A model generated the notes under the pieces. The model made no database searches. It was not told the origin of the DNA and saw only the letters and a list, made by a program, of their open reading frames with translations. Both the position numbers and the translations under genes were made by a program. A stretch of DNA of 64,000 nucleotides from Cinnamomum chago (taxonomy: Eukaryota; Streptophyta; Magnoliopsida; Laurales; Lauraceae): the NCBI GenBank assembly GCA_038049695.1, contig CP142452.1, positions 28,198,501 through 28,262,500 on the forward strand, in the 5' to 3' direction. Shown here piece after piece: positions 1 to 64,000 of the stretch; the stretch's first letter is position 1; every line of letters starts with the position of its first letter.

Positions 1-2731
1 GAAGACTACGAATCCACCGTTACCAGTAGGCAAAGACAACATGGGTGTTGTCGTCAGTCTCTCCTTCAGCTCTTGGAAGCTGTTCTCGCAAGCATCGGTC
101 CAAACGAACGGTATATCCTTCCGCGTTAACTTGGTCAATGGGGCTGAAATCATGGAGAAGCTTTTGACTAATCTGCGATAGTAGCCTGCTAAGCCGAGAA
201 AACTCCGAATCTCCGTGGCATTCTTCGGTCTCTCCCAATTCATCACTGCTTCTATCTTTGCTGGGTCCACTGCTAGCCCATCCTTGGAGATGATATGCCC
301 GAGGAAAACTACTTGTTCCAACCAAAACTCGCACTTGCTAAGCTTCGCGTACAACTGGTTGTCGCGTAACAACTGTAGAGACGTCCTCAAATTCTACTCG
401 TGCTCCTCTCTGGACTTGGAGTAGACCAACACATCGTCGATGAACACAACGGTGAAGCTGTCGAGGTACGGTGCGGAGATCTTGTTCATCAGGGACATGA
501 ACACTGCTGGTGCATTCGTCAATCCGAACGGCATCACAAGGAACTCGTAGTGGCCATAGCGTGAACGAAACGATGTCTTCTGCACATCCTGCTCTCTGAC
601 TCGCAGCTGATGATATCCCGATCTCAAGTCTATCTTCGAAAAGTACTGCGCACCCTGAAGCTGGTCGAAGAGCTCGTCGATCCGAGGAAGAGGATACTTG
701 TTCTTCACCGTGGCCTGGTTCAGTTGTCGATAGTCGATGCACATCCTCATCGATCCATCCTTCTTCTTCACAAAGAGCACTGGTGCGCCCCACGGCGACA
801 CGCTCGGCCTGATGAAGCCTTTGTCTAGCAACTCCTCCAACTGGGTCTTCAACTCTCGTAACTTTGCCGGAGCCATTCGATAAGGAGCTCTGGAAATAGG
901 AGCTGTGCCTGGTGCAAGCTCAATGGTGAAGTCGATCTCTCTGACAGGTGGTAATCCCGGGATCTCGTCGGGAAACACATCGGGGAACTCGCAGATAACT
1001 TGGATCTCCTCTACTCCCTTGGTCGGCTTATCCTCCGAGATGAATGCGATGTAGCCTTCGCAACCTGATTTCATCAGTCTCTCGGCCTTCAGTGCCGAAA
1101 TCACTCTGGTGCTGGGCCGCTTCCTTTCACTAACAAACTCGATCGTGTCATCTGAACCGTCGATAGTGAGTCGAACTGTCTTCTCGAAGCAATCCATCAC
1201 CGCTCGGTATCTAGCCAACCAATCAATCCCCAAGATGACGTCGAAGTCATGCATGGGTAGCACGATCAGATCCGCAAGCAAAATGCACTCCCCAATCCGC
1301 ACTCGGCATCTGGGGTGGTAAGTCTGACACACCACACTCCTACCCATAGGGGTGGACACCACTAACGTATAAGGCATAGCCTCACCTATCCCACCAAGGA
1401 CTAAAGCAAAAGCTGATGACACATATGAATGTGTCGCTCCTGGATCAAGCAAAACTCTAGCAAGATGATCACTGATAGAAAGAGTACCTTCCACCACGTT
1501 GCCTGCGGCCTCTGTATCCTCATGAGTAAGTGCGAAAGCTCAACCCACAGCCTGGGGCCTCTGCTGCTGGTGCTGCTGGCCATCGTGCCTCTTATGTCGC
1601 CCTCGCTGGTACTATTGCCCTCGGGGCTGCTGAGGTGCGCGTGCCTGCTGCTGTGCATGGTATTGCGGCTGAGGTGCTAGTGCAACCTGACGCGTTGGCT
1701 GAGCCGCTGGAGCTGGGGCTGGAACTGGAGCTCCCGGAGGTGCTGGTAGTTGTAGCATCAGGGGCTGCTGCTCGCGGAGTGGGCAATGCCTAGATATGTG
1801 CCCCGACTCACCACAGTCGAAGCATACTCTAGGCCCGCGGTAAGGCTGCTGCTGCTGATGGTATCGCCCCACCTGGCCTGGTGGCCTCTGCCTCTGGAAT
1901 GGCTGTCGCTGGGGAACCAGGGCTGCTGTTTGATCGGGGCGATCCGGAGTCGCTTCTGCTGACGAACGGCCTCCAGCCGTTGAAGATGCTCCTCTGCCCA
2001 GAAAGCTCTCCTCAAAGCCTCCTCGTAGGTAGGTAGCTCAATACAAGTCATAGCTATCTGGATCTCCTCTCTCAATCCATCAACGAACCGTAGAACCCTC
2101 TCTGCCTCGGACGTAAGCATCGCCTCTACGAAACGGGACAACTGAGTGAAACGGAGCTCATACTGATAGACCGTCATGCTACCCTGGACAAGAGTCTAGA
2201 ACTCTTAGAGCTTACGCTCTCTGACATGGGTGGGAATAAACTTCCTAAGGAAGTCTGTCTTGAAAGTCGTCCATGCCACCTCATCTCCTAACTCCTCGTA
2301 GGGTCGCTGCATAATCCTCCACCAGTCCTCCGCCATGCCACGAAACATGTATGCTGCCAACTGCACTCTCTGGCGCCCAGAACACTCGAAGACCCTGAAG
2401 ATCTTCTCCATACGGACAATCCAGTCGTCCGCAACCATGGGGTCATCTGTGCCGGTAAATTCTGGCGGTCCCCTCTTGAGAAACCTCTCAAATATCACGT
2501 TCGGGTCTGCCTCCTGAACTGGTACGTCCACTGGGGCTATGGGGCCACCCTATCAATCACCTCTAGGACCTGCGCCTGGAATTGCGCAAAGTCCTCCGTC
2601 TGCTGCTGATGGGCGGTCGTCTGAGCTTCCTGTGCGGCAAGGAAGGCTTGAAGAAATCTCTCGAAGCGACGCTCGTGGCCGAACTGATCGCCGATCGCTA
2701 TCGCCTCAGGGGGTGCCTCGCCTCCAGACAT
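1..2731 (-). pseudogene. Decayed gag-pro-RT of the left Tekay element
   Basis: Gag starts with ATG at 2731 (MSGGEAPPEAIAIGDQ). The capsid region carries DWIVRMEKIFRVFE and AEDWWRIMQRPYEE, and the zinc knuckle is CFDCGESGHISRHC (CX2CX4HX4C, near 1810). Then come an aspartic protease ([15 protein letters not shown], near 1450) and an RT with [11 protein letters not shown] and the catalytic FIDD (near 430). Lesions seen by comparison with the other copies are a one-base loss near 2540 that breaks Gag, stops near 2210, a frameshift near 1950, a stop between Gag and protease, a TGA just before the protease, and a TAG after REEHE at 394. Integrase lies outside the window. No functional polyprotein can be made. 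Confidence 0.92.
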
Positions 2732-2883
2732 CTATCAGGAAAACGAAATTGCGTCAGTTCAAGTCTAATACTTAGGACTACATTAATTCTACCCAATTCA
2801 TCGTCCTCACACGTACCCCATCACAGAAATCCTCACTACGTCCTAAGGTTTCTAGTGTGTTTTATTTCCTAGAGACCAGCTAA

Positions 2884-2895
2884 GCTCTGATACCA
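2884..2895 (-). other. Primer binding site (initiator tRNA-Met)
   Basis: TGGTATCAGAGC on the minus strand, six bases inside the LTR end. It is complementary to the 3' end of plant initiator tRNA-Met, the usual minus-strand primer for this retrotransposon group. Confidence 0.9.
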
Positions 2896-2901
2896 TAAAT
2901 T

Positions 2902-5900
2902 TGTAACGCCCCAATTTCAGATACCGATAAAGTCGTTGGAATACCCGAAGTTGGCGCGCTACTTCCCGGAAAATCCGAGAACTTCCAAGATCGTAGTTCC
3001 GCAGTGAGGTCCAATTTAAAACTTTTGAACATTATAATAACAATGGTTGAATTGCGGAAGCATAAGAAGTGAAACGGAAGCAATAGGTATCATGATATAT
3101 CAAATGTGAGCAAAACTGTAGTCTAGTTTAAGAGTATCAGTTGATAAAAACAACAAAAGTTAATTACATAATTGATAGCTACCCGGCTCACTACAAAATT
3201 CGCTCAAAAGCCCAAAACAAAGTAAGACTCTCAAAGCCCTGGCCCTGGCTCTCCACCCTCTGGCTCGACATAGGGGTCTGTAGGGCCCCAAACGAAATCC
3301 CCAGTTACAGGCGTCTCTACGAGCGCGAGCGCATCGTCCGCATACTCAGGGTCAAGACCTAAGCACCAAAATGGGTCAGATCTAAAGATCTGGCAAGTCA
3401 CAGTATACAAGTAACATAGGACATATATATCAAAAGAGTAGACAGTTATACAATTTAAAGAGCAATGTATATGATCTAGGTAGTAGAGCAACATAACATA
3501 AAGAGTCAGGATAATATAAAACATCTAGTCTAATACAATATGGCACATTCACACGAGCTGGATACCGCGGGATATTATGCCGCGGCCCTCCTATACTGAA
3601 CACAGTTGCGGCGGGGAATCTCACCAGTGCTAGAGATTACTAACCCCGCAAATCACTCAACAGTCTCACCACACTCATCACTCGGGGAGACTGGATTCGG
3701 TGTCACACCGTCCGTCTAAAACATAGCTAATCATGATAGCTCACTCAACACTCATGAATAGCTCCTACCGGGGATGATCAGTCCACAGGCTGAGCTTAAA
3801 TCAACCGAGTGAATGTCTATGCCGACTCGAGGAAACTCTAAATGTCTGTGTCTGTCTAGGCTTTGCCTTGCGTGAATAAAGTCCTAACCAAGTCTCTAAG
3901 AGGTTCATATATCAATTAGTCAATGGATTACAATTCATGTCTAAGCCCACTCGTTGGATCCATACCAAGGCCCATCAATCACATGGCCTGGTCTAAAATA
4001 GTCCATACGAGGCAACATATCCATTTTCAATGGTAAACAACTCATTTTCATCCATAAGGAGTTATAAGACTAATACAGTACACCTCTCCAATTCTAAGGG
4101 TATTTCATATCCATACTTAGGCCATAAAAGGGTCCGCCTAGCCACAGACACGGGTTAGTGTTCTCCCATACACACCATCGGGTCACCTCTAAGATATCCT
4201 AGGTTCAGGTCATCCATTTCCATTTAATTAACAGTTACAAGCTATAGTAAAGACATAAGAGCGATAGAAATAAAATAAGTGAAGTATGAACTTCAGGTAT
4301 GAGAATCAATAGGGAAATATCAATAGTCCAACCTAGGTAATGGACCACATTCAGGTCTAGGTCCATCTCATGTAATTTGATCTCTAAATAGAGTCTCAGA
4401 TGCCAAGGATACTGTGTTTGGTGCTCCTGAGGTTACGGGCATCGTTGACAACTTTTAGGGATCGAATCATCGTAGAATATATGACCAAAACCCTACTTGG
4501 TGGTTCCCATGAGTCAAGGTTGAGCCACATCGTTGACTCGGGCTTGGCACATCAATAGATGTCCATTTGGATGGTCAATGGGCCCCACAAATGATCACAA
4601 CTTCAGAAATGTGAAAACTGGAAAATCACTGAACTCAGTGTGCTCGGTCAACCTGACACAGGGCTCGGCCGACCGGGTACACTGGGGGTTGACCCCCAGG
4701 TCGACCCTGGTGCAGTGTGCTCGGTCGACCTGGCTGCAGGTCGGTCGACCGAGTACACTGAGAAAATTTGGATCTGCACCTAGGAGACATGGTCTATTCC
4801 CAGGGGTTTCAAGTGTGCTCGATCGACCTCCTGGCCTGGGCGGTCGACCGCGCATACTAAAACTCTGGGTAAATGGGATGTCCCGGTTCTCAGCATTTTC
4901 ATCCCAGATCCTGTGTACTCGGTCGACCTGGAGCAGGGCTCGGTCGACCTAGTACACAGGATATCTGGGTCTCAGGAAAAAAAATCCAACTCCCAGATAT
5001 TTCCTGCAGGGCCAGTGTGCTCGGTCGACCGGGAGTAGGGCTCGGTCGACCTGGCACACTGGTCTGACAGTTCTGCAGGAAAAATTATCTGAGACTTGTT
5101 TTCTGCAGGTTTTAGTGTGCTCGGTCAACCGGGCTGCAGGTCGGTCGACCGGGCACACGCAAAACTGCAGAAACCCAGTTTTTCAGGGTTTCTTCCTTTC
5201 AACCCGTTTTTTCATTAAACCTCCTCCATTCTCACCCAAACAACACCAGATCAATAGAAAACACTAAAACACCTCAATGCACTTCCATCCAACACCAAAC
5301 AGGCCATTGATCTTCCAAATGGGACAATCCCATCCATCAATGCCCAAATTCCATCTATTCTAAGTTCAAAGGTAGATCTACAGATTTACATTAACTGAAT
5401 GGAAATGACAGAATCAATGAAATTAGAAACATACATTCTAAGTTAAATCAGTATATTGCACTTGCCTTAGTGAGATGAGAGGTTAAAGGAGAGAGAGAGA
5501 GGAGAAACCCTATCCAAGAAGATGAAGTTGCAGCTCCTAGTGTCTTTTCTAGCACAAGAACCAGCTCAAAGCTCAACTCTAGGGGAGAAATGAGAGAGAG
5601 GAAGAGGAGGGGAAGTGAAGAGGATGAATAGTAGCTATGGTGCCTTGGGAAATGTGCTGGATTTATAGGATTGGGGATTGGGCTAAGGATTGAAATGCCC
5701 CTTGAGCTTGTATGGGATTAGGGTTAGGGTAGAGGGCTTTTAGGTCATTAGGTGGGAAGATTCTAGAAGAGTTCTTTTTAGGAATACCCCCTATAGATAA
5801 CCACTAATTTCTAGCTAGGGCCTCACTCACTAACTCACCTAGAAATTGCAAAAGACCCCCAATAACCCTAATACTAATACAACTAGACTAATCTAACTCA

Positions 5901-6019
5901 AACTTAGGAAAATATATAACTACCCCTAACTAACCCACTAATTAATATAATCAGCTAATAAATATTATTAAATAGTATTCAAATTCAAATTGAGGGCCCA
6001 CAAGGGGTGGGCCTTCACA
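2902..6019 (-). repeat. 5' LTR of the left Tekay element (about 3.1 kb)
   Basis: On the minus strand it begins TGTGAAGGCCC at 6019 and ends GGGGCGTTACA at 2902, giving the TG...CA ends of an LTR. A TATA-like TATAAAT lies at 5667-5661, about 350 bp into the LTR. If that is the promoter, most of the LTR is transcribed R/U5 rather than U3. A cluster of palindromes centred on GTCGAC occupies about 4640-5160. Unusually long LTRs are typical of the Tekay/Del lineage. The copy differs by many substitutions and small indels from the two LTRs of the 15318-35528 element. Confidence 0.9.
4640..5160. repeat. GTCGAC-centred palindrome cluster, left Tekay LTR
   Basis: About ten partly degenerate copies of a motif related to CTCGGTCGACCGAG are spaced 20-100 bp apart and often flanked by GTGTGC and GCACAC. 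The same cluster occurs at the same LTR position in both LTRs of the other Tekay element (16165-16562 and 33456-33805), so it is a family trait. It lies downstream of the presumed TATA box, in the transcribed part of the LTR. The function is unknown. Confidence 0.85.
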
Positions 6020-6640
6020 TTAATCGTCTCCTGTGTAGCAATAGAGTCCCCTATGATATATTTAAACTGCTCGATGCCACTTGCCGAGCCATGCTGTATT
6101 GCACGGAAATCCAGAGTCGTGCAATACACTGATGCACGACTTCATATTGTCAAGCATTACATGTGATGCGCGATTCTGCAAATCCGTGCAGGATGTGAAT
6201 GGAAAAAAAATGAAAATATGTGTAAAAAAAACGAGCCCTCTCTCTTCATATATGGTCATTTGCTTGTCCATATTGGAGATGCTTCTCTAAAAAACAATGT
6301 AGTGCATAAGATTGGAGATGTGATAGCTTTTATGGGCAAATGGAGAGATGAGTTAGGAGATGAGTTCTTCCCAAGTGGGAGCTTTATGATGATGAGAGGA
6401 AGTAGAATAAGAAGTATATATTGTTAAAGGGAAAGAAGTGCAGAAGAATCACAGATGAAATCCTGAAGAGAGGAGGAAAAATGAAGTGAAGAAGAAGAAA
6501 AAATCAGCTCATGAAGAAGCAAATGGCTTGAAGAGGAAGATGAAGGCAATGGTAATTAGGGAAATTCATATATGGGTATTCTTGAAATAAAAAAATAAAT
6601 AACTGTGGGTTGGCATAGCAAATTGGGTGGGTGTGTTTAG
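6020..6640. other. Gene-poor flank between the Tekay LTR and the DUF674 relic
   Basis: I see no supported feature. The stretch is A-rich and purine-rich near 6430-6560, with only short open frames. If the DUF674 gene had earlier exons they could be here, but I recognise none. The end at 6631-6640 is pyrimidine-poor but has TTTAG, which would serve as the acceptor for the exon at 6641. Confidence 0.5.
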
Positions 6641-7585
6641 AATTTCCCTGCAATAACAGCTGAGAAAACTTATGTTGCAAATAACGCTGTGGGTTTGTCT
6701 TCCGTAGTAGATGGGGAATTTGTCTAACCCTCCGTTTGGGAAGGGAGGAGGGGAGGGGAGGGGAGGGAAAATTTGAGGGGGAAGGAAAATGAAGGGTTCC
6801 CTCCTCTTGTTTGGGAAGTAAAAAAGTAGGGGGAAGAAAAGTGAAAAAGTATAATTTTGTTTATTTGTGAGGTACAGAGATAAAGACCATTTTATCCTTA
6901 CTTTTGAAAAAAATTCAATTAGAGTAAAAGGGCAGTTTAGTCATTTCCAGTACTTTCACCTCCTTTCCCCTCATTTTCCCCCCGTTTTGGGGGAAATTTT
7001 TGAGGGAAAGCAACTCATTTTTTCTCTCCACTTCCCCCTCCCACATTTTCCCTCCCCCATTCCCAAACACCCTCCAAAATCATTTTCCCTCCACTTTCCC
7101 CCCATTTTTTTCCTTCCCCTCCCGCCCCCCCATTTCCTCTACTTCTTTACCCCCCGCCCCCCGTTTCCCCCCCTTCCCAAACAGAGGGTAAGGGTCTCGT
7201 TACCTATACTGTGATGGATGATTTGGTGGTGAAGCCCATGTCCACAATCTCCAGCATTGCTCTTTTCAACGAGTTCCAAGTAAAAGATGTGGGTGACTTA
7301 GAAGAGCGTGTGGTTCAAGTCGGAATGAATGAGGTATGACATTTCCTCATGAACCTGCACATACATGCGCAAATAAACAGAACTGGACTTTAATGTGTGT
7401 GGTGTGGAACTTGAATCATTGCATATTACTTTTCATCTCTTTAAGTAACACGATTTGTTTTGTTTGTCTTGTTTTATTTTCATTAGGGATTGGCTATCTT
7501 GAAGGCTTCGTTCAAGTCCAACACAGTGCTAACAGATACATTCCTTGGGAATGAGGTGAAGAAGGCATGCCTTTTTCCTAGCTGA
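6641..7585 (+). pseudogene. DUF674 family gene fragment, interrupted by a MITE
   Basis: Three pieces read as the C-terminal part of a plant DUF674 protein (function unknown). 6641-6727 encodes ...TAEKTYVANNAVGLSSVVDGEFV. 7192-7333 encodes GLVTYTVMDDLVVKPMSTI, then SSIALFNEFQVKDVGDLEER. After a GT-AG intron (7334-7486), 7487-7585 encodes GLAILKASFKSNTVLTDTFL and ends in TGA. The phrase VTYxVMDDLVVKPMSTISS is the recognisable family signature. A 461-bp MITE with TAA duplications sits inside the second exon (6728-7188). Removing it still leaves one extra base, so the frame is broken. Earlier exons that should encode the N-terminal half were not found. This is the only recognisable host-type gene in the window and it is dead. 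Confidence 0.72.
6728..7188. mobile_element. Foldback MITE (461 bp) with TAA target duplication
   Basis: Flanked by TAA at 6725-6727 and 7189-7191. The inverted ends are CCCTCCGTTTGGGAAGG at the left and the complement of CCTTCCCAAACAGAGGG at the right. The left arm is G-rich and the right arm C-rich, so the whole element can fold back. The 3-bp TAA duplication and short inverted ends fit a PIF/Harbinger (Tourist-like) MITE. It has no coding capacity; the apparent proline-rich frames in it are low-complexity artefacts. Confidence 0.82.
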
Positions 7586-8566
7586 TGATAGTAGTGGTAT
7601 TTTAAGAATCATCTACAGTTGTGTTCTTTTATGTAATGGGCATATTTCTAGTGCAGGGGCTCCATGAGAGCAATGACCCGTTTAATTTGAAGGAGCTGAA
7701 GCGGTCTAGCTTCTTTGCGCTAATTGTGGTTAAAAGTAGAAGATTTATCCAAATGGACAGTTTGATGGATGCCAATTGAAGTGTTGAATGCTGTAAAAAG
7801 GGCAGGGGAGTGGGATACTGAATCTGTGCTTATGGAAATTACTTATCTCTAGATGTTTTGACAGGGTCGAGTTTAGCTCATCGTCTAGCCAATGTAGGCC
7901 TCTTTTGGGACGATGAGAGGGTGTGATTTGATAACTTGTTTTACTGGTTTTCTATGCTGTTAATTTGTTAAAGCTTGTGCAGCTGGTTTTATTACAGTTA
8001 TTCTCTCTTGAAAAAAGGATTTCTTTTGGTTCAATCCCTCTTAAATTTGGATTCCATGAGATAATGACAAAAGTCTTCAAAAATAAAATCAAAGTTGCTG
8101 GACTTCGCTTAAAAAGACACATTTTGATAATTATATCCAAGACCAGTCGAGATATCATTGGATTTATCAGTTTTTTTAAAAAAAATATGAGAACTTAAAA
8201 TAGCGAGGAAAAAATCAAAATTCACATTTGGTAATCAGTCAATGGGAGCTATAAACTTGTGAAATCTTCTTCTTCTTCTTTTTTTTTTTATAAATTCTGC
8301 AAAAAGAAACCTGATATTGTGATGCATGGATTTCTCCCCTGGATCTCCTAGGGGCAAATAAATGTGAAAAATATCATTTTTTGCTATTATTTAGCTATTG
8401 TGAGAGGAGAGAAATGCCAGGTGTTTTGAAGGGCTTCAATCAAGTGTCGATTTTGTGATGGAGAAGATCAAATTTATAGTGGCTTACTGGGTGTCCATCA
8501 GCTCTCCCAGTTATGGCATTTCGATAGACCAAAATTATGTTGAGTTAGAAGCAGGTTGTCTACTTA
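7586..8566. other. Intergenic stretch without recognised features
   Basis: AT-rich sequence with short A/T runs (for example the T run near 8281). Short open frames at 7952-8198 on both strands overlap each other and show no family signature. I find nothing to support here. Confidence 0.5.
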
Positions 8567-8941
8567 GAGCATCTCCAATAGATATGTCAATTTAGATATA
8601 CTAAATTTTATTTGATAGTTTAATTAACAATTTAGCATTTTGAAATTTGACATTTCCAAAAGTGACAATTTCACCTTATTTGTCAAATTGGTTATTTTCA
8701 TTTTTTTTTTATCTCTTTTAATCTATTAAGTAGATTTGGCATATGGGGTGGAGTGGTTGTGCCATTTGAAATAAAATAATTAAAAATAATATTTGACATG
8801 TCCCACTCCCATATGCCAAATTTCGCATTTCTAGCCAACGTGCCAAATGACATGATATTTTTTGCATGGTTCTTGGAGTGGTATTCCATGACAAAAATCT
8901 TATACGGCATGTCCACCTTGGATTTGAAGGAGTGGATGCTC
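8567..8941. mobile_element. Probable MITE with GAGCATC ends
   Basis: The left end is GAGCATCTCCAATAG and the right end reads GAGCATCCACTCC on the opposite strand. Inside, ATTTGGCATATGGG near 8736 is repeated in inverted form near 8805-8822, giving a strong internal hairpin. GAGCATCTCCAA is a very common MITE terminus in plants. A clear target duplication is not visible (TTA on the left, ATA on the right), so the exact ends and superfamily are uncertain. Confidence 0.45.
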
Positions 8942-9361
8942 ATATGTACCATAAATTTGAAGTATTCTTGTTGTTTTTGGGTGGCCGATGGGCTTTCTTA
9001 CTCTTTCGTGTGCGTTGGAAGTTTGTCAAAATAATCCTTTTGGACTTCTAGCATTTTTAATGAATTTAACCATTGAAAAGAAATCCTAATATTGTGAGAT
9101 TTTAAGTGAAAAAAAAAATGATATTGTGAGTCAGGATGTCATTGGATGTTGGGCAAAATAGATAAAAAAAAAAAGAAAAAAGAAAGAAAGAAAGAAACAA
9201 CCAGAGTGGTACCACTCTTGTTATCTTATGGAATTCAAGTGTAAGAGGGATTAAATTTGAAAAATCTAAAAAAAACTAATAATTTGCTTGTAGAGGCCTG
9301 TCTCTTACTTGACCCATTGCCATCCATGGACTGATTGAGTTAAATGAATTATGAGTTATCC

Positions 9362-9482
9362 TGGCGATCACAACCTGTTGTACAAAACTATGGCTGCTGC
9401 TGGGAGTCCGATCCCCTCTTTCAATGAGGCGATCACAACCTGTTGTGCAAAACTATGGCTGCCGATCCCCTCTTTCAATGAA
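9362..9482. repeat. Short direct tandem duplication
   Basis: The segment beginning GCGATCACAACCTGTTGT and ending in the CCCCTCTTTCAATGA phrase occurs twice in a row (about 9362-9426 and 9428-9480). The second copy lacks about ten bases. It looks like a simple local duplication next to the foldback element at 9500. Confidence 0.75.
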
Positions 9483-9499
9483 ACTAGAAAAATATTTTT

Positions 9500-9852
9500 C
9501 GGCCTATCCCCGAGCGTCGCTTTTATCAAAGTGCATTTTTGCCTTTTCATTTCAAGGAAGCAAGAGGCTGGATCCCTTGTTTCATAGAAACAGTATGAAA
9601 TGGGGAGATGTTGTTTCATCCCATCCAAATTCGGAAACGATGTAAAATCTCTTTTTTAATTTTTTTCATTCCAAAAAAGCAATTGAAAGGGTGCATTAGC
9701 TGGCATAAGATTTTACACAGTTGGCAAATATAGATTGGATGAAATAGTATCTCCCTGTTTCCACGAAACAGAGGATCCAGACTCTGGAAGCAAATTGAGA
9801 GTGCAATTAGGTGACATCACATTGTGTATAGGTGGAGCTTGGGGATAGGCCC
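9500..9852. mobile_element. Foldback MITE (353 bp) with TATTTTT duplication
   Basis: The ends are CGGCCTATCCCCGAGC and, on the opposite strand, GGGCCTATCCCCAAGC. Homology continues inward: GGATCCCTTGTTTCATAGAAA on the left matches the inverted GGATCCTCTGTTTCGTGGAAA on the right, so each arm is roughly 150 bp. TATTTTT is present at 9493-9499 and 9853-9859 as a likely target duplication. Long arms with a 7-9 bp duplication suggest a Mutator-like or foldback class element, but the superfamily is not settled. It has no coding content. Confidence 0.65.
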
Positions 9853-9931
9853 TATTTTTGTGAACTTGGTTCCTAGAATCCATTGATTATCGACCCGTAT
9901 CGAGCTCTATTTAGAGTTTGTGAGGCCCATT

Positions 9932-10186
9932 GACCTTGTGAAATTCTAAAAGAGATTTTGAATCTATTTTTCTATATGGACATCTCATCATTATCACTAT
10001 CAATAAAGCAATATCCTTCCTAATAAGAACTCAAACCATAAAAGATTAAAAGGGGAACTGACCTCGTGAAATTCTAAGAGAGATTTTGAATCTATTTTTC
10101 TATATAGACATCACATCATTATCACTATCAATAAAGCAATATCCTTCCTAATAAGAACTTAGACCATAAAAAGGGAACTCTCGTTT
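9932..10186. repeat. 128-bp tandem duplication (two copies)
   Basis: Unit one starts GACCTTGTGAAATTCTAA at 9932 and unit two starts GACCTCGTGAAATTCTAA at 10060. The shared stretch continues through TTATCACTATCAATAAAGC to CCATAAAA. The few differences indicate an old but not ancient local duplication. Confidence 0.85.
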
Positions 10187-11916
10187 GACACTTTACTAGC
10201 TCAGTAAAAGTCAAGTAAACCTTTCATTTTTCCGACAAAATGTCACATCAAAAACATTTTAATTCAAAACTCCTGCCATCTTTTAAAAAAAAAAAAAGCC
10301 AAAAAGCAACCACCTTTATCCACTAAAATAAAATAAAAACTCCACTTTTCCATACAAAAAGTCAAAAATATTTCATGACAAACAACTAAAAATAAAATAT
10401 CATCATAAATCACTTATATTTAATTCTTTCTTCAAAATCAATTTTACTTCACTTGACTCTATTAGTAGAATTGCCAAAATGACCAAGGGCAAGCCAGAGA
10501 GTAACCCATCCTTTCATACCAGATAACAATACTCAATGAGCGCACTTTTAAAATCTATAAGATACTAAAAGTAAAAGTCTCGTTCTAGTATTAACTACTT
10601 AGCAGAGCAAGCACATGCTAAGCAAGACCCTGTTAAAAATAAAAAATAAAAAAAAAGGTAAATGTGACCTCCTTTTTACTTGGTTCAGAGAGGCATAAAA
10701 ATTATTTAAAGTAAATGTGAACTCCATACCAAGTTGTCCAAACCCACTCTGCATATTTAACCCAGCCAATCATCTTCCCATCTCATGTTCCAAGAAATCT
10801 ATCACACATCAACGTCCATCTTCTGCTTAACCCAACCAGCAAACCAGCTGCAATTTACCCATCTCTCATCACCTCTTTCAACCAGAAGCCAAGACATAGC
10901 CAACACCACCCCTCTCTGCCTCACCATCTGTGCTTTGCTGAAACAAACCCAAATCCCTATAGCTTCATCAACACCATTGCCTCATCTCTCAAAACCAACA
11001 GAGCCCACCTTCCCATCCTCACCGCAGCCTGCATAACATCACACCCAAACCCAAAATAACCAAACCGGTCCAACTCACGCGGGCCTGGAACGAGTCCACT
11101 TGTTACCACCCAATTTGCTCCAAAAGACCACCCACCCAATTATAACACATAAACACAGTCAACCTGAACCCACTGCTCAAACAAACATTCACTAGAAGCA
11201 GCGGTAGCAGCACCGAGCGGCCTTATTGATGTTTGTGAGTGAAAAAACAGAACAAAACCTGAAAAAAGAGGCAGTAGGGAATTTTATCATCTGTATTAAA
11301 ATTTGAGAGCTTTCATTGTCTTCACAATCTCTTTAGGGATTTTTTCCGTAAAATCCTCTAGCAAAACAGAAAATTTCAAAGAATATCCCAGTGATCAGTT
11401 TAAAAATGAAAGCATTTTCATTGGGCCACTTGAAAGAATGGAATCGTATAAAATAGTGGAGACTTTCACTTACAAAAACGTTGAAAATGGTTCAACAATG
11501 CCAATGCTAGATTATTTACTTATAAAAAGGGCATCATATGTTCATTAGAACATCATTTCTACAAGTTAAGCCACTTGAAATGAGGATTCTTTTCATATTG
11601 GTATTGTGAAAAATCTCTACTATGAGTGTGTTGGCCACTAATAGAACACACTTTATTTGTGCATAGTTTGTCCCTTCAAATCCATTAATGGGTCACCTCT
11701 GTAATCCAAATCACTCAAATTCACTTTTCCACATTGTTCTCTCACTTAAAAAAACCACTCTAATTAGTCCTTTTTTCATTGATATTCTAATTAGTCTTAT
11801 AGCTCACAAAAGATGATTGCATCTAAAATAAGCTATTGAAATAAGGAGAAAGAATCAATCTAAACGATGAAAATAACTTCGATTGGACTAAAACTTTCCC
11901 TAATAATATAGTAAGG
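10187..11916. other. AT-rich intergenic stretch
   Basis: There is no convincing gene. The open frame at 10785-11036 starts with ATG but is proline/threonine/serine-rich without a family signature. The 11303-11548 frame begins with a non-ATG codon in eukaryotic DNA. I see no inverted ends or target duplications that would define a transposon. Confidence 0.45.
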
Positions 11917-12042
11917 TTGCACATCATCACTACAATCATCATCGTCAACATCATCATCATCAGCGCTACCACCACCACCACCAAAACCATCATCGTAATA
12001 ATCACCACAATCATCATCCACCATCAACACCACTGTCCTAAC
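11917..12042. repeat. Imperfect (ATC)n/(ACC)n microsatellite
   Basis: The run consists of ATC, ACC, AAC and GTC triplets. The poly-Asp, poly-Val and poly-Thr frames reported on both strands are artefacts of this triplet repeat. Confidence 0.85.
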
Positions 12043-13590
12043 CAGCACATAAGAAAGGCAAGACTTAACGATTTTTTTTATTTAAATTCCAAGTTTTGGG
12101 AGATTTTATATTGTAGAAAGTTTTCTAAAGGGGAAGATGCATGAAAAAATATTCAACTTTCTAAGAAGAATCTCTTCTTCTTGCTTTCTTGGATTGCCAA
12201 ACAAGCTTCTGAAGTTAAGAAAATGGAAGATTATATTTTCCTTATTTTACTCCTATTTTCATCCAGATAAGCCCTCATTTCAACGAATTAGCATTTGCCC
12301 TAATTTTCTATCAGTTTATCATATATAGCTAGCAAAGCAGGCCTGTGCCAAGCCCGGCCCCTGATAGATAAAGTACTAGTGGTTAATTTCAAAATTCCAT
12401 GAGAATCAATCAATAGGCTCATCACATTTTCAGATATTTGCCAATCCAAGGCACCACTACTGCTCCCTCTCCTGTATTAAGTTGGTACAGACAAAGGTAG
12501 AACATAGGTCTGGTCCAGGCCCCAATAGTAAACCAGTCTCCTATGCAAACCCCGTAACAGACAGTTTGAGAATAAAATGCACAAGCAACCAGAGGAAAAA
12601 ATGCCCAAGAACAAAGAATTTAAGATTTCCAATATCTGTACCCCTCATCCAGTGGGCTCTCCAGCAAATCAATAGCTTGGATCACGAAACCATGGGCTCC
12701 TCAAATGCATCAAGAAATGAGGCCCTGGGAAATATTAATCATTCCCCAATATCTTTATGGATGCCTATATTTTTCAGCACATAGTTACCAAGAAGAGATT
12801 CAAACATTCAATGCACTCAATACGCATGGCCGACCAAGACAAAAAAATGAAATACAGATCAATGGCTTGGATAACTTCTATTAGCAGCATGTCAGCATGT
12901 AATAAATAACAAAAGTCCCAACAGTTTACAACTCACCAACCAAAACGATATATGATATATCCTACCACCATGAATTGCTTTATGGTCAATGCCCTTCATT
13001 AGGCCCTCTCATAACTGCAAAAAATTTAGAACATATAATTACTATTATAATGACAGAGTGCCAGAATCTGCCAGTAGTGTGGTCTAATAAGTTGAGGTGT
13101 CCTCTGTTTAGAACCATGGTCTTGCACTCTTGCTAGATGCTAGATCACTGATAACATACCTCTAGATTGAAACCAACTGATGTTGCTAGATCACCATAAA
13201 ATTGCTTTAGGCTAAACAGCTTTCATTCCTTGTTTATGACTTTGGGGACTTTGATATATGGCTCCTCATAGCATGGAATGCCAGCTAATATTGCCTCTCT
13301 ATGTTTAGAAGGGAAAAAAAGTGTTATTTTGTTATTAAACACAACAATGTGCACAAAAACCAGAGAAAGAAAAGGTTTGAGTTTATGAAGTACAGGAAAG
13401 GAAAAAAAAATTAACCCTCACCTGTTTTCAAATACTTCAGGTGAATCAAGTCTCGAGTTGCCATCAACTTCAGTGTCTGCAACCAAACAGTTGCAGTTAG
13501 CAGACACGTTTACCACTCCAAAATCCATATCTAATGGCCCAGGGATATGAAAAAAAGAGCAACGACACGGAAAGTTAAAAAGAAAAAAAG
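12043..13590. other. Intergenic stretch without recognised features
   Basis: Mixed-composition DNA with only short unsupported frames. A GC-rich phrase near 12340-12360 (CAGGCCTGTGCCAAGCCCGG) resembles one end of some hAT-type MITEs, but no partner end was found. Nothing else can be supported. Confidence 0.4.
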
Positions 13591-13630
13591 GAAAAAAGAA
13601 AAAAAAAAAAAAAAAGAAGAAGAAGAAATC
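13591..13630. repeat. A-rich/(AAG)n simple repeat
   Basis: A-rich run followed by AGA/AAG triplets. The poly-Phe frame on the minus strand comes from this. Confidence 0.85.
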
Positions 13631-13835
13631 ATCCCATGTTCTTGATTGGATGGAAGTTTCCATGCTGTTGGCTTTATATCACGTCACACATTGAATAGTC
13701 AGTGGCCAACGCATATTCAATTCAATATGAAATTATATGAGTGGGCTCGCTTTTTGAAAGGGTGCCCCACATTGGTTGACTGGGTGACATCTGCAAGTAC
13801 CGACTAGTGCGATGGGCGGGCTATCCAGCACATGG

Positions 13836-13840
<5 letters not shown>

Positions 13841-13895
<55 letters not shown>
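13841..13895. repeat. (CT)n microsatellite, about 27 units
   Basis: Uninterrupted CT dinucleotides over 55 bases, ending CTCTCG. Poly(Arg-Glu) and poly(Ser-Leu) frames across it are spurious. It should be length-polymorphic. Confidence 0.97.
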
Positions 13896-13898
<3 letters not shown>

Positions 13899-14698
13899 TT
13901 GGGACCCTGTGCCTGGTTCACTACAACAAACTTCGGTTAAGTCTGGATCCTTCTTTCTCCAGCAAACCGAAAACGGAAAAAAAATAAAAATAAAATCCAA
14001 GCACAGCGTTCTATCTTCCAATCCAAATAATTGACCTCCTGCTGCAACCAGAGAGTGATCAATGTGGCCCACCTCTAATCGGTGACAGCAGGGGAAGGGT
14101 TTCGATCCAACCCTTCTGCCTCCTTGGTCTTCTGATTCAAGACAGAAACTCAAGACTCTGTTTTCCCTTTGCGGCAATCGATCTAGCCGTAGCTGCCCCA
14201 CCTGAGATCCGGGATCCAAATTCCTCTCTTTGTTCCGGCACTGATTAAAGGAATCCACCGACCCTCTTCTCTTTGGAACCCAGGCACCAAACTGAACCCT
14301 AAGCCTTGTATCCGAACCCAAAAACCAACCGGCAGTGGTCCAGTGGTTCAACTGTGACAAGTGGCTTTCACAACAAATACCTCTCTGCCCCTCCTCTATG
14401 CATCTTCGTTGCACAAGAAACAGAGTACGAAATCCCTTCTCCAGAAGCAGCAGCGAGAAGTTGAAAAGTGGACCTAATCCTATTCTCCTTTATTCCGCAA
14501 CCAGCTATGCATTGTCGAGTGGCTGCAGCCTCTCTTCCATGCGTCTGAACCGAACTAACCAGCTCATGCTATTTCAATCTCTGCGGTTTGGAAGATGGAT
14601 CCGGGAAGACTGCCAATCCTTTTTTTCTCTCTGATCTGAGATAACTCACCATCGATTCGAAAAATCTGAGCGATCCAAACCTGGATGCTCTAATACCA
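13896..14698 (-). mobile_element. Possible copia leader and PBS remnant
   Basis: The minus strand carries TGGTATTAGAGC at 14698-14687, one mismatch from the initiator tRNA-Met PBS used by plant retrotransposons. A candidate LTR end (minus strand ...TTTGCACCA) ends at 14701. Downstream on the minus strand, to about 13900, is leader-like DNA with no gag or pol; the open frames there are not recognisable. The other LTR and any coding region are missing, so this would be a truncated relic. A chance PBS match is possible. Confidence 0.35.
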
Positions 14699-14700
14699 AC

Positions 14701-15317
14701 TGGTGCAAACCAGATTGCTTGAAGCAATCGTTGCAACAAAATCCAACATGCTCACAGGTTCAAAGTCATTTTTTTTCCTCCAAATCTCAAAAAAATAATT
14801 CTTCTCTCTTAAATTGCTTAGATAGGCTCCACAAACAACACTGACACATCTCAGCCATTGAGATAAGGCTTGGGATCTAATTTTGACCAATGACAAAACA
14901 CAGGAAAATACTAAACTGCCCTCGACAATGTGCTACAAAACACAGCTGAAGATGAAAATAAAAAGAATACAAACACAATAATGGGCCAGGGCCATACAGG
15001 CAGATGTCTAACTGTGATCTACATCAAATCTATGTCATATGTCCTTCCTCAACTGAGAAAAGCCACAAGGACTTTTCAAAGGTTGGGAATCAAGTCTAAC
15101 CCTACATTACATGCACAAGAATCTCTTTCGATTCTAAGCATATATTGATCATTAGTCTTAATCATGTGGTAAGAGCAGGTGGATAATCTAACTGATCATG
15201 TATGCATAATTTCTTACTCATCTCTTTAATTTTTTTCTTGTTTTGATTATTCTATATTGGATCTATGATGCATATTTCTAAACAGCAGCCGCTATGCACA
15301 TTAACGGCCGTGGCAGT
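14701..15317. other. Candidate LTR remnant and flank of the Tekay insertion
   Basis: If the PBS at 14687-14698 is real, its LTR starts at 14701 with TGGTGCAAACC (plus strand), but I cannot place the far end or find a second copy. The last bases (15313-15317, GCAGT) are the left target duplication of the Tekay element. The interrupted host sequence resumes at 35534. Confidence 0.4.
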
Positions 15318-15667
15318 TGTGAGGCCCCACCCCTTGTGGGCCCTCAATTTGATATTTGATTACTATTTAATAATATTTATTAGCTAATTATCCTAATTAA
15401 GGGTTAGTAAGGGTAGTGATATATTTTCCTAAGTTGTGTTGATTAGTCTAGATGTATTAGTATTAGGGTTATAGGGGTCTTTTGAAATTTCTAGGGTTAG
15501 TAAGTGAGTGGAGGCCCTATCTAGGTATTAGTGTTTTCTATAGGGGGGTATTCCTAAAAGCACTCTTCTAGAACCTTCCCACCTAATGACCTAAAAGCCC
15601 TCTACCCTAACCCCTAATCCCATACAAACATAAAGGGCATTTTAGTCCTTAGCCCAAACCCCTAATC

Positions 15668-15675
15668 TATAAATA
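15668..15675 (+). promoter_or_regulatory. Putative TATA box of the Tekay LTR promoter
   Basis: TATAAATA followed about 60 bp later by a CTTC/CT-rich stretch typical of retrotransposon 5' leaders. The same motif is at 29803-29810 in the 3' LTR, inverted at 30319-30326 in the antisense fragment, and as TATAAAT at 5667-5661 in the left element. Conservation across copies supports promoter function. Confidence 0.65.
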
Positions 15676-16164
15676 CAGCCCATTTCCCAAGGCATCCCTA
15701 GCAACTATTCATCTTCTTCATTTCCCCTCTCCTTCCTCTCTCTCCTTTCTCGCTTCTAGACCTAGGATCTGAGTTGGTTTTGTGCTTGAGGAGACCCAAA
15801 GAGCTGGGATTTTCTTCTAGTTGGATTGGCATTCTTTCTTCTCTCACTCTCTACAACCTTCTATTCCAAACAAGGCAAGTGCAATATATTGATCTAACAT
15901 AGAATGTATGTTTCCAATTTCATTGATTCTGTCATTTCCATTCAGTTAATGTAAATCTGTAGATCTAACCTTGAGCTTAGAATTGATGGATGGGATTCTC
16001 CCATTTGGAAGATCAATGGCCCGTTTGGTGTTGGATGGAGGTATATTGGAGTGCTTTTGTGTTTTCTAATGCTTTAGTAATGATTGGGCAAGATTGGAGG
16101 TGGTTAAATGGAAAAATGGGTTGAAAGGAAGAAACCCTGAAAACTGGGTTTTCTGCAGTTTTGC

Positions 16165-16562
16165 GTGTGCTCGGTCGACCGAGCACACTAAAAACTGAGA
16201 GAAAACAGCTCCCAGTTATTTTTCCTGCAGAGATGACAGTCTAGTGTGCCAGGTCGACCGAGCCTTGCTCCCGGTCGACCGAGCACACAGGACCTGTTAT
16301 GAAAATGCTGAGAACTGGGACATCCCATTTACACAGAGTTTCAGTGTGCGCGGTCGACCGCCCAGGCCAGGAGGTCGACCGAGCACACGTGAAATCCCTG
16401 GGAATAGACCATGTCTCCCAGGTACAGATCCAATTTTTCTCAGTGTACCCGGTCGACCGACCTGCAGCCAGGTCGACCGAGCACACTGCACCAGGGTCGA
16501 CCTGGGGGTTAACCCCCAGTGTACTCGGTCGACCGAGCCCTGTGCCAGGTCGACCGAGCACA
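16165..16562. repeat. GTCGAC palindrome cluster, 5' LTR
   Basis: Ten GTCGAC cores lie within 400 bp. The first (16165-16188) is a perfect 24-bp palindrome containing CTCGGTCGACCGAG between GTGTG and CACAC. Later copies occur in pairs such as CCCGGTCGACCG...AGGTCGACCGAGCACAC, spaced 20-25 bp within a pair and about 80-100 bp between pairs. The cluster lies downstream of the TATA box and so in transcribed DNA. Confidence 0.9.
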
Positions 16563-16625
16563 CTGAATTCAGTGATTTTTCCAGTTTTCACATTTCTGAA
16601 GTTGTGATCAGTTGTGGGGCCCATT

Positions 16626-16940
16626 TGTCATTCTCACAATTGCAGAATGTAAGAATAGAACATGAGTTCTTGGAAACTGAATGTATTATTGTGTGTCGAC
16701 CTTTGGAGATCTAGCCCCAATATATAGAGTATTACATGCCTCAATTAAGGCTTCTCAGTTAGGAAACTAGCCTAATTACATCAATTGTTATTCTAACTTT
16801 AGGAAACTAACTAATTTACAAGAGAAAATCTAATTAAGATAATATGTACAGCTGTTACAAGTTGACCCAATCAATATCCACGTGAGATGATATTCTGGAC
16901 AAGATATGTTCATGGGCCTTGGGCTTGGGCCTGTTTAACA
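16626..16940 (-). repeat. 3' LTR of the nested copia element
   Basis: 315-bp partner of 21666-21984. On its inner side is the polypurine tract (minus strand TTTGAGGGGGGG, about 16952-16941), which overlaps the stop codon of pol. Confidence 0.92.
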
Positions 16941-16947
16941 CCCCCCC

Positions 16948-19900
16948 TCAAATTGATGCGGGAGAATCAACAAGCATTAATTTGCCAACCAAGAACTGAT
17001 GGCGAGGACGCGGAAGACCTTTAGTAAGGATATCAACAAGTTGAAGCTCAGTGGAGACATGCGGAAGGCTGATGACCTCACGCTTAAGCTCATCTCTGAT
17101 GAAATGACAATCAACCTCGATGTGTTTAGTGCGTTCATGAAAAATTGGATTTTCAGTAATCCGAATTGCACTGGTATTATCAGCATAGAGGGGGGTAGCG
17201 CCTTCTGCTGGAAACCCGATGTCAGAGAGTAGACCTCGGAGCCAAAGAATTTCGGAGCATGCAGCAGACATGGCGCGGTACTCAGCCTCGGTAGAGGATT
17301 TGGAAACTTTGTCTTGTTTCTTACATTTCCAGGAAATGAGGCTATCACCCAAAAACATGCACCATCCTGTCGTTGATCTGCGAGTATCTGGGCAACCAGC
17401 CCAATCAACATCTGAATAAGCTTTGAGAGATGGAGGATTGTTGGATGGAAAATGCAACCCGCGAGTCGGTGTGCGAATAAGGTACCGAATGATGCGACGA
17501 ACAGCAGCCATATGAAGATGACGAGGAGCAGTCATGAACTGACTCATTAGGTTGACCGCATAGGAGATATCAGGACGAGTGATCGTGAGGTAGATCAAGC
17601 TACCAACTAACTGGCGATATGTGGTAGGATCGGGAAGAAGATCACCCTCCTCTTTACTGAGTTTGACATTCAGTTCGACCGGCGTATCGACGGGGGCTGA
17701 AGCAGTAAGGCCAGCCAAGGCAATAAGGTCAACCGTGTATTTATGCTAATTGAGAACTATACCTTTAGTTGATTGATGAACTTCAAGACCAAGGAAATAG
17801 TTTAAGGGGCCGAGATCCTTCATGTGAAATGTCTTATTAAGAAAAGCTTGGAGTTCCTGAATCATATGGGCATTGGGTCCAGTAATGACAATGTGATCAA
17901 CGTAGACCAGTAGCACAGTAATCCCGGACGGAGCATGATGTAAGAACATTGAAGGATCATACTGGCTGGGATGAAAATCCAAGCGGAGAAGAGCATCCTG
18001 AAATTTCTCAAACCATGCGCGGGGGGCTTGCTTCAGACCATAGAGAGAGCGACGGAGCTTAGCAACCATACCCTTCCCAGAAGCGGACCCCGGTGGCAGA
18101 CGCATGTAAACATCTTCTTTGAGATCACCATGAAGAAACGCATTTTTGACATCCATTTGATATAGAGGTCAGGATTGAGATGCAGCAACAGCAAGGATAA
18201 TGCGTACGGTGGTCATCTTGGCGACAAGAGCAAAAGTTTCATCATAATCAATGCCATATTCCTGCCGATTTCCGAGAGCAACAAGGCGCCTTATATCGAT
18301 CTAGAGTGCCATCTGATTTTAACTTGAGAGAAAAAATCCACTTGCAGCCGATAGGTTTGACACCCACAGGAGAGGGGACAGCATCCCACATATGATTTTT
18401 CTCTAAAGCAGCCAATTCATCGTGCATAGCCTGGTTCCAACATTTGTCCTGCACAGCCTGAGAATAGGATTAGGGAATAGAAGAAGAGGACAAAGTGGCC
18501 ATCAAGGAAGTATGGGAGAACCCATAGCGGTCGGGTGGTACCGAAATGCGAGTGGAGCGACGCAATGTAGGAAGTCCAGATGGACCAAATGCCTGAGGCG
18601 GACCGGATGCGGGAGGAAGATCTGGAGGGGAATCCCTAGGAGGCGCGTCTGTGGTCCGCCTGTGATACACAAAATTAGGATTAAATCGAACAATAGATGT
18701 GTCGTCAGAAAAACCAGGTAAGGAAACTAATGAGGAGTCATCCGGAGGATCAAGGTGTTTTTGAAAGAAATACTCGTTTTCAAAAAACACGACATTCCAA
18801 GAGGTACGGATGCGACGAATGTGTGGATCATAGCAAAGGAACCCTTTCTGGAAGGGTGCATATCCTAAAAAACCACACTGAGCAGATTGAGCTGTAAGTT
18901 TGGTCCGTTCAGACGGAGGCAAATGCACAAAGCAAACAGAACCAAAAACATGAAGATCATCATAAGATGGAGATGTCTTGTAGAGACGATAATATGGGCT
19001 TTCATTGGCAATCGAAGAGGATGGCATGCGGTTAATGAGATGAGCTGCAGTAGCCAAAGCCTCAACCCAAAACCGGGTAGGAACTGATGATTCAAGGAAA
19101 AGGGAACGAGTGACATCAAGGAGATGTCGATTTTTCCTTTCAGCGACTCCATTCTGCTGTGGATTATAAGGACAAGTTCTTTGAGAAATAATACCTTTGG
19201 TTTGCAAAAATTGTTGAAAATCAGAGGACATATATTCCCCACCTGAGTCAGATCGCAAGATTTTAATGCAGGTGGAAAATTGATTTTCAACATAAGCTAG
19301 AAACATTTTAAAAACATGAAAAACATCAGATTTGGAATGCAGAAAGTAAACCCATGTGAACCGACTGAAATCATCAATAAATGTCACAAAGTATTTATAG
19401 CGAGCATGAGAGAGAGCTGGAGCAATTCCCCAGACATCGCTATGAACCAAATCAAAACTCTGAGTGTTGTGTGAAGTGGAAATAGGAAAAGGAAGGGTTT
19501 TGCTTTTTCCCAATTTGCAAGTAGCACAATCAAAAGGCACACAAGAAGATAAACCAACAGTTTTATTTATTAAACCAGAATTGAACATCAGGGACAAAGT
19601 CTTTGAATTAGGGTGTCCAAGTCTTTTATGCCACAATTGGCAGTTATCTCTAATGGAAAAACAAAACACATCATTGTCCAATTTATTCCTAAAGATTTTT
19701 GAAAAATCCAGCGGAAACAAGCGTCCACACTTAGGCCCCCTTGCGATCTCCTTCCCGGACATCTGGTCCTGCACAACACAACCAGAAGAAGAAAAAGAGA
19801 TATTACAATTATTTTCAACAAGCTGCCCGACTGACAAAAGGTTGGAAGTTAAATTTGGACAGAGATAAACATTTTTCAATGGAATGGGACCAGAAATGTC

Positions 19901-21041
19901 ACCGACAGCAGTAATGGAAACATGGCCCCCGTTAGCAGTTTGGATTTGAAGAGGGCCATTGTAGCTTTGCACTTTGGAGAGCGGTGCACGGGAAGACGTC
20001 ATATGATTAGACGCCCCAGAATCAAGAAACCAAGTAGAAGATGGAGGGGATATACCTGAGAGACCAAAAGCCGAGAGAGCAATGACAATCATCTGTTGAA
20101 CCATTTCAGGAGTGAGAGATGATGAGGGACCAGGTTGTGAGGGCGCAGATGTAGGAGCAGGCATAGCCGAAGAAGCAACATACGCATGCGGATGCTGATA
20201 CTGTGGAGTCTGAGGCTGTGGTGATGGACGTTGGGGTCGGCGGCGACATTCAGAGATGATATGTCCCGACTTTTTACAGTAAATGCAGACCTTCTGTTTG
20301 CATTGAGTTGCAATGTGCCCAAATTTTTGACAACTATAACATTGCATTTTGCTCAAGTCGCGCGGCGGAGGTTGAGAAGTTTTATTAGCTGAGAACGCAA
20401 CTGAATAGGTCTTAGTCGTTTGTTGCGCTATATGAGCCGAGGTCGCAATGCGCTGTTCTTCTTGTAAAAGTTCATTGAAGCATACATCCAAGGAAGGTAA
20501 TGGCGTCCGATTCATCAGAGCAAATCGGACACTTTCATATTCATTCCGCAGTTTCATCAAAAATTGATCCCTTTGACTAGAGGCCTGAAGATCACGAATC
20601 ACGATCAGAATGTCAGGAGCCACATCTGCATACTTAATACTATCGTATTCCGACCATAGGGTTCAGAATCCTGAATAGTAGTCTTGGATTGACAATGTCC
20701 CTTGTGCATATTCAGCAATTGCACATTCCAGATGAAATTGACGTGCTGAGTTATCTTGATGGTACACTTGCTTCAGATATCCCCACAGGTCTTTAGCAGT
20801 GGGATAAGGTTTGAGGTTCATTATCAAATGTGGTTCGACGGAACCCAGGATCCATGTTTTTATTTTTGCATCTTTAGTAAGCCAAGCGGATATCTTCTTC
20901 TCATCTTCCTTGGGTTTAGGGTCAGATCCAGAATATATAACCCCACAATTCCTTAGCCTCAAGGTAAATCTGGAACTGAAACGACCAGGCGGGATAATTT
21001 TTTCCCGTGAATCGGATCAAGGTAACCTCAGATTTTTCCAT
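16948..21041 (-). pseudogene. Copia gag-pol polyprotein, disrupted
   Basis: Starts at ATG 21041 (MEKSEVTLIRFTGKNYPAW). Gag has two CCHC knuckles (CYSCQKFGHIATQC and CIYCKKSGHIISEC, near 20330-20250). The longest readable stretch, 20623-18470, covers late Gag, protease (FLDSGASNHM), the integrase zinc finger (LWHKRLGHPN...CATCKLGKS) and the integrase core (SDVWG, HSDSGGEY, QQNGVAERKN). RT (QMDVKNAFLHGDL, LYGLKQAPRAWFEK) and RNase H (ADNTSAI, TKHIEVDCHFIRDE) follow to the TGA at 16948. Lesions are a frameshift after ELWGYI, a stop near 20663, TAG at 18470, a frameshift near 18285, a stop near 18165 and TAG at 17746. The RT active site reads YVDH instead of YVDD. It is not functional. Confidence 0.94.
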
Positions 21042-21665
21042 CTTCAATCTTGATTCAAAGAAATTCCAACAACAGTGAAGAGATGAAATTTAAATGCTGA
21101 TAACAAACTGTGCTGTGTATATATACTAAGATCCGATCAATCAGGGAGGAGAAAAATCCACACAGAACCTAAAAAGGGCAAAAAAACACTCCAGGCGACC
21201 TGAAATTTTCTTGCTGATCTGCTATGTGGGCCCCACTGATAGATCTGGTCAATGATCAGATCACTGATCTGAAGAATTGTAGTAATTTGCTTTCTACTGG
21301 AAAAAGAATGATCCAATTCCACCACAGATCCAAGATTCTGGACGGTTCAGATGAAAACAGTATTAAAAAACTGGACAATGTCGAGAATGTGTAAATCACC
21401 AACCTGAGAGTGCTGAAAAATTGTGAAAAAATCTCCAATATTCTTAGAAAATCCAGACGACCATGTATGGAGAAATCTCTGATGGTGGTTTGATGATCAG
21501 AGGTGGGCCACCATGAAGATGAGATTGTTGCAGCGTCTGGACTCTTTGAAACAGATCCTTGATCTGTCGATCTTCACAAGAGAGATTGATTTCTCTCTAT
21601 CCTTAATGCCTAAATGCTAGGTAAGATCAAAGAACAAGATTTTCTTAACCTTGTCTCTGATATTA

Positions 21666-21984
21666 TGTCATTCTCACAATTGCAGAATGTAAGAATAGAA
21701 CGTGAGTTCTTGGAAACTTAATGTATTATTGTGTGTCCTCACCTTTGGAGATCTAGCCCCAATATATAGAGTATTACATGCCTCAATCAAGGCTTCTCAG
21801 TTAGGAAACTAGCCTAATTACATCAATTGTTATTCTAACTTTAGGAAACTAACTAATTTACAAGAGAAAATCTAATTAAGATAATATGTACAGCTGTTAC
21901 AAGTTGACCCAATCAATATCCACGTGAGATATGATATTCTGGACAGGATATGTTCATGGGCCTTGGGCTTGGGCCTGTTTAACA
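21666..21984 (-). repeat. 5' LTR of the nested copia element
   Basis: Minus-strand LTR of 319 bp beginning TGTTAAACAGGCCCAAG. The PBS region follows at about 21663-21650, where only the core TATCAGAG of the usual TGGTATCAGAGC is kept. The same LTR start appears in the deleted element at 36329, so the two are related families or subfamilies. Confidence 0.92.
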
Positions 21985-23661
21985 CCATTGACCATCCAAA
22001 TGGACTTCTATTGATGTGCCAAGCCCGAGTCAATGGTGTGGCTCAACCTTCACTCGTGGGGACCACCAAGTAGGGTTTTGGTTGTTTAATCTAAGATGAT
22101 TCGATCCATAAACGTTGTCAATGATGCCCGTAACCTCAGGAGCACCAAACACAGTATCCTTTGGCATCTAAGACTCCATTTAGGGATCAAATTACCTAAG
22201 ATGAGCCTGGACCTGAATGTGGTTCATTACCTAAGTTGGACTATTGATATTTCCCTAATGATTCTCTTACCTGAAGTTCATACTTCACTTATTTTGTTTA
22301 TATCACTCTTATGTCTTTACTATAGCTTGTAACTGTTAATTAAATGGAAATGGATGACCTGAACCTAGGATACCTTAGAGGTGACCCGATGGTGTGAACA
22401 TGAGTACACTGACCCGTGTCTGTGGCTAGGCGGGCCCTTTTATGGCCTAAGTATGGATATGATTACCTTTAGAATGGAGAGATGGATTGTATTAGTCTTA
22501 TAACTCCTTATGGTTGAGAAGGAGCTTAAAATGGATATGTTGCCTCGTTTGGATGGTTTTAGACCAGGCCATGTGTTTGATGGGCCTCGGTATGGATCCA
22601 ACGAGTGGGCTTGGACTTGGATTGTAATCCATGGACTAATTGATATACGAACCTCTTAGAGACTTGGTTAGGACCTAATTCACGCAAGGCAAAGCCTAGA
22701 CAGACACAGACCTTTAGAGTTTCCTCGAGTCGGCATAGACATTCACTCGGTTGATTTAAGCTCAGCCTGTGGACTGATCATCCCCGGTATGAGCTATTTA
22801 TGAGTGTTGAGTGAGCTATTATGATGAGCTATGTTTTAGACAGACGGTGCGATACCGAATCCAGTCTCCCCGAGTGATGAATGTGGTGAGACTGTTGAGT
22901 GTTTTGCAGGGTTAGTTATCCCCAGCATTGGTGAGATTCCCCGCCGCAACTTTGTTCAGTATGGGAGGGCCGCGGCATAATATCCCGCGGTATCCAGCTC
23001 GTGTGAATGTGCCATATCGTATTAGTCTAGATGCTATATTATCACGATTCTTTATGTTTATCTTGCTCAACTGCCTAGATTATTTACCTTGATATTCCTT
23101 AAATTATATAATTGTCTCAACTTTTTTTATATATATGTCCTATGTTACTTGTATACTGTGACTTGCCAGATCTTTAGATCTGACCCATCTTTGATGCTTA
23201 GGCCTTGACCTCGAGTACGCGGAGGACGCGCTTGCACTTGTAGAGGCGCCTGTCGACGGAGATTACGTTTGGGGCCCGGCTGACCCAGATGTCGAGCCGG
23301 AGGGTGGAGGGCCAAGGCCAGGGCTTTGAGCGTTATTTTTATTTGGGCTTTTGAGCGATTTTGTAGTGAGCTGGGTAGAAATCAAATATGTAATTAATTT
23401 TTGTGGTTCTTAACAGTTAATACTTTTAAACTAGACTACAGTTCTGCTCTTATTTAATATATTATGATACCCATTGCTTCCGTTTTACATCTTATGCTTC
23501 CGCAATTTAATCGTTGTTATAATCTTGTTCAAAAGTTTTAAATTGGACTTCACTGCGGACCTACGATCTTGGAAGTTCTCGGATTTTCCGAGAAGTAGCG
23601 TGCCAACTTCGGGTATTCCGACGACTTTCTCGGTATCCGGAATTGGGGCGTTATAATTTTA

Positions 23662-23673
23662 TGGTATCAGAGC
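23662..23673 (+). other. Primer binding site of the complete Tekay element
   Basis: TGGTATCAGAGC, complementary to the 3' end of initiator tRNA-Met, six bases after the 5' LTR end. Same spacing as in the left element. Confidence 0.93.
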
Positions 23674-23950
23674 TGAGCTAGTCTCTAGGAAATAAAACAC
23701 ACTAGAAACTTTAGGACGTAGTGAGGATTTCAGTGATGGGATACGTGCAGTGGCGGACCTAGGATTTTCGTTTGAGGGGTGCGAAACGATGGCAATTGAA
23801 AAAGTCCAAAAATATTATTTTGTAATATTTTCGTCACATTAATAATGACAAAAGAGAAAATGTATTGCATTTAAATGATTACAAAATATTCAAGTGTATC
23901 AACTAGCATTTGATCATCAAAAGTCATATCTCAACTATACAACAAAGCCT

Positions 23951-24073
23951 TTACAATTGCCCTCGACAGTTCTTCATATTTTGAAAGCGTTGCATGATTG
24001 TCTCATCGTCAATGCTATTAAATATGTTCCTTTCGATATATAGAAGTAAACAATCATTCATCTACTCATCAAC
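23951..24073 (-). pseudogene. C-terminal fragment of a hAT transposase (TTF/MYM zinc-finger type)
   Basis: The minus strand reads MNDCLLLYIERNIFNSIDDE followed by TIMQRFQNMKNCRGQL and a stop. This matches the extreme C-terminus of the plant hAT transposases often annotated as zinc finger MYM-type protein 1-like, whose last lines contain WLNDCLVTYIE...QRFQNMK. A TAG sits where tryptophan is expected just before MNDC. The rest of the gene is deleted. This names the autonomous relative of the element. Confidence 0.6.
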
Positions 24074-24515
24074 ATAAGCTTTTTCTTGTGTCTAAAGAAG
24101 AGAAAAAGGTAGTAGAGACGGGGCATTGAGAATTAGGGTTGTAATGGGAAGGCCCAAGTCAATTCAAGAAGAGGGAATGGAAGGTAGGGACTGAATTCCC
24201 TTTATGGGTGGCAGGGTGGGTGATTTTGGTTTCTTATAGAAGCATGGAATATCACTTGGAGTTGGGTTGTCTATCTTCTCCTCTTCTATGTCTCTACATC
24301 TGTAAGACTAAGTTTTCGAGCCTCGACGCCTCGTCAATCGTCGACTTGAAACCGCGCGCGCAAGCGAAATATAGAGGGAGGGAGAAAGAAGAACTGTTGA
24401 TTTGGTGTGTTGATGAAGAGTTTCCAATAGTCATTGGAGAGGGAGAAGGGTTGGAGAGATACAAGGGTTTTTTATTTAGGGGAACTGAGAGGATTTCTCG
24501 ATTGTTGATGTGGGT

Positions 24516-24616
24516 GGGTGCATTTTAATGATGGGCTTTAAATGGTGGGTGCACTTTAATGATGGGCTTTAAATGGCGGGTGCATTTTAACGATGGGCTT
24601 TAAATGGCGGGTGCAA
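24516..24616. repeat. 31-bp tandem repeat (about 3.3 copies) in the hAT element
   Basis: The unit starts GGGTGCATTTTAATGATGGG and continues CTTTAAATGG(T/C). Copies start at 24516, 24547 and 24578, with a partial fourth at 24609. It lies close to the right terminus of the hAT element. Confidence 0.88.
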
Positions 24617-24812
24617 GATGGATTTTTAAGTGGGGCAAGGGTGCATGACCCATATCCCTCTAAAAGGAATTTCAAAATTTACCGGGTGCACCTGCACCCA
24701 GGTCAATGCATGTGTGTCCGCCCCTGGATACGTGTGAGGACGATGGATTGGGTAGATTCAGTGTAGTCCTAGGTTTTGGACTTGAACTGACGCAACTTCT
24801 TTTTCATGATAG

Positions 24813-27800
24813 ATGTCTGGAGGCGAGGCACCCCCTGAGGCGATAGCGATCGGCGATCAGTCCGGCCACAAGCGTCAATTTGAGAGGTTCCTTCAGGCCT
24901 TCCTTGCCGCTCAGGAGGCTCAGACGACTGCCCATCAGCAGCAGACAGAGGACTTTGCGCAATTTCAGGCGCAGGTCCTAAAGGTGATCGATAGGGTGGC
25001 CCCACCAGCCCCAGTGGACGTACCAGTTCGGGAGGCAGACCTGAACGTGATATTTGAGAGGTTTCTCAAGAGGGGACCGCCAGAGTTCACCAGCACAGAT
25101 GACCCCATGGTTGCGGACGACTGGATTGTCCGTATGGAAAAGATCTTTAGGGTCTTCGAGCGCTCTGGGCGCCAGAGAGTGCAGTTGGCAGCATACATGT
25201 TTCGTGGTGTGGCAGAGGACTGGTGGAGGATCATGCAGCGACCTTACGAGGAGATAGGAGATGAGGTGGCATGGACTGCTTTCAAGGTAGACTTCCTTAG
25301 GAAGTTTATTCCCACCCATGTCAGAGAACGTAAGCTCCGAGAGTTCCAGACTCTTGTTCAGGGCAGCATGACGGTCTACCAATACGAGCTCCGTTTCACT
25401 CAGCTGTCCCGTTTCGCTGAGGCGCTGCTTACGTCAGAGGCCGAGAGGGTTCGGCGGTTCGTTGATGGATTGAGAGAGGAGATCCAGATAACTATGACTT
25501 GTATCGAGCTACTTACCTACGAGGAGGCATTGAGGAGAGCTTACTGGGTAGAGGAGCATCTACAACGACTAAAGGCCATTCGCCAGCAGAAACGACTCCG
25601 GGTTGCCCCAGTCAGGCAGCAGCCCGTGATCCCGCAGCGACAGCCATTCCAGAGGCAGAGGCCACCAGGCCAGGTGGGGCGGTATCATCAGCAGCAGCAG
25701 CCTTACCGCGGACCTAGAGTGTGCTTCGACTGTGGTGAGCCGGGGCACATATCTAGGCACTGCCCACTCCGCGAGCAGCAGCCCCCGATGCTTCAGCTAC
25801 CAGCACCTCCAGGAGCTCTAGCTCCAGCCCCAGCTCCAATGGCTCAGCCAGCGCGTCAGGTTGCACTAGCACCTCAGCCGCAATACCGTGCACAACAGCA
25901 GGCACGCGCACCTCAGCAGCCCCGAGGATAGCAGTATCATCGAGGACATCATCAGAGACCCCATGGCCAGCAACACCAGCAACAGAGACCCCAGGCTGTG
26001 GGTCGAGCTTTCGCACTCACGCACAAGGATGCAGAGGCAGCAGGCAACGTGGTGGAAGGTACTCTTTCTATCAGTGATCATCTTGCTAGAGTGTTGCTTG
26101 ATCCAGGAGCGACACATTCGTATGTGTCGTCAGCTTTTGCTTTAGTCCTTGGTGGGATAGGCGAGGCTATGCCTTGTACGTTAGTTGTTTCCACCCCTAT
26201 GGGTAGGAGTGTGGTGTGTCGGACTTACCACCCCAGATGCCGAGTGCAGATTGAGGAGTGCATTTTGCTTACAGATCTGATCTTGCTACCCATGCACGAC
26301 TTCGACGTCATTTTGGGGATGGATTGGTTGGCTAGATATCGAGCGGTGATGGATTGCTTCGAGAAGACAGTCCGACTCATTATCGACGGTTCAGATGACT
26401 CGATCAAGTTTGTAGGCAAAAGGAAGCGGCCCAGCACCAAAGTGATTTCGGCACTGAAGGCTGAAAGATTGATGAAATCAGGTTGCGAAGGCTACATAGC
26501 GTTCATTTCGGAGGATAAGCCGACCAAGGGAGTAGAAGAGATCCTAGTTGTTTGCGAGTTTCCTGATGTGTTTTCCGACAAGATTCCAGGATTACCACAT
26601 GTTAGAGAGATCGACTTCACCATCGAGCTTGCGCCAGGCAAAGCACTGATTTCCAGAGCTCCTTATCGCATGGCTCCGGTAGAGCTACGAGAGTTGAAGA
26701 CCCAGCTGGAGGAGTTGCTAGACAAAGGCTTCATCAGACCGAGCGTGTCGCCATGGGGCGCACCAGTGCTCTTTGTGAAGAAGAATGATGGATCGATGAG
26801 GATGTGCATCGACTATTGGCAACTGAACCAGGCGACAATGAAGAACAAGTATCCTCTTCCTCGGATCGACGAGCTCTTTGACCAGCTCCAAGGTGCGCAG
26901 TACTTTTCAAAGATAGATTTGAGATCGGGATACCATCAGCTACGAGTCAGAGAGCAGGATGTGCAGAAGACAGCGTTCCGTTTACGCTATGACCACTACG
27001 AGTTCCTTGTGATGCCATTCGGATTGACGAATGCACCAGCAGTGTTCATGTCCCTGATGAACAACATCTTCGCTTCGTACCTCGACAGCTTCACAGTGGT
27101 GTTCATCGACGATGTGTTGGTCTACTCCAAATCCAGAGAGGAGCACAAGCAACTTTTGAGGACGACTCTACAGTTGTTGCGCGACAACCAGTTGTACGCG
27201 AAGTTTAGCAAGTGCGAGTTCTGGTTGGAACAAGTAGTTTTCCTCGGGCATATCATCTCTAAGAAAGGATTAGCAGTGATGAATTAGGCGAGACCGAAGA
27301 ATGCCACGGAGATTCGGAGTTTTCTCGGATTAGCAGGCTACTATCGCAGATTCGTCAAGAGCTTCTCCACGATTTCAGCCCCGTTGACCAGTTGACGCGA
27401 AAAGATGTGCCATTTGTTTGGACCGATGCTTGCGAGAACAGCTTCCAGGAACTGAATGAGAGATTGACGACAACACCGATCTTGTCTTTACCTACCGGTA
27501 GAGGTGGATTCGTAGTCTTCACCGACGCTTCAGGTATCGTCTTGGTTGTGTCTTGATGCAGGAAAGGAAAGTCATTGCCTATGGATCACGCAAGTTGAAA
27601 GAGCACGAGAAGAAGTACGCTACTCACGACTTGGAGCTAGCAGCGGTCATTTTTGCATTGAAGTTGTGGCGACACAATCTCTATGGGGAGAAATTCGAAG
27701 TGCATTTAGATCATCGCAGCTTGCAGTACCTATTCACTCAAAACGACCTCAACAACCGGCAAAGGAGATGGATGGAGTACATCAAGGATTACGACTTCCC

Positions 27801-29526
27801 TATCAAATACCACCCGGGTAAGGCGAATGTCGTAGCAGACGTTTTGAGCAGGAAGACCGCCCTCATTAGTTTCCTAGCAGCAGAGGGTGTGTGGACTGAC
27901 GTCTTCAGCAGCTTAGATGTCCAGTTTCAGCCGCTCAGCGAGAGAGTCTTGCTTGCTACCATGTCCGCATGGGAACCAGAGTTACTAGGAAAGGTCAAGG
28001 ACAGTCAACGCAACGATCCAAAGCTTGTCAAAGTGATCGAGCAAATTGACCAGAGGCCAGAGTTCAGATTGATTGGTGGAGTGCTCTACTATCAGGATAG
28101 ATTGTGTGTGCCGGATATTCAGGAGCTGAAGGACGAGATCCTAGCAGATGCACATCATAGCAGATACTCGATTCACCCCGGCAGCACCTAGATGTACCAG
28201 AACCTGAGGAGCTACTACTGGTGGAACAACATGAAGAAAGAGATAGCACGCTATGTCTCTAGGTGTTTGACGTGTCAGCAGATCAAGACCGAGCATCAAA
28301 AGCCGTTAGGACTACTTCATCAGCTCGACATACCCCAGTGGAAGTGGGAGCATATCACCATGGACTTCATCGCAGGACTCCCAGCTACCAGGAGACGCCA
28401 CGACGGCATTTGGGTGATTGTGGATCGACTGACTGAGTCAGCTCACTTCTTGCCAGTTTCGATGAAGGCAGGACTCGATGTCCTTGCTAAGCGGTATGTG
28501 GACAGGATTGTCTCATTGCACGGAGTTCCAGCCTCGATTGTCTCGGATAGAGACCCGCGTTTTACTTCCCACTTCTGGGAGAGTCTACAGCAGGCCTTGG
28601 GCACCAAGTTGAGTTTCAGCACCGCTTATCATCCTGAGACTGATGGACAGACCGAGCGTACCAACCAGACACTGGAGGACATGTTGAGAGCTTGTGTCTT
28701 GGACTACAAGGAGAACTGGGAAGATTCCTTGCCGCTTTGCGAGTTTGCCTACAACAACAGTTACCATTCGAGCATCAAGATGGCACCGTTCGAGGCTCTG
28801 TACGGAAGGAGATGCAAGACCCAGGTCTGTTGGGAAGAAGTTGGTGTCAGGAGTTTCCATGGACCATCCATAGTCAGTGACACCAGCGAGAAGGTTCGAC
28901 AGATAGTTGAGAACCTGAAGGTCAGCCGCAGCCGACAGAAGAGATATGCAGATAACCGGCGCAGACCTCTCGAGTTTCAGAAAGGAGACAAGGTATTCTT
29001 GAAGGTTTCCCCAGCCAGAGGTACCCTTAGGTTTGGCGAGAAGGGTAAGCTAGCACGGAGATACGTCGGACCGTTCGAGATCAGGTCAAGGATCGGAGAC
29101 ATTGCTTACAAGCTTCAGCTACCGCTAGAGCTATCAGGAGTGCACGATGTCTTTCATGTCTCTATGCTGAAGAAGTACGTGGAGGACCCTACGCACACTC
29201 TTTATCATCAGCCACTCAATATTCAGCCGGACGCTTCGTACATTGCCAGACCAATTGCTATCATCGACACCAAGGAGCAGGTGCTCCGGAACCGAACCAT
29301 CCATTGGGTAAAGGTTCAGTGGGAGCATCACACTCCGGAAGAGGCTACATGGGAGCTACGCGACCAGGTGGAGAAGGACTATCCACATCTTCTACCTCGG
29401 TATGTTCTAACTTTGTTTTTACATTTGGGGACCAAATGTTTTAAAAGAGGGAGTGATGTGAGGCCCCACCCCTTGTGGGCCCTCAATTTGATATTTGATT
29501 ACTATTTAATAATATTTATTAGCTAA
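24813..29526 (+). pseudogene. Tekay gag-pol polyprotein of the complete element, disrupted
   Basis: Gag reads from ATG 24813 to a TAG at 25929: capsid region, then zinc knuckle CFDCGEPGHISRHC. In the same frame come the protease ([13 protein letters not shown], about 26097) and RT ([11 protein letters not shown], catalytic FIDD) to a stop at 27287. RNase H ([19 protein letters not shown]) and integrase follow: zinc finger ending CLTCQQIKTEHQKP, core with MDFIAGLP, SDRDPRFTSHFWE and TDGQTERTNQTLEDM. The tail IHWVKVQWEHHTPEEATWE is chromodomain-like. Lesions are TAG at 25929, a 21-bp deletion plus TGG-to-TAG near 27285, one-base losses near 27392 and 27538, AAG-to-TAG at 28189, and a one-base loss near 29398 that carries the frame past the normal end into the LTR. 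It is non-functional. Confidence 0.94.
29437..29456 (+). other. Polypurine tract of the complete Tekay element
   Basis: AAAAGAGGGAGTGA directly precedes the 3' LTR start (TGTGAGG at 29457). It primes plus-strand synthesis in this retrotransposon class. Confidence 0.85.
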
Positions 29527-30102
29527 TTATCCTAATTAAGGGTTAGTAAGGGTAGTGATATATTTTCCTAAGTTGTGTTGATTAGTCTAGATGTATTAGA
29601 ATTAGGGTTATAGGGGTCTTTTGAAATTTCTAGGGTTAGTGAGTGGAGGCCCTATCTAGGTATTAGTGTTTTCTATAGGGGGGGTATTCCTAAAAGCACT
29701 CTTCTAGAACCTTCCCACCTAATGACCTAAAAGCCCTCTACCGTAACCCCAATCCCATACAAACATAAAGGGCATTTCAGTCCTTAGCCCAAACCCCTAA
29801 TCTATAAATATAGCCCATTTCCCAAGGCATCCCAAGCAACTATTCATCTTCTTCATTTCCCCTCTCCTTCCTCTCTCCTTTCTCTCTTCTAGACCTTTGA
29901 TCTGAGTTGGTTTTGTGCTTGTGGAGACCCAAAGAGCTGGGATTTTCTTCTAGTTGGATTGGCATTCTTTCTTCTCTCTCTCTACAACCTTCTATTCCAA
30001 ACAAGGCAAGTGCAATATACTGATCTAACATAGAATGTATGTTTCCAATTTCATTGATTCCATTCAGTTAATGTAAATCTGTAGATCTAACCTTGAGCTT
30101 AG

Positions 30103-33100
30103 TATAGAGTATTGCACTTGCCTTGTTTGGAATAGAAGGTTGTAGAGAGAGAGAAGAAAGAATGCCAATCCAACTAGAAGAAAATCCCAGCTCTTTGGGT
30201 CTCCTCAAGCACAAAACCAACTCAGATCCTAGGTCTAGAAGAGAGAAAGGAGAGAGAGGAAGGAGAGGGGAAATGAAGAAGATGAATAGTTGCTAGGGAT
30301 GCCTTGGGAAATGGGTTGTATTTATAGATTAGGGGTTTGGGCTAAGGACTGAAATGCCCTTTATGTTTGTATGGGATTAGGGTTAGGGTAGATGGCTTTT
30401 AGGTCATTAGGTGGGAAGGTTCTAGAAGAGTGTTTTTAGGAATACCCCCCAATAGAAAACACTAGTACCTAGATAGGGGCTCCACTCACTAACCCTAGAA
30501 ATTTCAAAAGACCCCTATAACCCTAATATTAATACATCTAGACTAATCAACACAACTTAGGAAAATATATCACTACCCTTACTAACCCTTAATTAGGATA
30601 ATTAGCTAATAAATATTATTAAATAGTAATCAAATATCAAATTGAGGGCCCACAAGGGGTGGGGCCTCACATCACTCCCTCTTTTAGAACATTTGGTCCC
30701 CAAATGTAAAAACAAAGTTAGAACATACCTGAGGTAGAAGATGTGGATAGTCCTTCTCCACCTGGTCGCGTAGCTACCATGTAGCCTCTTCCGGAGTGTG
30801 ATGCTCCCACTGAACCTTTACCCAATGGATGGTTCGGTTTCGGAGCACCTGCTCCTTGGTGTCGATGACAGCAATTGGTCTGGCAATGTACGAAGCGTCC
30901 GGCTGAATATTGAGTGGCTGATGATAAAGAGTGTGCGTAGGGTCCTCCACGTACTTCTTCAACATAGAGACATGAAAGACATCGTGCACTCCTGATAGCT
31001 CTGGCGGTAGCTGAAGCTTGTAAGCAACGTCTCTGATCCTTGACCTGATCTCGAACGGTCTGACGTATCTCCGTGCTAGCTTACCTTCTCGCCAAACCTA
31101 AGGGTACCTCTGGCTGGGGAAACCTTCAAGAATACCTCGTCTCCCTTCTGAAACTCGAGAGGTCTGCGCCGGTTATCTGCATAGCTCTTTTGTCGGCTGC
31201 GGCTGACCTTCAGGTTCTCAACTATCTGTCGAACCTTCTCGCTGGTGTCACTGACTATGGATGGTCCATGGAAACTCCTGACACCAACTTCTTCCCAACA
31301 GACCTGGGTCTTGCATCTCCTTCCGTACAGAGCCTCGAACGGTGCCATCTTGATGCTCGACTGGTAACTGTTGTTGAAGGCAAACTCGCAAAGCGGCAAG
31401 GAATCTTCCCAGTTCTCCTTGTAGTCCAAGACACAAGCTCTCAACATGTCCTCCAGTGTCTGGTTGGTACGCTCGGTCTGTCCATCAGTCTCAGGATGAT
31501 AAGCGGTGCTGAAACTCAACTTGGTGCCCAAGGCCTGCTGTAGACTCTCCCAGAAGTGGGAAGTAAAACGCGGGTCTCTATCCGAGACAATCGAGGCTGG
31601 AACTCCGTGCAATGAGACAATCCTGTCCACATACCGCTTAGCAAGGACATCGAGTCCTGCCTTCATCGAAACTAGCAAGAAGTGAGCTGACTCAGTCAGT
31701 CGATCCACAATCACCCAAATGCCGTCGTGGCGTCTCCTGGTAGCTGGGAGTCCTGCGATGAAGTCCATGGTGATATGCTCCCACTTCCACTGGGGTATGT
31801 CGAGCTGATGAAGTAGTCCTAACGGCTTTTGATGCTCGGTCTTGATCTGCTGACACGTCAAACACCTAGAGACATAGCGTGCTATCTCTTTCTTCATGTT
31901 GTTCCACCAGTAGTAGCTCCTCAGGTTCTGGTACATCTTGGTGCTGCTGGGGTGAATCGAGTATCTGCTATGATGTGCATCTGCTAGGATCTCGTCCTTC
32001 AGCTCCTGAATATCCGGCACACACAATCTATCCTGATAGTAAAGCACTCCACCAATCAATCTGAACTCTGGCCTCTGGTCAATCTGCTCGATCACTTTGA
32101 CAAGCTTTGGATCGTTGCGTTGACTGTCCTTGACCTTTCCTAGTAACTCTGGTTCCCATGCGGACATGGTAGCAAGCAAGACTCTCTCGCTGAGCGGCTG
32201 AAACTGGACATCTAAGCTGCTGAAGACGTCGGTCCACACACCCTCTGCTGCTAGGAAACTAATGAGGGCGGTCTTCCTGCTCAAAGCATCTGCTACGACA
32301 TTCGCCTTACCCGAATGGTATTTGATAGGGAAGTCGTAATCCTTGATGTACTCCATCCATCTCCTCTGTCGGTTGTTGAGGTCATTCTGAGTGAACAGGT
32401 ACTGCAAGCTGCAATGATCTGAATGCACTTCGAATTTCTCCCCATAGAGATAGTGTCGCCACAACTTCAATGCAAAAACGACCGCTGCTAGCTCCAAGTC
32501 GTGAGTAGCATACTTCTTCTCGTGCTCTTTCAACTGGCGTGATCCATAGGCAATGACTTTCCCTTCCTGCATCAAGACAACCAAGACCGGTTCCTGAAGC
32601 GTCGGTGAAGACTACGAATCCATCGCTACCGGTAGGTAAAGACAAAATCGGTGTTGTCGTTAATCTCTCCTTCAGTTCTTGGAAGTTGTTCTCGCAGGCA
32701 TCGGTCCAAAAAAATGGCACATCTTTCCGCGTCAACTTGGTCAACGGAGCTGAAATCATGGAGAAGCTCTTGACGAATCTGCAATAGTAGCCTACTAATC
32801 CGAGAAAACTCCGAATCTCCGTGGCATTCTTCGGTCTCGCCCAATTCATCACTGCTTCTATCTTCGCTGGGTCCACTGCTAATCCGTTCTTGGAGATGAT
32901 ATGCCCGAGGAAAACTACTTGTTCCAACCAGAACTCGCACTTGCTAAACTTCGTGTACAACTGGTTGTCGCACAACAACTGTAGAGACGTCCTCAAATGT
33001 TGCTCGTGCTCCTCTCTGGATTTGGAGTAGACCAACACATCGTCGATGAACACCATTGTGAAGCTGTCGAGATATGGAGTGAAGATCTTGTTCATCAGGG

Positions 33101-33272
33101 ACATGAACACTGCTGGTGCATTCGTCAATCCGAACGGTAACACAAGGAACTCGTAGTGGCCATAGCGTGAACGGAACACTGTCTTCTGCACATCCTGCTC
33201 TCTGACTCGTAGCTGATGGTATCCCAATCTCAAATCTATCTTTGAAAAGTACTGCGCAAAAATCACAAGGGC
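30103..33272 (-). mobile_element. Antisense Tekay pol plus LTR fragment inside the 3' LTR
   Basis: Minus-strand piece of a Tekay element: RT from QYFSKIDL (33257) through RNase H, integrase and tail (to about 30700), polypurine tract, then the first 562 bp of an LTR (30671-30110). Neither end is a retrotransposon terminus. Short unmatched stretches lie at both junctions (30103-30109 and 33258-33272), and no target duplication is visible. With the plus-strand copy it forms arms 26895-30017 and 30110-33257 separated by 92 bp. This fits rearrangement or break repair rather than integration. Confidence 0.9.
30690..33257 (-). pseudogene. Partial Tekay RT-RNase H-integrase (antisense fragment)
   Basis: RT begins mid-domain at about 33257 and keeps [17 protein letters not shown] and the [11 protein letters not shown] segment deleted from the plus copy. 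A frameshift near 32588 separates it from the next open stretch (32584-31076), which holds RNase H ([19 protein letters not shown]), the integrase zinc finger and the core with SDRDPRFTSHFWE. A one-base loss near 31085 (GEK...KLARRY) and a GAG-to-TAG at 30774 break the integrase C-terminus and chromodomain-like tail. Its lesions differ from those of the plus copy, so the two copies have decayed independently. Confidence 0.92.
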
Positions 33273-33455
33273 ATTGATGGATGGGATTCTCCCATTTGGA
33301 AGATCAATGGCCCGTTTGGTGTTTGAATGGAGGTACATTGAAGTGTTTTTGTGTTTTTTAATGCTTTAGTAATGATTGGGCAAGATTGGAGGTGGTTAAA
33401 TGGAAAAATGGGTTGAAAGGAAGAAACCCTGAAAACTGGGTTTTCTACAGTTTTG

Positions 33456-33805
33456 CGTGTGCCCAGTCGACTGAGCACACTGAAAGCTGAAAGAAAACAG
33501 CTCCCAGTTATTTTTCCTGCAGAGATGACAGTCCAGTGTGCCAGGTTGACCGAGCCTTGCTCCCGGTCAACCGAGCACACGGGACCTGTTATGAAAATGC
33601 TGAGAATTGGGACATCCCATTTACACAGAGTTTCAGTGTGCGCGGTCGACCGCCCAGGCCAGGAGGTCGACCGAGCACACGTGAAATCCCTGGGAATAGA
33701 CCATGTCTCCCAAGTACATATCCAATTTTTCTCAGTGTACCCGGTCGACCGAGCACACTACACCCTAGGTCGACCCCCAGTGTCCTCGGTCAACCGAGCA
33801 CACTG
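33456..33805. repeat. GTCGAC palindrome cluster, 3' LTR
   Basis: Counterpart of 16165-16562 with fewer intact cores. One pair is lost by a deletion near 33750, and several cores are changed to GTCAAC or GTTGAC, including transitions at CG. The loss of symmetry compared with the 5' LTR shows how the motif decays. Confidence 0.85.
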
Positions 33806-35533
33806 AATTCAGTGATTTTTCCAGTTTTCACATTTCTGAAGTTGTGATCAGTTGTGGGGCCCATTGACCATCCAAATGGACTTCTATTGATGTGCCAAGC
33901 CCGAGTCAATGGTGTGGCTCAACCTTGACTCGTGGGGACCACCAAGTAGGGTTTTGGTTGTTTAATCTAAGATGATTCGAACTATAAACGTTGTCAATGA
34001 TGCCCGTAACCTCAGGAGCACCAAACACAGTATCCTTTGGCATCTAAGACTCCATTTAGGGATCAAATTACCTGAGATGGGCCTGGACCTGAATGTGGTC
34101 CATTACCTAGGTTGGACTATTGATATTTCCCTATTGATTCTCATACCTGAAGTTCATACTTCACTTATTTTGTTTCTATCACTCTTATGTCTTTACTATA
34201 GCTTATAACTGTTAATTAAATGAAAACGGATGACCTGAACCTAGGATACCTTAGAGGTGACCCGATGGTGTGAATGGGAGTACACTGACCCGTGTCTGTG
34301 GCTAGGCGGGCCCTTTTATGGCCTAAGTATGGATATGATTACCTTTAGAATGGAGAGATGGATTGTATTAGTCTTATAACTCCTTATGGTTGAGAAGGAG
34401 CTGAAAATGGATATGTTGCCTCGTTTGGATGGTTTTAGACCAGGCCATGTGTTTGATGGGCCTCGGTATGGATCCAACGAGTGGGCTTGGACTTGGATTG
34501 TAATCCATGGACTAATTGATATACGAACCTCTTAGAGACTTGGTTAGGACCTTATTCACGCAAGGCAAAGCCTAGACAGACACAGACCTTTAGAGTTTCC
34601 TCGAGTCGGCATAGACATTCACTCGGTTGATTTAAGCTCAGCCTGTGGACTGATCATCCCTGGTATGAGCTATTTATGAGTGTTGAGTGAGCTATCATGA
34701 TGAGCTATGTTTTAGATGGACGGTGCGATACCGAATCCAGTCTCCCCGAGTGATGAGTGTGGTGAGACTGTTGAGTGTTTTACGGGGTTAGTTATCCCCA
34801 GCATTGGTGAGATTCCCCGCCGCAACTGTGTTCAGTATGGGAGGGCCGCGGCATAATATCCCGCGGTATCCAGCTCGTGTGAATGTGCCATATCGTATTA
34901 GTCTAAATGCTATATTATCACGATTCTTTATGTTTATCTTGCTCAACTGCCTAGATCATTTACCTTGATATTCCTTAAATTATATAATTGTCTCTACTCT
35001 TTTGATATATATGTCCTATATTACTTGTATACTGTGACTTGCCAGATCTTTAGATCTGACTCATTTTTGGTGCTTAGGCCTTGACCTCGAGTACGCGGAG
35101 GACGCGCTTGCACTCGTAGAGGCGCCTGTCGACGGAGATTACGTTTGGGGCCCGGCCGACCCAGATGTCGAGCCGGAGGGTGGAGAGCCAGGGCCAGGGC
35201 TTTGAGCGTTATTTTTATTTGGGCTTTCGAGCGATTTTGTAGTGAGCTGGGTAGAAATCAAATATGTAATTAACTTTTGTGGTTCTTAACAGTTAATACT
35301 TTTAAACTAGACAACAGTTCTGCTCTTATTTAATATATTATGATACCCAATGCTTCCGTTTCACATCTTATGCTTCCGCAATTTAACCGTTATTATCTTG
35401 TTCAAAAGTTTTAAATTGGACCTCACTGCGGACCTATGATCTTGGAAGTTCTCGAATTTTCCGGGAAGTAGCGCGCCAACTTCGGGTATTCCAACTACTT
35501 TCTCGGTATCCGGAATTGGGGCGTTACAGCAGT

Positions 35534-36323
35534 TGAGGCCCCTGTGCTATTTTGAAAATAACAACGCTATGGTCTAAAACCTAGTGGAGTTGACCATTTT
35601 TTTATTTAGAACACTGTTTTTCCCATTTCTTCTCCCCAATAACCTTTCCTAAGTTGTCTCTACTCTTATATGGTTCCAAATCACTAAAAAATATAAGATT
35701 GGTTGCTACACAACATTCAAATTTTTTTTACCATTTAAAAAATTCACTCTGCTACACCGCACCACAACCGCTATTTTGATCCTTGCTATAATGCTGCCAT
35801 TCTCTTCAACTGAAAAGTATTGTAATATGAGAACTAAACAAGGGGATTTTGATTAAATGAAAAACAGAAATCCAGCAATGAGTGCTGGTCGACACCCTTA
35901 AACAGGTTATATACAATTGCCGACTGTGGTATATACCCAGTCAACCATTGTCCTCCCCCGTTTTCTAACCTACCATATGCAAGGATTGAATGTTGATGAT
36001 TTCTGTTTTGTATGGATCTAGATCGCAAAACACTCAGAATCATAGAATGGTGCCAGGAAAAAGCACACAGAGCACAAAAGTTGTTGCAGGACCTTTATTA
36101 ACATAAAAATTTTCAGTCGAACATGCACTAGTTCGTAACAGTTGATTGCTAAAACCACAAAATCCTAATGAAATCTAATTACAATCACAATCCAGCCATG
36201 TCAATCACTAACTGCTATATTAGAAAGCCCACATTGAAAGAAACAACAAGTAGATTTAGAGGAAATCACAGAAATTCGCATTTTCCAGAAATACCGGGTC
36301 ATGTAGACCTCTCTGGACATGTA
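35534..36323. other. Intergenic stretch between the Tekay and the deleted copia element
   Basis: This continues the sequence interrupted by Tekay at 15317. A longer minus-strand frame near 35834-36043 has no family signature. No repeats or ends are recognised. Confidence 0.45.
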
Positions 36324-36328
36324 CATGG

Positions 36329-37377
36329 TGTTAAACAGGCCCAAGGCCCATGGAAGATAAAGTTATATCTCACATGGCTTGTTTGTGACACAGACGTACA
36401 TGTTGTTTATTAGTAGTTTTCCCATCTAGTTTATTAGTAGGTTTCCTATCTTAGATAGATTATGGTTTTCTAACTAGAATAGATATTGTTGTAATAACCT
36501 AAATTAGAGCCTTCATTAAGGCATGTAATATCTATATATAGTGAGGTGATGATCTCCAAAGGGATAATAACACAATACAATTCAGAACTTCTTGTGATCA
36601 GTCATAGGTTCTTGAGATTGTCATGGTATCAGAGCAAGGCTCAAGGCAGTCTTGATCTTAGACATCTTCCATAGCATCAAGGGATTAGGGATAGAGAGAA
36701 ATAAGTCTCTCTCGTGCAACAAACAGATCCAGAATCTGCTTTCAAGAAAATTCCATTCCAGCGACCCCTTCTTGCTGCGTCAGCGACATCCTGTTGGTGG
36801 CCCACCCTTGATCAATCAGATCAACTTCTGAAATCATCCCTTCATGGTCGCCTGATATTTCTAAGGTTATTGGCGATTTTTTCAGGATTTTTCAGCACCT
36901 CCAGGTAGCTCTTCTGATCATTCTCGTGTTATTTCAAAAGATTACAGCAGTTTCAATCAAAACCATCCAGAATCTTGGATTTTCAGCGGAATAGGTTCAA
37001 ACCTGTTCCAGTAGGTGCGAAAATACTGTAGCTTCTCAGATCAAACATCTGATCAGTGGTCAGATCCATCTGTGGGGCCCATGTATGGGATCTGCATCCC
37101 CAGACAAGGTCGTCAGTGGGTTTTTTTTTACTGTTATTGGTCTGCTTTGATTTTTTTCCTTTTCTGCTTGGTTTCCCATCTAGTTTATTAGTAGGTTTCC
37201 TATCTTAGATAGATTATGGTTTTCTAACTAGAATAGATATTGTTGTAATAACCTAAATTAGAGCCTTCATTAAGGCATGTAATATCTATATATAGTGAGG
37301 TGATGATCTCCAAAGGGATAATAACACAATACAATTCAGAACTTCTTGTAATCAGTCATAGGTTCTTGAGATTGTCA
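36329..37377 (+). mobile_element. Internally deleted copia-type LTR element (1,049 bp)
   Basis: Target duplication CATGG at 36324-36328 and 37378-37382. A complete 5' LTR (36329-36623, 295 bp) begins TGTTAAACAGGCCCAAG and ends GAGATTGTCA. PBS TGGTATCAGAGC is at 36624-36635. About 535 bp of leader-like DNA with no gag or pol follows, then a 3' LTR lacking its first 88 bp (37171-37377). The LTR start is shared with the copia element at 16626-21984. A single deletion removing gag, pol and the 3' LTR start after integration, with outer ends left intact, explains the structure. Confidence 0.88.
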
Positions 37378-37382
37378 CATGG

Positions 37383-37841
37383 GACCCCCTTTCGCACCTA
37401 ATAGTCACACGTTCCCCCATTTTGACGTGAGTTTTGCAAATTACATCCTGTGGTGTATTGAACTGCTAAAACAGCCCCTGGAATAGCAAAATCATAGTGA
37501 AAGTGGGGTGGTTTTGTGCTGTGGCACTAGTGGGGTCTCGGTGAGATCTATGTATAAATAAATCATAAATATGCCCGCCATATACTAGTTAACTGCACAC
37601 ATGGTTTACTTATAAAAATATTATGGAGAAAGTCTGGATTTGAAGTCCCGATGAACCTTCTATCAGGCCTGTACATGATAAGAGACAATGCATGTGGGCT
37701 GTAAATTATATCCGAATTTTATCTGAGATGTTGTACAGGATTACAGCCCAAGTATATGGATTATATATAGTTATAAAATCCGATAACCTTTCGCTTTCCT
37801 CTATGACCTCGAAATTGTAAGAGACTTGCAAGGACTTGTTT
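37383..37841. other. Intergenic stretch without recognised features
   Basis: No coding or repeat structure is supported. The phrase around 37660-37760 contains some self-complementary text (TGTAC...GTACA) but no defined element. Confidence 0.4.
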
Positions 37842-38313
37842 TGATGCAGGCCGACCAGTCCATAGGCCCAACAGTACAACCACATTGATTAGGTTAGGAG
37901 TTTGAAATAATTTCAAGTCCTTAAATTTAGTTTGGTTTTGACTTGTTTAAGCAATTTTTTAGAGATTTAGGATCTTTATTTAGTTTCCGTTAAATCAAAG
38001 AAGATTTAGCAATTAGAATCCTATTAGGAAAGGGATGTCTAACCCTTCCTCTATATATATATATATATGTAACTCCTCCATTAGGAGAAACTACCATTGA
38101 TTATTGAATAAAGAATTTTCTTTGGTTGATTCTGGTCGAGTATTTTTTCTCAGTTTGAGAATGGATGCATTACTCTCGGAATTCGGCCAACCCCCATATG
38201 TGGAGTTGGTCCTCACTTGAATCCGTGCAAGATTTGACAAACTCACTCGTGGAGTTTGTCTACATTCATTAGACACTCATTCCACCATCATTCACAGATC
38301 TGGAGTTGCATCA
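37842..38313 (+). repeat. Possible solo LTR or LTR remnant
   Basis: Ends TGATGCAGGCC and GTTGCATCA form a short inverted TG...CA pair. Inside are a TATA-rich segment (38051-38070), then AATAAAG at about 38107, in the order expected of a promoter and poly(A) signal in an LTR. There is no PBS on the right and no matching target duplication (TGTTT left, CATTC right), so it could be a fragment or a coincidence. Confidence 0.4.
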
Positions 38314-38484
38314 CATTCTTCTTCATTTTAATAAAATTTACATGTTACTGATAAGAAATAACAATAATAAAAATAATAATAATAAGGATTCCTAATGTCA
38401 TTTTTGGTGAATTTATTTTATGTAACTTGTGCTCCAGCAATGAACTAAAGCTTTTTTTTTTTTTTAGAACAGTTGAATAAACCT

Positions 38485-38891
38485 TTTTCTTTTTTTTCAT
38501 CGGTAACATAAAATTTTCATTAAAGAGAAAGAAGGAACAACTCGGAAAAGTTAAAAAATATATATATATATATATCATAGGTGCACTGGTACAAGAGAAA
38601 CATACCAGCCACAAACCACAACTACATTACAGGAGCACTAAGATTACAAGACCGATCTACCCCTTGCTTAGCTAAACAATCCGCCATTTCACTTGCCGAT
38701 CTACTAACATGCTGAAACGAAACCTGTAAGCATGAAACTAGAAGATTAATTTCATTGAAAAGGAATTGCATTTTCCAAGGTCCTTCCAAAGGTTTCACCC
38801 AGGAAATGGCATTACCTGAGTCGCTCTCCACAATTAGATTTTGTTGATACAAGGTATGAGTAGAATAAACCATATAATTTAGAAGCCACAA
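38485..38891 (-). mobile_element. 3' end of an L1-type LINE (RNase H domain and tail)
   Basis: The minus strand reads LIVESDSGNAISWVKPLEGP, then VSFQHVSRSASEMADCLAKQ and a stop at 38622. This is the C-terminal RNase H-like domain that follows reverse transcriptase in plant L1-type LINEs (ESDSxNAI... and RxANxxADxLAKxG motifs). Beyond the stop is a short 3' UTR ending in an A-rich tail (minus strand GATGAAAAAAAAG near 38495-38485). Everything upstream of the RNase H is missing, as expected of a 5'-truncated LINE. Confidence 0.7.
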
Positions 38892-39780
38892 CTAACAGTA
38901 GACTAATAACCATATAATAATAGTTTTCATAATAACTTGTAGAGATCAATAATAATAATAATATACAAAGGGATTAAAATCACCAGCTCGAAGTGCAGGC
39001 TCAATACTCTCAAGGTCAACAGCTTGAAGTTGCCCAAACCTGACATGAGAAAAACAAAGCTAATCAAGACCATCATTAACAATATAAAATAAAATAACAG
39101 TACATGGAAGTCACCAAAACAGAATTCAAGAAAGACAACTTTAACGAGTGACATGTTCCTAGAAATAACATCTGCTAGAGACAAGAGGACGCATGTGAGG
39201 AATACGAATTGGTAGTTGGCATCTACACTGTACCGGTATGGGTCCTATAGTGTTGTTTCTTTAGTAAAGGCAATGTGATTAGTAATTTCTCCTATAGAAA
39301 TGGATTTGGAGATCAAATTCCTCGTTACTAGGGAGAGAATTTAATGTCTCATTACTCATTGTGTGTCGTCTTAGTAAAACCATAGTTGTGTTAGAATAGG
39401 ATTTTCTTAGCTTTAGTTGGTTTTGTTCCGAGGTTTGATTAGAGGATTTTCAACTGTTTTGAGGCTTTTCCAGTTCACTGAAGAAGTTTTTGTAACAAAT
39501 CTTATTGAAGATTAGAGTTGTTCTTGATGTTCAATCATACAGCAGTGTGAGAGATTCAGAGTATTCTCAGGTTTGCAGGCTACAGTAGATGAATCATTCA
39601 AGGTTTTCTTCTGTTGTAGCTTCGATGACGAAGCTGACCAGGTAAGTTGTTCTTTCGTGTGGTTAGAGAAGTGTGAGACCAGTTTTGAACAGCTCATAAT
39701 TTCAGATTTTCGAGGTTTTGGTACCGTTGGGTAGATGTTTTAATTTCTTAAACTTTATTCTTCTACATCATTTTGAACCG
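38892..39780. other. Intergenic stretch without recognised features
   Basis: AT-rich, with ATT/ATA triplets near 38950. Open frames on the minus strand are hydrophobic low-complexity translations. Nothing is supported. Confidence 0.4.
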
Positions 39781-39799
39781 GACCCTCAAAGACCATTAA

Positions 39800-41050
39800 A
39801 TATTGACCCAAAGATCAATTGACTCGGCCTAAATGCAAATATCCCAAAATGTCCACTTTTTACAACCCACTCATTCATTTCCCCTTATCTTCATTCTCTG
39901 CATACTATTCCCATCTCTCTTTCATTTCTTCCTTTCATTTTCTTTCTTTCTTTCTTCTCTTCCCACCTTTTGCCCAAATGGAGCATCAAACCATCATCTT
40001 CACCATCCATCTTCATCACAAGGGCCCAAGCTTCCTTCCCATACCATTTTCTTGGATTTTCTCCACATCTTTTCTATGTTAGTTCTTTTGGTGATTAAGG
40101 TTTGGATATTTGGGTTTTCCTCATAGAATTGTGATAGATGGGTTTAATAGTTTCTATTTTCTTCGCTTGTGTAGTAATTTGAGTTGTTTCTATTCATAGG
40201 TTTTGGGAATTTCTTGAGTTTCTACCCAAGTTAAGGCAAGTAGATATCTATCTTATGGAATTGATATGCACGTGTTATTTTGATTCTTAGCTTTGAATTA
40301 TGCAAATGTTTGTCTTTGCATTCAATTGGTTCATATTATGTTAAAATGATTTCTAAATTGAATGGATGGGTTGGATTTATGGAGATGTTGGAGGATGTTT
40401 ATGGTGTTTGGAGAGCGCACGGCCCTAGATTTTGTTACAGGTCCTGTGTTGGAGAAAAGGGATTTGAATCTTTGAATCTGGAGCTCAAAACAACGCTCCA
40501 GACTTATTATTCTGGGAAGCTACGGCTAGCCGTACAGCCAACCGTCGAAAAGAGTCAAGTATTGTCTAGAGCTGAACTTGGGACTACCTAACTAACAGAA
40601 TGACTTATGGTCAGCATACAGTTACCTTCCGGCTAGCCGTGACCCAACCAGCTAACCGTAAGAGACCTATTTTCATTTGAAATATGGTCTTTTACCACAG
40701 GAATTGTTGATTTAAATGAGACCCTTTGAACCTTATATTGGAGGACCTTTCACACCTTTTAATGGAACTATTATTCACCCTTTGATTTCGTACTTATTAT
40801 ATTAATTTCATCGAATTGAGTGATTGAGACTTGGTGGCCTTGATCTATGACTTTGAGAAGACTATTGTATCAGTTTGAAATTGATATAGATTATGAATTA
40901 TGGAATTTCGAGCAATGAATATGGATAATGGAATTTTGAGCAATAGTCTATCTCTTTGTTTTACAAACCTCTTCACACAGGTTAAATCAAGTCCTTCACT
41001 ATCCGTTTATGATTTCGAATCTTTTATCGAGCACCACTAGGCTCTTTACT
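39800..41050 (+). repeat. Possible degenerate Tekay-like LTR
   Basis: The layout resembles the Tekay LTRs: a CTTC/CTTT-rich leader (39880-39970), the phrase AAGGCAAGT (40231-40240) also found in the Tekay LTR leader, then a GC-richer patch where GGCTAGCCGT-type palindromes occur several times (about 40520-40660), followed by AT-rich sequence. Base-level identity to the Tekay LTRs is low and neither end was located. This is a structural analogy only. Confidence 0.28.
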
Positions 41051-41239
41051 TTTCATTGTCTATTGAATGTCAACGACTGCGCATATCGTATCGAATGTGA
41101 ATGTTAAACAGTTGATCTTACATTGATCTTACATCCCAATCAATTAATGGCTACACTAAGCAAAAGAACACATAAATGCAAAAGAACAGTACTTACCACA
41201 TTTCCTCTTGCCATATCTTGCCTGCAATTATAAATAACA

Positions 41240-42700
41240 AAACAATGAACATGTGTCATCGTCATCGTCATCGTCGTCGTCGTCATCGTCACTATCAAAT
41301 CCTTGTCCCAACTATGTTGGGGTCAGCTATACCAATTCTGTTTCTCCACTCCGATTTATCTAAAGCCAAATCCTCATATAAGAGTTACACTTCTTCAGAT
41401 CTATTTTTACTACCTCCATCCACGTCCTCTTTAGCCTACCATTTCTCCTAGGTGAGCCATCAGCCTTCATAGTTAAACTTTTCCTTACCGATGCCGTTGC
41501 CGGCCTACGTTGGACATGCCCAAACCATTTCAAATGAGTTTCTCTAAATTTATCCCCTATTGTTGCTACCCTAAATGCTCTTGAAAGCATTCATTTCTAG
41601 CTTTATCCTTCCTAGTTTTACCACACATCCACCTCAACATTCTCATCTGTATTACATCCATTTTATGCATATGTTGCAGCTTGAATGGCCAGCATTCTGC
41701 TCCATAGGTCATAGCCGGTCTATTCACTGTCTTATAAAAGTTTCCCTTCAAACTTATTGACATTCGTCGGTCACAAAAAACTCTTAAAGCAAGTCTCCAC
41801 TTTAATCATCCCGCTTTTATCCTATGTTTGACATCTTCATCAATCTCCCCATCCTTACTAATTATAGAGCCAAGGCAATGGAAAAAAATCTCATTGTGGT
41901 ATCTCATGATCTTCAATTCTCACAGTAGTTTCAGCTCTTTCTATATGCCCATTGAAGTTACAATCCATATATTCCATCCTTGTACGGCTTATTTTAAAGC
42001 CTTTGGATTCTAAAGCCTCCCTTTATCTCTCGAATTTTGCATTCACACCATCTCTTAATTTATCTACCAAAACTATATCATTTACAAATAACATACACCA
42101 ATGTACCTCTTCTTGAATATGAGCAATTAACTCATCCATAATCAATGCAAAGAGATAAGGGCTTAGGACTGACCCTTGATGCAAACCTATGGTCATTGGG
42201 AACTCACCTATCTCTCCACAAGTAGTTGTCACACTCGCTACTACTCCTCCATACATGTCTTTAATAATTTAAATATAACCTCTTGCAACATTCCTTTTAT
42301 TTAAAACCCACTAAATTAAATCTCTAGGTACCCTGTCGTATGCTTTATCTAGATCAATGAAGACCATATGTAGATTTTTTCTCCACTTGATATTTTTCCA
42401 TTAATTGCCTAAGCGAGAAGATAGCTTCCATCGTTGACCTCCCCAACATAAAACCAAATTGATATTCAGATATCTTGGTCTTCTGTCTAAGTCTTTTCTC
42501 CATTAATCTCTCTCATAGCTTCATAGTATGATTGATAAGTATAATCCCACAATAGTTGTTGCAATTTGTATATCTCCCTTATTCTTATATATAGGTACTA
42601 CAACACTTTTTCGTTCATCCGGCATTTTCTTTGTCGACTCTGTTTTAGCATTTGACCTTGTAATAGCAATCACTTGCTTTAAAAAAGAGAGAGGAGCATT
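41240..42700 (-). pseudogene. RTE-type LINE reverse transcriptase, degenerate, with 3' tail
   Basis: In minus-strand order: MPDERKSVVVPIYKNKGD near 42640, YQFGFMLGRSTMEAIFSLRQ near 42450, GLHQGSVLSPYLFAL near 42180, MLFVNDIVLVDKL near 42085 (the catalytic A-D-D has become V-N-D), YGAECWPFKLQHMHKMD near 41690, KWFGHVQRRPATASVRK near 41510, and the end RRNGRLKRTWMEVVKIDLKK. It finishes with a GAC/GAT-rich microsatellite (41256-41293 on the plus strand as GTC/ATC), the typical tail of plant RTE elements. Stops and frameshifts are scattered throughout. The 5' half with the endonuclease is absent here. Confidence 0.82.
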
Positions 42701-42860
42701 TAATTACTTATAAATGTGGAACTAGCAGGAGCCAGATAGACTTTATTCTAATTAGAAAACATGACGGATTGACTTGTAAAGACCGTAAGGTTATTTTCTA
42801 GGAGAGAGTTTGAGCACACAACATAGGTTAGTAGTTTTAGATACTTGCATAAATAGCAAC

Positions 42861-43166
42861 AAATTTAAGGGTAAAGTGATTGAGGGTTGAGATTCGAATT
42901 TTGAGGGAGAAACAACAGCGATGTGGAAACAAATGGCTAATTGTATTAGGAAGGCTGCAAAAGAGCAACTTGGAGAGTCGAACGGGAAAAAACACTATAA
43001 TAAAGAAACCCGGCGGTGGAGTGTAGAGGTTCATGAAGCTGTTCGAGAGAAGAAATATTGTTACAAAGTTTGACAGTGGATTAGGAATATGGAAAACTAT
43101 GAGATGTATAAGAAGGCAAAGAAAAAAGCTAAGAAAGCAGTAAGTGATGCAAAGTGCAAAGCATGA
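42861..43166 (+). pseudogene. RTE-type LINE fragment upstream of RT, opposite orientation
   Basis: The plus strand reads MWKQMANCIRKAAKEQLGES, then TRRWSVEVHEAVREKKYCYK, a stop, and ENYEMYKKAKKKAKKAVSDAK. This is the linker between endonuclease and RT in plant RTE elements (WNxMAxxIxxxAKExLGES and KKECYKxW). Three stops break it. It faces the RT remnant at 41240-42700, so the two pieces come from separate insertions or from an inversion. Confidence 0.65.
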
Positions 43167-44635
43167 ATAAATAAAATAAGTATAATATATAAAGGAAATG
43201 CTTTTATGGGAAAAAGTTATCATGAACTCGAGTGTGTTTGGACCCCAATGTTAGGGAACATTATAATAATAATATACAACAACAATGGTAGCCTTCTTAA
43301 TGAAACGAGAAATAGCAGAGTTTGGTGATAAGCAAGACTCTTTGCTGATATTCACCAATAATTGCATCATTTAAATTATACGGTCAGCAGGATTCACTAT
43401 CGAATTGCACTAATTACTACAATATTTGAATACACACTTTTCTAAAATGGATGTACAAACTTTCTACAAGCAAAATGTTTTAGTTTTATATTTGGCATGA
43501 GGTGAAACAAACTACCTATGTAGCCTTTCGCCTATGAATCATGCAACTATAAAACCTATTGGAACAATTATACTGCAAAATTCATTACTATGAATTCTAC
43601 TAGGACACTGCAATGCATGCCCAAGACAGACAGAGAACATGAGGTGCACACAAATGGTTGGATAATTTAATTAGCATACAGAATTTCCTGTTAGAAGCAA
43701 TAACTAATGCTCTCAAAATTATAGGGACGGGGAACAAGGCAAACAACCTGCACCTGTGCTTCCTCACACAAAGTTGATCATTGGATGACAAGGGCTGAAG
43801 GATGCATGTAAAGGGTGACCACACATGCAAGAGAGAACATATTCACATGGTTCATTATGTTGTGTGACTATTCCCATGCAAGTAGAAAGACTCTAAGATT
43901 CTAAAGTCTGAAAACAGGTAATGATGCAAGATGACCTCCAAACAAGGTTATATGGATAACAGTGTCATTCTGACCAAACAAGGAAAGCCGTAATTTTCTA
44001 TGCCCAAGTTGGGAGCACTGAACCAGAGTCTCCAGCCTCGGCCGCCAAGAAACACAACAGTGGCTGAGGATATAGTGGGTCCAGGAATCAAATAGACAAC
44101 AATTTCCAGAATATTGGAATTGTTATGCAGGATAATTGGGGAGTTTTCCAGAATATAGTGGGTCCAGGATATAGTGTCGTTTTCATATGCAAACAACAAC
44201 AATTTCCAGAGTGCTACAATAGACATGCAATTACTAAATTCAGACACTGTCACAAGAGATCCTTTCAAAAACTTCAAATCGTTACCCCTGTAGTCACATT
44301 TGATACCCTCCACATAAGAAGGATATTGTAAATTTTCTTCTTACTTTTAAAGTCACATTATGAGAATGTATCAATGAGTTCAGTAAATACCAGTCTATCA
44401 CCTGTCTAATTTTGGGAGCAAAATCCTCAACCTGAATTAACAAGAGAGACAATCTCATGAATAATCAGCATCTCATAAATAAAGAAGGCATAATGGTCTA
44501 AAGTAGATCGTCTTAAGAATTAAACAGACAGAACAGATAAAATTCCATTTTCTGGTTGATAGAATGAAAAGAAGCAGTAATGCACAAGAAAATAAAAAGA
44601 TAATAAATCTAGAATCAATATGTCAAGTATAATCA
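43167..44635. other. Intergenic stretch without recognised features
   Basis: Short frames only. A small local duplication, CAACAATTTCCAGA (near 44097 and 44199) with GAATATAGTGGGTCCAGGA, appears at 44060-44215. No gene or bounded transposon is supported. Confidence 0.4.
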
Positions 44636-44639
44636 CATC

Positions 44640-44880
44640 ATCAACAACATCAAAACCTTTTCTCAATTATGTTGGGTCAGCTACATGAATTCTAGCACTC
44701 CATTCCAATCTATCCTAGGCCAAATCCTAGGATAGGTTGCACTTCTTCAAATCTACCTTATTACTTCCATCCATGTCCTCTTCGGCCTAGCCCTTCTCCT
44801 TGAGGAGCGATCAACCGGCATAGAAAACTTTTCCCCACTGGCATTGTTGATGGCCTTCATTGGACATGTCTAAAAATTGA
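44640..44880 (-). mobile_element. RTE-type LINE 3' end fragment
   Basis: The plus-strand text (TTATGTTGGGTCAGCTACATG, preceded by ATCATCAACAACATC triplets) is a diverged copy of the 3' end at 41256-41480. The minus strand would read the EEDMDGSNKVDLKKCN tail. It is full of stops and only about 240 bp long. Confidence 0.6.
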
Positions 44881-45119
44881 GAGTGTTTCAGTGTTTCTAG
44901 AGTAGCTTCAAATTGTATTTCTGTCTTTTGGGAAGGATGTTATGTGTTATGTGCAAAAACACACAACACACTCGTTCTATAGTCTAAAGTTTTTTATGTT
45001 CTTCCATCACTTGTACGTTTTACAATCTTCATTGAAGTTTCTATGTTAGCAATCAATACGTATGCGCACGTGTGGCTGAAGATTTTTTTCCCAAGGAATC
45101 ACATTTGCATGCACTCAAT

Positions 45120-45200
45120 AGGAAAGACATAGTGGAAAGTGCTCACCATTTTAAGATTGCGGGTTCAAGTCATGTTACCAATTGAGGAAAAAAAAGAGTG
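45120..45200 (+). mobile_element. Possible tRNA-derived SINE head
   Basis: CATAGTGGAAAGTGCTCACC resembles an A-box region and GCGGGTTCAAGTC resembles a B-box (GGTTCAANNC), spaced as in Pol III SINE promoters. An A-rich patch follows at 45184-45194. The body and target duplication were not found. Confidence 0.35.
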
Positions 45201-45439
45201 AAAAAGGTAAGAAGTGTTTGAAGTTACATCAAAATTTTCGAAAATCAAAACAACTGACGTGGTTTTGCAAAAACCAATGTTTACATCATTTTTCCTAGCT
45301 AGTGGTATACGGCCAGGCCAAGTTCACATGAGTGATTTGCGAGTTGACCTACAAGAGTTCCAAACTATGGATTTTTCTAAACAAAGTCCATGCAACGGTG
45401 ATTGTGATTTACAAAGCATATCCACAACAAATAGAAAAT

Positions 45440-45745
45440 GAATTTATACAAAGTATCCTTTCTTCCCTTTGTCGGAGACTTTTAATTTTCATTGAAGAAA
45501 GATAAGAGCTACAACAATAGAACTATTGGAAAGAAAGAAAAGAAAGCGAAGGTATAAGAGTATTACACACTACACAAACAACGGTCAATCAAAGACCCAC
45601 AAAGCCTAACATTAAAAAAAGATTCAGTACAATCCCCATAAGATCCTTCCTTGCCAACATATCAGCCACCGCATTGGCTAAACAAAGAATCTGAATGAAA
45701 CGAAATATTTTATACTTTTAGGGCAGAAAGAACAAGCAAAAAGAT
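45440..45745 (-). mobile_element. L1-type LINE RNase H remnant
   Basis: The minus strand from about 45700 reads ANAVADMLARKDLMG and on to a stop near 45598. ANxxADxLARxG is the usual end of the RNase H-like domain of plant L1-type LINEs, and about 150 bp of untranslated tail follows. Only the last few dozen codons remain. Confidence 0.5.
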
Positions 45746-45759
45746 TTCCACAACTTTTT

Positions 45760-48637
45760 CTTTTCTTTTTTCGTGGGGGGAGGGGAGTAACATAAATTTC
45801 ATATACCAATCATAAATGATGCCCATTACAATAAATCAAAAATTGTTTTAGCATGAAACTTAAACCACACAAATAATCTCAACTTTTGACAACCATGTGA
45901 CTGGGGCAACATACGTTACAGTAAAAAAAAATGAACTTTCAATACTATTCAACCCCGTGAACTTCATTTAACCACGGGTTTTTATTTTAGCTAAATAATC
46001 TCAACCTTTAATTCTACTCAACCTGGCAACATTCTGCCAACCATTGTTCCTTCTATACTTACAAAAACATCAACTTCCCCCTAAATAATAAATTATATAA
46101 AACTGTCATTAAATTCATGATAATATATAAGACTCGATTGCTCAAGCCTAAAATGATGTATATCAACATAAGCAATACCTTAGCTATTGAAGACAATGTC
46201 AAGACAAGTTTTGGATCAATTGAAATGGAGAAGCACGCACAATTAGGGCTCATCTCCCTAATTCCCACCATCTTCCTAGGATTTCATAGGAAGTGGTTCC
46301 ATCCAAGGGCCTAGGAGAGAAGGTCAAGGTGAAGATCTACAAGGGACTGTCAAAACATACTCCTTCAATAGAATTAGAAACTGCCTACCCTTAACAGAAA
46401 TTAAACTCTAGGAGTTTGATGGCCCCTTGAGTTCAATTAAAAAAATTCCTATTGAGTCCTGGGATTGGGCTATTATGAGTGAGGGATCAAGATTGGAGAT
46501 CTAGAAAGGACCTACAAAATTACTGCCCCTCACCCTATGAAAATGAATCCAAGGAATTTGACAGTCTACTCAAATCTTCACGTTTGATCCCTTCTGAGAT
46601 TTGCCTCAGTCCTGGGAATTCCTAATATATAAATAGGAATTTTCCAAACAAGCTCTTGAAAACATCCAGCCTTAACCAATCCCTTTTATCCATTCCAGTG
46701 ATTCAACAAAAGCCTCTTTCGAATGAACTCCTAGATATTTGCTAGGATTTTGCCAAGCATACCTTCAGAAGCCATACTTGTAAGAATTCCTTCGGCACCT
46801 TTAGCACCCATTTGTTCAACCAGTACTAAAATCCAATGAATTTCCAAGAAACGCCTTTGTACCAAAAGGAGCGAAAAGTGAAGAATTAGAGGTAAAGATT
46901 CGCAAAGGGCCATCAAATAATCTCCTTCTTTTAATAAGATATGACTACCCATCCATTACCTTAGTAAAGTAATTCAAGGAAAAGCTATGGCCCCACTAAA
47001 TGGGCCACTTGCCTACTGAGATGTGTGGAATGAAGGATCTAAGATGGAGATCCAAATGAAACCATCAGTTTCTAGGATTTATTTTACTAGAGTGATGGGT
47101 GGGCAATCATTTCCAATCAAACATGAGATTATTCGATATCTCCTTGCTCATCGTCACCTTCAATCAATCAATTTCAGCCCTTTCCCACAGAAAGGCATTG
47201 CTTAGAAATGCTGGAGATTTTAATACCCAATTAGAGAGACCCGTTTGCTCCCATGGAATTGAATTCCTAGGAATTTTAAGAAATGTATTCTTATTAAAGT
47301 GGCCAAAATTGGAAAAAAAAAAAAAAAAAAAAAAGACTAAAGATCCACACACGGGCATCAAATAAACTCCTCTTTGGTTGAAAACAAATAACCATCCATG
47401 ACTCTAGTAAATCAAATCCCCCATCTAAATCTCCATCGGACCACCTTATATCCTTCATCCATCTCCTCTTTAACTCTCCTTCATTAGAACCCATTTTATC
47501 ATGAATTCTTAGGAATTCAATTCCTAGCAAACAAACACACCTAGCCCCCATGTGTGAGCAGTAATTCAGTATTCAATTTCCAGGAGTTTCTAAGAAAAAC
47601 GACTCACTATCAAAACGGGCTAATATTGAAGGAGGAAAGGAGAAGATCACTATCAAACTTATCCCCATTGGAAGAAAATGATTACACAGCCACCGCTCTG
47701 GTATACCCTCTGCACCTCACCTCTATAATACTCTCCTTGCTTGAACGTATTGGTTTATGTGGACCCAAGTAGGGCGCCATATGTGACCATTAGACCGCCA
47801 TTCGGGTCATCGGGAAAGACATTTTTCACCAGGATTGACATGGAATCCGACAGACTAAGGGGCCTATACAGAAGATAAGCCTCATGTGGGGAAGGAATAT
47901 ACACATAGAAAATCCTGTGATAAAGATTGACAGTGTGGCCTATCGCTCAACCCAGAGACCACCACAGACTCACGGCATTTCTCTCTGCAGCTACCCTTCC
48001 AGTCTCACATTCATCAGAACCCCCTATTCCCTCTGAATTCATGTCAATTCATTTCAATACAAATTGGGCAAAAATCTCCACCTCAGACCATTCACTCCTC
48101 ACCTCTTTATACAAGGAAAACTCCTCATTTCCTATGAATTACTAGGATTTCATTACAAAGGGACCAAATGGTGGGTTTCACTATTCGATCACCCCTATCT
48201 GTTTGATTTGCATTTCTTCCAATTTTGATCCCTATATGGACTCCAATGCGCTAGTTTTACTAAATCTATTGTCTTCATTGAAAGTTTTCGACACGTCTAT
48301 GAAGCCTACATACAACAGATAACAGATGAATAGCATCATATGGTGACGGCTTTTTTTATACCTCTTTTGGGGTGAGAGAGATGCGAGCGGACTCAGCTAA
48401 AAGATTCACATCAGGGGGTTGGAGAGAGCAACGAGGAACAGCAGAAGGAGAAGAAGAGTAGCCACGACGAAGGAAGGAGCAGAGCTTAACTCTAAACCAG
48501 GAGTTTGTGATAGTAGCCATGAAAACTCTATCTTTCTCTGTCTCGAGTTTTCATTTTATCCCCACTCTCTGGAAACATGGGTAGTAAAGTTGACCCAATG
48601 GGTTACGTTGTTGAAGGGCCCATCCACATCCACACTG
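45760..48637. other. Gene-poor stretch with diffuse diverged repeats
   Basis: No gene is supported. The phrase (G/A)AAGATC(T/C)...AA(A/G)GG(G/A)C...TCAAA recurs near 46331, 46496, 46892 and 47338, each followed by a CTCCTTC-like stretch and TCCTAGGAATT-like text, suggesting remnants of a repeated unit. A 22-base A run lies at 47313-47334 and could mark a retroposon tail. Bounded elements could not be defined. Confidence 0.35.
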
Positions 48638-48640
48638 TAA

Positions 48641-49171
48641 GGGCACGTTTGTGTACACACCCTTTCCGTGGAAAGAGGAAATTATCACGTCAGCATTTTC
48701 CATAGAAATGAAAACCTCGGAAAAGGATTTCTGTAGAATTTAGAAATCCATGTTTGGTGCAAAAAGAATTTCCTCATTGAATTGGTGTAGATGTTGTTTG
48801 GTGCGGCTGTGGATTCCTTATAGAAAATCAAAATTTCTTATTTGGTGATATAATTTTTTGAAGAAAATAACACAACATGTATATTATTTATTTAACATTA
48901 AATAATAATTTATATAAAGAAATAAAAAATAAAAGAGTTATAGGGTTTTTGGGTTGAAATGGACAAAAGTGAGGAAAAGATGGAGAAGTTTTCCGAGGAA
49001 AACCATTTCCCATACCCCCCATAGGAAACTCATTTCCACAATTATCAAGGAAAATGCTGACGAGGCAGGAAAACATTTCCGCGGAATTGTTCCGCACCAA
49101 ACGCCGGAAAAATGGGTTTTCTGCAGAAAACCGTGAACTTTTCCGCGGAAAAGTGTTACACAAACATGCCC
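48641..49171. mobile_element. MITE (531 bp), PIF/Harbinger-like, TAA duplication
   Basis: TAA at 48638-48640 and 49172-49174. The ends are GGGCACGTTTGTGTACAC at the left and, on the opposite strand, GGGCATGTTTGTGTAACAC at the right, with arm homology continuing (TTTTCCGCGGAAAA against TTTCCGTGGAAA). TAA duplication with GGGC(A)NGTTTG ends is typical of Tourist-like elements. Non-coding. Confidence 0.88.
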
Positions 49172-49396
49172 TAAAGCATTCGACTGGAAGAAGTGGGGAT
49201 GCAAAAGGGTATTCGTTTATCTAATTTAGAGGTTTCGACCCATTTGAAATCAGATTTAGAACTTTTTATTTTTTTCTTATTGATGAACTCGCACAAAAAC
49301 CCACACTAAGCACATGCATGCACATTCAAATCAAATTAAACAATAATGGATTAAAAATAATAATCTTTATTGCAAATTAAGGATTCATAAATCTAA

Positions 49397-49553
49397 GGGG
49401 AAACTACCTGAAAAATCCCCCTAGGACGCCCGAAGTAAGGAGAGAACCCAGCATTATTTTAGTGACGGGAGGGGTCCTTTGGGTGGGTTTCTTTATTTTC
49501 TTTTGTCGTTTAGTGAGGTTGTCGATATCGACAATATAGTTGTCGATATCGAC
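49397..49553 (+). repeat. Left terminal region of the MULE with TTGTCGATATCGACAA motifs
   Basis: Terminal repeat from 49397. The 16-bp palindrome TTGTCGATATCGACAA is at 49519-49534 and a second, TTGTCGATATCGAC, is at 49540-49553. Candidate promoter and transposase-binding region by position; there is no direct evidence. Confidence 0.75.
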
Positions 49554-49726
49554 TAGTATGTGAAAACCTTTTATACATCGCCCCATGTCTTCATTTCTTT
49601 GTCAGAACATTTTCATCGTCTGTAACAAGTGCTCTGCCGAATTTCCTTCTAAAAAAACAGCTCAAAAATTACTCCAAGTGGTGGTTCGATTCCATTAATA
49701 GGTTGGTACCCACATTAAACACCTTC

Positions 49727-50253
49727 CTATATTGCATCATCTACCCTAAAATGTCATTAGTTTGATTCCTTTTCAGTAATGATTTCTTTCAGTTGTGTTC
49801 TGAACCAAAAAATGAGCCATTTGAAAACTGTACCAGTTGTGTAAATGCATATTTGTATGTAGCTTTGCTTGAAGATTACCATTTGTGTGGTAAATATCAA
49901 TTTCGTTTTGTGCTTCGTTAATATCACTTTCGTTTTGGGTTTTTAGGTTTTGAAAAGGGGTTTCTTTTTTGTAGGCACTGTTTTTCTCTATATTGCATCA
50001 TCTACCCTAAAATGTCATAAGTCTGATTCCTTTTCAGTAATGATTTATTTCAGTTGTTGTCTGAACCCTAAAAGGAGCCATTTTAATACTATACCAGTTG
50101 TGTAAACACATATCTGTATATAGCTTTGCTTGAAAATTACCATTTGTGATGTAAATATCAATTTCGTTTTGTACTTGGTTAATATCACTTTTATGTTGGG
50201 TTTTTTAGGGTTTGAAAATGAGTTTATTTTTTGTATGAACTGTTTTTCTCTGT
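49727..50253. repeat. About 261-bp tandem duplication in the MULE 5' region
   Basis: Two copies starting CTATATTGCATCATCTACCC at 49727 and 49988, diverged by scattered substitutions. They lie between the left terminus and the transposase ATG and could hold the transposase promoter or leader. Confidence 0.85.
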
Positions 50254-50424
50254 TGTGTTCTTTCAGTAAGTGACACTTAGTATAGTTTCATTATGTTCAA
50301 ATAAGGCACAACATGGGCATTTTAACAGTGGATAATGGTTTAGAAATATATACTTGCTCTGTCTTTATAAATGTTTTGAACTTTCGTATTTCTTTAACCA
50401 AAGTTCTTGTGATTTGACAATAGC

Positions 50425-52987
50425 ATGTCAGTGAGCGAGGTGTTGGTCATATTCCACTATGATGGTGACTTCCAATTCGATATAATCCATCCGGTGTACA
50501 ATGGAGGAAATCAAAAGATGAGATATTTACCGACGGATATAACATATGACTCACTGGTTAACGAAGCAACTGAAGCATCTAATTGGAATTCATCCATTCG
50601 GAGATTAAGCATACAATACCTTCATCACAATGGACGGGCATTTTCAATGGCAAGCATCGATGACGACAATGATGTGAAGAGAATGTTCAAAGCATCGGGG
50701 AATGATGTGAATGGGATATATCTATATGTCTTCAAAGATACTAAAAACCGGCAAAGTATAGGAGGAGAACAATGGAGGTATGTGCATAGGTTCTATCAGT
50801 AAATCAATAGATTACCAAAAACTAAGTATGTCTTCCTAGTTGCTTATTGTCCTTTGTTGATTCATTGTAGGTATGAAAAGAACGTTCGAGGTCAAAACTG
50901 TGCAAAAAAAGTGAGGATCCCGTGTAGAACTTGTACGAGAAACCATGGCATAGAGCCAACGCCCGCTACAGAGCTGCCTACCGTTGATCTACATCCATTT
51001 CCCTTATGTGAGTAATGAATGCAGTCCACATCAGGCTGCAGTACAAGATGATGTTATTGATGATATTGACATTGGAACAAACAGTCATGATGAAATTCAT
51101 TCCGATGAACATACTGCCATCGGACAGATTCGTCGAATCCCAAATGTGAAGGTCGAAAGCAATGGTGTCGAGGTCAATCTAGTTAACACTGCAAATTGTT
51201 CAAATCAAACTTCAGTTGTTGATTTTGAAGACAGAATGGAGCCTGAGGAGGTGAACACGGAGGTTGGTAATAACTCGGCTAAGGAAATGTGGGTTGGCCG
51301 TGAGTTCCCTGATCGTCAGACATTTCGGAATACTCTTGCCAAGTTTGCAATTTATGCCAACTTTACTCTTAAACACCTGAAGACCAACTCGACCAAGGTG
51401 ACAGCTGGCTACAAAGATCTGGGTTGTCCTTGGCGGATCCATGCTTCTATTGTAGAATCAGGATCATAATTTAAAGTTAGAACATACAATCCTAACCACC
51501 GATGCTCGAAGCCATTGATGGGCATGGCACATCGACAGGCAACTTCGGCCCTTATTTCTGAATTCATCATGGATAGAGTCCTACAGAACGTAGATTTAAA
51601 GCCGAAGGAGATAATGAACGACTACCAAATGGAATTTGGGTCGACCATCAGCTATAGGAAGGCACTTATAGCAAAGGATTTGGCTCTGCGTATTGTGCGA
51701 GGATCATACGAGGAATCCTTCCAGCTTCTGCCTCTCTACTGTATTGATTGAAGAAAACCAACCCTGACACAATAACAAACATAGACACCACGTCTGATGA
51801 CCGTTTCAGAAGGTTTTTTTTTAGCATTTGGACCCTGTATAAGGTCTTTCACGTCTTCGCTAAGACCGATGATTGCTGTAGACGGTACACATCTACGAGG
51901 TAAGTATCCTGGTGTCTTGCTTGTAGCCGTGACATACGATGCGAATCATAAGCTACTACTCATCGCCTTTGCCTTTGCGGAAGCAGAACGGCGTGATAGT
52001 TGGGAGTGGTTTCTTGCGAACTTATTCATAGCGGTTGGAGAACCACCCAATTTGACCATTGTTTCAGATTGTCAGAAGGGTCTTATTCCAGCTCTCCATA
52101 ACACTATACCCTCCGCAGTGCATTGCTACTGTTGCCGTCACATAGCTGAAAATATCAAAACCGCTTTCAGTGACGGCGCAATCGTTATGAAATTCTGGCG
52201 TGCCGTAAAGTCCTATAAGCCTTACGTTTATGAGGCATACATGACGGATATACGTGCAGTCAGCGAAGAGGCTTTCAGCTACATTGAGGCAATTGGGAGG
52301 CAGCATTGGGCAAATGCATACGTGCAAGGCCGTCGATATGACATGCTAACTAGTAATGCGGTTGAGTGTACTAACAGCCTGTTAAGGGACACAAGGGTAC
52401 TGCCTATTGTAAAACAGGTCGAGGAGATACGTGCCAAGTTAATGGAGTTCTATCAAAAGCGTCATCTTCAGTTAGAGAGTGTAACTACTCGTCTAACTCC
52501 GTATGCGGAAAAAATCTTGAGCCAAGAAATGGAGGAAGCACGCAGGGTTCATGTACGTGTCGCTGGCCTGGTCAAATTTCAAATACAATCCGCAGAGTAC
52601 GTGGACGTAGTCGATCTCAAACGCAAAACTTGTACATGTTGTAAATGGGAGATTTTGGGCCTCCCATGTTGTCACGCACTTGCATCAATGAAGGTAAGGA
52701 ACTATGATCCATATAAGTTTTGCGAGCATTGGTACCTATCAAGCGTTTATCGTGCAACGTATAATGAAGTTCTACATGCTACCCGGGACAGCAAGCAATG
52801 TGAATACACAATTGAAGAAAGAGTTCTTCCACCACGAGCAAGTAAACAACCAGGGCGTCCTAAAAAGAACAGGATTCGTACCGAAAATCGTGGCCTCCAA
52901 CGAAGGGTAGTTACCTGCTCCAATTGTAAAGAGAGGAGGCATAACCGTGGAGGTTGTCGCAATCCTCCACGTGATATGAATTGTTGA
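50425..52987 (+). pseudogene. MURA-type (MuDR) transposase gene of the MULE, disrupted
   Basis: Exon 1 (50425-50777) starts MSVSEVLVIFHYDGDFQFD; a GT-AG intron follows and exon 2 starts at 50871. The MuDR N-terminal domain (MWVGREFPDRQTFRNTLAKF, CPWRIHAS) lies at 51286-51455. The MULE transposase core (PMIAVDGTHLRGKYPGVLLV, then IVSDCQKGLIPALHN, with two catalytic-type Asp) is at 51860-52110, a SWIM zinc finger (CTCCKWEILGLPCCHALA) at 52632-52690, an AT-hook-like PGRPKKNR, and a C-terminal CSNCKERRHNRGGC knuckle. Lesions are a frameshift near 50990, a TAA at 51467, a frameshift near 51748 and one more in the T run at 51813-51820. The domain order is complete, so decay is recent compared with other repeats here. 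Confidence 0.92.
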
Positions 52988-53010
52988 TTCAAGATAAATG
53001 ATGTAAATGG

Positions 53011-53367
53011 ATTGTTCAAAGCTTGAACAGTACATGGTTTTTTCTTGGGATTTTGGTGTAAATGGGTTCCATTGGAGAATTGAATATTGCAGTTATTTTT
53101 TTGGTACAGTTTGTGATGTAAATGGGTTGTTCAAAGCTTGAACAGTGCATTGCCTTTTTTTGGGGTTTCTTGTGTAAATGGGTTCCATTGGGGAATTGAA
53201 GATTGCAGTTATTTTACTGGTACAGTTTGTCATGTACATGGGTTGTTCAAAGCTCGAACAGTGCAGTTCTTTTTTGTTTTTTTTTTGGATTTTGGTGTAA
53301 ATGGGTTCCATGGGGAATTGTAGATTGCATTTATTTTTGTGGTCCGATTTGTGATGTAAATGGGTTC
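53011..53367. repeat. About 115-bp tandem array (three copies) after the transposase stop
   Basis: Units start at 53011, 53126 and 53242 with (A/G)TTGTTCAAAGC(T)TGAACAGT, a short palindrome (GTTCAAAGCTTGAAC), and continue to TGGGTTCCATTGGGGAATTG. The array begins 24 bp after the transposase stop, so it lies in the 3' UTR or terminator region. Confidence 0.88.
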
Positions 53368-53519
53368 CTAGAAACTGTTCGAACGTGAATGAATGGTGAT
53401 ATATATGGGGTTTATATACATTTAGATTATTGTATCCATGTTGTCCTTATTAAGTAATTCCTTCTGTTCAAAATTATGAAATGCAAACATTCCTGTAGCT
53501 GTCAGGAACGAAACTGACA

Positions 53520-54345
53520 TTTCAAAACTAGTCGATATTGTCAGTATCGATAGATTTTTTACATTCACAGATGATTACTTACAACTTTTATTTCAGTCAC
53601 CTGACAAAACTAGTCGATACTGACAACTTCAATCTGTCGATATCGACAACTTTGATACATTCCAGCAGCTGATTACTTACAACTTTTAATTCGGCCATCT
53701 GACGAAACTAGTCGATACTGACAACAAAAAGTTGTCGTTATCAACAGCTTTGATACATTCCAGCAGCTGATTACTTACAACTTTTAATTCGGCCTTCTGA
53801 CGAAATAAGTCAATACTGACAACAAAAAGTTTTCGTTATCGACAACTTTTACACATTCCAGCATCTTCTTAGTTACAACTTTTAATTCGGCCTTCTGACG
53901 AAACTAGTCGATGCTGACAACCAAAAGTCGTCGTTATCGACAACTTTTATACATTCCAGCAGCTGATTACTTACAACTTTTAATTCCTGCCTGACGAAAC
54001 TAGTCGATACTGACAACCAAAAGTTCGACAACTTTTATACATTTCAGCATCTGATTACTTACAACTTTTAATTTAGATGCCTGACGAAAGTAGTCGATAC
54101 TGACGACCAAAAGTTATCGTTATCGACAACTTTTATGCATTCCAGCATCTGATTACTTACAACTTTTAATTCAGACGCCTGACGAAAGTAGTCGATACTG
54201 ACAACTTTTGGTTGTCGTTATCAACAACTTTTATACATTCCAATCCACATAGAGTTATAACTTTTATTTCAAAACATTAACAGACCTAGTCGATACCGTC
54301 AACTTTAAGTTGTCGATATCGATGAGTTTTATACATTACAAGACG
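53520..54345. repeat. About 100-bp tandem array with GTCGATA/GACAAC motifs (about eight copies)
   Basis: Each unit has CTGACGAAACTAGTCGATA, then CTGACAAC...GTTGTCGTTATCGACAAC and CATTCCAGCA(G/T)CTGATTAC. Units start about every 85-107 bp (near 53602, 53698, 53798, 53893, 53990, 54075, 54179). The inner inverted motif is a diverged form of the subterminal TTGTCGATATCGACAA. The array lies exactly between the two convergent genes of the MULE. Confidence 0.9.
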
Positions 54346-54703
54346 TACTTGCTTCTATAATTCAACCCACCAAATTGGCATACAATATTTAGGATCATTA
54401 CAGCAACCATCATCATCTCCCTGCAAAATTAAGTATTGGACTCCTTTAATGATCACCCCAAACATGGCATGAACCCCACCACCATCAATCCCACCACCAT
54501 ACAGACTCTAAGTGGAACCCAAAGCATCCCAAATTCAATAAACTGCTATTCAACCATTCTAAACCATAACATGCATTCAACCATTCTATTGTCCAACAAC
54601 AAAAGGATTATATATACAATTAATATTCATTTTGCACAATGGGCAAAAAATAAAGTTTGCGAGAATCAATAAAAAGTTTTGCACAATGTCTTCTTGAGTT
54701 AAG

Positions 54704-57700
54704 TCATGGGAAGTCACTTAAGTCAGTCAACCCCAGTCTGTTGGCATTAAATCGCCAGCTCCTTTTGAATATCTCTACGACGATTTTGCTGCAAAAATAG
54801 GGAATGTCTTCTTGGGTGAAGCTGATGCTATGGCGGTGCACATAGTGTTCCATGAAAGACATTGCAAATACTCCACAGTCATTTCCATTTTGCTGACGAG
54901 GGATGCCATCCTTTACAAGCCAACCCCAAAGGTAAGGGTCTGACCATCCAAATTGGCTATATCTTTCATTCAACCATGCAACCTGCGTGATCCATTATTA
55001 CAATGCACTTTTAGATTAAGAATAGTATATGTTTACGCCAATAGGCAGATGCATATGATGCGGAATTTGGAAAAGTTATGATGTTTTAGGTAACATAACA
55101 TACAAATTTCGATGCGTGCTTTACCGATCGCCGATCGCCAGCCAAGCTATTGTAGAACTCCCATCGTTTCTCATCAACCAATCCGACAAGCAAGGAAAAA
55201 TGTGATCGGTGATAGACTATAAAGATAAGCGTGCGTGTTTCCCTAGCGTCCCACACCCTATGTCCATGCTTCCCAAATACAGCTTCCACAGCAGAATCAG
55301 AACCATCCGACCACCAACTCTGCAAGTAAAATTGAGGACATAGTCAGCTACAGCCTATAACTGGAAATACACTTACTAGTATGCTCCTCTTTCACAACTA
55401 TTGACTTACACAGACACTTGGATCAGCGATAAAACATGTATCACATTCATCCCGTAATATTTCAAAATAGTAATACATGACATTAGTGTCCATCCAAGTC
55501 CCTTCTTCAAGAACCTTCTTCAGATCCGAGCTTGAGATCATTGTGCAGATGCTATCCAACTCATCATTCCTATAACAAATCACAAACAAGCACTTAAGAA
55601 TCTTATGTTTTTATTTGATATTTCAGAGTTTTCAAAAGCATTATGTATTAAATAAAAAACATATGCAGGATTGTTATCAACTTATACTTGAGCTGGAAAA
55701 TGTTGCAAAGAGGAGCTGCAATGGCAGGGTTGCGAAAGAAATTGCTTTGGCACTGAAATGGTTATTTTGCTCTGCTTTGTATTGCATTTTACAGCTCATT
55801 GATAAACATAGAGAAGTCCTTAATGAAGCCAAGGAAGAATATAACAAGCTAAAGAAGGCAATAGATGAGTCACGAACTGCTGAGGTTCTGTTCACATGAA
55901 GACACACCATTTGATTTTTGAACTTCATTACCTTGTAATTGGTCAGTGATAAAAAAGCACTTCCTGTTAATCTTCAGGTTGATACAGAATATAAGTTACA
56001 ATATTTAAAAAAGCTCTCTATATAAGTTACAATATTTACATACAGAATACAGAATATAAGATACAGAATAAAGGAATGGGAAGTGAAGGGAAAGGGATAC
56101 AGGAAAAGGCTTGATGACTTAAAAGTTGATCTCATGAAACAAATTGAACAGTAAGATTCCTCAGAGTATTAATCAGTATTAATAGCACGAGATAGTTTAT
56201 TAATCAGCATGATTTTCACCATCATCATAAAAAAGGTCATAAATAGAGAAAAACAGAGTGTAAGATGAGAGTGACAACTTTGACTGAGTAATTCAGGTTT
56301 AGTGGGAATGATTAGCTAAGAAAACTTGATACCCTCTCGGCATCTAATTGGGATAAAATAATGAACAAATAAAAGCTTGAATATGCTACAGAATAGGGGT
56401 TGCTGACAATATCTGAAGTTCTCTTATCTCCAGATTATTATTTATCATTATTAATTAAGCACAATATATGATTTCTTACCTTTCCTCGTAGTATTCTTTG
56501 AATCCCTTGAGAAAGTACTTATCAAGGTCGCTCAGCACGTAACTGCTGTGAACTATAGAATGAGCATAATCTTTAAACTTCATCGGTATTTTGCGCATAC
56601 GAGGCAGCTGTTTGATCCTCCACAAAAGTGAGTCGAGTGTAGCGAAGGGGGCTGAAACAACCAAAGCGGACTCACTGGATACTGGGACTGGAGAGGTGAA
56701 CAATGTTCTGCTAACTGAAGGGGTACCGAGTACTTCTTCGATTGGTGGTGCTTCCGGAGAGTGAGGCCAGCTGATAGAACCGTCTGTTATACACTGTTGG
56801 ACTGGTTCGACATCAACTGGTGTTGCACTCCTCTTGGCACTTTTCTTTATCCCCGGACTCTTCACAGCAGCTCTTTTCCGATGTTTAAACGTTATTGTCA
56901 CCTTCTTCTTGACATCCTCTTCATCGGATTGCGAGCTACTACACCCATCCAACTTAAAGTCCTCAAATGTTGTCCCAAAGGCACCCTTAAATTTTGTCGA
57001 TTTCTTCCGGATTGATGTTGTGAGCTTCTCAATAGACACTTTCCGGCATTCCGCTCTATCACAGGAGCGCTCTAAACGAGCCACAAGATCCTCCGCCTGA
57101 AAATTCAACGCACACATATTCATTTATCATGTCATTATGAGCAAGGCAAATGTATTAATGATGAATTGAAAATATGTTTAATGGAGGGTCATTAGCAATG
57201 ACTTAATGGAGTGATTTTAGACATACATGCTTAATTGGGATGGTGCTTTCGTCCGGTTTGGCGATCTCCTCCGCTTGGCTATCCTCCATATGGTCCATCT
57301 GAGCTGACCTCCCAATAAACTTTTGTGTGTTTTCACCATACCATAACAAATACTCATCGGAATGTGCTTTCAGCTTACACTTCTCCCCATGTAGAACAAG
57401 TTGGGCTCTAGCAGCCCACAATCCAGCTACCTCCTCATCCAACTGCGTGCTGTAGTCAACCACAACATACCATGTTCGTTCTCGTTTGACAAATGGCATA
57501 TTGAATGGTGGTGGCACCAACTGTTTGAATCCGAACTGCTTCATAACACGCCACGTATTATGTCGTTCCACGATCCAATAATAGACAAGGACGGTGGACG
57601 ATGAAAACAGAGCACGATCAACTTTCCGCACCTTCTCAACAAACTTTTTACCGTATCCCCGATAGGGTTGCCAGTTGAACTGCATACGACATTATTTACA

Positions 57701-58909
57701 CAAAATTAGCAGGTTTCTACAGTCAGTATAGTATTTGTATAAAAGAATACATCAGGATTTAAAAAATGGAAAAAAGAACTTTTTACATTACCCCATCAGC
57801 CTTCAGATTTTCAACTGCTTTCTAACTTCTTTCACTGTTGCAAGAGCTGGTTGTTCTTTAAGCCTCTTCTGCCAGGTCTTAAACAATGGAAACTGTATAT
57901 CCTTTTTCCACGTTTCGGCCGGTTTAGGACACCGCCCGATCGACAACCTAGTGTAAGCCCATAACTGAACCATTCCAAAAAAAATTTATAGGTTATATAA
58001 GATTGAAGAAAATAAGCTACACCAAAACTCCAAAATGTAGTTGTTTAGATGGCAGACTGGACAATGTGTAAAGAATGAGAACAAGGACCTGTAACAGCTG
58101 AAGAGGCCCGGTGGGTGTCCTGAGTTGGTGTCCCTCTTCCTCTCCGTGTACATTATTCCCCTCCTTTCCCTGTTCATCCTTCCCCTTCTCTTCTACCCCT
58201 TCTCTTCTCCTTATTCCACCGAGTAGCGTTTGCTAACATCCTATAAAGATTCGCAAGACAAGCCGGTGCCCAGGCGTACGGTTTAAAATCTTTAAACAAC
58301 TCTAGCAGATAGACAGGGCCTCGGGCACCAGAAGTTTGCGAGATGATTTGACCGGACAAAAGTCATGCCGACGAAGTCAACCTTCTTTTGTGGGGTAATA
58401 CCGAGCAACTCCTGACATACTGTTTGAACTAACCTCCCTGGGAAAGTTCGACCGATTACTAGGTCCCCATCAATGGGTAGACCGTATATATAAGTCACGT
58501 CCTCAAGTGTTATAGTGGCTTCTCCGGATGGAAAATGGAAAGTATTTATTTCAGGACGCCACCTCTCTACCAATGCAGTGATTAACGCGTGGTCTATGAC
58601 CATACGACTTATCTCTGCCAAATAATGGAGACCCGTCTGCCTAACATATTCCTTCTGGGTGTTTGTAAGCCCCCATATTGCTGCGTCCGGGTTTGTTGGG
58701 ATGCACCTGAGGCGACCGAACTCCTGCTAGTATCAAGCATTACAAGGCTAGTTAGGAATCATACACTAAAAGGAAATACATTACTGATTGAGAAAGTTAA
58801 GGAAGTAAGTCTATATGTAGTTACAATATACCTCTCCCTGACGAATTCCTTCCGATATATGATTTTGTTGGTTATATAGGAGAACTTTCGGAGCCTCGGC
58901 GGTCTGTTT
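54704..58909 (-). pseudogene. PMD-Ulp1 (C48 protease) gene of the MULE, multi-exon, damaged
   Basis: Inferred exons with GT-AG borders are about 58909-58832, 58723-58089, 57964-57792, 57679-57227, 57096-56480, 55569-55410, 55319-55125 and 54982-54704. The plant mobile domain comes first: LYNQQNHISEGIRQGE, ITALVERWRPEINTFHFPSG, TLEDVTYIYGLPIDGD, FKPYAWAPACLANLYRML and FNWQPYRGY. A basic, Ser-rich linker follows (57096-56480). The protease comes last: EEGTWMDTNVMYYYFEIL, FIVYHRSHFSLLVGLVDE (catalytic His) and PRQQNGNDCGVFAMSFMEH (catalytic Cys after the oxyanion Gln). C48 enzymes remove SUMO or related tags; the substrate here is unknown. Frameshifts near 58355 and 57830 break the PMD, and the usual acidic triad residue reads Asn (WEFYNSL). 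The upstream start is not identified. Confidence 0.85.
55659..56150 (+). other. Coding-like segment in the long intron, possible captured host exons
   Basis: Plus strand, antisense to the protease gene and inside its 0.9-kb intron. After an acceptor-like TATGCAG, 55669-55899 reads DCYQLILELENVAKRSCNGR ... DKHREVLNEAKEEYNKLKKA, helical and coiled-coil-like. A second piece, 56074-56150, reads EWEVKGKGYRKRLDDLKVDL and ends at a GTAAG donor-like site. Exon-like borders and protein-like composition suggest a captured gene fragment, as MULEs often carry. I do not recognise the source protein. Confidence 0.4.
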
Positions 58910-59109
58910 TGCTGTCGTCTGCAAAGTAACAAACGTAACAATTAGTACATTGGAGACATGACGATAATTGGAGATTTCTTTTGTTATTATCATGTATTAT
59001 TGTGGATTTGTTTGAGATTCTCAGATCTTGTGCATTAGAAGCAGATCTGTTTCTGCACTGCAAGCTCTAGTTTCTGCAGTCCCTATCATAGCCTTCTCCA
59101 CTTCATCTT

Positions 59110-60823
59110 CCAGTAGAAAATTCGTAACTTCCTCTTCTGAACTCGAAACAATATGATTCTTGATCCAAATGAAAGATTTATCAGAGGGCTACAACTTTCA
59201 TGTTTTGAGATTTAACCCAGTTTGAAAGGAAAGTAGTGTAAAATCACCTTGAATCTGACTGGTTTGAGAAAAACAGCAACCTGCTGAGTGAAGCAGAGTT
59301 GTCTCCAGTAGAAAATTCATAACTTTGTCTTCTGAATTCGAAACAACATGATTCTTGATCCAAATGAAATATTTATCAGAGGGCTCCAACTTTCATGTTT
59401 TTATATTTAACCCATATTGAATGGAAAGTAGTTTAAAATCACCTTGAAGCTGACTGGTTTGAGAAAAACAGCAACCTGCTGAGTGAAGCAGAGTTGTCTC
59501 CAGTAGAAAATTCATAACTTCCTCTTCTGAACTTGAAACAACATGATTCTTGATCCAAATGAAAGATTTATCAGAGGGTTACAACTTTCATGTTTTTAGA
59601 TTTAACCCAGATTGAATGGAAAGTAGTGTAAAATCACCTTGAAGCTGACTGGTTTGAGAAAAACAGCAACCTGCTGAGTGAAGCAGAGTTGTCTCCAGTA
59701 GAAAATTCATAACTTCCTCTTCTGAACTCGAAACAACATGATTCTTGATCCAAATGAAAGATTTATCAGAGGGATACAACTTTCATGTTTTTAGATTTAA
59801 CCCAGATTGAATGAAAAGTAGTGTAAAATCACCTTGAATCTGACTGGTTTGAGAAAAACAGCAACCTGCTGAGTGAAGCAGAGTTGTCTCCAGTAGAAAA
59901 TTCATAACTTCCTCTTCTGAATTCGAAACAACATGATTCTTGATCCAAATGAAATATTGATCAGAGGGATACAACGTTCATGTTTTTATATTTAACCCAG
60001 ATTGAATGGAAAGTAGTGTAAAATCACCTTGAAGCTGACTGGTTTGAGAAAAACAGCAACCTGCTGAGTGAAGCAGAGTTATCTCCAGTAGAAAATTCAT
60101 AACTTCCTCTTCTGAACTTGAAACAACATGATTCTTTATCCCAATGAAATATTTATCAGAGGGCTACAACTTTCATGTTTTTAGATTTAACCCATATTGA
60201 ATGGAAAGTAGTGTAAAATCACCTTGAAGCTGACTGGTTTGAGAAAAACAGCAACCTGCTGAGTGAAGCAGAGTTGTCTCCAGTAGAAAATTCATAACTT
60301 CCTCTTCTGAACTCGAAACAACATGATTCTTGATCCAAATGAAAGATTTATCAGAGGGCTACAACTTTCATGTTTTTAGATTTAACCCAGATATAATGTA
60401 AAGTAGTGTAAAATCACCTTGAATCTGACTGGTTTGAGAAAAACAGCAACCTGCTGAGTGAAGCAGAGTTGTCTCCAGTAGAAAATTCATAACTTCCTCT
60501 TTTGAACTCGAAACAACATGATTCTTGATCCAAATGAAATATTTATCAGAGGGCTACAACTTTCATGTTTTTAGATTTAACCCATATTGAATGGAAAGTA
60601 GTGTAAAATCACCTTGAAGCTGACTGGTTTGAGAAAAACAGCAACCTGCTGAGTGAAGCAGAGTTGTCTCCAGTAGAAAATTCATAACTTCCTCTTCTGA
60701 ACTCGAAACAACATGATTCTTGATCCAAATGAAAGATTTATCAGAGGGCTACAACTTTCATGTTTTTAGATTTAACCTAGATTGAATGAAAAGTAGTGTA
60801 AAATCACCTTGAAGCTGACTGGT
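59110..60823. repeat. 195-bp tandem array, about 8.8 copies, in the MULE
   Basis: Units start CCAGTAGAAAATTCATAACT at 59110, 59305, 59500, 59695, 59890, 60085, 60280, 60475 and 60670, with period 195 and only a few differences between copies. The unit contains AACAACATGATTCTTGATCC and GGTTTGAGAAAAACAGCAAC. Because 195 is divisible by 3, the minus strand shows the same 64-codon frame ended by one TGA in each unit; I regard this as a consequence of period length rather than genes. The array lies upstream of the PMD gene. Confidence 0.96.
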
Positions 60824-61288
60824 CACCTATAACCCAGATTAATTTGGCGTTCTAGGAAAGAGACACACTCTTTTTTTTAATATTTTATTTTTGCTGCTTC
60901 AATTGTGAAAGTGGTATATAAACAATGCATACAGGAGTAAAATTTCAGTCACAAATCCTTATAGTTATGAAACAGAGAATTCAGTCAATTCAGGAATTTA
61001 GGAATTCTCAGGCAAGAATTCAGGCATAAAAGAAACAAGGAATTTAGAAATGACAGAATTCAGTAGCATTTCAGAATTCCAGCATTTGAAAATCCCAGAC
61101 AACCACCAGACATGAATTCCTGGAATTCTAGGAAAGAAACGGGCCCATAGGCATATGTTTTTGGCATGCCCTAAAGAGTTACGTTTGGGTTATATTAAGA
61201 GTATTTATGATAAGCATAATAAGTGAGCAATGTAGTATGTTAATTTCATAGTTGTGTTATGTTCGTTTTGGTCATTTGATGTATAGGG
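60824..61288. other. MULE interior without recognised genes
   Basis: AT-rich, with repeated AATTCAG and GAATTC-type words near 60990-61130 (for example GAATTCAGTCAATTCAGG). No coding signal is supported. Confidence 0.45.
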
Positions 61289-61716
61289 CACTTCAAGAGA
61301 TTGATGTTGCAAGAGCCAAGATGGAGTGGAATACTAAAGAGGACTTAATGCTCACAGAAATTGCCGGACAGTTGCAATAGCCTACATGGAAGGGAGGGCC
61401 TGCAACTTGATGCAAGTGGTGGGGGTAGCAAATGGAAGGAGTGGATGTCATGGGTGAAAGTAATGGGATTAGCAGGAAGTAATGGGATGCTACTGTTGGC
61501 ATGGGGTGGAAATGTTGTTCATGACATGTTCCAAAGTTTGGTGACATTTTGGCAGTTGATAGAATATCCATCATTGGTGAAGCAATGATACTTATCAATT
61601 TGTTCATTTCTGGTAAGGAGGTGCTGAATGCTAGAGTAATTTTGATGGTGATTGATGAGAGATTTGAAATTTGGTGGTTAGAAGTTCAAATTGAAGATCC
61701 TAAAAATGTTGCATAG
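61289..61716 (+). other. Coding-like fragment, unidentified, inside the MULE
   Basis: After a possible acceptor (GATGTATAG at about 61280-61288) the plus strand reads ALQEIDVARAKMEWNTKEDL and MLTEIAGQLQ before TAG. Another frame further on reads LNARVILMVIDERFEIWWLE. The composition looks like protein, but stops and frame changes are frequent. It may be a decayed captured gene piece; I do not recognise the family. Confidence 0.28.
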
Positions 61717-61749
61717 AAAGATCAAACGGGAGAAAGATGAAAGTCACTG

Positions 61750-62035
61750 TCACTTCAGGTCAGTCTTTAAGCAGAGATTTTCAATATGTAATCAGACAAT
61801 CAGACACTTCAAGTCAGTCTTTAGGCAGAGACTACATTTTCAGTATGTAATCAGACAATCAGAAGAAATAAAAAGGGAAATTTTCTTGATGGTTCTGTCA
61901 CTTCAGGTCAGTCTGTAGGCAGAGATTTTCAATATGTAATCAGACAATCAGACACTTCAGGTCAGTCTTTAGGCAGAGACTACATTTTCAGTATGTAATC
62001 AGAAGAAATAAAAAGGGAAAATTTTCTTGATGGCC
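61750..62035. repeat. About 145-bp tandem duplication built from half-units
   Basis: GTCACTTCAGGTCAGTCTTT followed by AGGCAGAGA...ATGTAATCAGA occurs four times in two larger copies (starting near 61750 and 61896). Each larger copy has two half-units and ends in GAAATAAAAAGGGAAA. Confidence 0.85.
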
Positions 62036-62718
62036 TAAGTCCGTGGTATGGATCAACCATGAATATATAATGGGAAAAATACCAATTAGTGGCTACCATA
62101 ATTATTATTGACTCAATAAAAGCAATCTAAATATGGCCATTATTGCAAGAAGACTTGTGAAAAGAAGGAATACTCACATAACAGAAACCTAGATCTAGTA
62201 ATTGAGTATTAAAAGGGTTTGAAAAAAAACAAAAAAACGAACTGAGTCTTTAACGTCTCTGTGCATTGAGAGGGTTTGAAAAAAATAAAAAAAAACTCTT
62301 CTCAGTTGGGTAACAATGCCATATAATCCCTTTTTTTCTTCAGAAAACCCAATCAACAAACCTAATCAGTCAAAATCACTATGGGTTCGTTTAATATGGA
62401 GATTGGGTTTCATGTTAAAGAACAGTGGAAGAAAAAAAATGAACTTCCATTCTCGAACCAATGCAGGAAAAAAAAAAAAACGGAATCTCTGTTTAAACCG
62501 AATGCAAACAAGAGAAAATGATTAGAATACATACCTCCATGTGCTTGCCAACTGTGTATAACCTTTGAAAGAAGGCGCCAAACGATGCTTGGGACCACTA
62601 CTAGGGACCAGCGAAATGGAAAGTTGTTGACAGCAACTGTGGAAGAGGGAAAAGGAAAAAGGAAGGTGACAAAATGGGGAAGAAGGGGTTTCTTGCGGTT
62701 AATGGAAAACCGCAATTA

Positions 62719-62844
62719 TTGTCGATATCGACAACACCAAAAACCATCTAAAAAAAGAAAGGAAGGGGCCCTCAGTGTATTAACTCCTACTGGGCCGTCC
62801 AACTGCACCTAGCTCACTATGGGGCTTTTTCCCGTAGTTTCTCC
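62719..62844 (-). repeat. Right terminal region of the MULE with TTGTCGATATCGACAA
   Basis: The palindrome is at 62719-62734, 110 bp from the right end, mirroring the left end (122 bp). Similarity to the left terminal region includes the GGGG(T/C)CC(T/C)TT and TTTCTTT stretches between the palindrome and the end. Confidence 0.75.
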
Positions 62845-62853
62845 TAAATCTAA

Positions 62854-64000
62854 ACATCACTTCATAGAACAATTAAACATTAATAAATTTATAAAAATAC
62901 AAATGATGAATAAGTTTGGGATTAACATCATAATAAAGTCTTAACTACAAAAGAGACAAGATTTGAGAGAGAGGGAATGGATATCATACAATCAAATTCA
63001 TAATTGATTTTGCTTATTTTGAATATTTAAATAAGCAAAAAAATGTGTATATCATATGTAGAGGATGTAAATCAAATATATTATAAACAGAAAAACAAAA
63101 TAGTGCACTTAATGCTTTCAACTTCCTCTTTGAACTTCCGGCATCATCTATGTAACTCAACAAAATAAACAACCACAATGAGCATATAAAGAGGTAGAAC
63201 GGGAGTTGAAATGAGAGGTTGATGAGAGAGGAGGGAGTGTATGAGTGGGTTACATGTTTGTTAGAAGTGGTGGGGTAGATGGCACTTGTATGCATGGGGA
63301 TTGCATGAGAGAAAACATGCTACAATTGTAAAAACCAAATGTAACTTTTAGTCAAAATAGAAAGTACAGTCAAAATTAGATCCAAAACCTTCCACTTTAA
63401 TAAATTATAATGGATCCGGTTTTGGAACCCGTTTTTGGACTGGTTGCTGCCCATTGTAGTTGTTCCAAGCCTAATACCGCCCCCAAATTCTAACACAATT
63501 CTTGCTCATTAGATGAGATGGAATGCCCACCAAAGTTTCATTTTATATGTTTAATAAGTGATTTTAATAAGTTTACGTGTTTCATACTTTCATTTATATG
63601 TAGTAAAAACTAAAAAATTGGTCAATTGTAAAATGTGGTTTAAATTAACTATGATGTATATAATCATTTTTAGTATTATTTGTGCATTCTATAGCTTTTC
63701 GTTTTTCAACTTTAGGTGTCCTTTTAATTATTTCATTTTTCTTGTGTCTTTTTTTTTAATAGCCAGAACCAATTATATATATTAAAGCAAACGGGGAATT
63801 GGGATGTGAGGGTGCCACGTCATCAGTAGGTGAGTTCTCCTTTAAGAAAAATACTTATAAAAACACACAGAGCTTTGGGTTTATTGTAGGCCGCTTTCCC
63901 CTAAAATAGATCTTTTCCTAACTTTTCTATTTTATCTTCTTATCTTAATCCTCAAATCACTCTCTAATCTTCATCCATCCTAAAACCTGTCTAACCAATC
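62854..64000. other. Right flank, no recognised genes
   Basis: AT-rich DNA. Minus-strand frames near 63014-63295 and plus-strand frames near 63558-63785 are hydrophobic low-complexity translations. The stretch 63860-64000 has CT-rich text reminiscent of a promoter or 5' leader, but the window ends before anything can be confirmed. Confidence 0.4.

Follow-up and report, generated by a model that had tools for sequence, protein, structure and literature searches.

A TIR-bearing Mutator-like element family of Cinnamomum chago with a 16-bp palindrome common to both ends and a mid-element array

Target duplications of Mutator-like elements (MULEs) are about 9 bp long, and terminal inverted repeats (TIRs) are absent from some MULEs. 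In En/Spm (CACTA) elements, the element-encoded TNPA binds a short motif repeated in the two subterminal regions; these elements belong to a different superfamily from the family described here, whose motif is palindromic and forms a mid-element array. The Kaonashi (KI)/VANDAL elements of Arabidopsis are described, in the cited portions of the reports, as non-TIR, and their VANC proteins as carrying DUF1985 (PMC2528002, PMC5735166). According to the cited part of PMC5735166, noncoding tandem repeats contain a 9-bp motif to which VANC21 binds; Ulp1-bearing VANCs (KIU) are said to work in the same manner (PMC13317346, in the part cited). Shared with the present family, as far as the cited portions extend, are the Ulp1-type protease gene reversed relative to the transposase in Kaonashi and Ulp1-bearing VANDALs and the motif arrays reported in noncoding DNA of VANDALs (PMC2528002, PMC5735166, PMC13317346). 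MULEs of grape, melon and rice likewise combine a transposase with an Ulp1 domain, the two being oriented either directly or in reverse; unlike the present family, no PMD and no palindrome shared by ends and array is described for them in the cited part of the report, from the text of which the word PMD is absent (PMC2528002). An anti-silencing role of PMD proteins carried by TEs is suspected in the passages cited (PMC5418596, PMC8616336). Such a role had already been suggested for the PMD-C proteins that MULEs carry in grasses and Amborella, in which the PMD is described, in the relevant passage, as fused to the transposase (PMC5418596); in the present family it lies on the strand opposite to the transposase and in line with the Ulp1 domain.

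The element analysed here is located in a 64,000-nucleotide stretch of the Cinnamomum chago genome (contig CP142452.1), the whole of which is termed the window. An earlier note, made from the window alone, had likened it to Kaonashi/KI-MULEs. This likeness extends to the Ulp1 gene opposite the transposase and fails for the non-TIR ends, leaving an analogy only: compared to Kaonashi/VANDAL elements, the window family has TIR-like ends, a palindromic motif that is present at the ends as well, and second-gene exons which match PMD instead of DUF1985 in profile searches. No DUF1985 was detected among the 150 of 400 host-genome candidates scored, a search in which the positive control likewise gave no match.

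Element boundaries and family in the host genome

The 13,448-bp element in the window is real. It is one decayed member of a plant MULE family with TIRs that is contained in the host genome (1.06 Gb); the features of this copy are compiled in Table 1. Since TAAATCTAA occurs eight times in the window, six of these on the minus strand within the 195-bp array, the 9-mer alone is weak evidence. Among 12,145 pairs of exact 9-mers in the window (spacing 1-25 kb), however, the pair flanking the element ranks first, with 23 of the 30 first bases of the ends matching, and the 220-bp ends align with a score of 75 (highest score among 500 shuffles: 33). Both the 9-bp target duplications of a Mutator-like element and the degenerate, matching terminal repeats claimed in the earlier note are thereby borne out. 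The terminal inverted repeat of the window copy is weak past 28 bp; GGGGAAACTAC-like cores are inverted at both ends in this copy and in 30-copy end alignments. The second-best 9-mer pair of the window (22/30 end bases) is located at 16362/33654.

An inverted right end was paired with 31 of the 40 left ends scored. The 9-bp duplication is exact in 18 of 30 end pairs checked and matches at 8/9 positions in another seven; among 870 mismatched end pairs used as control, 3 were exact and 24 matched at 8/9 or better. Other copies thus largely end at the same cores, as the proposed boundaries had implied, with a duplication of at least 8/9 directly outside in 25 of 30 pairs; the other 5 fall below this level. 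In five of eight fetched left-end loci, those beginning at the terminus, the flanks diverge as far as GGGG.

Table 1 Features of the element (window positions; counts n/20 refer to 20 whole large copies)
Feature	Position	Strand	Evidence
Left 9-bp target duplication TAAATCTAA	49388..49396	.	Repeat search of window, copy comparison
Left terminal repeat core (GGGGAAACTACC...)	49397..49424	+	End alignments
Left subterminal palindrome TTGTCGATATCGACAA	49519..49534	+	<=3 mismatches in 20/20 copies
Second left palindrome, one mismatch, 21 bp further in	49540..49555	+	Motif scan
261-bp tandem duplication, upstream of transposase	49727..50251	.	Period 260-261 in 15/20 copies
Transposase gene, >=2 exons, broken	50425..52987	+	Pfam domains; in-frame stop and two frame losses (by eye)
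DBD_Tnp_Mut domain	51287..51451	+	Pfam, E 3e-12
MULE transposase domain	51872..52153	+	Pfam, E 2.6e-18
SWIM zinc finger	52610..52690	+	Pfam, E 8.8e-8
116-bp tandem array	52999..53366	.	Period 113-118 in 19/20 copies
98-bp tandem array, between two 3' ends	53555..54341	.	In 19/20 copies
PMD-Ulp1 gene (predicted)	54704..58919	-	Exon model by eye; frame-broken within PMD
Ulp1/C48 protease exons	54704..55571	-	His-Asn-Gln-Cys aligned with SENP1 positions
~820-bp segment in PMD-Ulp1 intron	55610..56432	.	Absent from 6 copies
Lysine-rich linker exon with NLS-like stretch	56476..57103	-	Exon reading; NLS by eye
PMD, C-terminal part (profile 238-346)	57338..57682	-	Pfam, E 2e-11
PMD, N-terminal part (profile 1-100)	58337..58633	-	Pfam, E 2.2e-25
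195-bp tandem array, upstream of PMD exons	59109..60823	.	In 12/20 copies
59/148-bp repeats	61751..62020	.	Repeat search
Second right-end dyad TTGCGGTT-N7-AACCGCAA	62693..62715	.	CGGTT/AACCG core intact in 30/34 ends
Right subterminal palindrome TTGTCGATATCGACAA	62719..62734	+	<=3 mismatches in 20/20 copies
Right terminal repeat core	62817..62844	-	End alignments
Right 9-bp target duplication TAAATCTAA	62845..62853	.	Repeat search of window, copy comparison

The shared palindrome and internal arrays

The chief new observation is the 16-bp palindrome TTGTCGATATCGACAA, common to both ends and a mid-element array. In all 20 copies it occurs, with at most 3 mismatches, roughly 120 bp inward of each end, starting 121-132 bp from the left and 103-123 bp from the right terminus; left ends hold one to four sites, repeated at a spacing of 21 bp (about two helical turns), and right ends a single one. 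Between the convergent genes, the 98-bp array, the units of which contain paired degenerate palindromes 23 bp apart, contributes 7-15 sites per copy in 19 of 20 copies, the remaining copy having none. Apart from those of the palindrome itself, no 12-mers shared by the two ends and also present in the middle were detected at the thresholds used. The core palindrome letters were not found together with "transpos" in the literature searched.

In the host genome, 162 exact sites were counted, compared to 0 for the reversed control. Among the 50 of these that were listed, 34 are in scored element ends or fetched small elements; of the other 16, five are no more than 25 kb away from a scored end. 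Like VANC-type systems, the family has a short, family-specific motif that is concentrated in noncoding tandem repeats, apart from the 16 of 50 listed sites outside scored or fetched elements. Four short relatives without enzyme domains, selected for their clustered palindromes, retain the sites, all four at both ends. Between the large and small groups the palindrome is identical in 16/16 positions at both ends, the ends overall being 84% and 83% identical; fully identical 16-bp stretches between these groups are not rare (9/134 left, 26/163 right). Within ends and array, no clear excess conservation of the motif was apparent: the first left palindrome ranks 65th of 186 (left end, 30 copies), array site B ranks 48th of 83 and not above the rest of its unit, and the high rank of site A reflects anchoring bias.

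Four internal tandem arrays had been noted earlier; arrays are present, their number being higher (261x2, 116x3, 98x8, 195x9 and 59-bp repeats among others).

The two convergent genes

The tail-to-tail arrangement of two genes is confirmed by their convergent strands. The first encodes, as previously proposed, a MURA-type transposase with DBD_Tnp_Mut, MULE and SWIM domains; all Pfam matches are above cut-off, and the motif residues of a MULE-type DDE transposase are present in copies. In the window copy, damage to this gene that the earlier note leaves out is apparent: an in-frame stop is located at 51467-51469, where 18 of 19 other copies have CAA (not found in 1/19), and the frame is lost near 51749 and 51814 as judged by eye. 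Relatives of neither the transposase nor the PMD exon searched for were detected in the viral contigs searched.

The second gene carries a PMD (two exons, changing frame in the window copy as read by eye) and Peptidase_C48 (Pfam). Coding capacity for PMD and Ulp1 agrees with the earlier note; that both are joined in one protein is predicted by eye from strand, order and splice signals. The gene is not kept in all large copies: of 20, 15 have all examined exon blocks intact, and 5 have lost much of the gene. Within the blocks, changes shared between copies (22 nonsynonymous/24 synonymous) differ from singletons (259/117; p 0.007, and p 0.0004-0.0074 across six settings), suggesting that the coding blocks are under purifying selection. 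The active site of Peptidase C48 (Ulp1) is His-Asp-Gln-Cys. At the positions aligned with the active-site residues of SENP1, the window protease has His-Asn-Gln-Cys; His, Gln and Cys agree with SENP1 (Cys in 15/16 copies); the catalytic-Asp position is occupied by Asn in 16/16 copies, rendering protease activity uncertain.

Candidate functions of the palindrome and PMD-Ulp1

The favoured reading, with a probability of about 0.42, is that the helper system of this TIR-bearing MULE is directed by a motif, as in VANC systems. A dimeric protein encoded by the element would recognise the palindrome as its dyad binding site. PMD-Ulp1, which is probably a nuclear protein, would gather on array and ends and act via the palindrome in a family-specific manner, either against silencing or as an activator, perhaps by stripping SUMO from silencing factors bound at the sites. 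In the element thus opened, the transposase could be expressed and reach the ends, and relatives without enzymes would benefit by retaining sites. Somewhat unlikely is the further-reaching proposal that TIR-bearing MULEs, separately from VANDALs, evolved their own sequence-specific anti-silencing, in which PMD-Ulp1 would read the CpG-containing palindrome, at either end as well as in the mid-element array, possibly sensing site methylation. Such a system could widen motif-directed anti-silencing beyond VANDALs. What Ulp1 and PMD genes do in plant transposons can be tested in this family by assays of binding and methylation, as it provides a defined candidate target of 16 bp, a sign of selection on the second gene, and short relatives that have no enzyme domains yet retain the sites.

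A palindrome at transposon ends may equally easily be a transposase site. Its near-fixed distance from both ends of all large copies, its presence at both ends of the four small relatives and the Mutator-type DNA-binding domain of the transposase are consistent with the transposase's own binding site near end cutting; the array would then be a transposase sink or auto-regulatory site, and PMD-Ulp1 would help otherwise, e.g. through SUMO marks on host factors. This explanation is a tentative contender, against which stand the mid-element location of most sites, remote from the termini in 19 of the 20 copies, and the single site of right ends versus one to four at left ends. Sites for host factors, e.g. 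a transcription terminator, insulator or enhancer between convergent genes, would suit an array situated between two 3' ends, the commonness of tandem arrays in the family and the 16 listed sites outside scored ends and fetched elements (five within 25 kb of a scored end); with 34 of the 50 listed sites (of 162) in scored ends or fetched small elements, this appears improbable.

Most strongly disfavoured is that PMD-Ulp1 is a role-less passenger captured from the host and the array neutral repeat DNA: all examined blocks are kept in 15 of 20 copies, with an excess of synonymous shared changes, and the array is retained in 19. For a passenger speak the loss of much of the gene in five copies, the lack of extra conservation of the motif inside array units and the capture of host DNA by MULEs, as may be exemplified by the 820-bp intron segment. 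The latter is confined to one subfamily and has a partial 93% match elsewhere; searches for its donor yielded no named gene, and captured host DNA is its likely origin.

The element, its domains and its relatives

The element is bracketed by two copies of TAAATCTAA, and its inverted ends agree at 23 of 30 bases, the top value among 12,145 exact 9-mer pairs spaced 1–25 kb apart in the window. By Pfam, the plus strand encodes Mutator DNA-binding, MULE and SWIM domains and the minus strand a PMD and a Peptidase_C48 domain. Together with LTR retrotransposon reading frames elsewhere in the window, these domains mark the genome as that of a plant. The span with 9-bp duplications and the coding of transposase, PMD and protease, both proposed in the earlier note, were confirmed.

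The 1.06 Gb genome was searched with both ends, and the best 40 of 153 left-end and the best 40 of 76 right-end candidates were scored. An inverted right-end partner was located 6.1–27.2 kb from 31 of the 40 left ends; nine left and nine right scored ends had none. Further copies with 9-bp duplications do exist: in 30 of the 31 pairs, the duplications were exact in 18, agreed at 8/9 bases in 7, at 7/9 in 2 and at fewer in 3 (870 mismatched pairs: 3 exact, 21 at 8/9). They are AT-rich and of distinct sequence in nearly all copies. Since only best-scoring copies were covered, the sample favours young copies.

Features of the window and short relatives of the element
Feature	Window position	Length	Remark
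Element	49397-62844	13,448 bp	window copy
In-frame stop	51467-51469		private to window copy; CAA in 18 of 19 others, 1 not found
Match to C2:98770000	55599-55762		93% identity
820-bp segment	55610-56432	820 bp	in PMD-Ulp1 intron between linker and Ulp exons
195-bp array	59596-60774		stretch of the array with TAAATCTAA six more times, minus strand; probably chance plus array copying
Perfect palindrome GTGTGCTCGGTCGACCGAGCACAC	16165-16188	24 bp	near copia-type LTR retrotransposon reading frames
Second best of end-match scan	16362 and 33654		22/30 inverted end bases; CCAGGCCAG flanks
Gypsy-type reading frames	24813-33365		two sets, opposite orientation; protein sequence partly near-repeated
Short element (2.2-kb class)		2196 bp	exact 9-bp duplication
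Short element (3.7-kb class)		3682 bp	exact 9-bp duplication
Short element (3.7-kb class)		3658 bp	exact 9-bp duplication
Short element (2.2-kb class)		2200 bp	exact 9-bp duplication

A palindrome common to both ends and the 98-bp array

The 16-bp palindrome TTGTCGATATCGACAA occurs 15 times in the window at ≤3 mismatches, every time within the element (0.23 expected by chance). It starts 121–132 bases from the left and 103–123 bases from the right end in 20/20 copies, the left end carrying one to four sites in 21-bp steps. Internal sites number 7–15 per copy in 19 of the 20, nearly all within the 98-bp array between the 3' ends of the two genes; the large copy C1_123235623 has none. Shared 12-mers were counted with thresholds of ≥8 of 20 copies for the two ends, or ≥10 for one end together with ≥5 for the middle. 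Those common to both ends and the middle were fragments of the palindrome; one unrelated 12-mer was common to the right end and middle only. Genome-wide, 162 exact copies were detected (reversed control, 0). Among 50 of these sites listed, 34 lie in scored element ends or fetched small elements and 16 outside, five of the latter ≤25 kb from a scored end.

Short relatives devoid of enzyme domains form two size classes of about 2.2 and 3.7 kb. BLAST of the four short elements in the table revealed no DNA-binding, MULE, SWIM or PMD regions; each retains roughly 120 bp from the Ulp end, and in the 3.7-kb pair a 450-bp stretch that includes the larger part of the first transposase exon also survives. 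The palindromes of both ends persist in 4/4 elements, as do several array sites, a count biased upward for the array because the elements were chosen, among the 50 places listed out of 162, for clustered exact palindromes. Large and small groups share 84% identity at the left end and 83% at the right; the palindrome agrees at 16/16 bases at both, as compared to full identity in 9 of 134 left and 26 of 163 right 16-bp stretches.

The palindrome would represent a candidate dyad site for an element-encoded protein. PMD-Ulp1 is the favoured candidate reader by analogy with VANC proteins, which bind short motifs in VANDAL noncoding tandem repeats (PMC5735166, PMC10398659); according to a review, Ulp1-bearing VANCs act likewise (PMC13317346, citing Sasaki 2022). 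The transposase follows PMD-Ulp1 closely as a candidate for this role. The right palindrome is present in 34/34 ends (30 large, 4 small) and ranks 5th of 185 windows in conservation across the 30 large copies; a second right-end dyad has its CGGTT/AACCG core intact in 30/34. At the left end (30 copies), the second palindrome ranks 20th and the first 65th of 186 windows, and array site B, one of two paired degenerate palindromes per unit, ranks 48th of 83 over 129 units, no better than the rest of the unit; the latter two ranks count against a binding role. Transposon PMD proteins as a counter to silencing are an idea already published (PMC5418596, PMC8616336). A MULE combining a PMD-Ulp1 gene with a palindrome shared by ends and array was not found among the titles, abstract openings and passages covered in open-licence papers.

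Integrity of the two genes and tests of selection

The gene blocks examined exclude the PMD middle and the broken spots of the window copy, whose zero count of lesions is by construction. Coverage of the PMD-Ulp1 blocks reaches 99% or more in 15 of 20 whole copies and 10–44% in five, so that retention of the PMD-protease gene in all large copies, raised in the earlier note, holds for the fifteen but not for the five. For the transposase, block coverage is 96% or higher in 17 copies and 40–86% in three. In all 19 other whole copies, one or both genes carry a stop, a frame shift or a large loss.

Nonsynonymous (N) and synonymous (S) changes common to at least three copies were compared with those in one copy. 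PMD-Ulp1 has 22N/24S shared versus 259N/117S single-copy changes (p 0.007), and the transposase 32N/21S versus 322N/150S (p 0.28). Without CpG sites and with shifted cut-offs, p ranged from 0.0004 to 0.0074 and from 0.14 to 0.81, respectively; these tests overlap one another and may be blurred by gene conversion. By part of PMD-Ulp1, p < 0.05 was obtained for Ulp in 5/6 settings, for PMD in 0/6 and for the linker in one.

When joined, the Ulp exons give a hit to SENP1 with E 3e-9, and their His, Gln and Cys align with its active site. Asn occupies the SENP1 Asp position in 16/16 copies with data, and the aligned Cys is retained in 15/16. The Ulp1 part is a putative SUMO-cleaving protease.

Tandem arrays, a captured segment and the surrounding window

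Of the 20 copies, 19 contain the 98-bp array and 19 the 113–118-bp array; the 261-bp duplication was seen in 15 copies and the 195-bp array in only 12. The 820-bp segment is present, whole or partially, in the window copy and eight others, absent in six, and its region is missing in five; in the tree, a 100/100 branch sets the 8 carriers apart from the 6 non-carriers (5 rows ungrouped). The C2:98770000 locus may be its donor, and by eye an intron-exon border lies inside the match. The segment, carried by one subfamily only, has exon-like stretches on the opposite strand. Elsewhere in the window, LTR retrotransposon reading frames were recognized by eye.
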